DNA of 64,000 nucleotides, taken from positions 124,001 to 188,000 of the forward strand of contig JBBPFI010000014.1 of assembly GCA_037974965.1 (NCBI GenBank). The letters are read 5' to 3'. Position 1 is the first letter of the stretch. Each line of letters begins with the position of its first letter. The notes under the pieces were generated by a model. That model had not been told where the DNA came from, did not search any database, and saw nothing but the letters and a program-made list of their open reading frames with translations. Origin of the DNA: Dacryopinax spathularia. Lineage: Eukaryota; Basidiomycota; Dacrymycetes; Dacrymycetales; Dacrymycetaceae. This document shows positions 1-64,000 of this stretch, piece by piece. The position numbers and the translations under genes are program-made.

Positions 1-2227
1 CAGCAATCGGATCACCAATTTGCCAACAGCGAACGTTTTGCAGCTCGCTACCTGTTCTACATCGATGCGCTCCTAATCTCTCTCGCCAAACGACTTCCCA
101 CATTCCCTGACCTCAATGTCGTTCCAGAGGGCTGGATGCCGCCTTATGTCCCTGGTGAACGCGAAACGGTACTCAGGCATGAAGTCCGACAAATTCCGGA
201 GCATGTACTGTCAGATCCATACGAGCTCATGATGAAGAAGGACGACCCTCAAGATATCATCGACGAAATCGCCCGGAACCGTGTATGGGTCCTGCCGTAC
301 TTTGGGCAGTATGATGAGATTCCTCGGGCGGTAGTTCAAAGGCATTTAAATGCGCGTGGCCGATTCATGGTGCGTCACTGACCGCATCTTCCACATTACT
401 CTCACCTTCTACATTCCACTCACCTACCACACTGCTCTCACCCTCTACATTCCGCGCCTTCCACATTGCTCCCATCTTCTACATTACTCGCATCTTCGGC
501 ATTCCACTCACCTTCGACGCGCTCTCTCACCTTCTACACTGCTCTCACCTTCTACATTCCTTTCACCTTCTACATTCCTTTTGCATTCTACACTACTTTT
601 GCCTTCTACACTACTTTCGCCATCTACACTACTTTCTCAGCTTCTATACTACTTTCGCCTTCTACATCACCCTGGATATCTACATTATACTCACCTCCTA
701 TATTCTTATCGCGCAACCTGATTTGTACTGATTCGATAAACAGCAAGGCGTTCTTGCCGCAGCATCAGCCCCCCAAGTCCCTCGTCCAGACGGAGTGACC
801 ATATTCCGGGAATCGATCAACTGCATGTACGATGAGCTGGTTATGCTGGAGGCGTTTGTCCTCCGCGAAGGCTTTGATGAATGCATGCCTGATCGTTATC
901 AACTGAACCTCTGGTTCTCCTCAGATGGTATCAGGAAGATTGCGCGTCGCTCATCGGCAGAGCAAGCTTTCAATCGGGACTACTATTCGTCTCTATACAT
1001 TGAAGGAGTTCTTGGCGCGATTGACCATAACAAGCCAATTCTTGATACACGAGGGAAGCACGAAGACCGTATCTCGAATTGGTTGGGATTAGCCACACGC
1101 CACCTCGTACGTATAGGCCTCTTTGTCTTTTGACTTCATAATATACTTACACGGGTCATAGACAGACGTGCTCGAGTTTCACAAAACCGATGATGAGCCT
1201 TTCACTCTACGCTCTGCCTCTGTCATTGTGAGAATACTTCAGCACATGTTCGACCTACTGGTGGAACACGACAGAGGCCCTTTCCCGCTGAATTCTGAGG
1301 TTATACCTCGCTGGGCACTGGAACAACTACGCGTTAGGGTCAATGGTCGATTCCTTCAGAAGCCTCGTGCTTCCCTGACTCGCGCTGTCCTTGTCGGCGC
1401 GGCGAGGAAACCCATGGAGTTCATCGAATTTGACTGCCGCTATGGGCAGTATGTGAAGTCTCGCCACACACTCCTGAACCAGCAGCTTGCTGAGGAGCCC
1501 GATGTACTGCCCACTACCGAGAACGAGGCTAGCTCAAATCCAAAGAAGAAGCCACGTCTTCGTCGACAACAGAACCGCATGGGAGCCTTTCCTCGTCACC
1601 TTCTTACCTGTCCTTTTTGGGAACGCAAGACCTTCAATCTGGCAAACTTCCCTTCTATCGAGACCGTCATCGAAGAAGGCGAAGTTGCGATTATCGATCC
1701 TCCAGCCCTTCCTGGGCCCCTAATTGTGAGTCCTACCTGTAGTCTTCTTTCGATCTGCTGATTATCAGCCAGATTGCTTATGGTAGCAAAGCGTGCCACA
1801 CTTGCCGAGCCATTCCCAAAAAGGAGCATATCGGCTACTATCGTGTCTGCATGCGCTGGGAGCGAGCTGTTTGCTGTCGGTGTAAAGCCATGCGGACAGA
1901 TGCGTGTATGTGGAGCAACGACACCTATGGGAATAGTATGTCGTTCTACTTCACCGGGAACGCTACACTGACCCTTTACAAGTCCCCATCAAGTACTATG
2001 ACCAGACGGGACCAAGAGCTTTCAAATTCAACGATAATCTGCCCTATCAGCTGCTGAAGAAGTACTGGTTTAATGGGGAAGACGATTTCGACCCGGAGCG
2101 ACCTCCCGAGGACTGGGGCGGAAAGCCAAGCTATGAGGGATTGATCAATGCCAAGGGAAGCAAAAGGCTCAGCAGGAGCGCCTACTTTTGCCATAACGAG
2201 GAACTGAACCTCGGGGTGGGCGTATAA
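1..2227 (+). CDS. KDZ-element accessory protein with C-terminal Cys cluster (5' end outside window)
   Basis: I propose exons 1-369, 744-1106, 1162-1725, 1773-1935 and 1983-2227. All junctions keep frame, and the stop is TAA at 2225. I do not recognise a named family. The visible part (about 567 aa) is mostly helical-looking, with a basic stretch (PKKKPRLRRQQNR) near the middle. Near the C-terminus is a Cys-rich cluster (CHTC, a lone Cys, then CCRC and another Cys) that could bind zinc. The last segment (KYWFNGEDDFDPERPP) is conserved in the decayed copy downstream. Intron 1 is unusually long (374 nt) and made of the element's 18-bp repeat. The association with the transposon rests on that repeat and on position. 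The start codon lies left of the window. Confidence 0.6.
370..743 (+). repeat. 18-bp minisatellite filling intron 1
   Basis: From about 395 to 710 the intron is a run of variants of CTCACCTTCTACATTCCT. It sits between a GTGCGT donor at 370 and an acceptor ending at 743. The long open frames here (LLHYSHL-like or TFYI-like peptides) are translations of the repeat and not genes. Confidence 0.85.
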
Positions 2228-3009
2228 ATGAGCTGAAAGTACACTTCCCTGTTGAGCAATGCCATTCACTTTCATCCTGTTGAGGATCTCATCCTGTCTC
2301 TATTGACGACTCAATCAAAAAGGAACGCATGTGAGTGAATCAATTACCACGCGTGGGCATGTCTGCTAACCCACAAATACATCAGAATCGTTACTTGCAC
2401 TATATGCTGGTCATTCCACTTGCTAACTGAAATGGAAAGCGCCCAAAATGATGACCTACCGTTTTCACAGTCGCCTGAATTTGTCGCCATCTGGTTTAGG
2501 CGTCAGCCAATTTCAGCGCCAACGGATCTGAGAATCAAATGATTTCAAAGCCATCCGAAGTGACGACCCACTGAAACAAGCACCTGGCGCCCAAATCCTG
2601 TGGCGATCGTTTCGGACGGCGTCCAGATCCACTGACTCTTTCTTCAGACGGCTAGCAATTCATTTGGTGCTGAAATCATGCGGCGCTCAAATCATTTGGG
2701 CATCAGATCAAGTGGCACTCGAATTAAGGGGTCTTAGGTCGTCTCTCGGCGTCAAACCGTTAAGCCTGTTCCCCTGCTCAGATTCACATAGCTGACGACT
2801 GTCACTCCAGCCTCAAGTTCATATCCTCATTGCCTTCTGGTCATGCGTTTGAGCAATTGCGATAGACCCGCACCGACGATGATTGTAGCTGCACCCATGA
2901 GTTTTCCTCAGCTGCGCCATCGCTTACGCTCTTGGCTGGAAGCAGTATTATGCTCATTGTATGGAGATCTATTTCGCCGTGGGATGGGCTAATTCGCAGT
3001 TCAGATTGA
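2228..3009. other. Spacer between the two gene copies, with subterminal-type repeats
   Basis: No gene seen. The stretch 2420-2740 contains many imperfect copies of a roughly 15-20 bp unit around AAATCATTTGG followed by CGYC or GC (for example near 2678-2725). It resembles the block at 5100-5430, which also lies just behind a copy of the accessory gene. This fits the subterminal repeat zone of a DNA transposon. Confidence 0.5.
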
Positions 3010-4950
3010 GGATTACCAAGTCGCAAACAAGTGTTTCTGTGGCTCGACGAGTTCTACGTTGCCTTGCATCCGAAGCATGATCCCGCAGGCTGTCTACCAC
3101 CTTACCTTGCTGGCAAACATGAAACACTACTGAGGCATGAAGTACGATATCGACCCAAGCACCTATCGTCAGGCCCATACCATCCCCTGAGGGATACAAA
3201 CGACACTCAAGATATCATTGACAAAACTGCTGACAACCGGCTTCTGCGTCTGGCTTTACTTTGGGCGGTATGAGGGGCTGCGTCGGGCGAAGGTTCAAAG
3301 GGAATTGCATGCGCATGGCTGGCTCATAGTACGTCCCTGCTCTCACCTTTGCCTTGGCAATCATCTTCTACACCACTATCATCTTCTACGTCACTTTCGC
3401 CAAGTGCTTCACTGCCGCTTCTTGTATACTCTCGCCCTTTACATTCCGCTTGCCCTCTGCATTCCATTCACCTCGCCTTCTTCACTCCTCTTGCTCTTGC
3501 CTCTTCACTCCTCTCTCCTTCTACACTACCCTCGCCGTCTACACTACCCTCGCCTTCTTCAGTACTCTCGCCTTCTACACTCCTCTCGCCTTCTACACTA
3601 CCCTCGCCTTCTTCAGTACTCTCGCCTTCTACATGACTCTCGCCTTCTACATTACACTCGCCGTCTACACTACCCTCGCCTTCTTCAGTACTCTCGCCTT
3701 CTCCACTACTCTCGCCTTCTCCACTACTCTCGCCTTCTCCACTACCCTTGCCTTCTACATGACTCTCGCCTTCTACATTACACTCGCCGTCTACACTACC
3801 CTCGCCTTCTTCAGTACTCTCGCCTTCTCCACTACTCTCGCCTTCTCCACTACTCTCGCCTTCTCCACTACCCTTGCCTTCTACATGACTCTCGCCTTCT
3901 ACATTACACTCGCCGTCTACATGACTCTCGCCTTCTACATTACACTCGCCGTCTACACTACCCTCGCCTTCTCCACTACCCTCGCCTTCTTCACTACCCT
4001 TGCCTTCTTCACTCCTCTCGCCTTCTGCATCCGTGTCGCCTTCAATACTCTCACCTTCAATACTCTCACCTTCAGTACCCTCACCTTCAGCATTCCTCTC
4101 GCCTTCTACATTCGCCTCGCCTTCGTCATTCCTCTCGCCTTCTACATTACCCTCATCTTCAGCATTCCTCTCACCTTTTCATCCCTGTCGTCTTCAGCAT
4201 TACTCACGCCTTCGGTTTCCTCCCTGACATGCCTGATTGATACCTATTTAGCATCTGATTCTACTGCAACGCTATCTCGAGAAATGCACCCCTCATATCG
4301 ACAGCCCAGAGCTCGCTTTGGTTTGGGACTACTACTGACTCTAGTGCATTGACGAGATCCTAGGCCCGATTGACCATAACAAGCCAATCCTTGATACACG
4401 ATATGCTGGAAACGACAGAGAGCAAGGCTAGTCCCCAGCAAATCAGAAACCGATATCTACACTCAAATCCGCACGGCCTTCTCCTCGTCACCTTGCCTGT
4501 CCCTTCTGCCAATCCAAAGCCTGCACTCCGAACAACTTCCCTTCTATCGACACCATCATTGAAGAGTCAAAGTTCAGACTGAAGATGATGTAGCGCTGGA
4601 TTGCACATCTCATCGTGAGCACTTCCTATCGCCTTCTTGTGATCGACTGATTATGGTACAGTCTACGTATGGAAGCCCGATCTTCCATATTCAAGTTCCG
4701 AGCCATTCCAAATGGTTGGTTTGTTGTGTCTAATCAGGTATGCATGCGTGTTGGGTCTAACAAATCCAACTGCAATAGTATGCCTTAACCATTCGCCGGA
4801 TCAGAACGGCACACATTGACTCTGAGCAAGTGGCTGTCAGCACGTACCGGGGGCGGACAAGTCAGCGGGTGTTCATCTTTGACGATAACATGTCCCACCG
4901 GCTTCTGAATAGGTACTGGTTCAATGGGCAAAGCCGATTGGAGTAGTATT
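3010..4950 (+). pseudogene. Decayed second copy of the KDZ accessory gene
   Basis: Protein-level matches to the gene at 1-2227 run in the same order. 3090-3230 matches its first visible exon (PPYLAGKHETLLRHEVR against PPYVPGERETVLRHEVR). 4365-4405 is nearly identical in DNA to 1018-1055 (IDHNKPILDT). 4475-4570 matches 1585-1680, and 4855-4945 matches the last exon (RYWFNGQS against KYWFNGED). The reading frame is broken near 3235, parts of exon 2 and the Cys cluster are missing, and intron 1 has grown to about 900 bp of repeat. A non-functional duplicate is the simplest reading. Confidence 0.75.
3340..4230 (+). repeat. Expanded 18-bp minisatellite (about 49 units)
   Basis: Tandem units of the type CTCGCCTTCTACACTACC, with higher-order blocks. 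A block of about 145 bp near 3650-3760 recurs near 3770-3890. It sits where the intact copy has its 374-nt intron. All three forward frames stay open over long distances only because 18 is a multiple of 3 and the unit lacks stops. Confidence 0.9.
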
Positions 4951-5029
4951 GGGCAGGTGAGAATTTGAACTGATATTCCAAGTGAGGGGGACTGATGAAT
5001 AGCACAGGGAGCCCCACGTTTGAGCAATT

Positions 5030-5632
5030 GAAGCGTCCACCCCTGTGCCTGTATATCGAGCTAGGACAGAATGAGGTTAATTCGAAGACTTGAATATGTA
5101 TGTGCGCTCTCCATTCCATCGAATGAAAGGCCTGCTGATTTGGGAGTCAGCTGATACGACGGCCACATGAATCGATCGCCATGTGCAATGGCAGTCAACC
5201 GATCTCGCGACCATCTGATTTGAAAGCCCTGCTCCCATTTCATGCGACGCTGGAATCGGATGGCGACCAAATCATTAGGCTACGAGATCAGTCCACTACC
5301 AAATCGGCTGGTTGCCGTTTCATATGGCTTCCATATCACTTCGTCTTCGTTTCGGTCGGACACCATTTCAAATGGCGTCCACAGCGGGTGGAGACCGTTT
5401 CAGGCGGCCTGTACGGTTGAAAAAAGTTCATTATAAAGATGCAGTAACTATAATAATGATATATGCTTCGAATTGGCGCTTGAGTGGGACAATATAAGGT
5501 AAAGATCGTGGAACAAGCGCGACAACAGACTAGGAAAGGCACTTTATCGTGAAGAAAAGGCTGGTATGTAGTTCATGATCAATAATTAAAAGGTGGTATA
5601 ATGTTAAAGAGAGGTACGAGCCATTGTTATAG
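5030..5632. repeat. Second block of degenerate subterminal-type repeats
   Basis: Between about 5150 and 5420 imperfect units recur around CCATTTCAAATGGCGTCC, for example near 5363, with variants near 5213, 5235, 5271 and 5321. Many are partly palindromic. The block follows the decayed gene copy and precedes the minus-strand GRF gene. I see no gene here. Confidence 0.5.
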
Positions 5633-7720
5633 TCACATTCGTTGCTTCTTGCTTCTGTTGGTCACCTTCGGGCTTGACTTCGCCTTCGACTTTCTCACCT
5701 TCAGCACTACTATCTCCCTTTCAGCATTATGCACCTCTTGTCGGAAGGACGCCCAAGACCAAGTACGCTTCGCACCGGCTGAGTACTCGGACAAAGTTGC
5801 AGGGGTAGCATTCTCGAATACCTTCCTCTGATCATACCACGTTTGTTTTGGCGGTACGCGACCCAAGACTCGTTGCTGAGCATCTGAGACTGTTCGCCCC
5901 TTCGCATGCTGAGCAAGGATGTCCACAATTTGGGAGTGAACAAGCGAAAATGGTAGTTTCCCGGGCCAGTCAGAGTCGATGACGGTTGGCTTGCTGTCTG
6001 GCGGGGGACTGACAGAAGGTACCGAGGGTAGTGTGAAGACAGATGTAGCCGGAGAAGCTAGGAGAGCTGAGTGAATAACTTCGTTGATCTCAGGAAGAGA
6101 GCCATCGGTCTCAGAGGAGTTTGATCGCTTCCGTTTCTGCCCATCATCAACGTCCAGATCGAACACTTGATCCTGCACCTCCATTCCACCCATCTTCTCC
6201 ATTACGCTCAAGTTCTGCATTCCTCTCACGCTCTGCTTTTGACCAAGCCTTCCCTTGCCAATTGGCGTAACTGGCCTGGGACTGCCTGATAGCTTGATGG
6301 ACATTGGTGTCTTCTTCGGGGTGCTTGGGTAGGACGGACCGCGAGAACGGGGCGCATCTCGTATCAAGGTGGGATACGCAACAAGCGAGACCTCCTCCTG
6401 AACATGAGAGAGGGAGTCGTCAACACCTGGAAGGCGGCAGAGGAGACGCTCATTGCGCAGGATTGAGCGAAGCGCATCTCGGCCATGGTACTCCCAACTT
6501 CCTGACTCGGCCGAGTACAACTCCAGGTAAAGAAAATCCGGTCCAAGGTTATCTTCTAGAAACCGAAGAACGAAGGTGGGCCACTCGTTGATGCGAGTAG
6601 TCAGCCCACTGAGACTTAGTGCAGCAGTGAGACCGGCAAAATGCACTTTGCGCTCCTAACGATATGTTATCAGCCATCTATTCGGAGACCTGAGCATTAA
6701 TATGGACGCACCTTTGTCAAAACCACTAGGGTAAACTGCCGTGCGCTCTCCTCTTCACGTGCTTGTGCCTCTCTCTGTAAGTTTCGCAACTTCTCATCCT
6801 GCTCTTGAGCTTGTTTCCTAGCCGTCGCATATGGGTGATGAACTCCTTGCCCAAGAGGTTTTGCGTTACCAGACATTGCTGGTCCTTGGAACGCCCGAGG
6901 AACTTGGGTGGATGGTGGCATTGCGGGAGAAGGCGGGAGTTGCGTAGAAGGCGGGAGTTGTGTAGAAGGGGGAAGTTGTGTAGGAGGCGGGAGTTGTGTA
7001 GAAGGGGGAAGTTGTGTAGGAGGTGGGAGTTGTGTAGAAGGGAGGGGTTGGGTAGATCGCACGCCATTGCTGGGATATTGGGCGAGCAGGGTTGTGAATG
7101 TCATATCGTGAGCTTGCGGGGTATTGGTTTCCATAGCTGATGGCTTCGTGCTCTGCTCGCTGAATGGCAGATGGTGCTCAGTGCAGTCGAACGGGGTGTT
7201 TCTTTGAGCAATGATGCAACACGTGCGGCAGAATTGCTTGACACAACTGGTATTGAGCATCTTGGAACATCCGTTCAGGCATCGAGGTTTGCTCTTTCGT
7301 GGTAACCTTGAGCTGAAGCCCGGAGGAGACCCTGCTGTCAGCCGTTTGGCCGGACTGATGGGAGGTGGTGGGCTGGAGCGATAATCGGCTCCTGGATTGT
7401 TGAAGAGCAATGGTACACGATGTAATTCACTGAGTGGGATCCGATTGGTGAGAAAGTGGAAAGTATGGTCGAAATGTAGGACATGAGAGCACTGTAGAAG
7501 GTGAGACACCGTGGCAAGCCGACATCGTTGAGCTCACTTTCTCAAAGACCCGCCCGTAGTTCTCTGGGTGCTTCTTATTCCGATTCATAGAAACAAAAGG
7601 CTTGCAAAGCGAGCCACATGCGGCACATGTTTTGAGCTGAAGCTCTGTCAGGCCCCAATATGCCATGACTGCCCGCACGTTATTGGGAAGCGAGGGATCG
7701 TTGATAGCAATGAAAACCAT
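5633..7720 (-). CDS. GRF-type zinc-finger accessory protein of the KDZ element
   Basis: Model: exons 7720-7538, 7491-6712 and 6655-5633, 661 aa, all in frame. Residues about 30-65 carry CAACG followed by NYGRVFEKC, the pattern of a GRF zinc finger (nucleic-acid binding); the last Cys is supplied across intron 1. A second cluster (CLNGC, then CRTCC, C and H) lies about 75 residues later. Then follow a run of STQLPP repeats, a charged coiled-coil-like segment (EQDEKLRNLQREAQAREEE) and a C-terminal half with a globular part (WEYHGRDALRSIL) and Ser/Pro/basic tail. Intron 1 ends with CTCACCTTCTACAG, which is the element's own repeat unit serving as 3' splice site. It lies in tandem behind the KDZ gene, about 255 bp away. 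The role in transposition is inferred. Confidence 0.7.
6925..7050 (-). repeat. 18-bp signature repeat inside coding sequence (STQLPP repeats)
   Basis: Seven or so tandem 18-bp units, reverse complement of the type TCCCGCCTTCTACACAAC. They encode repeated STQLPP/PTQLPP. The unit length and core (CTTCTACA) are the same as in the element's intronic repeats, so the same oligonucleotide has been domesticated as a peptide repeat. Confidence 0.85.
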
Positions 7721-7975
7721 CTTGGTATAGGATGAGTGGAAATATGAAAAACTGTAAGGACTGTCACGAGGTGTTGATAATGAAGCTATGAGTTGAAAAC
7801 AGAGCGCTCTAGTCCACACACAGAGACCCTCTTTTTGCTGATGCGCACAGACCAGTTCAGGAGTTTAGGGTGAAATACAAAAACCAAATGTCGAGCTTAA
7901 TATCACACGACCGTTACAAATCCAGAAATTACAGAACGATATGGGTACTGAAGGGAATACATGAAACGTTGGGGA

Positions 7976-10253
7976 CTACAGCTTAGCAACTGGGGGAACA
8001 TGATGCGGTGAGAAACCACGTCTCTTCAGATCCTCGACAACAAACCGATTCCGCACCTTGATAATCTCATCAAGGAAGAACTCATACCGAATTGGGAGCA
8101 TCTCTCGAACAATTGGATGAAAGTTATTGAGCCATGCGTTCACCTGCTCGCATTTCGACGAATTGAAGGTCCAAGTCTTGTGTTCTTCGTCATAGAGCTC
8201 CGGATAGGCGGTTGCATTACAGTGAGTTCCGCAATACCAGTCTTTCTCGGAGTGCTTGGACTTGAAGTGAAAGACGTCGACAACCAGAGCGGTATCCTTG
8301 AAATACTCCTTCAATGCCGGCCGGTCATGGATATACTTGTGTAACTGGCAATTGTTGTCGTAGAACAGTACATCCGGCAAGGAGTCTGGGGTGGGAAAGA
8401 CGCTCTGCAGGAAATCCTAGCAAAGAGGTTAGTAAATGCGCTCCAAGCTGGTAACACTTCGTACCGAAACAGATGATATGGATTCAGCTCCATAGAATGT
8501 GCTACGTGCCATTATAATTCCGCAAGGCCGAACCACCAATTGCTCATTATGTGTACGACGTCGGGTAAAGCGCGCCTTCTCAGTTCTGGAAGATGTTGCG
8601 GGGCGACCAGCTTGGGATAGCCTGGCTTTATTCTCATCTTCTACACCGCTTTCGCCTTCCACATTAGGATCGAGTTCCTGATTCCCATCATGCATCCTTC
8701 CACCCCGCAGATAGGCATTCGTGCGGTGGAGTCGTTGCTTCATGATGTCAAATGATTGGTGTTCAGTGCGGTATCTTAATTCCATGAGGGAATGAGCCTC
8801 GAGATCACAGGTCTGATGGCCTGTCCATACAGCACGCTGACAGCCTTCGACCGCGCAGACCATCTCGAGATGGGCATGAACCAGGCAGTAACGTGCTCGA
8901 TTGGTTATAAGAGGGTTGGCGCAGTTGTGGACCGAACAACAAGGTCGACCAATTGCCACACCATCGGTCACCGCGCAGGACAACATTACTGATGAAACAG
9001 GTAAGCAACCTATTGGCCAATCATGAAAAATCGTACGAACAATCTTGGCCATTCCGAGTGAAGAACTTCCTGCATATGTCGCAGGCATGCGCCCATTCTT
9101 CCTGACCTCGCTCAGCAATGAAGACATTACGTTCAAGCATGGCGCTTGCAAGTCTCTCGGTTTGAGACAGACCAAGTGAGTTCGGAAGGCGCAACTGACT
9201 GCGTTGTTCCTCATGATGAAGCAGCAGTGCATACAGATCGAACAGATCTGCAACATGCTCGCTACGAAGTGGCGGTACTTGGAACAAGCCTTTCGCAGGG
9301 TGTCCGGCGGACGCCAGCGTTGAGTTGTAGATCAGCGCATTGGCAGACATGGAAGAACTGCGTGTACATGTGAGTGCAATGTAGAATATGAGCAGAACGT
9401 AGAAGGCAAGGGAGATATAGATGATGAGTGTAATGTAGAAGGTGAGCCGAATGGAGAGCGAGTGAGATGAAGATGGGCGGACTGTGGAAGCAGATTGAGG
9501 GGGAAATCAACTCACTGGGAAAAGACTGTCAGTGTACGAAATAGCTCGCAGAGTTTGGCCTCGAACAGGAAGTGCTTTTCGCCCTGAAGTACCCTTGGAA
9601 TGCCGCGATAATACACACGGTCTGATGTTCCATCCTCTCGACGTTCGCAAATGTAGTTGATGTGGTATGTCGAAAGACATGCACGACAGCGGAGAGACGT
9701 CACAAGAACAGGGAATGCGCCTTGACCAAGGGTGTATAACGCTGCCCTATACCGTCTTGGGTCAGATAATCGCATCCCTCGACCGTACTGCATGTAGAAT
9801 GGGCATGTTAAGATGGTGCAAGTGCGGGTAGGCGGGTAGAACTCTTCAGCAGCTACTCAGATGTGAGTAATGTAGCAGATCCAATCCAGCACCGTGCGTA
9901 CCCAGATCCACAGCATAGCTATACTCGGCAAAAATTCGATAATTGTCTGCCAAGGGAGAGGACATGTTGGTCGGGTTGTTGGCTGGGTTCCAGATGGTTT
10001 CGCGGAAAGCCGTCCAGAGTGCCACTACTTGCGCTGCGCTCACAGATAACCCAGTAGATAGGAGAGATATGACCGTATTCGGTAATGTTACAGGCGGGGC
10101 ACCAATAGCCTCGAGGGTGCTGTCTTCCTGCCATGCTATCCGATTCTGCAGTCTACGCACGACAACAATGAACTCGATGACCTGCGCGACAGTAAGGTTG
10201 CCAAGCCATGGTCTCAGAGGTTTAAGCCGTTGGTAGAGCTCATTGACAAGCAT
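7976..10253 (-). CDS. KDZ-class protein with CxC5/CxC6-type cysteine clusters
   Basis: Model: exons 10253-9902, 9843-9516, 9357-9041, 8988-8465 and 8416-7976, 653 aa, no frame break. The order of segments is that of fungal CxC5/CxC6 proteins linked to KDZ transposases. An N-terminal helical region (AQVIEFIVVVRRLQ) comes first, then FYPPTRTC with ALYTLGQGAFPV and CRACLSTYHINY. After these come HACDICRKFF, TDGVAIGRPCC with repeated Cys/His pairs to about residue 400, and finally DVLFYDNNCQ and DVFHFKSKHSEKDWYC. The acidic residues of the last block are likely catalytic in the RNase H-like fold, by family knowledge. Intron 2 is filled with the 18-bp repeat. The intact frame suggests recent activity. 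Confidence 0.85.
9361..9515 (-). repeat. 18-bp signature repeat in intron 2 of the KDZ gene
   Basis: The intron contains several units of the type CTCACCTTCTACATTACA on the coding strand (for example near 9430-9448 and 9385-9412). It ends in a normal acceptor before 9357. Confidence 0.75.
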
Positions 10254-11507
10254 GGGTGTGAGAGGAGAACAGGAGTGTAGACGTCGACAGTAATATAGAC
10301 GTTGAGAGGAATGTAGAAGTTGAGTGCTGCCAAAGTACTCCGACTGCTTCACTTGTTGACGAGGGAACAGTCACGGTCAGGGCAAAGGTATCATTTTCGT
10401 TCCACTGTTCCATGGAACGCCAAGGGTTCTGTGGCTGTACAAGGCCACATGGGGACCGGCAACTACCGCTAATAGTACGGTACGTCCGTACTTTTGGCTC
10501 CGTACTTTTCGTCACAAAACCTGGATGTCGTGTCTCGCAACGCCCGCGGGGGCAATGCGCCCGCTCATCACACCGCGTTTTCCCATCGATCTCATCATTC
10601 CGCGCCTCGTTTTGCCTCCGCACAAGTCTGACACGTAAGATCGGTCCTTCCAGCCTTTACGCGGGCACGGGATTCCTCCATACCAGAGGTGCCTTCAAGT
10701 GAAGGACTTGACATCCACTAATCCGCTAAGGAAGGTTATTCTGCCAGCTTGGTATCTAGCGCGAAGCGACGACTCGGAGCCGGCATGTCCGCCGGACGGC
10801 GGACCGGGCGGAAGATCCTATCGACTTGAGGCGGGAAGCGATCAGAAGCACCAGCACGGCGCAACGCACCGCAACGGCAGATCAGCCGCGCCAGTTCCTT
10901 CTTTGTTACGAGCTTTGATGCGTGTTACCTAGCTCGTTAGAGGTAGGTTGTTCCCTGGTCGAGAATGCGTGCCCTGTTTTCGTGCAAGGAAACGCTATGG
11001 AAAGGGTCTGGTAACCTGTTCTTCTTTATATTAGCATCCGCGGAAGCGCAATCCAGGAAATCTTCAGGTTATGCTATGGAAATTGAATTCTCCTTAACCC
11101 GGGCCAAAGCGACCGTCGAGCGAGCGAGCAAAGCGAGCGAAGCGAGACGGGCGCGGCGGCCCATAGCCATATATTCTGACTGTACCTAGCTATGAACACC
11201 CTACATTCTGTATGCTACTCATGGACAAGACGATACAGAGCATCTGCTACGAGCTAGGTCCCTGCCGGCGAGCCCGGCCCCTTCCGAGTTTTGGCGAGGC
11301 AGCGGGAATGTTCGGACATGTTCGGGTTCTTGGAGGGGTGGGGTCGTATGGGCTGGCGCGCATTATGCCGCCTTTTTGCGTTTCCGCCGATTGCTGGTAC
11401 TGTAAAGATGAATAATTATAACATTTTTTGCAAATCGTCTACATTTGATATCCTTCCTTCCGATGCAACGTACGAATGTATGTACCTCCCCTCAATCCAA
11501 TTCCAGT
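10254..11507. other. Right flank of element A and spacer to the dioxygenase gene
   Basis: From 10262 to 10330 there are more signature units upstream of the KDZ start. A 12-bp palindrome GTTCCATGGAAC lies at about 10407. The decamer CCGTACTTTT occurs twice near 10484-10510 next to GTACGGTAC, a candidate element end. Beyond 10.55 kb I see no gene. A stretch near 11117-11150 is a degenerate GAGCGAGC/AAGCGAGC run of a type also found in some introns here. Confidence 0.4.
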
Positions 11508-12843
11508 CTAGATCAAGCTCTCGTTGCTCAGCTCCAGCCCCTCCCACGCCGGGATCGGCCTCTCTGCCTGAGGAGTAATACGGCACCCGTGTCGCCTTTG
11601 CCCGCTGGGGCCGAAGTCGACAACGGGCGTGTGCACGCAGATGCGGTTGTCCCAGAGGACGACGGTGTTCGGAGCCCACTTGACGCGGGCTTGGAAGTCG
11701 CCGCCCTTGGAGACATGGTCAAACAGGAAGTTGAGCAGGTTGTCTGCAAGGGGGTGTTAGCTCAAATATCTGGATAGCAATGAAGGGAGCAGGGACATAC
11801 CGGACTCCTCCTTCTTCAACCCCTCGATGCGCGTCGTGAACTGGCTGTTGACGTATAGCGCCTCCTCGCCCGTCACCGGGTGCCGGCGCACGACCGGGTG
11901 GACATGCTCCACCGGCTCGCGGCGAACCACACCGCCCCTCTTGCCGCTGCGGGAGAAGTTGGCCTGCTCGACGCCGGAGTGGACGGCCTTCAGCGTGCGG
12001 AGGAAGGAGACGAAGGTCGGGGAGAGATGGCGGAGGGAAGCGACTTGCGAGGCGTAGAGGGTGTCTCCGCCCGTGTCGGGAGAAGAGAGCAGGAAGAGCG
12101 TGGTCAGACCGGGCGGCTGGAGCTCGTAGGACACCTATGCGCGCATACAGTCAGTATGAGTGGACTAGAGAGAGCGGAACACGCACATCGGTATGCCACA
12201 CCAAGCTCGTCGTCCTGTCGCTCCTCTCATAGTTGAACGTCGCCTGCCCGTCCCTGTACACCAAGTGGATATGAGGGATGCCCTCCGGATGTCCGCTCGT
12301 CGGGTGAATATGCAACCTGCCGAAATGCCTGCCCCATTCGAGCCATGCATCCCCGCCCGCATTGATGAAGTTGCCCTGGTCGCGGAAGACAAGCACCCCA
12401 CGCCGAGCAGCGAGCAGGGCGACCTGGTCCCGCTCCTCGCTGGTCAGCTTGGTCAGGTCGATCCCGCGGACCTCTGTGCCCAGCTCCGGGGTGAGCTCGG
12501 TCACGCTTTCGGCTGATTGGAGGAAAGGAAGCGGGACGTCCGGGCTTGGGCTGACAGCGAGCGCACGCAGGCCAGGGTCGGAGTGCTCGAACGGCTCGAG
12601 TGGCAGGTAGTGCTCGTTCGGGTCGAAAGCAGGCAGGTATCGTGCGAAGGGGTAAGGCTGTTCTGGCTCTTGCGGGCCGTTCGACGCCGGCTTGGCGGGT
12701 GTGCTAGCCTGGGACGAAGTGCGTGCCTCAGCAGCACGGGCTGCAAGCACAGCTGCTGGCACTTCTGACCCAGCACCACGCAGCTTGAGGGTGGTGTACT
12801 GCGTCGGAGCGGTGTACGTCTCTGTCGCGATGGGAGGGGCCAT
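11508..12843 (-). CDS. TauD/TfdA-family alpha-ketoglutarate-dependent dioxygenase
   Basis: Model: exons 12843-12187, 12133-11801 and 11743-11508, about 408 aa. The family uses Fe(II), oxygen and 2-oxoglutarate, commonly to release sulfite from taurine or other sulfonates; the substrate here is not shown. The iron-binding HxD is WHTD at the end of exon 1. The distal His lies in RRHGCRIT near the C-terminus, with the usual following Arg for the cosubstrate carboxylate. GVLVFRDQ, SYELQPPG and GGDTLYAS are also typical of fungal TauD-like proteins. No signal peptide, so probably cytosolic. It has an extra N-terminal stretch of about 60 low-complexity residues. Intron 1 ends in a perfect 12-bp palindrome. 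Confidence 0.92.
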
Positions 12844-13385
12844 TCTTGTCTGCTGTTAATCCTCGAGAGATCGTGCAAGAGCGAAGGTGTGGTGAGCAGG
12901 TTTGCGTCCCGTGAGCAATCCGATGATATATATTGTTATGAGCGTATTAGCCAGCCGACTCGAAAAGTAGCGCCATCCGCGCCGATGGCGAAATAGGCCA
13001 TTCCCAATGGAGCAGCATAGTAGTGAGGTGAATAGTGAGCAAATGGTGGGAGGACGAGCACGCAATCTCGTTGCGGGATGACCATAACCAAACCAGCGGT
13101 CCCTGAACCGTAAGCGAAGAGCGGAGTGGCCGGCTTCTCGGCATAAGTAAGCACCGCCACTGTTTTCGGAGCCGACGGACTGCAATACCTCCGAGCCTCC
13201 ACCATCACGCCGTCTCGAATTTGTGGTCGAGCTCAATTTGGTCACTGTCCAAGACCGTGGTGTTTTGCCTTGCTCCAACGGTATACCACTGTCAGACATT
13301 CGACATGGGGCCGGAGTACATCTTCCTGTGACCCGACGGACTGAGCTGTACTCTGTACATCTGTGAACCGGCTCCTGAAACCAGC

Positions 13386-14590
13386 ATGGGACTCTTCTGT
13401 CTCCCACGCAATATCTGCATTAATCAAGGCGATCAGCATTCAATCGACGGACAACTGGTACTCAAACCAGCACACGGCGCTCCAAGGCGTTCGGGTATGC
13501 TGAGAACGATGTTACTTACGAGAAAGCGTGCCAAGACTCTATCCGAGACTTGGGATGAGTCCGTCCGCATAGCTACCTGGTTCAACATCCCCCTTTCCAA
13601 GCTTCCTCACTCTTTACCTCGGAGCTCGAACACAAGGCAATGGATCCTTGAAGATCTCACGAAAGCACGCCCTCCAGAGGGCGAATCGCGGCCCACACGC
13701 ACTAAAGCAAGCCCAAGCATGTCCGGGGACAACCTGGTGCCTTGTCGGGAAGGAGCAACATTCCAGCTGCTGTACCACCCAACCCAAAGCACTTCCACCA
13801 TTCCTCTCACCGTCATCGTACTAGAAGTCTTTCTCCCATTCACGAAAAGCCAAGTCCTGCTCCTCGATCCTATCCCGCCTCTCGGAGCCGACCTTGACCT
13901 TCCGCAGCCGGTGATCCTGAAGATGTACGACCGTCCCTATACGGACGATCGGGAGCAGCAGCAGCAGCCCTGGAACGCCGATCGCGAACGGAATGCGATA
14001 GATCGCTGGCGAGCTGTAGAGGCTGGTGAAGTGATGGACGACGCCGCTCGCTTGGCGAACGCCGGGTTTGAGGATTACGACGAAGGCATGTGGAAGGAAG
14101 ACTTCGAGCAGATGGCAGAGGAATGTTTGTCTGCTGAAAAAAGGCCTATTGCCGACTCCGGGACTTGCAAGGCTCGGCCCTGGAGAGGTACTTCGGAAGC
14201 GTCAGCATGCGGTTCTCTGTTCACGGAGTGAGCGAGAAACATCAGTGCGTACACGGGGCGATACTGTCCTACTTCGCTGGAGGTGTCACGCTCCATCGAC
14301 TTCCAGATCCGGAGATGGTGAGGCGTCACAGGCCGGCTATCGCGCAGCCTTTTTCTGTCGTGGAAGCGATGCATTCCCTCGATGTCGTACATATGGACAG
14401 CCGGCGGGGCAATATCATGCTCCTCCAACCCTCGGGCTCCGATCCTGCTCCTCTCCTAGTGCTACTCGAAAGTCCGGCAACATTTGGGTCTTTGCAAGTC
14501 CTCAGACGCCTCACCTGCGGTATGGACCACAAGCTGGCATGCTGGGTATCCTGGGCCGCACCGTCAAGCGAGCACGTACTAGGCTGAATA
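13386..14590 (+). pseudogene. Fungal orphan kinase-like gene, frameshifted
   Basis: Two open frames join into one kinase-like protein. The first (to about 14135) contains PVILKMYDRPYTDD and NADRERNAIDRW, matching the ATP-lysine/Glu region of fungal 'protein kinase-like' families. At the run of six A near 14134-14139 the frame changes. The next frame reads AYCRLRDLQGSALERYFGS, then GGVTLHRLPDPEM and VHMDSRRGNIMLL, the catalytic-loop pattern HxDxxxxN. A further shift follows near 14470, where the DFG region should be (SGNIWVF in another frame). It is host-type and single-copy here. Two breaks make a pseudogene more likely than an assembly slip, but the first lies in a homopolymer. Confidence 0.6.
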
Positions 14591-16250
14591 CTATGCTGTA
14601 TGCGAGGACAATTCCTGCATTCTTTCCCTCATGGAAAAGGTCGACCTTGTGCGTAGTACCTGGTTTCTGTAGATCCGGGGAGGGACACACTGGATGCCGC
14701 TTGTGTGTTCCATCGACTGACCGGGACACGGTCGTGCTGAACAAGCCACGACGCCCTTCTGCAAGAGGGACGGCATGTCGATTTCCCAAAAAGCGCGAGC
14801 ACCATAAGATGGAGGCGGAGATCGAGACGTCGTACGAGTGTCGAAACACGCGATGGCAGCATTTGTGGACTTCCGGACCTGCTTCTCCTCCTCGAAGTTC
14901 ACCGCGGTACATGAAACCCCGAGGCATGTTCCGTAGACCTCGTCGAGCAAAGATTCTGGAGTAGCAGGCAGGAGTCAACGACAAGATGGACCACACGGTA
15001 TGTCGATAAGGAAGGCCGCAAGAGTCACGAGTTCTCCGCTGTTGCATGTCAAGACAGCGATCGCCGTCCTGTACAACAAGCAGACAGAAGTCGATGTTCG
15101 GGAGAGACCAGCACAAAGAGCACGCGGGTTGCTTCAATGTTGATGGTCGCGAACCGGAATATCATCACGTGTTATTGCAGGATGATAAGCGCGCACACGC
15201 GGAGACCATATTCATTGGCGCCCGAGCACGTTATGCCAGCGGTCACGTCATCGTCTTGTCCCCTATAACTCGCGTGGATGGCTAGACCGTATTGTGTCTA
15301 ATGAGGCCAGATATCAACCCTTTGCATGGTTGGAACGTTCTAGCCTCGTATAGCGCATGATCCCTTGGGTAGGGAGATTAGGGGTAACTCGGCGGATCTA
15401 AGTGCTGTGAGCGGGATACAGCGTGATCCCCGCGGTCACTGGCTGGCGAGCATACTGCACTTCACCGAGATCAACACCGGATTCTAGGCAGGTATCCAGC
15501 AAGCTGTATGTTGACGCTGGAGGCGATTGTCGGAGCTGACCTTCTGTCGCCAGGGATCACGATGATCCGACGCGTCGTACCCGGCGGAGGCATGCTTCGC
15601 GAAGCTGGCGAACCACGTCGTCCTATCCTCTATCCGCGTCACTGCCTGAACCGTACTCGTTGTCGACGACCATGACCGCATGTATGCTCCGCCTCATGCT
15701 AATCGTTTCGGGTGTACCTGCCAACACTTGCCTGGAATTACTATGCCACAACGGACTACCATCGCCGAGCTCTCTACCGTCTAACCGCTCTGTACTGGCA
15801 TTGTCGTTGACGTGAAGCATGCGGACTGGCTGTCTTCGAAAGATGCTGGAGGTTTCCGCTTAACTTGACCATCTGGATATCTGTGCTTCTTTCAATTGCG
15901 CCTCGCTGTTATCACAGATCTCCATGCGCCTGAAAATGCCTCAAAGCGCGGTGCTCCACCTTCTACGATCGTGGAGAACCTTACGAAACTGGATCGTGTG
16001 CGCTGAATAAGGATCAGCCTTCTCTGCTCTACAACGCTCCACACTGTCGGTATCATCCGCCTCGGGTAGAAGGCTCATACTGGCAAGAATATCATCGAAT
16101 GGACAATGCCAAGGACCATTCGGACACAAGAGCAGCCACCTGGACACAACGGCAGCATACATGTCTGGGGATCGACAGCATGTGTCGCCGTCGGACGTTC
16201 TATCGCTTGTTCCAGAAACATAGCACCAGTATGTCAACCGCTCTGAAGCG
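14591..16250. other. Gene-poor spacer upstream of the aspartic protease
   Basis: I found no convincing gene, RNA or repeat. The open frames on both strands have no family resemblance and no coherent splice signals. Confidence 0.4.
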
Positions 16251-16257
16251 TATATAA
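16251..16257 (+). promoter_or_regulatory. TATA box of aspartic protease 1
   Basis: TATATAA, 85 bp before the start codon at 16342. The CPL1-like genes a and b have similar boxes at 75-90 bp. Confidence 0.6.
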
Positions 16258-16341
16258 CCCGCTGCTTCAAGTCGACTGGATCTGCAGGGAACCAGCTCCG
16301 ACCTCGCCGCAAAACCTAGTTCTGCCTTTGTCTAAGCAAAC

Positions 16342-18050
16342 ATGCTGACCTCTGTCCCGCTCGTCGTTTTGGCGTCGCTTGCCCTTGTATCCGCCTCCCC
16401 CATCGAGGTCGCGCGCGATGCTGGCTTGTCGATCGACATCCAGAAGCGCAACAACCTCATTCGTGAGAACGGAGCTGTGAACCTGGACGCGCTCCGTGCG
16501 CAGAAGGCAAAGGTCCAGAAGTGCGTCCTCAATTGGCCTAAGTGTTCTGTCGTCTGACTTATGTTGTTCTCTTAAAGCAAGTATGCCCGGACCCTGAAGC
16601 AGTACGAGGCGAACACTGGCAAAGCGCACAAGCTTGCGGCGGCGTTCTTTGCGAACCAGCCCGATCTTGAGGCGCGTGCGACGACCTCAGATGCGCTCAC
16701 GGACGATGAGGACGACGACTGGTACGGGAACGTCAAGGTTGGCACCCCCGCCAAGACGTACACAGTCGACGTAAGTCTATATGCGGCATGACCGTGTTGT
16801 GAGCTCATGAGCGGCAGTTCGATACGGGCTCCAGCGACTTCTTCCTTCCCTCGTCTTCGTGCCGGAACTGCGGAAGCCACAACACGTACAACCCGTCGTC
16901 TTCCTCCACTTCGCACTCGCTCGGCAAACGGTTTAGCTTGTCGTACGGAGATGGTTCAACGACTTCGTACGCGCATATATGCATACTGTCCAGACGTCGG
17001 TGGAGCTGATCGATTCTATAGTGGGACGCTGTACACTGACACGGTGGCCATTGGCAGTCTGACGGTCAGCGGCCAGACCCTGGGTTCAGCCACATCCTAC
17101 TCGACGTCCTTCGTCGAAGGCGTAGAAGACGGACTGATGGGTACGGACGCCCTCCCGGTCTGCTAGCCAACATCGGCTGACATTTTCTCCGCAGGTCTCG
17201 GTTGGCCCTCCCTCTCCGCCTACCCAGCCACGCCCTTCATCTTCAACCTCTACGACCAAGGCTCCCTCTCCTCCGGCGCCTTCTCCTTCAAGCTCGCCGA
17301 ATCCGGCTCGAGCCTGTACATCGGCGGGGCGGACTCGAGCCTCTATACGGGCAGTTTCTCGTATACGCCCGTGACGGACGAAGGGTACTGGGAGGTCACG
17401 ACCCAGGCGCTTAAGATTGGGAGCACGACTGTGGCTAGTAACCAGGACTCGATTGTCGATTCGGGCACTACGCTGCTCTATGTTGACTCTTCTACGTGCG
17501 TACCATTCCTTCACTTCCCTCATCCCCCCTTCCATTCCTCCCGTCCATTCCTTCCTGGACCCGGCCGCTGACTTGCATATAGCGCCCGCTCCCTCTACTC
17601 CCATATCTCAGGCGCGAGGGAAGACAACAGCCTCGGCGACGGGATCTACACCCTTCCCTGCAACAGCGTCCCCTCGAACGTAGCGGTCGTTTTCGGCGGT
17701 AAGACAGTGACGATCTCGTCCTCCGTCCTGAACTTTGGGCCTGTCGAGGAGGGGTCTAGTACTGTACGTCCTTTTCCTCTCTCTTCTCTGCCTTTCCTCT
17801 TGCTCTTCCTTCCTCTTTCTCCTCCTTCCTCTCACTTTCTATCCTTCCCCTGCCTCCTCCCTTATCTTCATCTGTTTCTCCCTCCCTATAGCTCGCCAAG
17901 AAAATGAAGTACTAACGAACCCGACAGTGCGTAGGCGGCATCGCAGCAGGCGACTTCGGGTTCTGGATCCTCGGCGACGTCTTCATGCGGAATGTATATA
18001 CGCAGTTTGACATGGCGAATGCGAGGGTCGGGGTGGCCACTCTGGCTTGA
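16342..18050 (+). CDS. Secreted pepsin-like aspartic protease (A1 family), paralog 1
   Basis: Seven exons: 16342-16520, 16578-16770, 16818-16966, 17022-17140, 17195-17495, 17583-17763 and 17928-18050. A signal peptide (PLVVLASLALVSASP) is followed by a propeptide of about 80 residues. Both catalytic Asp motifs are present: FDTGSS early in the mature part and VDSGTT in the second lobe. The flap region reads SLSYGDGST. Cys residues CRNC and C...CVGG fit the usual disulfides. The C-terminus (GDVFMRNVYTQFD, RVGVATL) is complete. It should cleave proteins outside the cell or in the vacuole. A close paralog lies at 55159-56713 with the same exon pattern. Intron 3 contains GCGCATATATGC. Confidence 0.95.
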
Positions 18051-19825
18051 GGGGCGGGCGCAAAGCTGCTGCTCTGGTTCTCTGCTCGGCAAGAGGGAGA
18101 GGTGGGGCGGTTGGGAAGGGAACGAACTGGGATGAAAACAGAAATGACTCGAAATGACTCGGTGTTGTATTCTTTATCTAAGGAAAAATCAAGCGCGCAA
18201 AGCGAAAGTTACAACCTCCAACCAATACGACCCGGTCCCCCGCGCAGACCTGTTCTCTCTTGACCAGATTCATCGGCGCCCCGGGGTAGAGGGCGGGGGG
18301 GGGGAGGAGAACACAGCTCTGCTTGACTCTGTAGAGCCAAAGCTCAGCGGTATGTAGTCTGCAGATGGTGCACAGCACCAAGAGGCAACAGCTTCGGACG
18401 GAGTGGATGAACTGCTGTTAATGCCACACAATCCCCAAGCGGCCCTTCCGCTGAAAGGTCGAAAGCATGAGTCAACGCCGATCCTATTTCCAGACAAGAG
18501 AAAGTCTCAAACGGCCTTCCGCTCGAAATTCCGCTCGAAGTTCGTTCCATTAGAAGCCCATGAGTCAAGGAAGGAAGATTCTATTTTTGGACGGTAACTA
18601 GGGGTGCGTTAAGGGTAACTAGGTGCCGTTGATTTTGACATTTTGCGCTTTTTCAGGTGATGATGGGGTTATGTAAGGGGGATGGGATCATGAGAGATGA
18701 AGTGATTAAGCTGATGATTATTGGAAGGATGGGGAGTACGGTGTAAGTAGTCAGGTCGATGTGATATCATATCATATCACACTTCAGCACAGTACCAGTC
18801 CAGTCCACTCCCCTTAGTAAGTACGCCAAAAGGCAGAGAGAGCTCGTCATCCCCATCAATCAACAAACAACAAAGCCCGCACTCCATCACCAAGGCCCAA
18901 AAATAGCACTCCCCCTTCCTCTCCCTCTTCCTTCCTTCTACGCTGGCGCGCACATGCTTCTGCCGACTCTGCCTGCCGCGCCCACCTCTGAGCTGGCACC
19001 TTAAACTGGCAAGTTCAAGTCGGATAGGCTGCAAGGGTAAGCGTGAAGATGTATTTGGGTTGATCATTTCTAGAGAGATAAGATCCATTTCACGCTCCCT
19101 TTCCCCAGACAACTGCAAGCAGGCAGGTGATTGTTGTCTGTAACAAAATACATACCTTGCTCGCCATGGTCGCAACGCGACGCGCCCCGAGCTACCGCAC
19201 GCAGCCGTACGTCACCCTCCAATCCGCCTCCGTATGCGGTGCGTTCCCCTTCTTCTTTGAACGCTGCCGAATTGCGTGCCGTGCCGGTGAGCTCTTCCAT
19301 CCGCAATCAGGGGTCTATTTTGGGGCCGTCCTTCCCTCGTTCGGCGGGTCGGTCATGTAAAGCGAGAGAGGCCGGGGCTGCCGACCACCGCGATATACGC
19401 GCCGCGCCGGTCGTTTTGGTCTGTGGTTGTTTTTAGCCGCGACTGCCCTCCCCCCTTCCCATACGCCAAAGTCAAAGTCAAAGGCAGAAGGCCCCGTCTG
19501 CGTCGGGCCAACCTGAATCCACCTCGGCGCGTGGTCGTTTTCGTTGCGAGCGAGTCGGTTGGATCTCATCCTCTCTCTCTCTCTCTTTCCTCCTCCTTCA
19601 TCTTCGTCCATCCATCTACTTTCTCCTGTAGACCGACCACCGCCGTTGTTGTCTGTCGGGTAGTTGTGAGGACAAGATAAGCTTGATTCCAACGTCGTTC
19701 TAAGTATCGGCAACGCGTTCCCTACCCTCCTTTCCGCTACCTTCAGCTGTACATCCACACCACCCTCATCCTCAACCACACGCATCCAACCCATCCGACC
19801 AGGACAAAGGAACAGGCAAGACAAG
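18051..19825. other. Long intergenic region and 5' leader of the chitin deacetylase gene
   Basis: No gene supported. A run of G lies near 18296-18305. A small repeat of ATATC near 18760-18778 is present. 19560-19640 is rich in CT, typical of basidiomycete promoters. A short ATG-led frame at 19166 (MVATRRAPSYRT, with a GTGCGT donor after it) could be an upstream exon, but I cannot connect it. Confidence 0.4.
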
Positions 19826-21664
19826 ATGCTCGCCCTCTCCCTCCTCCTCCTCCCGCTCGCCGCCTCCGCCAGGCTGCAGCCCCAGCAGCGTCAAGCCTCC
19901 TCCTCTTCCTCCGCGCCCGCCGCCTCCGGGTCTTCACCGAGCACCACTGCTCCCCCCGCCGCTGCGACCACCCCGGCGGACACTATTACTCCGACGCTGT
20001 TGAGTACGAACCCGACCGCGGAGCCGTTGAGCAATATCATCGCTACGCCGAGCAGCGATACGACTTATGCGGTGTTTACGAGCTATGCGCCGGGCGCGAC
20101 GCCGCCTATTAGCGGGGCGCCGCCTTTGCCTACCGGTGCGTTCCCTTCCCGCTCCTAACTGCCTCCCGATCCCGAGTCCGCGTGCTCGCCGATAGGATAG
20201 GACAGGAGAGAGGCAGCAGCAGGAGTTATCGTCGTAGTAGCTGGTGCTGACCTCGCGCGTAGGCAATATCATCCCCTCCGACTGGCCCCAGCTGGACGTC
20301 GTCCCCCCCACCAACACCCCCCAAGTCCAACAATGGCTCACCGAGCTCAACAACTACCAGATCCCCAACTTGACCGTGACCGTCCCCGGCGGCTGCCCCA
20401 CAAACCCCGACATCATCGGCGACACCTCCCGCTGCTGGTGGACCTGCGGCGAATGCACCCGCTCGACGGACATAACCACTTGTCCGGATAAGATGACCTG
20501 GGGCCTGTCGTACGACGATGGTCCCAGCCCTTACACGCCCGCGCTGCTGAATTATCTGGAGAGCGTGGATCTGAAGAGCACGTTCTTTATTGTGGGCAGT
20601 AGGGCGATTTCGAGGCCGCAGATTTTGCAGGATGAGTATATGCGCGGACACCAGATTTGTGTGCATACGTGGAGCCATCCGTATTTGACGACGCTCACGA
20701 CGGAGCAGGTGAGTCGCGTTTCTTTGCTTCTGTCTTCCTCCTTCTCCTCTTCCCCCCTTCTGCTCCCATCGCCCTCCTCCTTGGCGTGCATCCTCTCTGT
20801 ATCGTTGTCTTTCGTCTTTCCCTCTTCTGCCTTCTTTCCGTCTCTCGCTATCGCTCGCTCGGATCCAGCTGCTCACGCTCGTTTCGCTCGCGCTCGCAGA
20901 TCGTCGCCGAACTCGGCTGGACACGCGAAGCGATGCGTCAAATCCTCGGCGTCTCGCCCAACTGCATGCGCCCGCCCTACGGCGACATCGACGACCGCGT
21001 CCGCGCGATCAGCATGGCAATGGGGATGACGCCGATCATCTGGACCTCCTATCAGGGCTCGGATTTCGACACGAACGACTGGCATATCCCTGGAGGGCTT
21101 GTGAGCGCTAATGACGTGTTGGGCACGTTCGATCAGGTGCTTTTTCAGGATGCGCCGAGCTTGAATTCGGGGTTTATCGTGTTGGAACATGATCTGTATC
21201 AGCAGACGGTCGACCTTGGTGAGTCCTGCTCCATCAACCATTCTTCTCAAACTTGCTCCCCTTCTCCCTTCTCTCCCCCTCTGTGTCTGTGTCAGTACAG
21301 GAACCCGTGCTAACCCCTGCCCGCAGCGGTCGGCTACGTACTCCCCAACGCCCTCGCCTCCGGAAAATTCCAAATGATGCCCATCATCGAATGTCTCCAC
21401 AAGCCGCTCGCCGACTCGTACGTCGAGACGAACAACAACCAGACCAACCCCCCAGGAGCGGGGGCGACGACGCTGCCAGCAACGGCGAGCGGGGCGACGT
21501 TGATTAGTACTTCTCAGGGGGCGGGGGCGACGGGGAGTGCGAGTGCTGGGAGTGGGGGGAGCGGAGGGAGTAAGAGCGCCGCGAGCAGGGAGGCGGGAGT
21601 GGGGCTGGGGTGGATGGTCCTGCTGGGCGCAGTGGTCGGGGCGGCGGGGCTGGCACTGCTGTAA
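19826..21664 (+). CDS. CDA: GPI-anchored chitin deacetylase (polysaccharide deacetylase, CE4)
   Basis: The enzyme removes acetyl groups from cell-wall chitin to give chitosan, using a divalent metal. Four or five exons begin at ATG 19826. A signal peptide is followed by a Ser/Thr/Pro/Ala-rich stalk. The NodB-type domain shows SYDDGPSPYT (motif 1, catalytic and metal Asp), HTWSHP (motif 2, metal His), RPPYGDIDDRV (motif 3), a WTSYQGSDFDTNDW segment and VLEHDL (motif 5). The C-terminus is a Ser/Gly-rich linker plus a hydrophobic tail (GLGWMVLLGAVVGAAG), a GPI-anchor signal. It acts at the outer plasma membrane or wall, in line with neighbouring secreted products. Introns lie at about 20139-20262, 20708-20899 and 21218-21326. 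Confidence 0.95.
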
Positions 21665-21769
21665 ACGCACAGCAGGGGCTTATATATGCGCCCTGCAGTG
21701 GCCGGAATGGGCTGCTGGCAAGGGTTGTACCACTCTCTGAGCTGGAAATACAGTGGATGCGGTGGATGC

Positions 21770-21790
21770 GGGGGGGGGGGGGGGGGGGGG
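21770..21790 (+). repeat. Uninterrupted 21-nt poly-G tract
   Basis: Twenty-one consecutive G about 105 bp after the chitin deacetylase stop codon, on its sense strand. It could fold as a G-quadruplex in the 3' UTR or DNA. Its length is uncertain, as homopolymers are error-prone. Confidence 0.9.
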
Positions 21791-22486
21791 TGACGTGTTG
21801 ATGGTCAAATCGGTAAAGGTGGGGGAATGGAATATGGACCGGACGATCATTTCAGGCTCTTCTTATTTTGCCTCTTCTTTCACTCATCTTCTTGCTCCTT
21901 TCCTCCCCTTACTCCCTTATTTCTTTCCTTCTTTCTTTTCCTGCACCTTCTTCTTCTTCTTCTTTCTCGTCTTCTTTCGAGGACGTATGTACGTACGTTC
22001 CGGTTTGTTCTGCGCGGCAGGGTCGAGCCAACTTCGTCCTACCCACAAATAGGCGTGCGCATGCGCTACGCGGTTTTATTTTCTTAGTTCGTATGATCTG
22101 TTAGCCTACAATGAATGCACACGCTGCAGCGACTTCTTCTTACTCCTCCGACTCCGACTCTTCGACGCCGGTTCGACCTACGTCAGAACCTCAACTTGAC
22201 ATTGGCGGGAAAGAGCGAGGTCTCGCGGTTCCTATCCCGCATACAACCCACCCCACACCGGACAAGCTCTCGACTCACTCTCAAGTCAAAAGGGTCCCGG
22301 GTCTCGGTCTCCGTTCGAATCGGCGGCGGCACTACTACTCCTGACGACTGCGAGACTCGCCGCAAACCATTCCGTAACGCCTACCCGTAAGGGTCAAGAT
22401 GGGCAGAAAGGTCGGATAGAAATCTAGGGAGATGTCTTTCTATGCCGACTGCCGACCGCGATGAGGGCTTCGGCTGCGGACCGCCT
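21791..22486. other. Intergenic region between chitin deacetylase and CPL1-like a
   Basis: Pyrimidine-rich stretch at 21870-21970 (mostly CTT), otherwise no structure. The frames at 22111-22390 have no family resemblance. Confidence 0.4.
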
Positions 22487-22493
22487 TATAAAG
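22487..22493 (+). promoter_or_regulatory. TATA box of CPL1-like gene a
   Basis: TATAAAG, 89 bp before the start at 22576. Confidence 0.6.
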
Positions 22494-22575
22494 GGCCAGA
22501 GTCAGAACGTGCTGAGCTGCCCTACGTACCTGCTTGACTCTTGTAGTACGGTGTACTTTGGGGCTGTCGGTCAAG

Positions 22576-23985
22576 ATGTCGCTCCGTTACTTTGGGATCT
22601 CGGCCTTGCTCCTAGCTCGGTCTGTCTTGTTAGCCACTTTCCGAGCTAATAGGAGGGCGTGAAAGCTGACTAGCGACTTGCGTTCGTAGCGTTAACGCCG
22701 CAACGCCCTGCCCTCCAGGCTCATTCGGTCTTTCTGCGGGAAGCGCACCGTAAGTCCCCGCCCCTCGCCCATCTCGCCAACCGGACGGCAGCGCGGGCGT
22801 CACGCTGACGACTCCGCGTGCTTGTGTACAGGTGCATACCCTGCCCCGCCGGAACGTGGCAGAACGCGGCTGGACAGGAGACGTGCTATAATGCTCAGCC
22901 GGGGTATTATGCCCCCGGACCGGGGGCGACGAGCGAGCAGCCTTGTCCTGGAGGTGAGCCATTTCCTCGCTGTTCTTCACCATGCACATCCGCAGCACAG
23001 CTGACAAGAAGGACAGGGACGTACTCGACGGGTCTGCAAGATGCATGTCATGAGTGTCCCGGACGTACGTACTTTCTCCCTTTGTCATTGTGAAGAAGTA
23101 TACGTACTGAGATGGACGCGATCGGACAGGGTCATATTGTCCGCCTTTGAGCACAGGAACTACCCCTTGCCCTGCGGGGAGTTACTGCCCCGTCGGCTCC
23201 AGCGAACCAATTCCCTGCCCGGCAGGCCTCTACGCTTCACAGATGAGTATGTCCCCTCTCCCTGCTCCACCTCCACGTGCCGTCCAGGAGCGAAAGGCTG
23301 ACGGTGGAGGTGCGCAGACAGCCAGAATTGCTGCCAGTGTTGTGCTGGGTTTTACTCGGGCGAAGGGGCGACTTCGTGCACGCAGTGCCCGGCGGGCGAT
23401 ACGAGCCAGCCTGGGTCTACCAGCGTCCTTGCCTGCGCTCCGGGCTCATCGCCGATCCCACCGGCAACATGCACGGAGAGCGCAACGGGGTCATGTCGTA
23501 CGCGCCCTTCCCCGCAATTCGTCCCCTTAAGGTACTAAATGCTGCGTTTCTTATTCAGCTGCGGTTACCGGTCTACCCGTTGGAACGATGGTGCTGGCGC
23601 GAAGAGATAGCAGGAAGAACTGTCCCCGTCCGCTGACAGCTTGCCCTGTTCCCGGTTCGGACGCGGTCGAATGTGTCGATACTCGCAATGACCTCTGGTG
23701 GGAGACATACGCTGAACGATGCCGTAAATGCTCAGGCTGACCGTCCTGCCAGGTCCTGCGGTGGATGCGTGCTGCCAGGCGATCCCCACGCCGGCGTAGA
23801 CTGCACAGCGATCGACAATGTCGCGTCGGTGGGGTGTAAGAGAGGGAAGTGCGTTGTCTGTAAGCGCTCTTCACCATTCGAGTCCTTGGCGTATCGCTTA
23901 GGGTTATGTAGCCCACTGTGCGGCGGGATTCCAGCCGTCAGCAGATCGCTCGGGATGTATCCCCAAGCTTGTGTTGATTCAGTGA
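22576..23985 (+). CDS. Secreted Cys-rich protein: GCC2/GCC3-like repeats plus CPL1-like domain (a)
   Basis: Nine exons: 22576-22628, 22690-22749, 22832-22953, 23017-23064, 23157-23246, 23318-23531, 23614-23697, 23753-23859 and 23912-23985, all in frame. An N-terminal signal (MSLRYFGISALLL) is cut by an intron with donor GTTAGC. Then come ephrin-receptor-like repeats (CIPCPAGTWQ, CYNAQPGYYAPGPGATS, CPGGTYSTG, CPAGSYCPVG, CCQCCAGFYSGEGATSC). The C-terminal domain has TACPVPGSDAVECVD, SCGGCVLPGD, GVDCTAID and GKCVV, the pattern of the CPL1-like domain known from Cryptococcus CPL1 and agaric priA proteins. It is likely extracellular. A role in signalling or host or wall contact is a family-based guess. 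Paralogs lie at 24709 and 53485. Confidence 0.85.
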
Positions 23986-24633
23986 TTGTTGGACGATCGT
24001 CTGGTGACGAGGAGTAATGATTCTAAGTATGGGCGAAGAGGGATCGCAGACGGGAATATAGCCTCCTGCCCGTTATGCTGTGATGATCGCTTGACGAGTG
24101 GACTTGGCATGGGCGATGGACGTTTTCTCGCGCAATTAGATGTACCTTCGGCGATGTCTGCTGACGGACAACACTGAAGGACCCGGACAATTTGATTTCC
24201 TGGAAGGTAACATATCTTGGCATAATCCTCTGAATGTCCTGTAAACGTAGAAGCGCGTTCGACCGTCGTTCTGAAGTATTCCGCCAAACACGATCTTGAG
24301 TTGAGTGCGCCAACATCCAGTATAGACCGTGGAAAGACATCCGGGTATTCGCTTGTCAGATGCAGGCGAAGTGTGGGTTTTAATATTATGGAGAGCAGCG
24401 TTGAGCGGTGTGTCGGGTGCGATTGCAACATGCTTTCTTAAATAAACACCTCATTGCAGCTTCCAGAAGTGAACAAGGAATGTTACGGCAGAGTTGAGGG
24501 TCCCCTGTCAACAGGCCGCAAACCATACCTTCATCCCGGCCGTCGGCAGCGTCTGCCGACCTTGCGATTTGAAGGCTGAACCGATCGATTGGAAGACGAC
24601 CGCTAGCTACCCTGTTCGAAACGGGTATGTGGT

Positions 24634-24641
24634 TATATAAA
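24634..24641 (+). promoter_or_regulatory. TATA box of CPL1-like gene b
   Basis: TATATAAA, 75 bp before the start at 24709. Confidence 0.6.
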
Positions 24642-24708
24642 GACCTGTCCACTCTTCGGGACAGAACGCCCCTTTCACCCTTCATTGAAGACGAGCCTGC
24701 CCGGCAGG

Positions 24709-26093
24709 ATGATGTCTCAATATCTTGGACTCTTGCTCCTGCAATCTCTTCTCCTCCTCTCCGTGTTAGCAATCCATGCAGACGCGACCAGATGCGGAAG
24801 AGGTTGATCTTTTCTGTAGGGTCAACGGTCAACCATGCCCCGCCGGATACTTCGGTCCGAATGTCCAGGGGACAGCACCGTGAGTCTTACATACGGTCTC
24901 AATCTGTCGGGAGTCATTGTGTTCATGACATGACTACCGCAGCTGCATCCCGTGCCCTCCAGGAACGTATCAGGGGCTCTCTGGAAAGAATTACTGTAAC
25001 CCGGCTCTGGCTGGGTACTATGCGACGGGGCCAGGAGCGACATCGCAATCCCCATGTGCCGCAGGTTAGTAGAGCACGTTCTCGGCCGGCCTACAAATGC
25101 AGCATCCACCTACATGTGTCGGAAACTTCTGGTAGGCACATACTCGAGTGGTTTGCAGGACTCGTGCACTCTCTGTCCAGCAGGTGAGCACGTTCGCGTA
25201 ACGCGGATTTGTATGTAGCGAACGAGGCTGACCGCCAGACAAATAGGCTTCTACTGCCCGGCTGAGTCGACGGGTCCCCTCCCCTGCCTCGATGGCTACT
25301 TTTCCAGCAGTGAGGGTGAGTCCCAACCTGTCATCTCGCTTCTATCTAGCAACAAGGAGCACACCGCTCATGGACGATCGATGATCATATGTAGGTGCTG
25401 GCAGCTGCTGCGAGTGTTGTGCGGGCTATTACTCGCCCATCGTAGCGACAAGCTGCACACGTTGTCCCACGGGTCAGACGAGCCCCCCAGGGTCGAAAGG
25501 CCCCTTCAGCTGTGTCTCGGGTTCGTCTCCCCTCCCACCGGCGACGTGTACCCAGTCGGGGTTGACGTGTCGTACGTCCTCTCCCGCTTCCAAGCGTTGG
25601 TCACACTGCTAATGGGAGGTCCGTGGGATGGTGTAGCGGCTCTTACGGGCGCACCGGTCGGGTCGATGCGCCGTGCAAGGAGGGATGAGGTCAAGTGCCG
25701 GTATCCCCTTAGGGCATGTCCCGTGCTAGGACAAGATTCGGTCGAATGCGTCGATGTCAAGAACGATCTGTGGTACGTGTCTTTTTCCCTCCGTCTGGGA
25801 CATCCGATCTTTCGCTGACTCCAGTTGTCCGTAAGGTCTTGCGGAGGCTGCATCCTCCCCGACGACCCGACCAGCGGGGTAGACTGTACGAAGATCGAGA
25901 ACGTAGCCTCCGTATCCTGCAAGAAAGGGCAATGCGTAGTTTGTGAGCCATCCCGTCTTGCCCCACACATACACATCTACAAAGTGCTTACTCGCTCTTT
26001 TCATTTTCAGCGCGCTGCGAGGCGGGATTTCAGCCTTCGGAAGATAGAGCGGGATGTGAGGCCAAGCTCGTTCTGCCTCAGCAACATCTTTAG
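24709..26093 (+). CDS. Secreted Cys-rich protein: GCC2/GCC3-like repeats plus CPL1-like domain (b)
   Basis: Same architecture and the same early intron positions as gene a. Exon 1 is 24709-24764 (MMSQYLGLLLLQSLLLLS, signal peptide) with the same GTTAGC donor. The repeats read CPAGYFGPNVQGTAP, CIPCPPGTYQ, GYYATGPGATS, GTYSSGLQDSCTLCPAG, GFYCPAESTG and CCECCAGYYS. The CPL1-like part has RACPVLGQDSVECVD, SCGGCILPDDPTSG, VDCTKIENVASVSC and GQCVV. The final exon ends CEAGFQPSEDRAGC with a short tail, stop at 26091. The exon 6 to 7 junction near 25600-25663 is the least certain. A start two residues later (second ATG) is possible. It is a tandem paralog of gene a, about 720 bp downstream. Confidence 0.82.
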
Positions 26094-26199
26094 CCCAATC
26101 CCTCCACGGACACTAGGATTCACCCACGGACAATTGTGCTTTCTCCAGCCGGACTATCATATTCTTTCATCCTTCCAGGCGTACGAGAGCCAGGTGCTT

Positions 26200-26590
26200 C
26201 ACCAGCGCCTGAACTTGCGGTAGCAGCTGTGAATGCCGCTGCTGCACCTCTGCGGGCAAAGCACTCTGTTACACCGTATCAAGCTCAAGGCTCCGCAAGG
26301 GCCAAGTACTGCTCGCAGGTCCGTGCAACCCGACTCGGAGCATCCTTAGCCTCTCTTCGGCAGTCTGCCGTAATGCTCAGCACGAGTGTTAGAGCGCCAT
26401 CTCGGAAAAGGATTTCCGCCCTTCCGACGGGGTCAGCCTGAGTAGAAGCAACGGCGCTTGAAGGCACCGATGTGGTTGACTGCGTCTCGCGCTCGTCTGA
26501 CCCCGCACGACCGAAGAGCGGTGGATGCTGTCATTTCGGACTGTCGGGAGGAACTCATGCCCAGTCGGGCTCCCTAGTCCCTGTAAATAT
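26200..26590 (+). pseudogene. Decayed fragment of a fourth CPL1-like gene
   Basis: Directly behind gene b one frame shows PYQAQGSARAKYCSQ, recalling GTYQGLSGKNYCNPA of gene b, and later RKRISALPTGSA, recalling SCTRCPTGQT. The DNA near 26480-26510 (CTGCGTCTCGCGCTCGTCTG) closely resembles exon 6 of gene b near 25512-25531. Order and spacing agree, but Cys residues are lost and frames are broken. I read it as a partial, inactive tandem copy. Confidence 0.45.
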
Positions 26591-29216
26591 CCCCCAGTTC
26601 GCAGCCTGATTACCGTAGCTGGTACTACGCTGCCGCTTCATCGAAGGCTTGAGGGAGGACGCTCGCCCGACTGAGGAGCGTTGTTCGGGCTCGTTTGCAG
26701 GGGAGGCGGTACGCCAGGCTCCAGCAGTCCGAGATTATAGTCCTCAGAAATTTGGTCGTACGACCACAGTCATGAATGGCCATCAAGGCCTTCCCAACAA
26801 AGGGAGATGAAAAGTCCAAGAATTCACGCCAAGATACTGATGGGCAAGGCGGTGAGGCAATGAGGCAGTGCAACATTGCAACATTACTGATGGCAGACTT
26901 TCAGTGAAGCCCCTGCACAATGCACACTTCCCCCGGCAAGTCGAGTGCCGCGGATCGATCTTTTGCGGAAAGCAAAGGGCTGGGAGGGGGAGGTTGGCGG
27001 GTTGACGAGGATGGAAAGACTCAGTGTCAGGGGGATCGAGCGGCGAGCTTGGGGAAGTGCGAGTCGGGAGTAAGTTGTGTAAGATTGGCCAAAGGCGGAA
27101 ACTTCTTGCAGGCCGGTGCGGGGTATGTTGCCCAGTAGGCAGCGCCAGCCAGCTCTTCAAAAGATTCCAAAGATCCCAGATCGCCGACAATAAGACCAAT
27201 CATCCACGGAAGGCCAAAGAAGGCCAAAGAAAGCAAAGAACTCCCAAGAAAGCAAAGACAGCCCAAGACAGTCAGCGTCGGACAAACCGCCAGAGAGCCC
27301 GCGGAGAAACACGTCCAACCCGGATCGAGATCATGCGGATCCTTTTCTGCAGGTCCGTACAGGTTTTCAGCGGTCGGTGACGTGGAGGCCAGTACTTACG
27401 CTGGGTTCTGATCCGCGTAGGAGCCAGAGGCTTTTCTGGCAGTGCAGCCATGGCTGCCGGAAATGCTCGAAATAGACAGGATGATAACGTTCCCCTTCAT
27501 CCATCACTCTAATGATACAATGCATCTTCATGTTCATGTTCATCTTCATCTTAGTGGTGGATCGTACTGTAATAATGAGATGAGGCTGCGTCGGTTGGGG
27601 GTTGCCGAACCGAGCCGACGGGGCGGGCGGGGCGGGCGATAACAGCAGCTGGAGCTTCTTGAGGGTCGAGCTCGAGCTTAAAATAAAGACGGTGGGTCGA
27701 GCGACCAGATTCTGAGTTGGTCATCTTCAGCTGTAGAGCTTCCAGTACAGTATCAAGAGTCCAGAATAGTAACAACAAGCAAGTAGAGAAATAGGAGTAC
27801 TCGGTCATGCCAGTAAGTAGGGCGGCCAAAGCTCGCCGAGGGCGAGCAGGACGAGGTAGTCGAATTGAATTGTCGGAGGGAGCAGGAATCATCTTCCCAG
27901 CGCAGAGAGCGTGATGATCCCAAAGAAGCTCGAGAAGATAAGCCCCTCCCCCTTCTTCCCCCAAGGACCCCAAACACCGCACCCAACCGCCTCCCAAGTT
28001 TTCGCACCGACGGATCAGGGCCCAGGTACAGCAAGGCTGTGCATCCCCCAGGGGAGCCAATCAGCTGCCGTGGGAGGGGAAGCCGAGTGAGATAGCCGGA
28101 TCTTCTGCGCTTTGCGCGGTGTTTGGGGTCCCGGGGAAGAGCAGTGGGAAGTGGGTCGACCGAGCTCGCTTTCAAAGAAGGGTGGTGGGCTGTGGGTGTG
28201 GTCGTGCGGGGCAAAAGGAAGGGAGAGACAGCACGAGACTTTGAGACCTTTGAGATTGTCTGTGCCTTGCCTCGATTGCGTTCACCGCTCCGTCCGTCGA
28301 CAACTGCTCCGTCCTGTTGGGTTTGACAGCCCGCTTGTCAATTACTTGGTCGACACGAAGATCCTGTACTTACTGTACCTTTCCTGGCCTGCGAAATTCC
28401 CAACGCCAACAGTGGGAGGCCGGGTGAGAAGGACGATAGCGTATCGCCGACCCTCCCTCTCAGCCCTATCGCAATCGCAACCGCACCCGCGCGCAATCGC
28501 TCACGACCCATCCCGCCATATCCCTCCCCACCTCCCTCAATTCCCACACCACAGCTTTCAGCTTCCTCCCTTCATTTCCTCGCTGTTCCTGTTCCTGCGT
28601 TCTGCGACTATCCGACGGTTGATCGTATCCCGCTGAGTTGGGCTATTAGCGATAGGGAAGCAGCTGCACCGCCCGCTGAAGAGCTCACACGACGGCTGGC
28701 TTGGCTTGATTTCGGACGACGACGGACGACGGCTGGTTGCACAGCTCGCCGCCCACCGCATCGTCCTCCCTCCTCTCTTTCCCTCCCTCCTCGCTCGACG
28801 CCTCTCCCGCCGCCGTCCCCTCCTCCGATAACGACCTGCGTACCCACCCAACACACCGGAAATTCCTCGTAATCAGAGCCATCCCCCAGATCGTCCATCC
28901 TACGACGAACGACGACGGATCAAGACACCGCCTTCTACCTCTTCAGTCCCTACCATCAGCTTTGCTGATCGCAGCACCGTATCGTGCCTGACGAATCCGA
29001 CAACACCGCCCGCAGTGATTAACGATCATCACCTCTCTTCTCCGATTACTTAGGTGACTGGATCCTGGCTACTGCACCTATCTACCCAGCAACACCTCTC
29101 AACACCGTCCTCGTCCCGATAAACCACCCATCAACACCCAACCCAACATCCATCCGGCCGACTGCCCACGCCGCACCACTTCTCTTCCGCGCAACCTCTT
29201 CCCTCTGTTTGAGAAG
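26591..29216. other. Long intergenic region before the OPT transporter
   Basis: No gene supported. There is a purine-rich run at 27205-27290 (repeated CCAAAGAAGG/AAGAAAGCAAAG), a short CATCTTCATGTT repeat at 27520-27552, and CT-rich sequence at 28740-29216 that probably holds promoter and leader of the downstream gene. The 169-aa minus-strand frame near 27.6-28.1 kb has no recognisable features. Confidence 0.4.
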
Positions 29217-32200
29217 ATGGCCGACCCACCCCTCTCCCCCTCTCTCTCCCCTTCACCTCCACTCCCGGTGCCACTTCCGATGCCACTCCCGATGCCATTA
29301 CCGGTCCACCGTACGACCCCCTCGGCACCACAACATCGACGTCCGTTTATTCGTGCCGATTCGGAGGCGTCGGATCCTCGATCAGGGGTCGGGGCGGGCG
29401 AGAGTGGAAGTGGGAGGATTAGGAGGGGTGGGAGTGGGGCTGTAGGGGGGGAGAGGGTGTTGAGGACTGCTACTGCCAGCGGAAGGAGGAGGAGGAGCGG
29501 AGCTGGAAGCTCGAGAGCCAGCACGAGTCGATCAAGGAGCAGAAGCAGGAGCAGAAGCCGGAGCGCAGAAAGGACACCCTCGGCAGAACGGACGAGGAGA
29601 AGAAGAAGCGAAAGTGCGGACCGAGAACGGAGGAGGAGGAGGAGCAGAGCCAGCGTTGTCAGTTCTGCTCAGAGCGGATCGGGGAGTGAGGAGCTCGAGA
29701 CTGCCACCGAAAGCGACGACGAGAGTGGGAGTGGGAGTGCGTCTGGGTCTGGGAGCGGCAGTGAGGTGGAAACGGAGACGGGTGACGACCTCTCAGTGGC
29801 CTCCCGACCCAGCCGACCCGGTCGACGAAGGAGTCGACAACTCGACCTCCCACAAGACCAACGGCCAGAACGGCGAGCAGCAGCAGAAGGAGCGGAAGGA
29901 GCATCCCTCAGCCGCCCACCCTCCGCCTACTCCCCCACCCCTCCCACACCCAGCACCCCCACCCGCTATACCGCCCGCGCCCTCCTCAGCCCCTCTTTCC
30001 GCACCTCCTCCCCCCACCCTCGACACCCTTATCCCTACCCACACTCGCACCGCGACTCCCGGACGACGAGGGAGAACTCCCCCGCCACCGGTGTGAGGGA
30101 GAGCATAGCCTCTGCCCACCTGAACGATCCAAACTATTCGTTGCCGCCGTCCGGTTTGCCGAGTCATGGGGCCCATATGCCGGCGACGCCTACTGCTAGG
30201 GCTCTGGCACTGATGGATCTGGGGCTGTCGGCGCAGCTGGCGACGTCTATCGCGCAGGCCGAGAATGTGCCTCGGCCCGACTCCACAGGCCCCGGAGGAG
30301 GAGCAGGAGCAGGAGGAGTGGACAAAGACACCGAACTGACCGACGTGGCTTCCGGCTTGGAATTGGGAATGGGCCTCGGCCTAGGCCTAACAGACAACAA
30401 GCTCTCCACCACCACCTCCTCCTCCTGCTCGCCCGACGTGCTCGCCCTCCCCGTCTCGCCCCTCAGTTCCCTAGAACTCAGCACTCTCGACCCCTCCTCC
30501 GGCGCCTACGCACTCCAACTGCACGACCCGAACTGGGACGCCTCCTCCTCCCTCGCCGGAGGGGGTGGGGGGTGGGAAGACGATTCCCCCTACGCGGAAG
30601 TGCGCGCCTCCGTGAGCAACACAGACGACCCGGGCATGCCATGCAACACATTCCGCGTCTGGCTCCTCGGGCTATTCTTCACCATCCTCATATCGGGCGT
30701 GAACCAGTTCTTTAGCTTGAGGTATCCGAGTATCCAGATTACGTCTCTGCTTGCGCAGCTGTTGGCGCTGCCGTTGGGGAAGGTGCTGGAGAGGTGCGTG
30801 AGTAGGAGGGTGTGGAGGGTGAGGGTTTGGACCTGGGGAGGGGGGTGGGGGGTGTGGGAGGGGAGTCTGAATCCTGGGCCGTTTAATATTAAGGAACATA
30901 GTGCGTCTTGCGCTCTTTCTGTCTTTCTCTCTTGCTTCTTTCCTCCCTTCCTGCCTTTCTCCTTTCCTCTTCCCTGCTTCTCCTCCAGGCCGGCGTTCTG
31001 CTCCCCTCCTCCTCTCCTCTCCTCCATCTGTTCTATCGCTCCTGCTCTCCTCGCTTCTTCCAGCCCGCAGGACAAATGCTGATCCCCGACACCCAAACCC
31101 AGCCCTAATAAGCGTAATGGCAAACGTAGTAGCAGGCGGAGCATACGCAACCGAGATAGTCGCCGCCCAACGGACGTACTACAACCAGCAATGGGACGTG
31201 GGGTATCAGCTTTGTTTGGTGTGAGTCTATATTTCTTGCCTACTGTTTAAACTTCGGCTGACGTTTGCCCTCGCCGCTCTCTTTCTCCGCTTGCTTTGCC
31301 CTGCTTCCTCGTTGCGATCGCTTCCCTCGCCCCGATCGCGTTGCTCGTTCCTCCGCGCTCGCTTTGCCCTGCTTGCTCGTCCCGCTCGTCTGTGGCGCTG
31401 CGCTCGCGTTGCTCGCTGACTCGCTTCGCTCGTTCCTTCGCGCTCGCTTTGCTCCTTGTGCTCGCTTGCTCGCCCCTCCCAGCATCTCCTCCCAGCTCAT
31501 GGGCTTCTCCCTCGCCGGCATCTGCCGCCGGTTCCTCGTCTGGCCCGCCTCCATGATCTGGCCCCAGCAGCTCGTCTCCTGCGCCGTCCTCAACACGCTC
31601 CACTCCACCTGGGGCTTCCACGACGGCCTCATGTCCCGCTGGAAGTTCTTCTGGCTCTGTCTAGCAGGGGCATTCGCATGGTACTGGGTCCCCGGATACC
31701 TGTTCACGGGCCTGTCGGCATTTTCCTGGCTGTGCTGGGCAGTACCGGATAACGTGGTCGTCAACCAGCTTTTCGGCACCCAGACGGGCCTTGGGATGGG
31801 CTTACTGACGTTCGACTGGAGTCAGATCGCCTACGTCAACAACCCGCTCGTGAGTCCCTGGTGGGCAGAGGCAAACGTCCTCCTCGGCTTGGTCGTATGG
31901 TTCTGGATCCTCACGCCCATCCTGTACTGTGCGTCCCTCTCTCCCCCCGCCTCCTCACTAAGTAGAACAGCAGCTAACACAATGAGCAGATAAGAACGTG
32001 TTCTACCTCGCTTACCTGCCGATGTCGACAGGAAACGGGTACGACAATATGGCCCAGGTGTATAATGTCACGCGGGTCATTGCAGACGGGGCGTTTAACG
32101 TTACTGCTTGTGCGTCTTTCCGCTTTCCTCATCCTGTTGATTGACGGGCTGACATGTATGTAGATCGGGAATATTCGCCGTTGTTCATCCCGGCTACGTT

Positions 32201-33506
32201 TGCGATGGATTATGGGGTGCAGTTTGCTACGCTTACGGGGACGATCGTGCATACTTTGCGTAAGCTCCCACGCTAATCAACAGAGAACGAAGAAAGCTTA
32301 TGGTTATATGCAGTGTGGTACCGCGAAGATATCATTCGCCAGTTCCGGGCCTCTCTACGGGACGAACCCGACGTTCACTCGCGCCTCATGAGCGCCTACC
32401 GCGAAGTGCCTTCCTCGTGGTACATCGGCATAGGCGTTATCTCGCTCGCCCTAGGGATAGTGACGATCGAGTGTTGGGACACGCAGCTCCCCGTCTGGGC
32501 GTACCTCCTCTCCCTACTCATCCCAATCGTCTACGTCATCCCGCTCGGTATCCTTCAAGCGATCACGAACCAGCAAATCGGCCTCAACGTTGTAACCGAG
32601 CTCATCGTCGGGTACGCCCTTCCGGGCAAGCCGATCGCAATGATGATCTTCAAGACCTTCGGGTACATCACCATGACGCAAGCCCTGTCCTTCGTGGGCG
32701 ACCTCAAGTTCGGCCACTACATGAAGATCCCGCCGAGGATCATGTTCATGGCTCAAACGATCGCGGCATTTGTGGCCTGCTTCGTGGTCGTCTTTGTCCA
32801 GATATGGATGTTTGGCAATATCGAAGGCCTGTGCGAGCCGGGCCAGGTGGATGGATTTACCTGCCCGGCGATTCATGTGTTCGCTACGGCGAGCGTGATA
32901 TTTGGTGGTGTTGGACCGCAGAGGTTGTTTGGACCGCATGGCACCTACGCGCCCTTGATGTGGTTCTTCCTCATCGGTGCGATCCTGCCTATCCCGTTTT
33001 ATTTCCTGGCAAGGCGATATCCAGCAAGCGTGAGTCGTCCTCTGTGCGACCGTATGTATGATGCATATACTGACCTTATTTCGCAGTGGTTCCGCTACGT
33101 GAACATCCCGATCATCTTCGCGGGCACATCATACCTCCCGCCAGCGACAGGAATCAACTACTCCTCCTGGGGCGTCGTAGGCTTCTTGTTCCAGTACGTG
33201 CTGCGTCGGAAGCGCTTCATGTGGTGGTCGAGGTACAACTATATCCTCTCTGCCGCCCTGGATGGCGGGACGGTACTCTCGGGGATAGTGATCTTCTTTG
33301 TGCTGTTTATGCCGTATGGCTCGCAAGGCCTGCAGTGGTGGTGCGTTTTCTTCTTTGCTTATAGGCGCGACTTGATAGGCTGATCTCTTGCGTGCAGGGG
33401 GAACACCGTTTCGGCCAAGACGGCTGACGGGCAAGCGCTGCCGTATTTACAAGTCGGCGGCGATGGGCCCAAGACGTTCGGTCCTGCACCGGGCACGTGG
33501 TGGTAA
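29217..33506 (+). CDS. OPT-family oligopeptide transporter with long disordered N-terminus
   Basis: A multi-spanning plasma-membrane importer of small peptides or peptide-like compounds, driven by protons in this family. The first TM reads FRVWLLGLFFTILISG, followed by NQFFSLRYP and the OPT hallmark NPGPFNIKEH. Later segments ISVMANVVAGGAY, WPASMIWPQQLV, GYLFTGLSAFSWLCW, LTFDWSQIAY and ITNQQIGLNVVTELI are classical fungal OPT blocks, and the end (LDGGTVLSGIVIFFVLF, YGSQGLQWWGN) is complete. Introns lie at about 30899-31114, 31221-31486, 31929-31988, 32111-32163, 32260-32311, 33030-33086 and 33341-33397. Residues 1 to about 470 are Ser/Arg/Pro/Gly-rich with RSRSRS runs, far longer than the usual N-terminus. 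ATG 29217 is the first in frame, but a later start cannot be excluded. Confidence 0.93.
31240..31490 (+). repeat. Degenerate GCTCGC/GCTTTGC-type low-complexity run inside an OPT intron
   Basis: The intron is much longer than its neighbours and built of imperfect units such as CGCTCGCTTTGCTC, CGTTGCTCGCTGACTCGC and TTCGCTCGTTCC. Similar short runs occur near 20865-20898 (intron of the deacetylase), 11117-11150 and 63910-63935. Confidence 0.7.
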
Positions 33507-35139
33507 TTCTGTCTGTGCGGCTGAAGTAGCCAGATTGGAGAGGTGCAATGGCTGCTTTGTAGAGCGGCTGCTTTCTCCCACGCCGCCGCAATATCGGCAA
33601 CCGAGCGGCCAGCTGTAACCGTATTGCGTCTATGCTTGCCACACGCGAAGTCAGCGTCTCCCGAATCCATGGACCGGGCACGCCTCCCTCCCTCATACAA
33701 GCACAAAGCGCTCCCCACTGGCAAGTCCGGCCATCCGCTCGGGATGCATCATCTTGGCGGCGGCAATGGCGCTTCTATCCAAGATCGCTGTTTTGCCGTT
33801 TGAGATCTTGGGAGTGGCCCACCCTCGATGATCCTCGCACGCGTATGAGGCAGCAGAAGCTGAAATCCGACCTGCTCCTTGCTCAAAATGGTTGCTATCG
33901 ACCCTACATTGGCTGTTGTAGCCTCAACCCCTCCCTGACGCAAGTTAATCTCCACCACCTGCCCGCCATTGTGACTTATTCCGCCCTTTCCGACTTATTC
34001 CTCTCTCACACATTCGAAATTTGGGGTCGACTTGGTGTCGCATCATGTACACTACAAGGGTATCTATCTGTTGACGTGCTCTACATAGCCGGCTGAATAG
34101 CGCTCTCTTTCCTCTCCCTTTTACCGTCGATCGTCCGCATGTACTGTATACCCCTCGGCACAGTTGTTGTACTCCTAGACCCGGTACGAAAATCTATTGA
34201 ACAACTCCCTGAGCAGTCGAGCGTGCGAGCCGCATGCCTAACTAGGACAATCGCCGGCGATAAGCAACGATTGAATGTGCGTACGTAAGTTCCTATTGCA
34301 GACATGCCAAATCAGGTAACTGCATATGACAACCCGGGTCTTCCGCGGCGGCGAAGAACGCGTCCCTCGGCGGAGACGACTTGTTGCCCCCTTGCCTTCG
34401 CGATCCTCGTCCGTATTCAGTAGCCAAACAATGACATGCTGAAAACTGCTGCGAGAAGCCGCGACTCTATCATGATCATCCGTTGGGCGGAAACGGATCC
34501 GTCGATACCGCGCGCCGTCGGCCGCCCTTCCGTGTGCGTAATGTCATGTATGGTCCAGTACGATCGCATCCGTTTGCGATGACGGCGGCATCCCCGGTTG
34601 TGCCGTCAGCCACTGTCAGCCAGCCAGTGGCGGACGCACGCTGCCAGGTCCTTGGACTCGGTTGGCTATATCGGGCCAAGTGAGTGACAGAGAGGTACGA
34701 AAACGGGCTGTTCGATTCTGGGCGGCGGGGAGGCCGGTTGGGAATCGGAAGTACCGGAAAGGGAACTGAGAGAGCAACGGCCGGTGTTCTCGGGAGCAAT
34801 GCCATGCGGGCCCAAACGATGGCGAGACCCTTCCTTCTTCCTTCCTGGTTTCTGGCTTGTGAACTTCGCGCCAACACAACCCGCCAGCGCACACCCGCAC
34901 AGAGAAGGAAGATTCGTGACCGGTGTCAGTGTCAGACCCCAATCACATACAACGCGGCCTCATTGCACGCCACTGCTTTCTCCTCGCACAGCCCTCTAAG
35001 TAGAGGGCTGCGCGCCCTGCGCCGTGGGCTCAGGTTAGAGCATCCCGCGCGTAAAATCGTCACCCCCTTGTGTCCAGCCGGAGCCATTAGCCTCCGACGG
35101 ACTTCTTCTCGGCTATGCTTCTGCCGAGCCCGATCCCAA
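33507..35139. other. Spacer between OPT gene and element B
   Basis: No gene, RNA or repeat recognised. The TCYRGA hexamer that fills element B is essentially absent here, which sets the left limit of the element near 35.14 kb. Confidence 0.5.
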
Positions 35140-35231
35140 ATTCTCCAGAAGATCCCCATCAAAACAAACAATGAACCCTTGCGAAAGTACCGACACTTGG
35201 GAACTCCCGACACATCCTCCCTATCTCGCCC

Positions 35232-38200
35232 ATGCACAACAACTCCGGAGCTCATGGGCTGAACCATCCCAACACCGACCGCTCATCTACATCAAGCCAC
35301 TCTGGAACACCAAATGCAAGCTCATCTTCCGGAGGTCGGCGACGAGCCCTCCTCTCTGTCCCACCATCTCGCCGCCCCAACCGACGCAAAACGATGACCC
35401 ACTCCCGTATCATCCGGATTGGTATCGCAAACCAGGAGAACGAGGCGGTCACAGGGGATGGATTCACTCTGGAAGAACTCCTGCAACAGCCAATCCCAGC
35501 CACCCCTCCTATCCGGACTGGACGAAGCCGTACCGATGCATACTCCATCGCTGCTCTCGACCGTCGGGAAGCCGAGCTCCGAACACGAGACCGAGCACGT
35601 TTTGCAGCAGATCCGGAAGAGGAGGTCATGTTGCAGTTTGTGCAGGGGGAGACGATGGACGTTTCCGGAGATGTTGATTGGGAGGATGTCGAGATGCATG
35701 AGGAGGGTGCCAGTGAGGAAGCACTTTTTCACACTTGGCTGGAGATAACGTACGCCTGATGTCTCATTCTGGAGATCTTGTCAATGTCTAACTGTCAACA
35801 GTCGACCTTCCTACCCATCCGGAGAAGGCAGGTACGCTCAAAGAATCCTCCAGCAAGCTTGGGCATGGGAATCACTCATGCCGGATTTGGTGCATGAGTT
35901 CTTGCGATGGAGGTTGCGCGGTGTAAGCCAGCCCTCCAGCACATTACCTCCGGACAGTACTCGAGCCTTCGAACTTGACGTCGTGACTTGGAGTGGCATC
36001 CGGAGGGAAGCGTTTGGCATCGTAGGGACCAGTACCAGTCCCATTCTGATCCTGATGCGGTATGGCTTCCTCGCTTGCACTCCGGAAGCACCGCGAATGG
36101 CCTTCGATGTCCGGATTCTTGAAGTCCACCATCGTGTCCGGATGCGCGCATATATATCCCATGAAGCATGGACCCAAGTTCTGTGCGATTTGCAAGGAGT
36201 AAGTCCTCCATGATTTCCAGATTAATACCATGCTTATCCTGCCTAGATCCCATATTCACCTTCTTTCCGGAAACACGTGGCTGATGCATATGATACATAT
36301 GTATCCCTCCTGCCTCATCTGGAGCAGGATCTGTCAGTTGCCTTCGGTCAGGATAGTCCTGAATGGCGAGTGAAACATAGTTGCCCAGCTTGCGAGTTCA
36401 AGGTAAGCTTTTCTGGAGCATTGATGAGACTTGAACCCAGCTGATTCCATGTAGCTTCAGGATGAACCGCCCCTGCCACTCTCCAGACTCATTTGTGGAG
36501 ACGGTAACAACTCCAGCAAGCGGTTCGCCCATGCCGGACATCAAGACTTGCGTTTATACAAGAGCGATTACATCATTGGTCCGGAAGATGTCGACCGCTT
36601 CAAGGACGATGTACGCCAGCGGCACAGTCGCCCCATCCGGACCAGGGGTGGTGGAGACCCGACAGACGGCCTCCTTCTGGACCAAGCAGGACACATTACT
36701 CTGGATGAATCACTTGCGGCATGTGCAGATAAATGGAAAGCATCACAGGCTCGGGAGACAGGACACACGTTCCAACGAGCTCTAGAGGAGACAGGACACT
36801 TCCTGACAGTCTGCCGGCATGCTTTCATTCGCTATTCTGTTGATATGATCCGGAGTGGTGAGCTGTAAGTGATTCATTCTCTGCATAGCTCTTGCTGAAT
36901 ATGTATCCAGAGCGAAGTACTCTATTGCCAGTCTGGATCGACTATTGACGACTTTGGGTCCGGACATCGGGTTTGGCTATGATATCGGGTGTACTCACTC
37001 TATTACTGTCCTCCGGAGCTCTATTGGCGAACGTGCTCAATCTTCCGGACTGAAGTTCTTTGTTGGGGCCTTCCATGGCTATGCCCACAACAGGCGCTGC
37101 CAGATTCATTTCCACCCTCGCTTGCTCGCCATCGCTGGTCTGGAAGATTTCGAAACTTGTGAGTGGGTGTTTAGCCAGCAAAACAGATCGGCCCACCTGT
37201 TCCGGCACGCCTCTCCCTACCATCGGCACATGACCATGGACTGGTTCTATCGTACATGGGATGCTGACCGGAGAGCAGCATTGGGTGAGTGCTCTGGATT
37301 ACATGTATAAAATCCAATATCCTGATGTGCGGGCAGGAGAATTCCTATTCCGGAATTACCGGCAGGCCCTGATGATCATCCAAAATGATGGTGCCAGTGT
37401 AGCGTCATTATTGCAAACTCTGGACACCACGTACACGGATTTGGAGACTTACCGGAAAGAAGAAATCACCTTCTTTGACTCGCTGCAACATCCTCCGGAG
37501 GTCAACGAGACAGCGGTGCAGTACATGGAGACATTGCGCATGTATGCAGCAGCGGAGTAAGTGCTACTCCGTCATATTTTCTGGACACGGGCTGATCTCT
37601 GCCAGAACAGAATTGCACAGGTCCCGCGCTCGGGAGTTCATTGTCTCCACCCCAGACAACTGGGACGATGAGACAACACGACAAAATGGCTGTGCTCAGG
37701 AACGCAATGTGCTACGTTGTCTCCGGAAAGTAGCCCAGCTTGAAGCAATACTGGTTGACTTCGAACGCACTCTGGACACGGATCGATGGACGCCAGATCA
37801 TCCGTCTTGGCAGCAATATTCCCGAACAATGGAGGAGAGGGAGTTCCAACAAGCTCTGGACCATTTGGAGAGTCTGGTCGTCCAGAGGCTGTTTGAGATG
37901 GAGAAGATGAACAACAAAGGAACAAGTACGTTAGTTTTTCCTGAGGGGAACGACCTGCTGACGTCCGGACAGACTACAAAATGCGTAGCGCAATTGCCAA
38001 AGCGCTACAGGCACGGAGTCACAGCCTCCGGACCGCCCTAAGTGAATACAACCGTCTCGCTGTTATGGTCCAGCCTCCGCGCCCCGTTCTCACAATGGAG
38101 AATGTTCTGGATTATGCGTTCTTGGCTGAATTCAGCTTGCTGCGCCATGGCATTCCGGAACGCGATGCTCGACCTTGGATGCAGCCACGTATTCGGGAGC

Positions 38201-38658
38201 TGGTCAACAAATGGATGCTCGTACGATGTGCCGAACAAGAAATTATCCGCCTCAATGTCGAGATCCAGAGAGTCCTGACCGCTATATCTGAAGAGGCAGA
38301 AGAAATGGCCGACCATCTTGCCCAGGTTACTCAGTCCGGAGACGTAGCACTTGCGCACGAGATGCGTCGCAGGATCGAAGTCCGGAAGCTGGTCGATGCA
38401 AAGGTGCGACACCGTCTGGAGGATATTATGCGCCTCCCTGGATACTCCGGCCCGCAAGAGAAAGGCACTCCCCTTCATGCTCGCACTCGTCCGGAGCTTA
38501 GTGGTGTAGGTGCAGGGTGGACGCCACCAAGAGATGCTCAGGAAGTGGATGATCTTAGCGGCATGGTGGCCGATGATTCTGGACAGTGGGAGGAGGAAGG
38601 ACTTCCGGAGATTGAAGCATTAGCAGAGGCGTTTGGTGCCTCACTCGATGTAAACTAG
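35232..38658 (+). CDS. KDZ transposase (Kyakuja-Dileera-Zisupton class)
   Basis: Exons 35232-35749, 35802-36198, 36247-36402, 36455-36864, 36911-37284, 37337-37556, 37606-37925 and 37973-38658 give 1026 aa with no break. After a disordered N-terminus come WAWESLMPDLVHEFLRW, a RYGFLACTPEAP block and HSCPAC, then DEPPLPLSRLICGDGNNS. Next are HFLTVCRHAFIRYSVDM, GFGYDIGC, GAFHGYAHNRRCQ and EDFETCEWVFSQQNRSA, the conserved core of KDZ transposases. The acidic residues in GYDIGC and EDFE are probable catalytic residues by family knowledge. The C-terminal part (ENVLDYAFLAEFSLLR, EEAEEMADHL) is helical and also standard for fungal KDZ proteins. It should cut and join the element's ends in the nucleus. 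About fifty TCYRGA sites lie in the gene. Confidence 0.95.
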
Positions 38659-39556
38659 CCAACCGGGTCCGATTTTTGTTTTTTTTTTCCCGTGTCACTA
38701 TGTTTCAATTTCCAGAAATACGCGGTGTACATAATGTCCTTATATGCGAATGATACATCCGGACTATAACACTGAGTTACGCAGTACAGCACTTCGTGTC
38801 TGGAATGAAGAGGATGGAGAGAGAAGAACCAAAAAAAAAACTCTCTATCTACGGCACTCTGGAAGGAAGCATGGCCATATGTGTAGTCTCCGGAAAGCAC
38901 CATCGAGGGGAGGAATGACATGCAATAAAGCGAGACTGTCACAGTCAAACTGAAGCAGACACTCTGGAATGTTCGGCTGACGGTTTGAATTCCAGAACGA
39001 AGGTGTCAAAGGGAAGGCAATTGCTTCTGAGACTCAAGCCTAATCCGGACACTGCTCCACAAGACGATTCTTTGAATTCCACATGGACTATCTTCCAGAA
39101 GGTACACCTCGCGTTAAAGTTGATAACAATGTATTCTCAGGAATTGCCGTATATACTTGTAGGGAGTTGCAAGGAATCCCATTCAGGAAAAAAGCGATGC
39201 CAATGCGCCCGAGATTCCACCACCTTTTACCTCTTCCGGACTGAAGGACATACAGGGAGATTAAAAAAGGTAAGCCTCCCCCTTATCCGGAGATAGAAGA
39301 GCGATGGTGAGCATCAATCGCATTGTTAACGCATGGTTTCCGGAATGCAAACACGTGCCCTACGCGCTGTTTCGGTCTATTGTGCTCCCAAATTGCTTCC
39401 GGAGTCCCTAGTCACCCTCTGCGCGTGAGCGCATATAGTCTGCCCCTTCCTCCTTTCGCTCACCCCACCTCACCCGACTTCAACTCATTCCCTTCCTCTC
39501 CGGATCCACCACTCTACCACCACTCTACTTTCCAGACTCTACTCTCCACTCTATCC
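38659..39556 (+). other. Spacer between the two genes of element B
   Basis: No convincing gene. The TCYRGA lattice continues unchanged (sites at about 38711, 38758, 38799, 38860, 38889, 38963, 38991, 39044 and 39094, then 39235-39499). Poly-T near 38676-38689 and poly-A near 38832-38841 flank an unremarkable stretch. A pair of GAATTCCA words lies at 38987 and 39074. 39420-39550 is pyrimidine-rich and looks like the leader of the next gene. Confidence 0.5.
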
Positions 39557-42500
39557 ATGTACAACAGGCTCAGGTCCTCCCGCAGAGGCTCGCACCCTCC
39601 GGACAACGACTCCCGTCGCGGATCGTCCGGAAGAGGTGGACCTCCCCCTTCTGCCAGTCATGCACGCTCCACATCGTCAAGCAGTCATCCGGATGAACCG
39701 CCACCGCCTGCATATGAGTCGACTCGTGGTACTCCCGCTCCTTCCGGACCAGCAGCTCCTGCAACTCCTGGCCGTTCCGGAGCACGTTATATGGAGGCTA
39801 CACCCGGGCCAGCAACGCCGAACCCATCCGGAGCATCGCGTCGTTCGGAGTCACCGCTTGCTGGTTACCACTTCCCCGCTGGTTCCACCTCCGGACCGAC
39901 TCCCACCATGCCCATCGCTCCTGTAGCCCGCAGCGCATCCCGGATGTCCATCGATCCTCCCTCTGGAGGGATGCAGACCCGGTCGTCATCCAGAATGTCG
40001 TTGGGCCCGTCGTCCCAACGCACAAGTCCGGCCCTCGCGCCTGCTCGAATTACATCTCCCTCCCCTGGTCCCTCTGGAAGTGCACCCACTGGACCTACTT
40101 CCGGAGGCTCCTCTCGCCCGTTCGTCACGGCCGCTAGCCTCCTCGCCCAGCAGACCACCACGCGGTCGGCATCGTCTTCCTCACAGTCCGGACCGCCATC
40201 AAGCTGGCACAGAGGTCCAGAACCCACTCTTCCGGCTGGCGTGCAAGAGGTTGCCAGCCGCGTTCCGGACCCCTCGTATGCGCCGACATACCTTCCTCGT
40301 GGTGTTTCTGGACCACCCCCTCCCCCTCCTCCGCCTAGAGATGCTCCTTTCTCTGGACCCCGCTTCGATTCTCAGGAGACAATGGTGATGGTTGGTGGTG
40401 TCCTGACTAAGACGGTTGGGAAGGAGAATAGGCCTACCCCTTGGGGACCTCCGGAGGCTTTGGCGAACCGGTATATGACTGGCTGGAACGTGAACAACAA
40501 GCCAGATCAGGATGTCGACCAGATCGCCCTCACCCCTGTTCCGGACAGTCGCCGACTTGTGAACGCTCAGACTGGCAACCACAATCCGGATCAGCTGTAC
40601 TTTGACGCACCTGTGAGACGCGGAGGTGGTGGCTTTGGTGAGTCTCCGGATCTACCGCATATCTGCAAGTCCTGACGTTGAAAGCAGTTTTGCCACATGT
40701 CCGCTTCTTTGACCATCGTCCGGAACAGAAGGGGGGACCGCTCCCCATTATGTTCGGGAGCGTAATGGGCTTTCCTTCCTTATATCTGGAGCAACTGCCT
40801 ACGAACCACAGCAAGCTCCCTCCTCCTATCCAGAACCGTTTCAGCACCGCCCTATCCGGAGATCCTTTCCGCATCATGCGTGATCGAGTTGGCGACACTC
40901 TCCCCATTATGCAAGGCTCCCGAAATGATCGTCTGGATGCACCGGGCCTGAATCAACATCCTCACCGTAAGATCCGGAGCCCAGATGTGCGCAAGTTCGC
41001 ATATAAGAATGATTACATGACTGGGATTCTGGATTTCGTACGCATCTCCCTCTGTCCGGATGAGCTGAACTGACGATGTATTCCAGAGTACTGCGGCAGA
41101 TCGGATGTTGTGCGAGGGCTTTCACTTCCACTTCATGGCTACGACAACGAATGGTCCGGATGGCCATCCCGATGCATGCACCGTGATCTCCAGAACTGTC
41201 TGGGAAGACAGTGCCATCATGGAAGCTCTGGAGAAGATCAATCGCCTATTCCGGACCAAACTGATGTATGCTGCTCGGGACCGGAAGACCTTGAACATCG
41301 ATGGCTTCAACAACGAGGGCACCCTCTTTCCGGTCCAGACACATGTTACCGACGAGGAGATCCAGAATATCGGCGAAGAGTTCCCGACATACGAAGACCC
41401 TCCTCCCCCTCTCCCCTCTATTTCCAGAGCAGATGTGCAGCCCCCTGGATTCCGGATGTTGCAACTGCCGGAGGATCCTCGTCAATGGCCTGTCATTCCT
41501 TCTGAGATTCCTCACGCTGTCGACACCTGGTTCGAACGCCGCACGTTCCCTCATGTCTGGACAGACGCCTTCTATCGCAATGGAATCCGGACGGTGTATC
41601 GCCTCTACTTGTTTGTTCACCCTCGCGAATGGAGGGCTCGTCTGGACGCTGCACTCACGACTTATGGAAGGGACCACGTCCCGGTCAAGCACGACCTCTC
41701 CAGTATCCTGAACCCGATGTTCCAGCACAAGTGTATGGAATGGGCGGATTCCGGAGTAGTTGGGATGGAGGGTGGTATCTTTCTCCCTAGTGTTGCTGAC
41801 TACGATCCTCTGGAAGAGACCCGCACGTCGTAGATAACTTACCTGAATTGCTCTCCGGAATACGTGTCTTAGTATGCAATCAAATGCATTGTTGTTGTCC
41901 CACGTGCCTGATCTTCCCATCCCTTCTCTCTTAGGGTCCGGACATCACTGTGCCACGTACTCCTTCTCTGGAGGTCGACACCTCTACTACATTCTCCAGA
42001 CATATCGCCCATCACCTGGAGCAGAGCTGATTCGTTTGCACGGCATGGCTAGCCCTCCGGAGGATAGTGCAGCCCCTTCCGCATGGTGCGCCAGAAAAGC
42101 GAAATGGCAAGAGAACATGGTTCGACAGGACTCTGCTCATCAGCACGCTGTCCGGATTGTTGCTGCTCTTGAGAAGAACATAGAGCTAGCCAGTGCCGCC
42201 TCCGGAGTCTCTGGCGATGCCCTCCGTGAGTATATCTTTGGCTTCCAGAATATACCTGGCTTCCGGAGGAAAAGGGCACCCAATTTGAAGAACATTGCGG
42301 TGCACTTGACCAGCGTGGAATGGGAGAAAGCGGGTGAGTGGCCAGTCCAGAATTGTGGGCATACAGCTGATCTGTGCGACCAGGGCGCGAATTCGACCTA
42401 CACCTGGCAAAGGTGGACTGGGAAGAGCGCCTACAGCAGCTCCGGACAGACGAGGCTGCAGCTGAGGCGGGACGGGCTGCCCTTCTGGCACATCGGGAGG

Positions 42501-43340
42501 CCGAGGAGCATCGTCCAAGAGTGTCCAGAAAGGCACGTGAAGCGGACCAGACTGCAACAACGCTGGCCCTCCAGAGAGAGGTGAGTGAGTGACTTACGTG
42601 TTGGGGACCATATTGATCTGGAAGTCAGGCACATGCTTTCAATGTCCGGACTAGGGGTCACATCTTTGGGTTCACAGTGAAGGGCGATGCTCTGGATTAT
42701 GGGGCAGCGCAGTTCTTCGGCGACGAGGTGGGAGAGGCATTCATCCGCCAGGTCTTCGCCAAGTCCGGACACGAGCTGGCAAATGAATTCGAGGTCTTTG
42801 CTGTGCATGGGGCAAGAGGTAAGGCTGATTCTTGCTCCTTGACCTTTGTGCCTGAAGTCCAGAATAGGTGTGGCTGCTCGTTTGGTGGACCAGAAGGTGG
42901 AATTGAAAGCGAGCATCCGGAAGATACTGCTGAAGGAGCTTCGTGTGTACTTCCTGCAGAATGTCCGGACTGAACTGACTCGTGCTACAGGTACTGCTGC
43001 TGGTAATGAGAAAGCGGTCATGCATTATGCCAGATTCGGGAGAAATGTCGAGGATGGGTACGGTGTAACTCTGGAGGGCTGGCCTGGAGGGGTGATTGTG
43101 AATCCATCGACCATGGGAATCACCGAGTTGAAGGTTTTGAAAAGTGCTTTATTAGAGGGTACCTGTCATTTCCGGACTATGTCCCCAGCAGACAGGCTCC
43201 GGAGACAGAGGGAGCGGGCTCAAGAAGCTGAAGAGAGTCGGTGCAAGCGGGCAAAGCAGAAAGGTGTCCGGACATTGTTGATTGCCTCTCATCCAGATGG
43301 GGGACAGGACACATCTCAGAGCTCGGAGGAAGTGCAGTAG
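39557..43340 (+). CDS. Accessory protein of element B, family not recognised
   Basis: Start ATG 39557. Exons 39557-40637, 40688-41037, 41087-41829 and from 41873 onward join in frame, with further introns near 42333-42382, 42580-42628, 42820-42867 and probably one more before 43000, to stop near 43338. The first 350 residues are Ser/Pro/Gly-rich and disordered, with PPPPPPPP near 255. The remainder is globular and includes LPIMFGSVMGFPSLYLEQ, HAVDTWFERRTFPHVW and an acidic/helical coiled stretch (DWEERLQQLRTDEAAAEAG). It ends with HYARFGRNVEDGYGVTLEGWP and a basic tail. The GYGVTLEGWP element recurs in agaricomycete transposon-linked proteins as far as I recall. No catalytic motif can be assigned. 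Its co-location and the shared lattice imply a role in the transposon's life cycle. Confidence 0.65.
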
Positions 43341-43505
43341 AGTGTTAGCCGGACAAAAACTGGGGGTTCGTAGTAGTCCAGACAGCGCCTGTTTATTGTC
43401 TTTATTATCTACATATGACTATGGTACTTCTTGCTTCCGGAAGGGCATGTGCGCATGATTCATGTTCCCACGCAATCGTTCCCTTCCCACGCCATAGGTC
43501 CGGAG

Positions 43506-44574
43506 GCAGTGGTCGGCTGATAGGGTCTAGCACAGCCTGCTAAATGTGCAGGCTGGATGAGCGCTGGACAGGGTTTTCAGTCGCGGCATGCTCTAAGTGG
43601 AGGAATCGGCGCACGTCTCTGCAGGCTCTAATTAGGGTCTCCTGCCAGCAGACACAGGTGTTGCACGCTTTGGGACAGGCACACACTCAAACAAAAACGG
43701 AAGATTGGCCCTTCTTCTTTTTTTGTTTGGCCCCTCACTTCTCACCCACTCAACAACCGCAACCACACTCCCGCTTCGGGAACCACGCCGCGCTTCTTCG
43801 TCAATGCCACTTTTTCGCACAGCCTCTTCCTTCCCCCGGGCCCCCGCTGCATTCGTCCCCCCAAATCATTCGCTCACAGCAGGAGCGTGACAATGGACCG
43901 TAATAGGTTCTCGTATGTATAGAAGGCCGCTTCCTGCGCAAGGTCAAGACCTCGGCTCGCGTGGCAACGACTACCCTATCGGCCCCTTGGCTTCTCACAT
44001 GCCCTCTGCGCCTGCACAGTCAGTACATCATCAGTGGTCTCAGCGGTCCCGTCTCTCTGGCATCTTCCTCTCATCTACTCATCTCCGATCCTCCAGCTCA
44101 GGACGGTACGTATACTCAGACCATCCCCGTACCACGGACTTGTTGTCCTCCCTCGGCCTTCAGCACGCGGAGTGGCCCTAATAAGGCGGGCGCGCTCTAC
44201 AAAAGGAGTCGACTAACCTAGTTCGAAAGCCCGGACGCCTCCGCGGCATCATCTCATCATCATCCGGGGCGCGAGTTTTGTTTGCCCCCCCCAAACAACT
44301 AGGGCAGTCGCATTAACCTTTGCCCCACTTGCTCGGCTCTCGCTAGGCCAACAAAATCCAAACCTAGCGGTCAGGAGTCACAACCTCCGCAGCAATCACC
44401 GCTTGGTTTCCCGCCGGGCCTTCTGCTGACCTTTCGTCCCTCCGCTCGAACAATAAAGCCCCCCTCGCCGTGGAAGCAGAATTCGATCCTCTTCCTCTTA
44501 TTGTTCTCCCTCGTATCGCCTTTTTCGCGCGCTTCTCCCTCTCTCGTCCTTCCTCTGCTCCACCACTGCCAGCT
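43506..44574. other. Right flank of element B and promoter of the BRCT/Myb gene
   Basis: The hexamer lattice stops. A weak candidate for a tiny gene starts at 43892 (MDRNRFS, then a GTATGT donor and an acceptor near 44017), ending near 44216 or 44219, without family resemblance. CT-rich sequence before 44575 is probably the leader of the next gene. Confidence 0.35.
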
Positions 44575-46566
44575 ATGGACGACAATACGTCCAGCCAAAA
44601 CGCATTGTTCACGCATAAGAGCGGCCTGCCGCTCGTATTCTACCTGCCCCCTGATGCCCTCGACTCGGCAGACGCAAGCGCTCTGCGCAAGGATATTATC
44701 GTGAGTCATCTTCGTCGCCCGCGCTTGCCCGCGTCCCTCATTATGCACAGGATCATGGAGGAACTCTCTGCGAGAGCATGCCCGATGCCGATCTGATACT
44801 TGCTGACGCTTCACACTCCAACATCCTTAGCTCGGTCAGTCGCGGCCAAGTCGTGCTGAACAAGAACTGGGTCCGGCTCTGCGTCATCGCCGGCACTGTC
44901 TTAGGCGCAGAGGTCAACTGGGCAAAACAGGCGCTGCCCGAGCAACAGCATTGCGACACTCAAGTAAAGTCCGAACGCCCCTCCCTCTCGATCTCAACAG
45001 CGATGGACAAGCCCACTCTCCCCGGCATTCACGCGCTCGGGCTGGCGAGGGACGACGGCGTCGTCGCTTCCTCCTGCGACCGCGAACGGCGGAACGACTC
45101 TCCCTACGCGCTCCAGCCCTGCCAGCGCGCAAACAGCTTCTCGCCCGACCACAGCTTTCCCAAGCTCCCCGACCCGCGCAGCTTTCCCAACGAAAGGATC
45201 ACGACGATATCCGTCTCCCGAGAACCGTGCATCCAGCGCAGCCCGTACTCGTCGCGCGCGTACGAGCTGTCCGAGATGCGGAACGACGATCGTACTACCC
45301 CAACCGCACGCGACGAGGACTACGATCGCGTGGAGCCCTTCTGGGGCAGGCAGGATGAGCCTCTGTACAGCCGTCCGAGGTTCGCGCGCTCGGCTTCGGA
45401 AACGCGGCCGCGCTACATAGACCGGGAATGGGACTATTCGAACTACTACTAGTAAGCCCCTCTTTTCGCGCGGCAGGGACAAAAGGATTGACAGTGCCTC
45501 GTTACAGCTCGCACCGCTCGCGGGAAGAAGACTACCATACGGAAGAAGCTTTCCGCAGGAATCCTCCACCACCACCTTCTCGTATCCCACACAATTACCC
45601 CGACACTAGGCGGGAGCCCCCCGGCTACTCACTCGAGTTCGACCGACCGATGGAAGAAGCGTATTATGGGCATTCTAGGAGGTATGATACCCGAGACCGT
45701 GAGCGCGAACGTGAACGCGATCGTGCTACTCCGCCCTGGAAGGGCTCGCCAAGGTCGTATGCCCATCTTTCTCGCGAAACATTCGCCCAGTCGCCCGTAC
45801 CTCCTCCTTCCTACTCCTCCTCCTCGCCAGAAGAACGCCCACTCCCTGCTACGCCCGAAAGAGGCTCCGACCTCCGTGTAGTGCAATACGACCCAACCCG
45901 TTTCGAGCTGAACGAAAAGCCCACTCAACGTGTCTACAGGGGAGGGTACGTATCATCAGTGCCCTCTAACTCCGCTTTGGGTTCCTCGTTCTGATTGTTC
46001 TTGGCTCTAGGTATCCCGTCGCGTCGAAGGCCATAGGGATGAAGGAGCCTACGTATACGATGCCCGACGGCAGGATATGGACGATAGATGACGACGAGCC
46101 TCCGCCTAAGCCAGACTCGCCTCCTCGCAAGAACGGGTCGAAGCGTCGTAAGTCTCCCACCTACCTGACCCATGAGGCGGGTGCTGATGTACGGTGCTAG
46201 ACAACCAATATTCGGAAGCGGAGGACTGGTTCCTCGTACATTACGCGAACTGGATGATGCGCAAGAACCCAAGGATGGAGATGAAAGAGCTATACCAGAA
46301 GCTGCACGAGCAGGTACGTCTGCCCTCCCCTCCCCTCCCTTGTTCTTCGTCTCCGGCAGAAGGCTGACAAACGTCGGCAGATGGACAATCACACCTCGCT
46401 CGCGCTATACCTTCGGGTGAACAAGTCACGCGAGTATTTCCGCAAGCTGGGTATGACGGAGCGCGCTCTTTCCCGGCGCGTGCAAATGCCGTCGAGGCGT
46501 ACAAGAGCAGAGTGGGACGACGAGCTCGTAGCCATGCGCGATCTGTCCATCCGGGAACGGCGCTGA
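44575..46566 (+). CDS. BRCT plus Myb-like protein, candidate Rap1 (telomere-binding) homolog
   Basis: Six exons, with introns at 44701-44750, 45453-45507, 45949-46010, 46150-46200 and 46315-46380. Residues about 10-90 read as a BRCT domain: FTHKSGLPLVFYLPPD, then IDHGGTLCESMPDADLILAD and VVLNKNWVRLCV. A long Arg/Ser/Pro/Tyr-rich middle with RERERERDR follows. Near the C-terminus QYSEAEDWFLVHYANWMM with ELYQKLHEQMDNHTSLALYLR fits a Myb/SANT-type helical domain as in Rap1, where 'YTxEED' and 'HTxxSW' blocks recur. This BRCT-Myb order matches Rap1, a shelterin-like telomere and chromatin protein. No RCT domain is seen at the very end, so another BRCT/Myb regulator remains possible. Confidence 0.65.
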
Positions 46567-47069
46567 TATGCTCCAATCTCTGCTGTGCATTTCCCATCTC
46601 TTCCATGCACCATCTTCCCGCTATACTGCCACACACGAGCCCTGATCTGTCTACCTCTTTCTCTCCCATTTTTCTTCTTCTCTGTTGCTGTGGTTCTTAT
46701 GGTCTGTTGGCAGTTGCAGTTGCCCACTGTTGTCTCTTCTCCCAAGTTTTTCACATGATCCTGATGGCCTGTATGGTTCTGATTCTGACCAGCTGATTCC
46801 CCCATCTATGCTTTTCACGTACCCCTTTCTCTCTCACAAGTGCACCCTGTGGCCTCGTATCCCGTTACCCTTTGTACATACTCGCAGGGTGCTGCTATCG
46901 AACAATAAGATGTACATGCTAGAAACAGCCCGCGAGTGTGGTTCCAATTGGAAACAGCGGCGGGCTTGATCCTCTTTCGTGCGAAGTCTTGATGCTCCCA
47001 TCCCCAAGGCCTGAATTGTTCGGCAACAGCGCCATCCAACCAGTGCAGCGCCTCTCAACCATCATCACA
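46567..47069. other. Spacer between BRCT/Myb gene and small membrane-protein gene
   Basis: Nothing beyond probable 3' and 5' untranslated sequence. The neighbouring frames lack features. Confidence 0.4.
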
Positions 47070-47789
47070 ATGCCAACAGGCCAAATTCGGTACGAGCAGC
47101 CTAATGGAGCCAAGCAGCGGCGCGCACGTGATTATCAGCCGTTGGCAGAAATCCCTCGCCATATCGGGCAGCGTCCTGCGGCGACATCAAACCCTTTGGC
47201 CGCTCAATCACAGCTGTCAATCGTCATTCCTCGGGCGGCCAGTAGGATCCCTTTCTGGCCTATACTAGGTGAGGGGAGAGGGCCTGGACCGTGACCCGAT
47301 TCCAGGGAGCTGGCGTGTGGCCTAGGGATGGATGGACAGGCGGCGCAGATTCCAGGTGCCACAATGCCGGGCGGCGGTCAGCAGACTACGATACTTTTGG
47401 GTGGAACGGTGGGAGCATGTCTCGGGGTGTTGATAATGGGTTGGTTTCTGGGAGCTGCCGACAAGGTTCGTTCAATTGGGGCAATGCCAGTCAGCGGGGC
47501 GAGCAGACGGTTGTTATCTGTTCGTTTGTCTCAGGAGAAGAGTGGTTATTCCAGGTTAGGAAGACAGAGTGAACATGCATTCAACATCTCCTTATCCAAG
47601 GGGAAAAGTGCATCACCAAGCACTCTAGCAAAGAAGACTCGCCACACACCCGTTCATCGCATTTCCTTCCCAACCCGAGCGAGCGGAATCAAAAAGAAGC
47701 GCTCCACCCGCCTGGACGCGTCTGCCTCCGTCCCACTTTTGCCCTCTCCCCGTAGGGTCCCTCCCAAACAGGTCTCCCACCACACTTAG
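47070..47789 (+). CDS. Small hypothetical protein with one predicted membrane segment
   Basis: Start ATG 47070 in good context (CACAATG). Exon 1 encodes MPTGQIRYEQPNGAKQRR and ends near 47270 at a GTGAGG donor. Joining to an acceptor just before 47356 continues in frame as GATMPGGGQQTT, then a hydrophobic helix (ILLGGTVGACLGVLIMGWFL), then AADKVRSI. The end is uncertain: the frame stays open to 47789, but an intron starting at 47466 (GTTCGT) is also possible. I do not recognise the family. The layout (short basic N-terminus, one helix rich in Gly) would suit a mitochondrial inner-membrane or other organelle protein. Confidence 0.4.
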
Positions 47790-47843
47790 CACCGTACTTC
47801 TTTCCATTACAGTACACTTCCCCACCTCTTCGTTAGTGCAAAC

Positions 47844-48941
47844 ATGGAAGCTGTCGCGAACGGTGTTAAGCCGGATATGACGAATGCTATTCCTGAGAGT
47901 CTGGATGTGGACTTTGGGCCGGAGGACGAGAAGCTGTTTGCGGAGCTGGCTAAAGGCGCGTCTCCTCCCTACCATATATGTGCGGTCACTGACTCTTAAC
48001 GAATGCAGAGGCTGAGCTCGCGAACCTCAAGCTTGGTATGTCCCAAGCTCAGCGCTAGTATGCGCGCATTGTACTGATAGGACGTAGAACGTATCGGATA
48101 TGCCACACTGGACCCGATCTACAAGAAGCGCAATGAGAAGCTGCGGGAGCGGATCCCGAAGATCTGGCCTATTGCGCTTTTGAACCATAGCGAGCTCGCG
48201 GTCCATCTGTCACTACCCGACGACACCGATGCGCTGTCTTATCTGCGGAATGTGGACATTATCAGGGATGAGCGGGAGCCGAGGGCGTTCCAGATTGACT
48301 TTGTTCGTCTACTACCGCATTTGGCTATTCGCCGTTCCGTGTGTGCTGACAAGAGGTGCAGGAGTTCGAGGAGAACCCGTACTTCGAGAACAAAGTCTTG
48401 ACGAAAAAGTTCACCTATACCGGGTCAGCAAAAGCGACCGCTCCCGAAGACGTAACCCCCGAGCACCTCGAGTTCGAGCCCGAACACCACCTCGAGCCCG
48501 AAGCGTTCAAGATCGACTGGAAGGAGGGCAAGAGCCTCACAAAAGCCCACCCGCGCTCGAAGGACGAGGAGGGCGACCTGCTCGAGGCGGGCAGCTTCTT
48601 CAACTTCTTTGAGGAGAAGGAGGACCCGTATGGGATTGCGGTGCTTATTCATGAGCATGTGTATCCGGATGGTGCGTCCTACTCCACCGATGTCTGGAGC
48701 AGTTGCTGACCTGAGCTGCGACCACTAGTGATGGACTACTTCCTCGGCAAGGGCGAATTCGTATGTCCTCTCGCTCCACGCTCTCTACCCATCTGACCAC
48801 TTCTTTGTACAGTCCGATCAACACGACGACGAAGAAGAGATGGAAGACGTCACAGACGAAGAAGAGGAAGAGGAGGAAGACGACGATGAGGAAATCGACC
48901 TCGAAGCACCACCCAAAAAGCGCAGGCGCGCTGCCAAATAG
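47844..48941 (+). CDS. NAP/SET-family histone chaperone
   Basis: The family binds H2A-H2B or H3-H4 and delivers them for nucleosome assembly. Start ATG 47844, stop at 48939. The N-terminal helix contains ERIGYATLDPIYKKRNEKL, the dimerisation-helix signature of NAP/SET proteins. The earmuff core includes NPYFENKVLTKKFTYT, SFFNFFEEKED and HEHVYPD. The C-terminus is a long acidic tail (EEEEEEEDDDEEIDLE) followed by a basic nuclear-localisation-like PPKKRRRAAK. At about 255 residues it is shorter than Nap1 and closer to SET/Vps75. Intron 1 appears to use a GC donor (AAAG followed by GCGCGT) to keep frame, an unusual but known splice class. Intron 2 contains ATGCGCGCAT. Confidence 0.92.
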
Positions 48942-49273
48942 GCGCCTTTTCCTCGCCTTACCCAAAATTATGAGCGATCTTGCTCGGTTCTCCCCATACC
49001 TTTACACAAATGCATGGTCTCCTGTAATTCTTGCGTTCAATCCCTTTTCTCCCGTGATTAGTAATGCATATATCTATTTTGCTCATCTTGAGCGCCTTCC
49101 TTGTCGACTGGCCTTATAAATGCGCATATATCTTGGAAGGTTGACTTGTGCCCACCTGTTCCTGCAAACTGGTCGCTCGCAAGCTCCAGGGACCATTGCT
49201 CACATCTACTTGGGCGCGTACTTGACCGATCCTTCTCCACTTGACATCCTCTCAACCCCGGACACAGCAAAGA

Positions 49274-50309
49274 ATGTCCACGCAGGAGGACGACACCAGC
49301 CTGGACATCCTCTCCTCCTCCTTAGACCTGCTAGGCGCCTCTCCCATCCCAGACAGCCCAACCGTGTCCTATGGCGCGCTGGTCGTCTCCCGTCCTCCAC
49401 GCGTGCGTCACTTCCTCTTCCCCTTCCTTCATCCCTCCCTCTCCTCTTCCCCCCTGATCCCCTCCTTGCCCTACTCATCTCACCACCTCATCGGGACGAC
49501 GAGAAGCTGGACCCGAAGCTGACCGCACAGGCAGTAGGCAGGGAAAGCGAATACCCTCCTCGCTGATCAAGTGTTCAACCCAGGGTTAGTCACAGCAGAG
49601 AGGATAGAATGCCGGGCGGTTGACTTAAGCCGAAAGTGTGGTACGTCCGCCCTGCAATTCAACTTGGCCAGCATCGACTAACGTAGGCTGCTATAGTGCT
49701 CGAACTAGGCTGCGGAGCGGGTTTGCCCTCCCTGGTGGCTGCTTCGCTTCCTCCTGAGCAAGGGCCGGAGATGGTCGTCCTCACCGACTACCCGGACGAC
49801 GACCTACTCGAGGCGCTGCAGGCGAACGTGGAGCGTAATAGGGCCCATCTAAAGTGTCCGGTGCATATCAAGGGTTATGCATGGGGCTCCGACGTTGCAG
49901 ATCTCCTGTACGTGCGTTTCACGCGCATATATGTCACGGTATGATTGATACTTGGTGGCGGGGCAGAGCGTTACTACCCGAAGGCAAGCAAGGCTACGAC
50001 ATCCTCATCCTCGCCGACCTCCTCCATCTCACCCCGCCCACCTCACCCCTGCTGACTTCCCTCACCTCCTTGCTCGCTCGCTGCCCGACTGCGAGGGCGT
50101 ACATCTCCGTAGGAAGCTATACGAAACAGCCCGTTGTGGACGCTTTCCTTGTTGCAGCCGAACAGGCGGGGTTGAGTTGGGAAGACTGGGACTTGGGCGA
50201 GGGTTGGGAGGGGAGTGAGGTTACGGGTGTTGGGGAGGTGAGGGGGAAGGAGGGGCTGCGGGAGGTGAAGAGGAGTGTGAGGGGGTGGGTCGTTAAGTGG
50301 GCTCAGTAG
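49274..50309 (+). CDS. EFM7: EFM7/Nnt1-like S-adenosylmethionine-dependent methyltransferase
   Basis: The family methylates the N-terminus and nearby lysine of elongation factor eEF1A in yeast. Start ATG 49274 (MSTQEDDTSLDILSSSLDLL). The SAM-binding motif I reads VLELGCGAGLPSL. It is followed by VVLTDYPDDDLLEALQANVERN and the family's HIKGYAWGSDV. Motif-IV-like DILILADLLHL and the C-terminal half (ARAYISVGSYTKQPVV, GLSWEDWDLGEGW) are also typical. The frames between about 49400 and 49560, holding the 'WNAGK' block (AGKANTLLADQVFNPG), need one or two short introns that I could not place exactly. Stop TAG at 50307. The intron at 49909-49967 contains GCGCATATATG. Confidence 0.85.
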
Positions 50310-52202
50310 TGCGGGTCGATCACCCGATATACAGTCACTGGTATGTATGTGACGCCTTCCGGCCGGGAGATTGACCAATGCAGCAAGGTGAACTTCTGTT
50401 AACTACCACCAGCGATCTTCTTCTCGGCGTCGCGTCCTGCTGTCCTTCCTAGCACTGGGATCCTGTTAGCTCGCACTGCTCTCCCTGCGATTCTGGGATG
50501 ATCACAATCAACACACCTGCACTCTGCTACAAATCTCGAATCGGTCGTACAGACCGAAACATGGTCTGCTTACAGGGAGCATGCCATCGACGCGGTAGCC
50601 CGAGAAATACGGAGTCCCCAGTGAGGTCAGCCCACTGGCTCTCTGGTCACGTGACGGAGTGAGCGAATGGAATCGCTCAGACCATGGTGATGGACTGGGC
50701 GTGGTCCTCATCAGCTGCAACGGTGCACGGTGGAACTTGCCTTCCACATATCGAGAATCTTAACAACTACTCACATCGACCTGTTGAACTGATCACTAGC
50801 GATCGGCGCTCTCTACTGCTGTGCATCTGGAACGGCGGTCGCCACTGCCCAAGCTAAGGCAGGGAAGGCCGAAGAAGCATCTTTTCGGAGTTCTGGTCGC
50901 GCGTCCCCGATCAGCGCCATGACAACCATCACTTCTCGTCTGCATAACGCCGGCCTGATTGGCCTCTCGGCCGGTTGTCGCCGCCCAGCTCCAAACATGG
51001 AAGGCTCGGGAAGGGATACAAAATTTGCTCTTGCACGACCTATTCCAACAAGTGCCAGTTTGGCGTAATGGGTTCACTCGACCTTGCGTCCTATGCGGGC
51101 TCGCATAGATGGCGGGGTTCGAGTCCCGGCCGCGCCAGAACGTTGCGAGGGCAAGGGCTTGCGGTAGGCCGTAAGTCCAAAGGAGTTGCACTGGGCAGTA
51201 AGAACAAGCCCTGCCGCAGCCCCGAGCCCTGCCCTTGAGAAGGTTAGCAAAGGGGAACGCGGACCAAAGGGGCCATGAGACCGCAGGAGTAGCACTGGGC
51301 AGTAAGAGAACCTCTCCCTCCCCCGCGTGGTCCTCTAGTATGGGCGAGTCGGGCAAGCTAGCACACTTTTTGGCACTGAGTAGGGCAGTGGGCGTCGCGC
51401 TGTACCTTCGTACTGCCTCGACCGACATGCTCTGCCTATCGTGCCGTCCGAGTACTCCCGCCCAGTACATAAGGCTCACGCTGTTCCTTTCTGGAGTCTG
51501 GGCAGGACTGGGCTTGCGATGAGTCTTGGAATACGCTGTTTGGCCAGCTGCGTTCCAAATCTACAAAGAGTTTGCGCATATGTCCGCGTCTCTGCGTGTT
51601 CTCATCTGACGATTGACGGCGATCTCTCTACCCTGTTTCAGCGTTCGGCCTACAGGGGCTTGACAAAGGCTCTCCTATCACTCCCTTCCAGTCGAGCTGC
51701 TTGTAACGATATCGAAGTTGTGAGTCGTGACTTTCTCATCCCACGCACTCAGCAGAATTTGCGGTGGACGGTAACCCCCATCCTTCCTGTGACGTACGAT
51801 CGCGAGGCTTCTTCGCCAAATGGGAGCCGTCATAGTCGTTGCGCGGTCCGAGCTACTAGTACACGTCGCTCGGCGGCCATGGCCCATGTAGCTTGAATTC
51901 AGTAATGTACGATGCCTTAAGCCAGATCGAGCACCGGATGAGGCTTATTAGTGGCAGTTCGCAATCCCCGATCGGACTCGTCCTCCCCTGGTGCGGGAGG
52001 TATTCAGGAAGACTCTCGGCTAAGATTCGGGATGGATCATTGTGCGGGCCGACGCAGCTGATATTGAGGGCATCGATGACCCGTGACGTCTCAATGCAAT
52101 TGCCATATACCACAATTACCAAGCACCCAGCACGGAGATTGGAGTTGCATGTACATTCGAACACCTCTGTTGATGCTAACATCTACAAGCTCTGAATGGC
52201 GC
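50310..52202. other. Spacer with a Pol III-like box pair and a short direct repeat
   Basis: No protein gene supported. It contains the tRNA-like stretch given separately (about 51052-51135). It also contains two copies of GCACTGGGCAGTAAGA about 103 bp apart (near 51188 and 51291), each preceded by AGGAGT. Confidence 0.45.
51052..51135 (+). other. tRNA-derived sequence (SINE head or decayed tRNA)
   Basis: TGGCGTAATGGG near 51061 fits a Pol III A box and GGTTCGAGTCC near 51114 is a perfect B box, at tRNA-like distance. Between them CTATGCG and CGCATAG form a 7-bp hairpin like a long variable arm. The 3' part ends CCGCGCCA, but the 5' acceptor strand does not pair with it over seven positions and the T stem has a mismatch, so I do not call a working tRNA. 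A SINE head or tRNA relic fits better. Confidence 0.4.
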
Positions 52203-53485
52203 CTAAGGCACGACCAGCTTCGCGACGCATTCAGAGCGATTCGCTGTAGGTTGGAAGCCGGCTGCACAGTGTGCTGGCGAAAGATTGAGCGTGTGGCACA
52301 ATAGGAATCGCGTGAAAACTGCTTACACACAATGCATTTCCCCTTCTTGCACGACACCGACGCAACGTTTTCGATGGCGGTACAATCTTGACCTGCGTCC
52401 GCGTTATTGGACAGCACACATCCACCGCAGGACCTGCGGAACAAGTTAGCACACAATGACGGTGCTAAGGTACCGGATCGAGGAAGCTTACCAAAGGTCG
52501 TTGCGGATGTCAACGCATTCCAGGGTGTCTTGTCCTGGGATGCGACAAGCTGTCAAGGGATACGGGCATCGTACTTCACCTCTGCGCAATCGCGATAGCT
52601 GATTACTAGGCGTAGGTGTAGAGGTAAGCGCGGCTGTATCAGCATTTCAGACTTCAGTACTGAGCATGCAAGTGAATAGAGCCGGCCGAAGGTGACATAC
52701 GACAAGTCGTCCCGGATTGGGTGCACGTTGCCGGTGGGAAAGGAGAAGACCCAGGAACGCAGGCGTCGTTGCTCGTTGAGCCGGCCGGGCTTGTGTCACC
52801 GGAAGGACATTGGGTGCAAGATGTTGCCCCTTGTGCAGAGTACCAGCCAGCGCAACACTCGCAGCAAGCCGCACTGTCTATGACGGGACATCAGTACGGA
52901 CAGTGCTTATGGGTGAAGGGATAGATTAGACTCACCCTGCACAGAGGAAAAGTACCCCGCTGGGCAGGGAGTGGGTGAACCCGAAGTTGGGGGGCAGTAA
53001 GAACCTCGAGGGATCGGTCAATCTGGGCTCTGCCAGGAACCATGCTTCGAACGAATCGTACCCGCAGGACAGACACTGCACGAAGTGGCCCCGCCTGGTG
53101 AGTAGGTGCCTGGAGTAGTGCTTAGAAAAGACGGTATAGGCGACGTTTAACGGCATACCTGCGCCACAGGGTAGCTGAGTTGATGCGCCCGAACCTGGAA
53201 CATAATAGCCGGGAGAAGCGGATGTGCACGACGTCGCTCCCGGAGTATTTGTGTACGTGCCCGGAGGACATGCGGTACATCTACAAGACCTTAGCATTGT
53301 ATGGCAAGTGCGAAGATAAAACGTCTTACTCGACACCGTAAGTTCCCGGAGGACATGTTTGACAGAGAATGCTGCACGCAACGTTAAGTTAGTCCTGAAA
53401 GGTCACCGGTAAGGGAATGGTGCGCTGACGTCGGCGCCAGCGAGAGCAGCAGCAGCAAGCTTCCTCCGACGTATTTCAGCGACAT
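52203..53485 (-). CDS. Secreted Cys-rich protein: GCC2/GCC3-like repeats plus CPL1-like domain (c)
   Basis: Start ATG at 53485 (MSLKYVGGSLLLLLSLAP, signal peptide), stop at 52203. The repeat part reads CPPGTYGVECTACPPGTY, SPGYYVPGSGASTQLPCGAG, GTYSPGGATSCSVCPAG, GSYCPPTSGSPTPCPAG and CCECCAGWYSAQGATSC. The CPL1-like domain has LTACRIPGQDTLECVD, SCGGCVLSNNADAGQDC and IENVASVSCKKGKCIV, then HCAAGFQPTANRSEC and stop. Exons follow the same plan as genes a and b, so all three descend from one ancestor. All junctions can be placed in frame except the one between CRMSPS and RCPYPL (52698 to about 52586), which I could not fix exactly. It is divergent from the protease gene at 55159. Confidence 0.8.
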
Positions 53486-55060
53486 TTCGACAGGAATGGG
53501 AGGGCGACAGGAGTTGAAGAACTGCGTTCGTACCGCCGACAGGACGCCTTTGTACACGGATTGTGTGTCCCAGGGACAGGAACACGTTCCGCCTGAACAA
53601 AGAAAACACTGGGGCACGGAGAGACCCTTTCCTCGGAGATATTTGTCGCCGGTCGGGATTGTGGCTGTCGGCATCGTGCGCCACCTGTCTTCCATCAATT
53701 TGTACGAGTTTGAGGCAGACTAGTGGTGACCGGGCCGGGCACGACAGAGGTTGGTCTGGGCTCCATGAACCGAATGCGCAGGGTTGGATAGCTCGACTTA
53801 GACTGACCGAGCTCCTGTCGAAGTCCAGTATGGTTCCACCATGATCGCTTGACATTGTCCAATTCCGTAGCCACGACTTGCTGTGTACCAGTACCATACA
53901 TGTTGTTTGTTGCGCAGCTTAGGCAGGCCAAAGCGACTGGGGCACCCGAGGAGGACGCCTTGATCCGTCGTGTAGCACCAGCGGGTTGGGATACACTCAA
54001 GGGGGCCCTTTTGCTTCGGTGCCCCATGTCTCTCCAGTATCAAGAGCACACTTGTTTGGTACAGGCATCCATCCTAGAGCAGTATGGTGAAGGGAGACAT
54101 CGTGGTGGTCGTTTTGTCGACCCTACATTGTGCACTTGTAAGTGAACCGCAATTTGAGGATGACACGTCGCGCTCGCGGTCACGTGCTGGCAGGGGTCCC
54201 TGCAGAGCTGCAGCGACTGCCGAACCAGCCACTCGACTTGTAGCCCGTCCGAGTGCTGCACTCGACCAACCTCATGAGCTTACGTCTATACTCTCTGATG
54301 GACTGGGCGGCCAGACAGTCGCTTTCCTTGTCGGTCAGTTGACGGCGGGGAATGACGTATGGTGCGGTGTCCATCCTGCTCGCTGTCGGAAGTGACCAGA
54401 TGGCGCTCGATCTAGAAATGTCTTGCCCTGTTCCTGATCGTCAAGCCAGCCCCCTCTCAGACGGTCTGGTACTACCTCTGGATTTGCTTTCTTGCTGATG
54501 ATTGTCGGTCTTCCAATCGAGGCGGGTCGCGAGTCGACACCGCACATTGTGACAGGCCTTCCAGAAAACAGCGATGTCGGAGGCACGAATCATTGCACCT
54601 TTTGATCGGTGGCCATCATTGCCTGCTCTTGCTATTGCGCCATTGCTACCTGCTGCGAAAGTGGCCAATAGAGGCAAGTGAAGCACTGTGAACGACCATT
54701 CGCGTCGTCCGCGGTAAGCAACCACCTTGTCCCGCCACCGACGTCTTTGTCTCTCGCTAGCGAATTGGCAGCACCACCAGTTGCAGACAGTCTCTGCTTC
54801 GATGGTTCGACCTTGGGATGTTGCGACCCGGAGCTGGAGGGCCATTGGCCATCACTCTAGAAAGTATGGGGCTATACTACTCAGTACGTACATGGCTACG
54901 CTACTGGTAAAAACGCCGAGGGTTACTCTTGATCCTCTCCCACTCCACCTGGCGGTCCAGGCTGAGAAGGCTGAACTGTCTTCCCTCCTAATCGATGAGC
55001 CTACTATCGATCTGTCTGTGCTCTGCGACATGCCTAGGTCGATGATCATCATCAGAAAGC
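53486..55060. other. Intergenic region between CPL1-like c and aspartic protease 2
   Basis: About 1.6 kb shared upstream space of two divergent secreted-protein genes. I see no gene. Frames near 53.85-54.4 kb lack family resemblance and splice logic. Confidence 0.4.
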
Positions 55061-55063
55061 CGC

Positions 55064-55070
55064 ATTTATA
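55064..55070 (+). promoter_or_regulatory. Possible TATA box of aspartic protease 2
   Basis: TTTATAG, about 95 bp before the start at 55159, a weaker match than those of the paralogous cluster. Confidence 0.4.
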
Positions 55071-55158
55071 GCGCGCCCCCTTCATTCCAGGCACAAGTCA
55101 TACTCGCCTTTGTCCCACGAATCCCTTTGTGCCTCACGGATTGGAGCGAGGATCAAGG

Positions 55159-56713
55159 ATGTATCCCTATCTGACGCTGCTCTTGTTGGCCTCTATTGGT
55201 ATCATCTCTGCTTCGCCCCTGGAAGTGACGAGCGATGCGGGAATCGCTATCGACCTCGTCAAGCATAGGGACCTGACGCAGGACGACGGCGTCGTAGACC
55301 TCGAACTCCTGCGAGGGCAACTTGAGAGAGTCCAAACGTATGCTCTGCCTATCTGCTCAAAGCAGCCACCTGACGTTGAGCAGCAAATATCTGAACAACT
55401 TCAAGCGGTACGAATCCAACACTGGGGAGGAGCACGCGCTCGCGGGCAAGTTCTTCGCAAATCAGCCGGAGCCGCGGAAGCGTGCGACTGCGTCGAACGC
55501 GTTGATCGACTATGGGGACTCGGCATGGTACGGGAATGTCAACGTCGGCACTCCTGCGAAGACGTATACAGCGCTCGTGCGGAGGTTCGTCCCTGTGAAG
55601 AGGAAGGTGGGCTGACATCCCAACAGTTCGATACCGGGTCGAGCGACTTCTTCCTGCCTTCCCCATCTTGCTCGACTTGCGGCAAGCATAACACGTACAA
55701 TACGTCCTCGTCCTCGACGTCTCGCTCCCTTGGGAAGAAGTTCAGCTTGTCGTACGGGGATGGGTCGGCTTCTGTCTCGTAAGTCGCGGCATCCTCGGCG
55801 TCTACCGTAAAGCTGAACAGATGGGCAGGGGAACCCTCTACAACGATACGGTAGGTATTGGAAGCCTCAGTGTGAAAGGACAAGTCCTCGGGTCAGCGAC
55901 TTCATACTCGTCCGTACTCGTCAACGTACCATTCGATGGAGTGATGGGTATGTCTAGTTACGCACCATCACCGAACAGATCCTCATCTGCCGATTTGTTC
56001 AGGTCTTGGTTGGCCGGCGCTATCCGCCTACCCGGCAACACCTTTCGTCTCAAACCTGTACAACCAAGGCAGCCTCTCCTCCGGCTCGTTCTCCCTCAAG
56101 CTAGCCAAGACCGGCTCGAGCCTCTACCTCGGCGGCGCTGACTCCACCCTCTACACAGGCGCTTTCTCCTACACGCCCGTTGCGCAGAAGGCGTATTGGC
56201 AAGTGACGGCTCAGGCGATCAAGGTTGGGACTACGACTATCGCTAGTAACCAGCCGGCTATTGTTGATTCTGGGACGACGCTGCTGTATATCGACTCGGC
56301 CAGGTGAGGGTGCACTACGTACTATCCGTCGGGCGATATGTGTTGACAGCGAGTAGCGCGAAATCACTGTACGCAAAGATCCCCGGTGCGGCCCTTGCTA
56401 GCTCGCTCGGTTCTGGCATCTACTCCCTGCCCTGCAGCAGCATCCCCAATAACACCGCCGTCGTCCTGGGCGGCAAGACGGTGACGATCTCCTCGACCGC
56501 GTTGAACGCAGGAGCCGTCTCGCGCGGTTCTACTACTGTAAGTCTGCCGGTTGAGCGTCAGGTTGCAGGCGCTGATTTAGAGCATTGCAGTGCGTTGGTG
56601 GGATCGCCGCGGGCGACTTTGGGTTCTGGGTGCTTGGGGACGTGTTCATGCGGAATGTTTATACGCAGTTTGATATTGCCAACGCGCGAGTTGGTATTGC
56701 GACGTTGCGTTAG
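55159..56713 (+). CDS. Secreted pepsin-like aspartic protease (A1 family), paralog 2
   Basis: Close paralog of the gene at 16342 with the same seven-exon plan. A signal peptide (YLTLLLLASIGIISASP) and propeptide (KYLNNFKRYESNTGEEHALAG) precede the mature enzyme. Catalytic motifs FDTGSS and VDSGTT are intact, and the flap region reads FSLSYGDGSAS. The second lobe (LGWPALSAYPATPF, SLYLGGADSTLY) and the C-terminus (GDFGFWVLGDVFMRNV, RVGIATLR) are nearly identical to paralog 1. Introns lie at about 55338-55365, 55585-55625, 55780-55821, 55949-56002, 56306-56350 and 56540-56590; the first and second are read less surely. A secreted or vacuolar acid protease is expected. Stop at 56711. Confidence 0.93.
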
Positions 56714-57072
56714 CTGAGGACCACCCCCCGCCCAGCACTCCTTGCTGCATGTTTCTCTGGTCCCAAACCCATTCGCTTGGCATGATCGTCAGATAGTTGC
56801 ATGTATTCTGTAGAATTGAAGAATTAGGATTGATATGAGATGTTGACCAACCAAAGACGGCGTATTGATGGCAACCCCATCGGAAGTATCCGGGAAGTGC
56901 GCGATATCCGACCTGCCCTAAACAGTCCGCGACGTCAGACTGATTCCGTCCATCGGTGCTTCCCCCTCGTCGTCCTCGCACACATCGCCGTCGTCGTCCA
57001 TCCATCCGTGCTCATCGCTCCCCACTCCCAGCTCTCCGCACTCCGCACAGCGTAGACGACGACAGCGACGAG

Positions 57073-58088
57073 ATGGCGCTCCCCGCACGCGCCGTCTCTC
57101 TCAAGCCCTACAACCTAGCGGCCACTACCCGCACCCTTCCGTCAGGCGTTCCGACCGTCCCGCATATCAACCACTATGCGATGGGCTTCGGAGCAGCGCA
57201 CGGCCACGGCCATGGACATGGGATCGGGACGAGGCACGATACCGCCCCGCGCTGGGCGAGCGGTGTCCTACTGGGAGGGAACAGGTTCGAGAGCCGGACG
57301 CCTCTGAACGGTGCGTGCTCTTATGTTCGTTGACGCATACAACCGTTGCTGATTCGCCGATGTGTGCGATCAACAGCGCCCGTTTCCCGCTTCATGCACA
57401 CCTCTACCAAGACGACTGTCTCTGCTCCTTCACCCTACTCTGTCCCCGACTGGTCGCACTACAAGGCCGAAAACCCTGCGATGAACCGCGCCTTCTCGTA
57501 CTTCATGGTCGGCTCGATGGGCCTGCTCGGCGCCTCGGCCGCAAAAGCAACCATCACCGATTTCCTCGCCACGATGGCCGCTTCGGCTGACGTGCTCGCT
57601 CTCGCCCGTGTGGAAGTGTCCATGGGCTCTATCCCGCTGGGGAAGAACGTGATCATCAAGTGGCGCGGGAAGCCCGTCTTCATCCGCCACCGTACGGAGG
57701 ATGAGATCAAGGAGGCCCGGTCGGTGGACGTGAAGACGCTGCGTGACCCGCAGACGGACGAGGAGCGCACGAAGCGGCCAGAGTGGCTCGTCATGCTCGG
57801 TGTATGCACTCATCTGGGTTGTGTCCCGATCGGCGAGAGCGGAGACTATGGTGGATGGTTCTGCCCATGCCACGGTTCCCACTATGATATCTGTGCGTTC
57901 TTCCTCTTCCCTTCCCACCTTTAATCACTGACATCATCGTCTAGCCGGTCGCGCACGCAAGGGACCAGCTCCTGTACGCTCCCCTTTATCTCACGCCTCC
58001 GTGCATCCACTGACATCTACCGCAGCTCAACCTCGAAGTACCCCCCTACGACTTCAACGACGGCGAGGAGAAGATCATCATCGGCTAA
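57073..58088 (+). CDS. RIP1: Rieske iron-sulfur protein of cytochrome bc1 complex
   Basis: Catalytic subunit of mitochondrial complex III that carries electrons from ubiquinol to cytochrome c1 by a 2Fe-2S cluster. Four exons begin at ATG 57073, with introns at about 57312-57377, 57893-57943 and 57975-58025. The N-terminus is a His/Gly-rich, basic presequence that would target mitochondria. The single TM anchor reads [18 protein letters not shown] and the hinge follows. The cluster ligands are in CTHLGC and CPCHGSHYD, and the C-terminus ([20 protein letters not shown]) is the usual one. The GHGHGHG stretch in the presequence is an unusual His-rich insertion. Confidence 0.97.
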
Positions 58089-58378
58089 ACACCAACTTCC
58101 TACCTCCCCCTTTCACGCAATCCCCTTCCTTCATCCGATGGGGCCCAACGTACTCTCTAGTACTAATAGTACATACACTCATCTCCTGTCGTGCATAGAT
58201 GATGATTGCAGGACGAAAAAATACATTCAGCTTATTGATCTGCTTGGTGGTGGTATACAGCTGACGTGCTGCAACGTCCGGTACAAGTACAATTGGCGTG
58301 ATTGCGGGATCTCTAGCGCACTCATGGTGCGGGATAATGCAGACAAAAGTCCGTGTGAGAAGTTGAGGGATCAGGAGG

Positions 58379-60700
58379 TCAAGTAACGTTCCTCTTCCCA
58401 ATCTTAAGCAAACCACCGACAAGCCCCTTCTCCCTGTCCTTAGTCTGGCCCGAACTGCTCAATCGTCGCCTAAAGCTCCCCAGCAAACCTTTCCTCTCCC
58501 TCTCTCGCTCTTTCTCACCGGTAGCAGGCTGGCCGTTCGCTTGTCCCGCGCTGGTCGGAGGAGCGGCCACGCCGAGGTTGGCAGAAGCAGAGACGGCTCG
58601 TGTGGTCATGCTCGGTCTTCGGGAGGTGTTGAGGGGAGTGTGGACGTCACTCTCCTCCTCGTCCTCATTCTCCTTCTGCTTCCCCTTCTCCCTCTCGTCT
58701 GGCTTAGCTTGCCTGTGCCCGTTCTTCGACGTAGAAGCAGGAGGAAGCAGCGAAAGAGCCGGCAAGCCCAGCCCCGCAGTGGTTGGGAGAGGCGGAACTT
58801 CGCCCGCCCAAGCGGAAGGGGCGAAGGTGGGCGTCTTCCCCTCTCCATCCTCATTCTGAGGTTGGGGAAAGGGCTCCGGCTCCCATTCTTCATCCTGCTC
58901 CTGCTCCTCATCCTCATCCTCTCCTTCTTTCCCGTTCATGGCCGAAGCGCTCGGGCTCCCCTTCGTTTGGACACCTCCTGCCGTGCCGGCCGTTCGCGTC
59001 CGTTCTGCCGACGGCGATGGCGATGGCGATGCCGAACCAGACGTAAAACTCCAACTAGCCCGATCTGCGCTCCTTCCCTCAGGCTCATACGTCGTCCCCC
59101 AGCTCCTTACTCTCCTCACTCCCATCCCCACTCCACGTCCCCTCCCCGGCGCTACGCCGCCAGGTGAGCCCTCCCTCCCCCCTGGGCTTAACGGCACAGG
59201 CGACCGAGCAAGCGTCAAATCAAAGTCCCACCCGCTCCCCGTGGTCCCCACGCTGAGAGGAGGCTGCTGATGATCAACCCTCTGCCGTCTCTCGAGTCTC
59301 TTCTCCGCTGGAGGCAGGTCGCGCAGCACCGTGCTGACGAGATACTGTTTCTTCCTCGCGCCTCTAAAGAACGGCGTGTCGAGCAACTCCCGCGCTGTCG
59401 GTCTCGCCCTTGGGTCTTTCTGGAGACAACGGTCGATGATAGCCTTAAACGCCGCCGAAAAACTATGCTCGCCCTTCTGGGCACTGAGGTCAAGTGTAGG
59501 AGCAGGCCGGGAAAGGGTTTGGTGCAGGATTTCGCTGGGGGGGAGGCGGGATAAGGGAGCGCGGCCATGCGCGATCTCGAGGCAGAGGATGCCGAATGAC
59601 CAGATGTCGGCACTGCTGTCGTACGCTTGGCGGAGGACGACTTCGGGCGCCATCCAGCTTGGGGTGCCGACGAAGGAACGACGCTTGTTGGGGGCTGCGG
59701 CGGTTCTTCCTCTGCTGCTTGTACCGCTTGAGCCTTGGGCGCTTGCGGTGGGGGAGGTGGTAGAGCTGGCGGGGAAGCGGGGAGTGGAAGTGGTGGTGGA
59801 AGTGGAAGTGCTGGGGGGAGCGTCGTCAAGCATTGAGACGGCTACGCCGAGGTCGCCGAGCAAGACGGTGCCGTCGTCGTCGATCAGGAGGTTGGCAGCT
59901 TTGATATCGCGATGTATAAACCCGTTCGTATGCAGATAGCTGCAAGCTCGATCAGCTCCATCTTGCCCGCGGGAGGGAGGGAGGGGATCAAAGCGAGGTA
60001 GAAGGGCTCGGAAGAGAAGGGGCACGTATTGGGAGAAGGAAGGAGCGATCCAAAGGGGGAGGGTGGGGAAGGGAAGGGAAGCACGTGCAGGAAGGGAACG
60101 GCACTCACTCCAGGCCCTCCAACGCCTGCCTCAAGATACACCTCCCGACCTCCTCGCTCACCCCGCCCGGCCAAGCCCAATCCATCAGATCCCTCACGCT
60201 ACCCTTCATAAGCCTCATAGCGATATACAGCTTGCTCCCCTGCACCCAACTCCCACGGACGCGCAGGACGTGAGGGTGTTTGGAGAGGGACATTAGGCGG
60301 GTTTCGCGTGTTAGGAGGGTTAGGGCTTGGGGGGGAGGGGGTCGAGCGGGATGAGTTTGATGGCGCACGGGACTGGGGGTGGGGGGGCGGGGGCGGCCGG
60401 AGGTCGCGATGCGGCGGTGGAGGATGAGGTTGATGGGAGGGGAGGGGGCGCGGTCGTTGCTCGTTGAGGGGCGGGAGGACGAGCGCGGCCGCCGCCGTCA
60501 GTCATATCACGCCCTGCAGTAGATGAGGAGGCGGCGCCAGTGGTGCCATTAGAGCATGAGGTGGATGAAGGCGCGCGAGGATGATACGTCGCCAGATAAA
60601 CGACGGACGAAGCGCCGAACCCGATTGGAGTGTGGAGGGTGTAGTCGGCGGGGTTGTCGCTGTATGTTTGGAGGAGCGGGGGTTGGGTGGGGGCGGGCAT
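58379..60700 (-). CDS. STE20-family (OSR1/SPAK-like) serine/threonine protein kinase
   Basis: Start ATG 60700 (MPAPTQPPLLQTYS). The kinase domain opens with YTLHTPIGFGASSVVYLATY. A low-complexity insert of about 70 residues then separates the Gly loop from the catalytic Lys (CAIKLIPLDP). The rest reads LMSLSKHPHVLRVRGSWV, IHRDIKAANLLI, LGDLGVAVS (DLG where most kinases have DFG), a second insert of about 50 residues in the activation loop, VGTPSWMAPEVV and SSADIWSFGI. The C-terminal third is disordered and acidic (EDEDEEQEQDEE), ending basic. The frame shifts by one base within a run of seven C (plus-strand G) at 60329-60335 between LDPLPP and QALTLLTRETR. A homopolymer error is the simplest cause. 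One intron at about 59940-60104. Confidence 0.88.
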
Positions 60701-60919
60701 GGCGGGCGATGGCGAGGGCAGCGAGGGCAGCGAGAGCAAGGCCGGCGAGGGGAGGCGGGCAGGGGCAGAGCGTAGGCAGGAAAGAGAGGACAAAGCGTCA
60801 GCGTCAGCGTTTGGTGAATAACGGCTAAGAGACCACAACGAAGCAACTCGAGTGAACGATAAAGAAGGAAGGAGGAAGATAAAGACAGTGCACAAGGAAG
60901 AATAGGTCAGCCAACATCC

Positions 60920-61701
60920 TTACACCGCCTGCCGCAGCGGCATCTCCAGCAAGTAGAAGTCTTCCTTCCCACCAACCAACCCTGGTTCATCCATGGTTCC
61001 TTGATGAATGATGAATGATGGATGATGATGAGCACGAGGCTTGGAACCTCGAAGGCGTCTAACGCCGCACCATCTTGGGTTTATGTCATCCCGCTTTTTC
61101 CCTCCTTCCCTATGGAGGTGTAGGATCTTCCTTGGGAGATCATACGGAACCCAGGTAGAGGGTTGACTGGGATGGGATGGGGCGAGATAGGCTGCGATAG
61201 GCAACATCCGTGGTTGGTGCGGGTGGGCGCTTAGGCCCTTTGGACCGGTTCCTTTCCCTCGGGAGGATCGCGCTGCCCGGCAAGCACGCACAGCGAAATA
61301 CGCACAAAGAAGAAGGAGAAGCAGCAGCGCAGCACAAGAACAAGAAAGGAGCAGAACAAGGAGAGGGAGAGGTAGGATGAGAAGGAAGGAGAGGAGGGGA
61401 CGTACGAATACATAACCCACTGATCTTCCACCGCTCCTATCCACTGTCTTCCCACCGCTCCCATCCCTCCCATAGAGGGCATCCCAATCCCAATCCCAAT
61501 CACGGTGCGCTCCGCGAGCGCACCAGCGAGACCTAGCGCTTTTCCTGCAGCTTTCGGAGGGGGGTTGATGGTGCTTGGGTTGGATTGGGAGGGAGCGTCC
61601 GACGAGTTAATGTTGGTGGTGCGAGAGGACCGGGAAGGCCGACGGGAGAGGGAGGTGGTGCGGGACAGGGAGAGCCAGCCTGAGGGAGTTGGGAGTGACA
61701 T
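60920..61701 (-). CDS. Hypothetical protein, two exons
   Basis: ATG 61701 (MSLPTPSGWLSLSRTTSLSR) opens a frame with Ser/Arg-rich N-terminus, then AAGKALGLAGALAERTV and a Gly/Met-rich stretch to WVMY near 61410. A GTACGT donor follows near 61407. The last exon probably starts near 61280 and ends with the well-formed LVGGKEDFYLLEMPLRQAV and stop at 60920. I do not recognise the family. The second exon includes long sequence of little character, so part of it may be a further intron. It is transcribed in the same direction as the kinase downstream, about 220 bp away. Confidence 0.45.
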
Positions 61702-62713
61702 CACCCTAACGCCCTCGCTCCTAGGTCTAGCAGACCAGCTCTTCCCTCTTGACACGTTACACTTTCCAACCTTCTACGCAGATCAATAAGCAATCTCGCG
61801 CATATAGCTAGCAAGCAGCGATACAGTACAGTAGTATAGTGACTTCCCGCCTTCCCGCACCTTCTGCCTCCCCCGTTCACTGGTGATACATACAGACGCG
61901 CTCAAAGGCCCCTAACGCCGCAACCGTCCAACGCGCCAAGCAGAGGCACAGCCGCAGCACGTGAATTTCCCTAGAAGTCATCCCTCCCTCCTCTTGCCTC
62001 TGCCGGGCAATCAGCCAATCAGCGCTCTCCAGGGCGCCACAGCGAGAAGGCTGAGGGAGGACGCGCGTCTCTCCCTTCGCTAGTACTCGCGATTAAGGTT
62101 CCTCTAGTGCTCTGCAGGCTTGGAGCTCGGCTCCGGTCAGGCTACGGGTAGGGGAACGGGTGCGGGTACGGCGACGCGGGTCTTATCGGCTGCACGAAGC
62201 GCCCGCCGATTAATATTCGGCAGGACGCGGCCCCCAGCCAACCAGATCCCTCCTTCTCTCCAGTGGCTATGCCTTAACCGCGGACTCAATCGCATTTTCG
62301 CCCCCTCTCCTCGGAAGCAAGGAAGCAAGTTATTTTTCAGCTGGAGCCGTCTCTCAGGTTTTGGGCCTTTTGAGTGCGCCCCTGCGGGAGAGGTTTCTCT
62401 TTTGGGATTTTGCGACGACCTTTGCTTCAGTTCTCTGGTCGGTGCTCTGTCCTCTTCGTCTCTCTCCTTCCCTTCTTCGTTCGTCCGACCTTCGACTTTC
62501 GCTCGACCATCTGTCGACAGCAGCTGTGGTTGATAACGTTCCTTTTCTTGTCAAACGTGAAAAGGACTCGATCGGTTGACTCTTGACTCTGGTTGATCCC
62601 TCCTCGCCCTCTCTTCAGCTCGACCACTGCTGCTCCTTAAACGAGCAGCTTATCTCTCTTTCCCACCTACCCGACCCAATCCAACTACCCAACCCCCCAA
62701 AAAGCAAGCCACG
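61702..62713. other. Divergent promoter region and leader of the DEAD-box gene
   Basis: No gene seen. TC-rich stretch at about 62385-62560 is a likely promoter or 5' leader. The frames at 62120-62586 lack features. Confidence 0.4.
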
Positions 62714-64000
62714 ATGCTGACCCGACGCGCCCTCCGCTCCAGCACCACGAGTGCGCTCTCCTCCCTCCGCACGCTCCGTGCCCTCCGTGCGCCGCTCACC
62801 ACCACCACTCGTGCACTCGCCGCTCCCTCTGCCAGGCCTGCAAACCCCTTCGCCGCCCCCGGTGGCTCTCCGCCCACCGGCGCAGGGTCGACCCTCTCCT
62901 TCCCCTCTGGCCCCAGCCATGGCGGTTTCGGCGGCCCCGGCGGCCCCGGCGGCGGCGGGTCCTTCCCCTCCCGCCCCCGCCGGGACTTCCCGCAGACGTA
63001 CGTCCCCTCGGGCAAGCAAACCTCCGCTATGGAGCTCGTGAAGGATGTGTACACTGAGAGCCCGCAGACGGCGGAGAGGAGCATGAAGGATGTGGAGGAG
63101 TTTTGGAGGGAGAACGAGATGACTATTCGGAATGGGGCGGGACATGAGCCCGGTGGGCAGGAACAGGGCTTGTGGAAGCCCGTGATGAGGTTTGATGAGC
63201 TTGTTTGTATTCCCCGTACGTATCTTTCCTCCTCTGTCTCCTCCGCCTTCATCTCTTCCTCCTCCTCTCCTCTCCGTTTTATCCTCCTCACCCCACCCAC
63301 GTCACATGTCGTTGTCGTCTTCTGGTAAATTGGAAGCAGATTACTAACCCCCCGTCCCGCAGAGGAACTCCAACAAACCCTCCAAAAGTCCACCTTCACA
63401 TCCCCCACGCCCATCCAATCCCAAACTTGGCCCATAGTCCTCTCCGGCCGGGACCTAATCGGCGTCGCCCAAACCGGCTCGGGCAAAACGCTCTCCTACG
63501 TCCTGCCCGCCATCGCGCACCTCAAGGCCCAACCCAGCTGGAAGCCGAACCGCTCTACCCAAGGAGGGTTCGCCGTCGCCCCTAGTGTGCTTATCCTAGC
63601 GCCGACGAGGGAGTTGGCCACGCAGATCGCCCAGGAGACGAGCAAGTATACGATGGCGAGCAGGATGAGTGTTGTCCCTGTTTATGGGGGGACGAATAAG
63701 GGCGAGCAGATGAGGCAGCTGAGGAGGGGGGCGGACATTGTTGTTGCTACTCCGGGGAGGCTGAATGATCTTGTTTCGGTGCGTACTTCTCTTCCTCTTC
63801 CTGCCTTCTCTTCCCTTTCCCTTTCGTTCGTGCTACTATCTACCCGCATATATGCGCACGGCGGTGTCGTGTTGTCTTTTGATCTTGTATCGTTGTGTGG
63901 ATGTGAAAGGGCTCGCTCGCTAACGCTCGCTACGCATTCAGATGGGCGCCGTTGACCTCTCCCGCGTCTCCTACCTCGTGATGGACGAAGCCGACCGAAT
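62714..64000 (+). CDS. DEAD-box ATP-dependent RNA helicase (3' end outside window)
   Basis: Start ATG 62714. The first 45 residues (MLTRRALRSSTTSALSSLR) are Arg/Ser/Ala-rich without acids, like a mitochondrial presequence. A Gly/Pro-rich linker follows. The helicase core begins with VMRFDELVCIP, the Q motif region TFTSPTPIQSQTWP, motif I AQTGSGKT, motif Ia APTRELATQI, GG at VYGGTNKG, motif Ib TPGRLNDL and motif II VMDEAD at the window edge. Introns at about 63218-63361 and 63780-63941. The DBP2/DDX5 branch fits best by sequence feel, but the likely presequence suggests a mitochondrial member. Intron 2 contains the palindrome CGCATATATGCG. Confidence 0.95.

Follow-up and report, generated by a model that had tools for sequence, protein, structure and literature searches.

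A two-half-site hexamer recurs through a whole KDZ transposon, exons included, and may form the template of a cooperative protein coat

RESULTS

A KDZ transposon in the 64-kb window (the whole stretch of DNA analyzed here) carries a lattice of the hexamer TCYRGA through exons and noncoding DNA alike. We counted 138 sites between positions 35144 and 43504 (76 TCCGGA, 35 TCTGGA, 26 TCCAGA, and 1 TCTAGA), in agreement with the count of about 137 in a preliminary description. Their mean spacing is 61 bp, with a coefficient of variation of 0.46 (approximately 0.98 if random), and their density, 16.5 sites per kb overall, is uniform over the element body (14 to 20 sites per 1045 bp). The remaining 55.6 kb of the window holds 48 sites, and 78 overlapping windows of 8361 bp outside the lattice contained 8.5 on average and 17 at most, which bears out the preliminary statement that the count lies far above a chance level of about 8. 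The comparison of density with ordinary DNA, proposed earlier for the whole genome, covers the 64-kb window. We give roughly even odds to the view that selection has turned the entire transposon, with its exons, into the template of a cooperative coat, with sterically spaced two-half sites, built one by one, setting self apart from host.

Two genes are predicted on the forward strand. Gene 1 (35232 to 38658), modeled without transcripts as 8 exons encoding an open frame of 1026 amino acids, is a KDZ transposase. Its KDZ domain (amino acids 367 to 611 of the model; 36480 to 37262, forward strand, with approximate genome limits) matches Pfam PF18758 over profile positions 2 to 217 of 217 (E = 2e-66), so the catalytic domain is complete in the predicted splice model and the original identification of the element stands. 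Twelve sites, including the TCTAGA, begin within the codons of this domain. Upstream, a predicted exon on the same strand (35802 to 36198) encodes a CxC1-like zinc cluster region, the candidate DNA-binding part of the protein. The open reading frame at 35749 to 36213 matches CxC1 with E = 8.8e-7 and 29.5 bits against a cutoff of 26.9, and the spliced gene 1 model scores 25.1 bits, under the cutoff; a CxC cysteine cluster N-terminal to the KDZ domain is thus marginally indicated by the sequence. The lattice continues through the intergenic spacer (38659 to 39556) into gene 2 (39557 to 43340, forward strand), for which 7 exons and 1141 amino acids are predicted, with a Ser/Pro/Gly-rich N-terminus, a basic C-terminus, and no Pfam match. 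The first exon of gene 2 was placed by hand; the automatic model began one base off. The intron at 41823 to 41934 is of the GC-AG type and doubtful. Pfam scans of the element proteins identified no DNA-binding domain fitting TCCGGA and no TET/JBP gene, apart from one chance-level DB_JBP1 match (E = 0.11), and both structure models were useless (mean pLDDT of 34.7 and 38.7).

The lattice has sharp edges, the closest sites beyond it lying at 32797 and 47900. The preliminary description had it begin and end with the element, which is plausible and goes no further, because neither terminal repeats nor target duplications are convincing and the element ends are not firmly located. The candidate left terminal inverted repeat (34996 to 35049, forward strand) and its right partner (43582 to 43635, reverse strand) form a weak 54-bp inverted match, whose score of 29 was matched or exceeded by 13 of 1471 segment pairs drawn at random from the window. 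Many 7- to 9-bp matches turned up in a search for target site duplications, at a chance-like level and with none favored, and CA..TG ends flanked by a 7-bp duplication were absent from the stretches searched.

Site density is similar in exons (16.1 per kb), introns with their junctions (19.9), and spacer plus leader (16.5), and exonic sites fall into the three codon phases in numbers of 30, 35, and 40, as the claim of coverage in all frames and in noncoding parts had held. All 13 predicted introns carry a site (a site in each of the 7 in gene 1, at least one in each of the 6 in gene 2), a result equalled by 1.4% of shifted layouts. A codon-preserving shuffle had been named beforehand as a possible refutation, and it did not refute the pattern: 2000 synonymous-codon shuffles gave a mean of 8.8 and a maximum of 20 sites for gene 1, where 45 are present, and a mean of 11.4 and a maximum of 22 for gene 2, where 60 are present. 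Together with the noncoding density, these shuffles support the earlier view that the constraint acts on DNA and not on protein. Markov models of the element region of orders 1, 2, and 3 produced 12.6, 22.3, and 49.0 sites (200 runs each). A model of order 4 produced 112, with a maximum of 140 in 200 runs, and so reached the observed number; order 4 already contains most of TCYRGA, and such agreement is expected if the word is the signal. Flanks of neighboring sites are unrelated (identity of 0.26, compared to 0.25 for random pairs), with no sign of duplication, and the only short tandem array within the lattice lies at 39509 to 39553.

The word is a two-half site in which one half is TCC and the other half is TCN. 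TCTAGA is not enriched (1 seen, 0.8 expected) and falls outside the set; two weaker classes are enriched, TCCTGA/TCAGGA (17 versus 3.6 expected) and TCCCGA/TCGGGA (13 versus 5.1 expected). Variants without a perfect half, or altered at the outer bases, show no clear enrichment. The weak variants keep their distance from strong sites, 25 of 30 lying at least 24 bp from one, compared to 2627 of 6865 background positions (those >5 bp from a site). Asymmetric variants occur both ways round, among strong (35 versus 26) and weak (16 versus 14) forms, as for double-stranded DNA. Which variant is used follows the protein, since in codon phase 2 the amino-acid-changing TCTGGA occurs 19 times and the silent TCCAGA twice.

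Spacing is ordered as well. Only three gaps are shorter than 25 bp, where random placement gives 45. With the TCTAGA left aside, and in bins selected after data inspection, 18 of 136 gaps measure 26 to 28 bp, compared to 10.1 in a model with a 24-bp dead time (P = 0.013), and 6 of 136 measure 35 to 43 bp, compared to 21.8 (0 of 5000 runs as low). The preliminary term "evenly spread" is right about coverage of the whole body, but it understates the order: gaps under 24 bp are scarce, those of 26 to 28 bp form a peak, and those of 35 to 43 bp are again scarce. One close pair, at 36110 to 36142, consists of TCCGGA at 36110 and 36137, 27 bp apart. Within pairs up to 34 bp apart, strong asymmetric sites turn the perfect half toward their nearest strong neighbor in 23 cases versus 8 (label permutation, P = 0.006, in a test likewise selected after data inspection), and weak sites in close pairs face the same way in 14 cases versus 5 (all neighbors) or 11 versus 6 (strong neighbors only). 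Over all distances, the facing preference of asymmetric sites is not significant (36 versus 24, P = 0.16). A strict periodicity of 26 to 27 bp is not established and was set aside (P = 0.053 in the spectral test against the dead-time model), and because most neighbors lie at distances other than 27 bp, the data do not call for an unbroken filament. The idea that isolated sites are accompanied by a lone half-site 27 bp away was rejected, there being no column signal at offsets 27 to 32. No period of 10 to 11 bp or 147 to 200 bp tried on the site positions passed a rough threshold; helical phasing was rejected on this basis, and the earlier suggestion of a chromatin phasing signal is weakened. 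An unexplained excess of G occurs at offset 13 from isolated sites (41 of 103).

One copy of the lattice element was studied. In the window's second KDZ-type element, density stays at background (11 TCYRGA in 10.6 kb), and a regional or KDZ-wide effect was rejected accordingly. Relatives of the KDZ protein and of gene 2 were sought with single-protein queries, which reach close relatives only. None were found in viral contigs (68 loci came from a scan with a KDZ pattern, and tblastn searches with the two spliced proteins over 148 loci returned nothing at E up to 1) or in prokaryote contigs; a gene 2 exon had no match in phages, and a sequence search of the PDB gave nothing beyond one chance-level match. 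Scanning viral contigs for three spaced TCCGGA yielded at least 80 loci, of which 12 were inspected, and none of the 148 contigs fetched exceeded 7.4 sites per kb of the length examined, compared to 16.5 in the element. In four of the 12 (L011, L021, L042, and L052), the density stems from in-frame repeats, with 84 to 91% of gaps being multiples of 3. One of these, L042, lacks gaps under 25 bp and shows 14 of 26 to 28 bp; it is a coding repeat, because multiples of 3 make up 91% of the gaps and one frame contains 22 of its 23 sites. Some contigs (L079, L065, and L073) have many dispersed TCCGGA separated by short gaps, with a density no higher than 7.4 sites per kb.

DISCUSSION

The reading we favor, with slightly better than even confidence, is that the lattice consists of binding sites for one dimeric, cooperatively packing, and probably element-encoded protein that coats the transposon. 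Each site would comprise two inverted half-sites (TCC/GGA), one perfect and the other free to vary in its inner position. The footprint of a dimer would be approximately 24 to 27 bp, and neighboring dimers would contact one another at about 27 bp by their facing sides, with the remaining sites placed wherever coding permits. The sites were probably acquired singly, by substitution under long selection, and some of these changes would have adjusted the proteins. The binder would most likely be encoded by the element, either by gene 1 with its N-terminal zinc cluster or by the unnamed gene 2. Binding by the element's own transposase had been suggested before; putative protein binding is retained here as the best reading, but no fitting DNA-binding domain was recognized in that protein. 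The coat may mark the element as self, and its purpose would most likely be openness against host silencing, as with VANC, or else assembly or protection in transposition.

The motif and spacing evidence would fit any binder, and the want of a recognized DNA-binding domain also suits a transcription or chromatin factor of the host that the element recruits. We regard such a factor as unlikely: in the rest of the window, host genes and the second KDZ-type element included, TCYRGA stays at background, and a host factor would thus have few other sites within this window. A use of the same lattice as a self-avoidance code, in which bound sites prevent self-insertion or mark a full-length partner in transposition, is decidedly improbable in our judgment; the uniform coverage of the body is what a barrier requires, but the anatomy would be identical to that of an anti-silencing coat. 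An RNA signal, UCCGGA in transcripts, is very improbable. Nearly all sites could fall within transcripts, but asymmetric variants occur in both orientations and introns, leader, and spacer carry the lattice alike.

We consider it quite improbable that a cytosine methylase or demethylase acts on TCCGGA, with the variants as CpG-to-TpG decay products. The word is a CpG palindrome whose main variants are the two single C-to-T forms (the double form is the unenriched TCTAGA), the CpG observed/expected ratio is 0.80 in the element compared to 0.98 at 10 to 35 kb and 0.94 to its right, and introns have a larger share of imperfect forms (10 of 14) than exons do (43 of 105; P = 0.044). However, 62 of the 138 sites have no CpG and variant choice is led by the codon, so that neither a CpG mark nor plain deamination explains the set; CpG decay as the origin of every variant was rejected on the codon phases. 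In addition, CpG deamination does not account for the enriched TCCTGA and TCCCGA, the lattice-free stretch at 1 to 10 kb is also low in CpG (0.85), and a target of this kind would not be expected to keep a minimum distance or a facing preference. The earlier idea of a modification enzyme, if one acting on CpG, is weakened by the same evidence. Finally, a by-product of coding (Ser-Gly and Pro-Asp/Glu repeats), tandem duplication, or composition can hardly account for the lattice. Ser-Gly pairs are spelled TCYRGA in 17 of 18 cases in gene 2 and 8 of 13 in gene 1, and the four repeat-bearing viral contigs show that such a coding-repeat route exists; nevertheless, density persists across codon phases, introns, and spacer, codon shuffles fall far lower, flank identity speaks against duplication, and none of the contigs counted exceeds 7.4 sites per kb, compared to 16.5 in the element.

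If the lattice is a recognition mark running at full density through catalytic exons, then selection for its readout as DNA rivalled, and partly shaped, the transposon proteins. It would also make testable how, across kilobases, the machinery of a transposon separates self DNA from that of the host, and the word, the two-half rule, and the spacing together form a signature that can be sought in other fungal elements from sequence alone. New here are the two-half rule, the structured spacing, the facing in close pairs, the many sites lacking CpG with the choice of variant following the codon, the unrelated flanks, and the background density of the second KDZ-type element.

Several known systems share parts of this pattern. 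The DNA uptake sequences of Neisseria and Pasteurellaceae are short, dispersed, self-marking words inside and outside genes, as the lattice word is, but they are genome-wide, at about 1 per kb, and are not tied to a single mobile element; we know of no such spacing rule for them. Ac/Ds and En/Spm (TnpA) have subterminal transposase-binding repeats with several copies of a short word; these are confined to the ends, whereas the lattice spans 8.4 kb of body. The founding KDZ paper is reportedly that of Iyer in 2014. Kyakuja has a KDZ transposase and CA..TG ends without repeats (PMC12730594), Cryptococcus KDZ1-3 have a CxC1 domain, lengths of about 9 to 11 kb, and terminal inverted repeats of 139 to 241 bp (PMC12810828). 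Target site duplications in the superfamily are about 7 to 8 bp. The present element resembles both in its KDZ transposase and KDZ1-3 in CxC1, marginal here. The main text of the Kyakuja paper does not contain "subterminal," "hexamer," or TCCGGA (PMC12730594); the sole TCCGGA in the Cryptococcus paper is a restriction site (PMC12810828). No internal word is described in the available passages of either paper, and in the accessible parts of the open-licence literature we came across no KDZ element reported to carry a motif over its whole body. The nearest system found, by analogy, appears to be VANC/VANDAL of Arabidopsis, an anti-silencing system with a dense family-specific word, an element-encoded reader, and density as a cue, whose effects reach over the whole VANDAL element (PMC5735166, PMC10398659). 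The lattice element likewise has a high density of a short word that is special to it within this window. For VANC21, the motif YAGTATTAY occurs in tandem repeats, in a single orientation and mostly outside coding regions (PMC5735166, PMC10398659), whereas the lattice word is palindromic, has unrelated flanks and a minimum spacing with one short array, and runs at full density through exons, the catalytic ones included (16.1 per kb over all exons, compared to 16.5 to 19.9 outside them).

Site density and sequence context

We counted 138 TCYRGA sites across the KDZ transposon at 35144-43504 (76 TCCGGA, 35 TCTGGA, 26 TCCAGA, and 1 TCTAGA), in close agreement with the preliminary description, which had given about 137 and had noted their scarcity outside the element. 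The remaining 55.6 kb of the window contain 48 sites, and the closest lie 2.3 kb beyond the lattice on the left and 4.4 kb on the right. Equal-size windows outside the element (78 overlapping windows) held a mean of 8.5 sites and a maximum of 17. TCCGGA was 59 times as dense inside the element as outside, and TCTGGA/TCCAGA was 11 times as dense. Scanning 4-kb windows for 6-mers and 8-mers, we found no other comparable dispersed word among the best four per window; the remaining strong 6-mer peaks reflected either tandem arrays or runs rich in C, A, or CTC. Immediately left of the lattice is a palindrome (34989-35010) with 10-base arms and a 2-base center (CAGCCCTCTA AG TAGAGGGCTG), which overlaps a weak terminal repeat candidate; the element's ends are placed only tentatively. 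Ordinary-looking host genes elsewhere in the window encode a TauD-type dioxygenase (12151-12855), a polysaccharide deacetylase (20241-21029), and an OPT oligopeptide transporter (29058-33383).

The lattice is a product of neither coding nor composition. The element carries two predicted gene models, gene 1 (35232-38658, 8 exons, 1026 aa) and gene 2 (39557-43340, 7 exons, 1141 aa); one predicted gene 2 intron (41823-41934) is GC-AG and doubtful. Given these models, exons hold 16.1 TCYRGA sites per kb, introns with their junctions 19.9, and the leader and spacer 16.5, and exon sites were divided 30, 35, and 40 among the codon phases, so the sites do run through all three frames and the noncoding parts as first described. 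All 13 predicted introns contain a site, which shifted layouts equaled in 1.4% of cases (their mean was 9.6), and the lattice continues across the KDZ domain (E 2e-66). The codon-preserving shuffle proposed earlier as a check fell far below the real counts: over 2000 synonymous shuffles per gene, gene 1 gave 8.8 sites (maximum 20) versus 45, and gene 2 gave 11.4 (maximum 22) versus 60. Markov models of order 1, 2, and 3 yielded 12.6, 22.3, and 49.0 sites in the element, and order 4 yielded 112 (maximum 140).

A second KDZ-type element lies on the minus strand at 1-10600, with CxC5 (E 7.1e-25), CxC6 (E 2.3e-24), and an incomplete KDZ domain (E 1.9e-4; its 21.6 bits fall short of the 26.6 cut-off) between 7.9 and 9.9 kb. 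Because it contains only 11 TCYRGA sites in 10.6 kb, two of them TCCGGA, the lattice is neither a regional property nor a trait of all KDZ elements. Among 148 viral contigs, 80 of them from the listed matches for three spaced TCCGGA, none exceeded 7.4 sites per kb of examined length, compared with 16.5 here. Among the viral contigs, L079 has 41 dispersed TCCGGA in 11.8 kb and L065 has 30 in 13.3 kb; both have many short gaps.

The word and its variants

Among single changes to TCCGGA, only those at the two central bases were clearly enriched in the element. TCTGGA/TCCAGA occurred 61 times (about 5 expected; 35 in 55.4 kb outside), TCCTGA/TCAGGA 17 times (3.6 expected), and TCCCGA/TCGGGA 13 times (5.1 expected). 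Outer-base changes were not clearly enriched there (TACGGA, 0 versus 3.2 expected; CCCGGA, 1 versus 5.1; TTCGGA, 2 versus 3.8; TGCGGA, 2 versus 5.7; ACCGGA, 4 versus 2.7; GCCGGA, 8 versus 5.4), and centers altered in both halves showed no clear enrichment. The rule is therefore a perfect TCC half paired with a TCN half.

Our initial reading, CpG decay as the whole source of the variants, is opposed by the codon phases. Phase 2 holds 19 sites of the Pro-to-Leu form against 2 of the silent form, as would fit if the encoded protein decided which of the acceptable words is used. The CpG observed/expected ratio is low in the element (0.80, versus 0.98 at 10-35 kb and 0.94 right of the element), yet it is also low at 1-10 kb (0.85), so some decay may add to the variant set. 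A larger share of sites is imperfect in introns (10 of 14) than in exons (43 of 105; p 0.044).

Spacing and orientation

Gaps between TCYRGA sites averaged 61 bp with a CV of 0.46, versus 0.98 under random placement, and only 3 were <25 bp (45 expected). The gap histogram peaks at 26 to 28 bp (18 gaps), has only six gaps at 35 to 43 bp, and is broad from 44 bp. Compared with a model in which a 24-bp dead time is followed by random gaps, the peak had p 0.013 and the dip appeared in none of 5000 runs; testing periodicity near 26 bp against this model gave p 0.053, and against a gamma model 0.0002. From these values we conclude that the sites keep a minimum distance, prefer 27 bp, and avoid one zone of gap lengths; we do not conclude that they form a regular lattice. 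The all-pair correlation decays over about four steps. Weak sites (TCCTGA/TCAGGA and TCCCGA/TCGGGA) obey the exclusion zone, with 25 of 30 at least 24 bp from a strong (TCYRGA) site.

In adjacent strong pairs ≤34 bp apart, tallied by hand from the site table, asymmetric sites turned the perfect half toward the partner in 24 cases and away from it in 9, versus 36 and 52 in wider pairs (Fisher p 0.002). With the nearest neighbor ≤34 bp away, strong asymmetric sites faced it 23 times versus 8, and weak sites 14 versus 5 (all neighbors) or 11 versus 6 (strong neighbors). Permuting variant labels among strong sites gave p 0.006 for close-pair facing. The facing test was designed after the table had been inspected. 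Over all distances, the preference was not significant (strong, 36 versus 24, p 0.16; weak, 17 versus 13); the effect is therefore confined to close pairs.

Origin, proposed binding, and comparison with VANC

Flanks of neighboring sites share 26% identity, and those of randomly chosen pairs 25%; the best flank match among all pairs equals the best in the random control. Judged by these flanks, the sites do not look copied, and each probably arose by substitution. No relatives of the element's proteins were found in the viral, phage, and prokaryote contigs searched, and one copy of the element was studied.

A dimer with a footprint near 24 bp and side-by-side contacts would leave the pattern seen: it would match the palindromic word, the asymmetric forms in both orientations, the minimum spacing near 24 bp, the preferred 27 bp, and the strong halves facing inward. 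Both the binding of the lattice by a protein and the choice of that protein are inferences; the candidates are gene 1, which carries a CxC1-like region, and the unnamed gene 2. Structure models of the two proteins, built without relatives, gave no usable result.

The likeliest purpose of the lattice would be anti-silencing, by analogy with VANC, the anti-silencing system of Arabidopsis VANDAL transposons; transposition or self-avoidance ranks next. An 18-bp word of a different kind (CTCTCGCCTTCTACACTA and its relatives) marks the second element in tandem arrays, in one orientation at 388-667 and 3494-4154 and in the opposite orientation at 6928-7056, 9378-9457, and 10271-10324; translated in open frames, the arrays give Glu/Gly-rich or Ser-Thr-Gln-Leu-Pro-Pro repeats. 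Stretches 998-1676 and 4347-4565 match in part (998-1052/4347-4401 at 85%; 1592-1676/4481-4565 at 73%), which suggests a duplicated gene around the arrays. VANC targets are described as growing through tandem repeats (PMC5735166), whereas the lattice sites were apparently not copied. The 18-bp tandem arrays are nearer to the VANC pattern than the TCYRGA lattice is, and they are possibly a family-specific VANC-like array.
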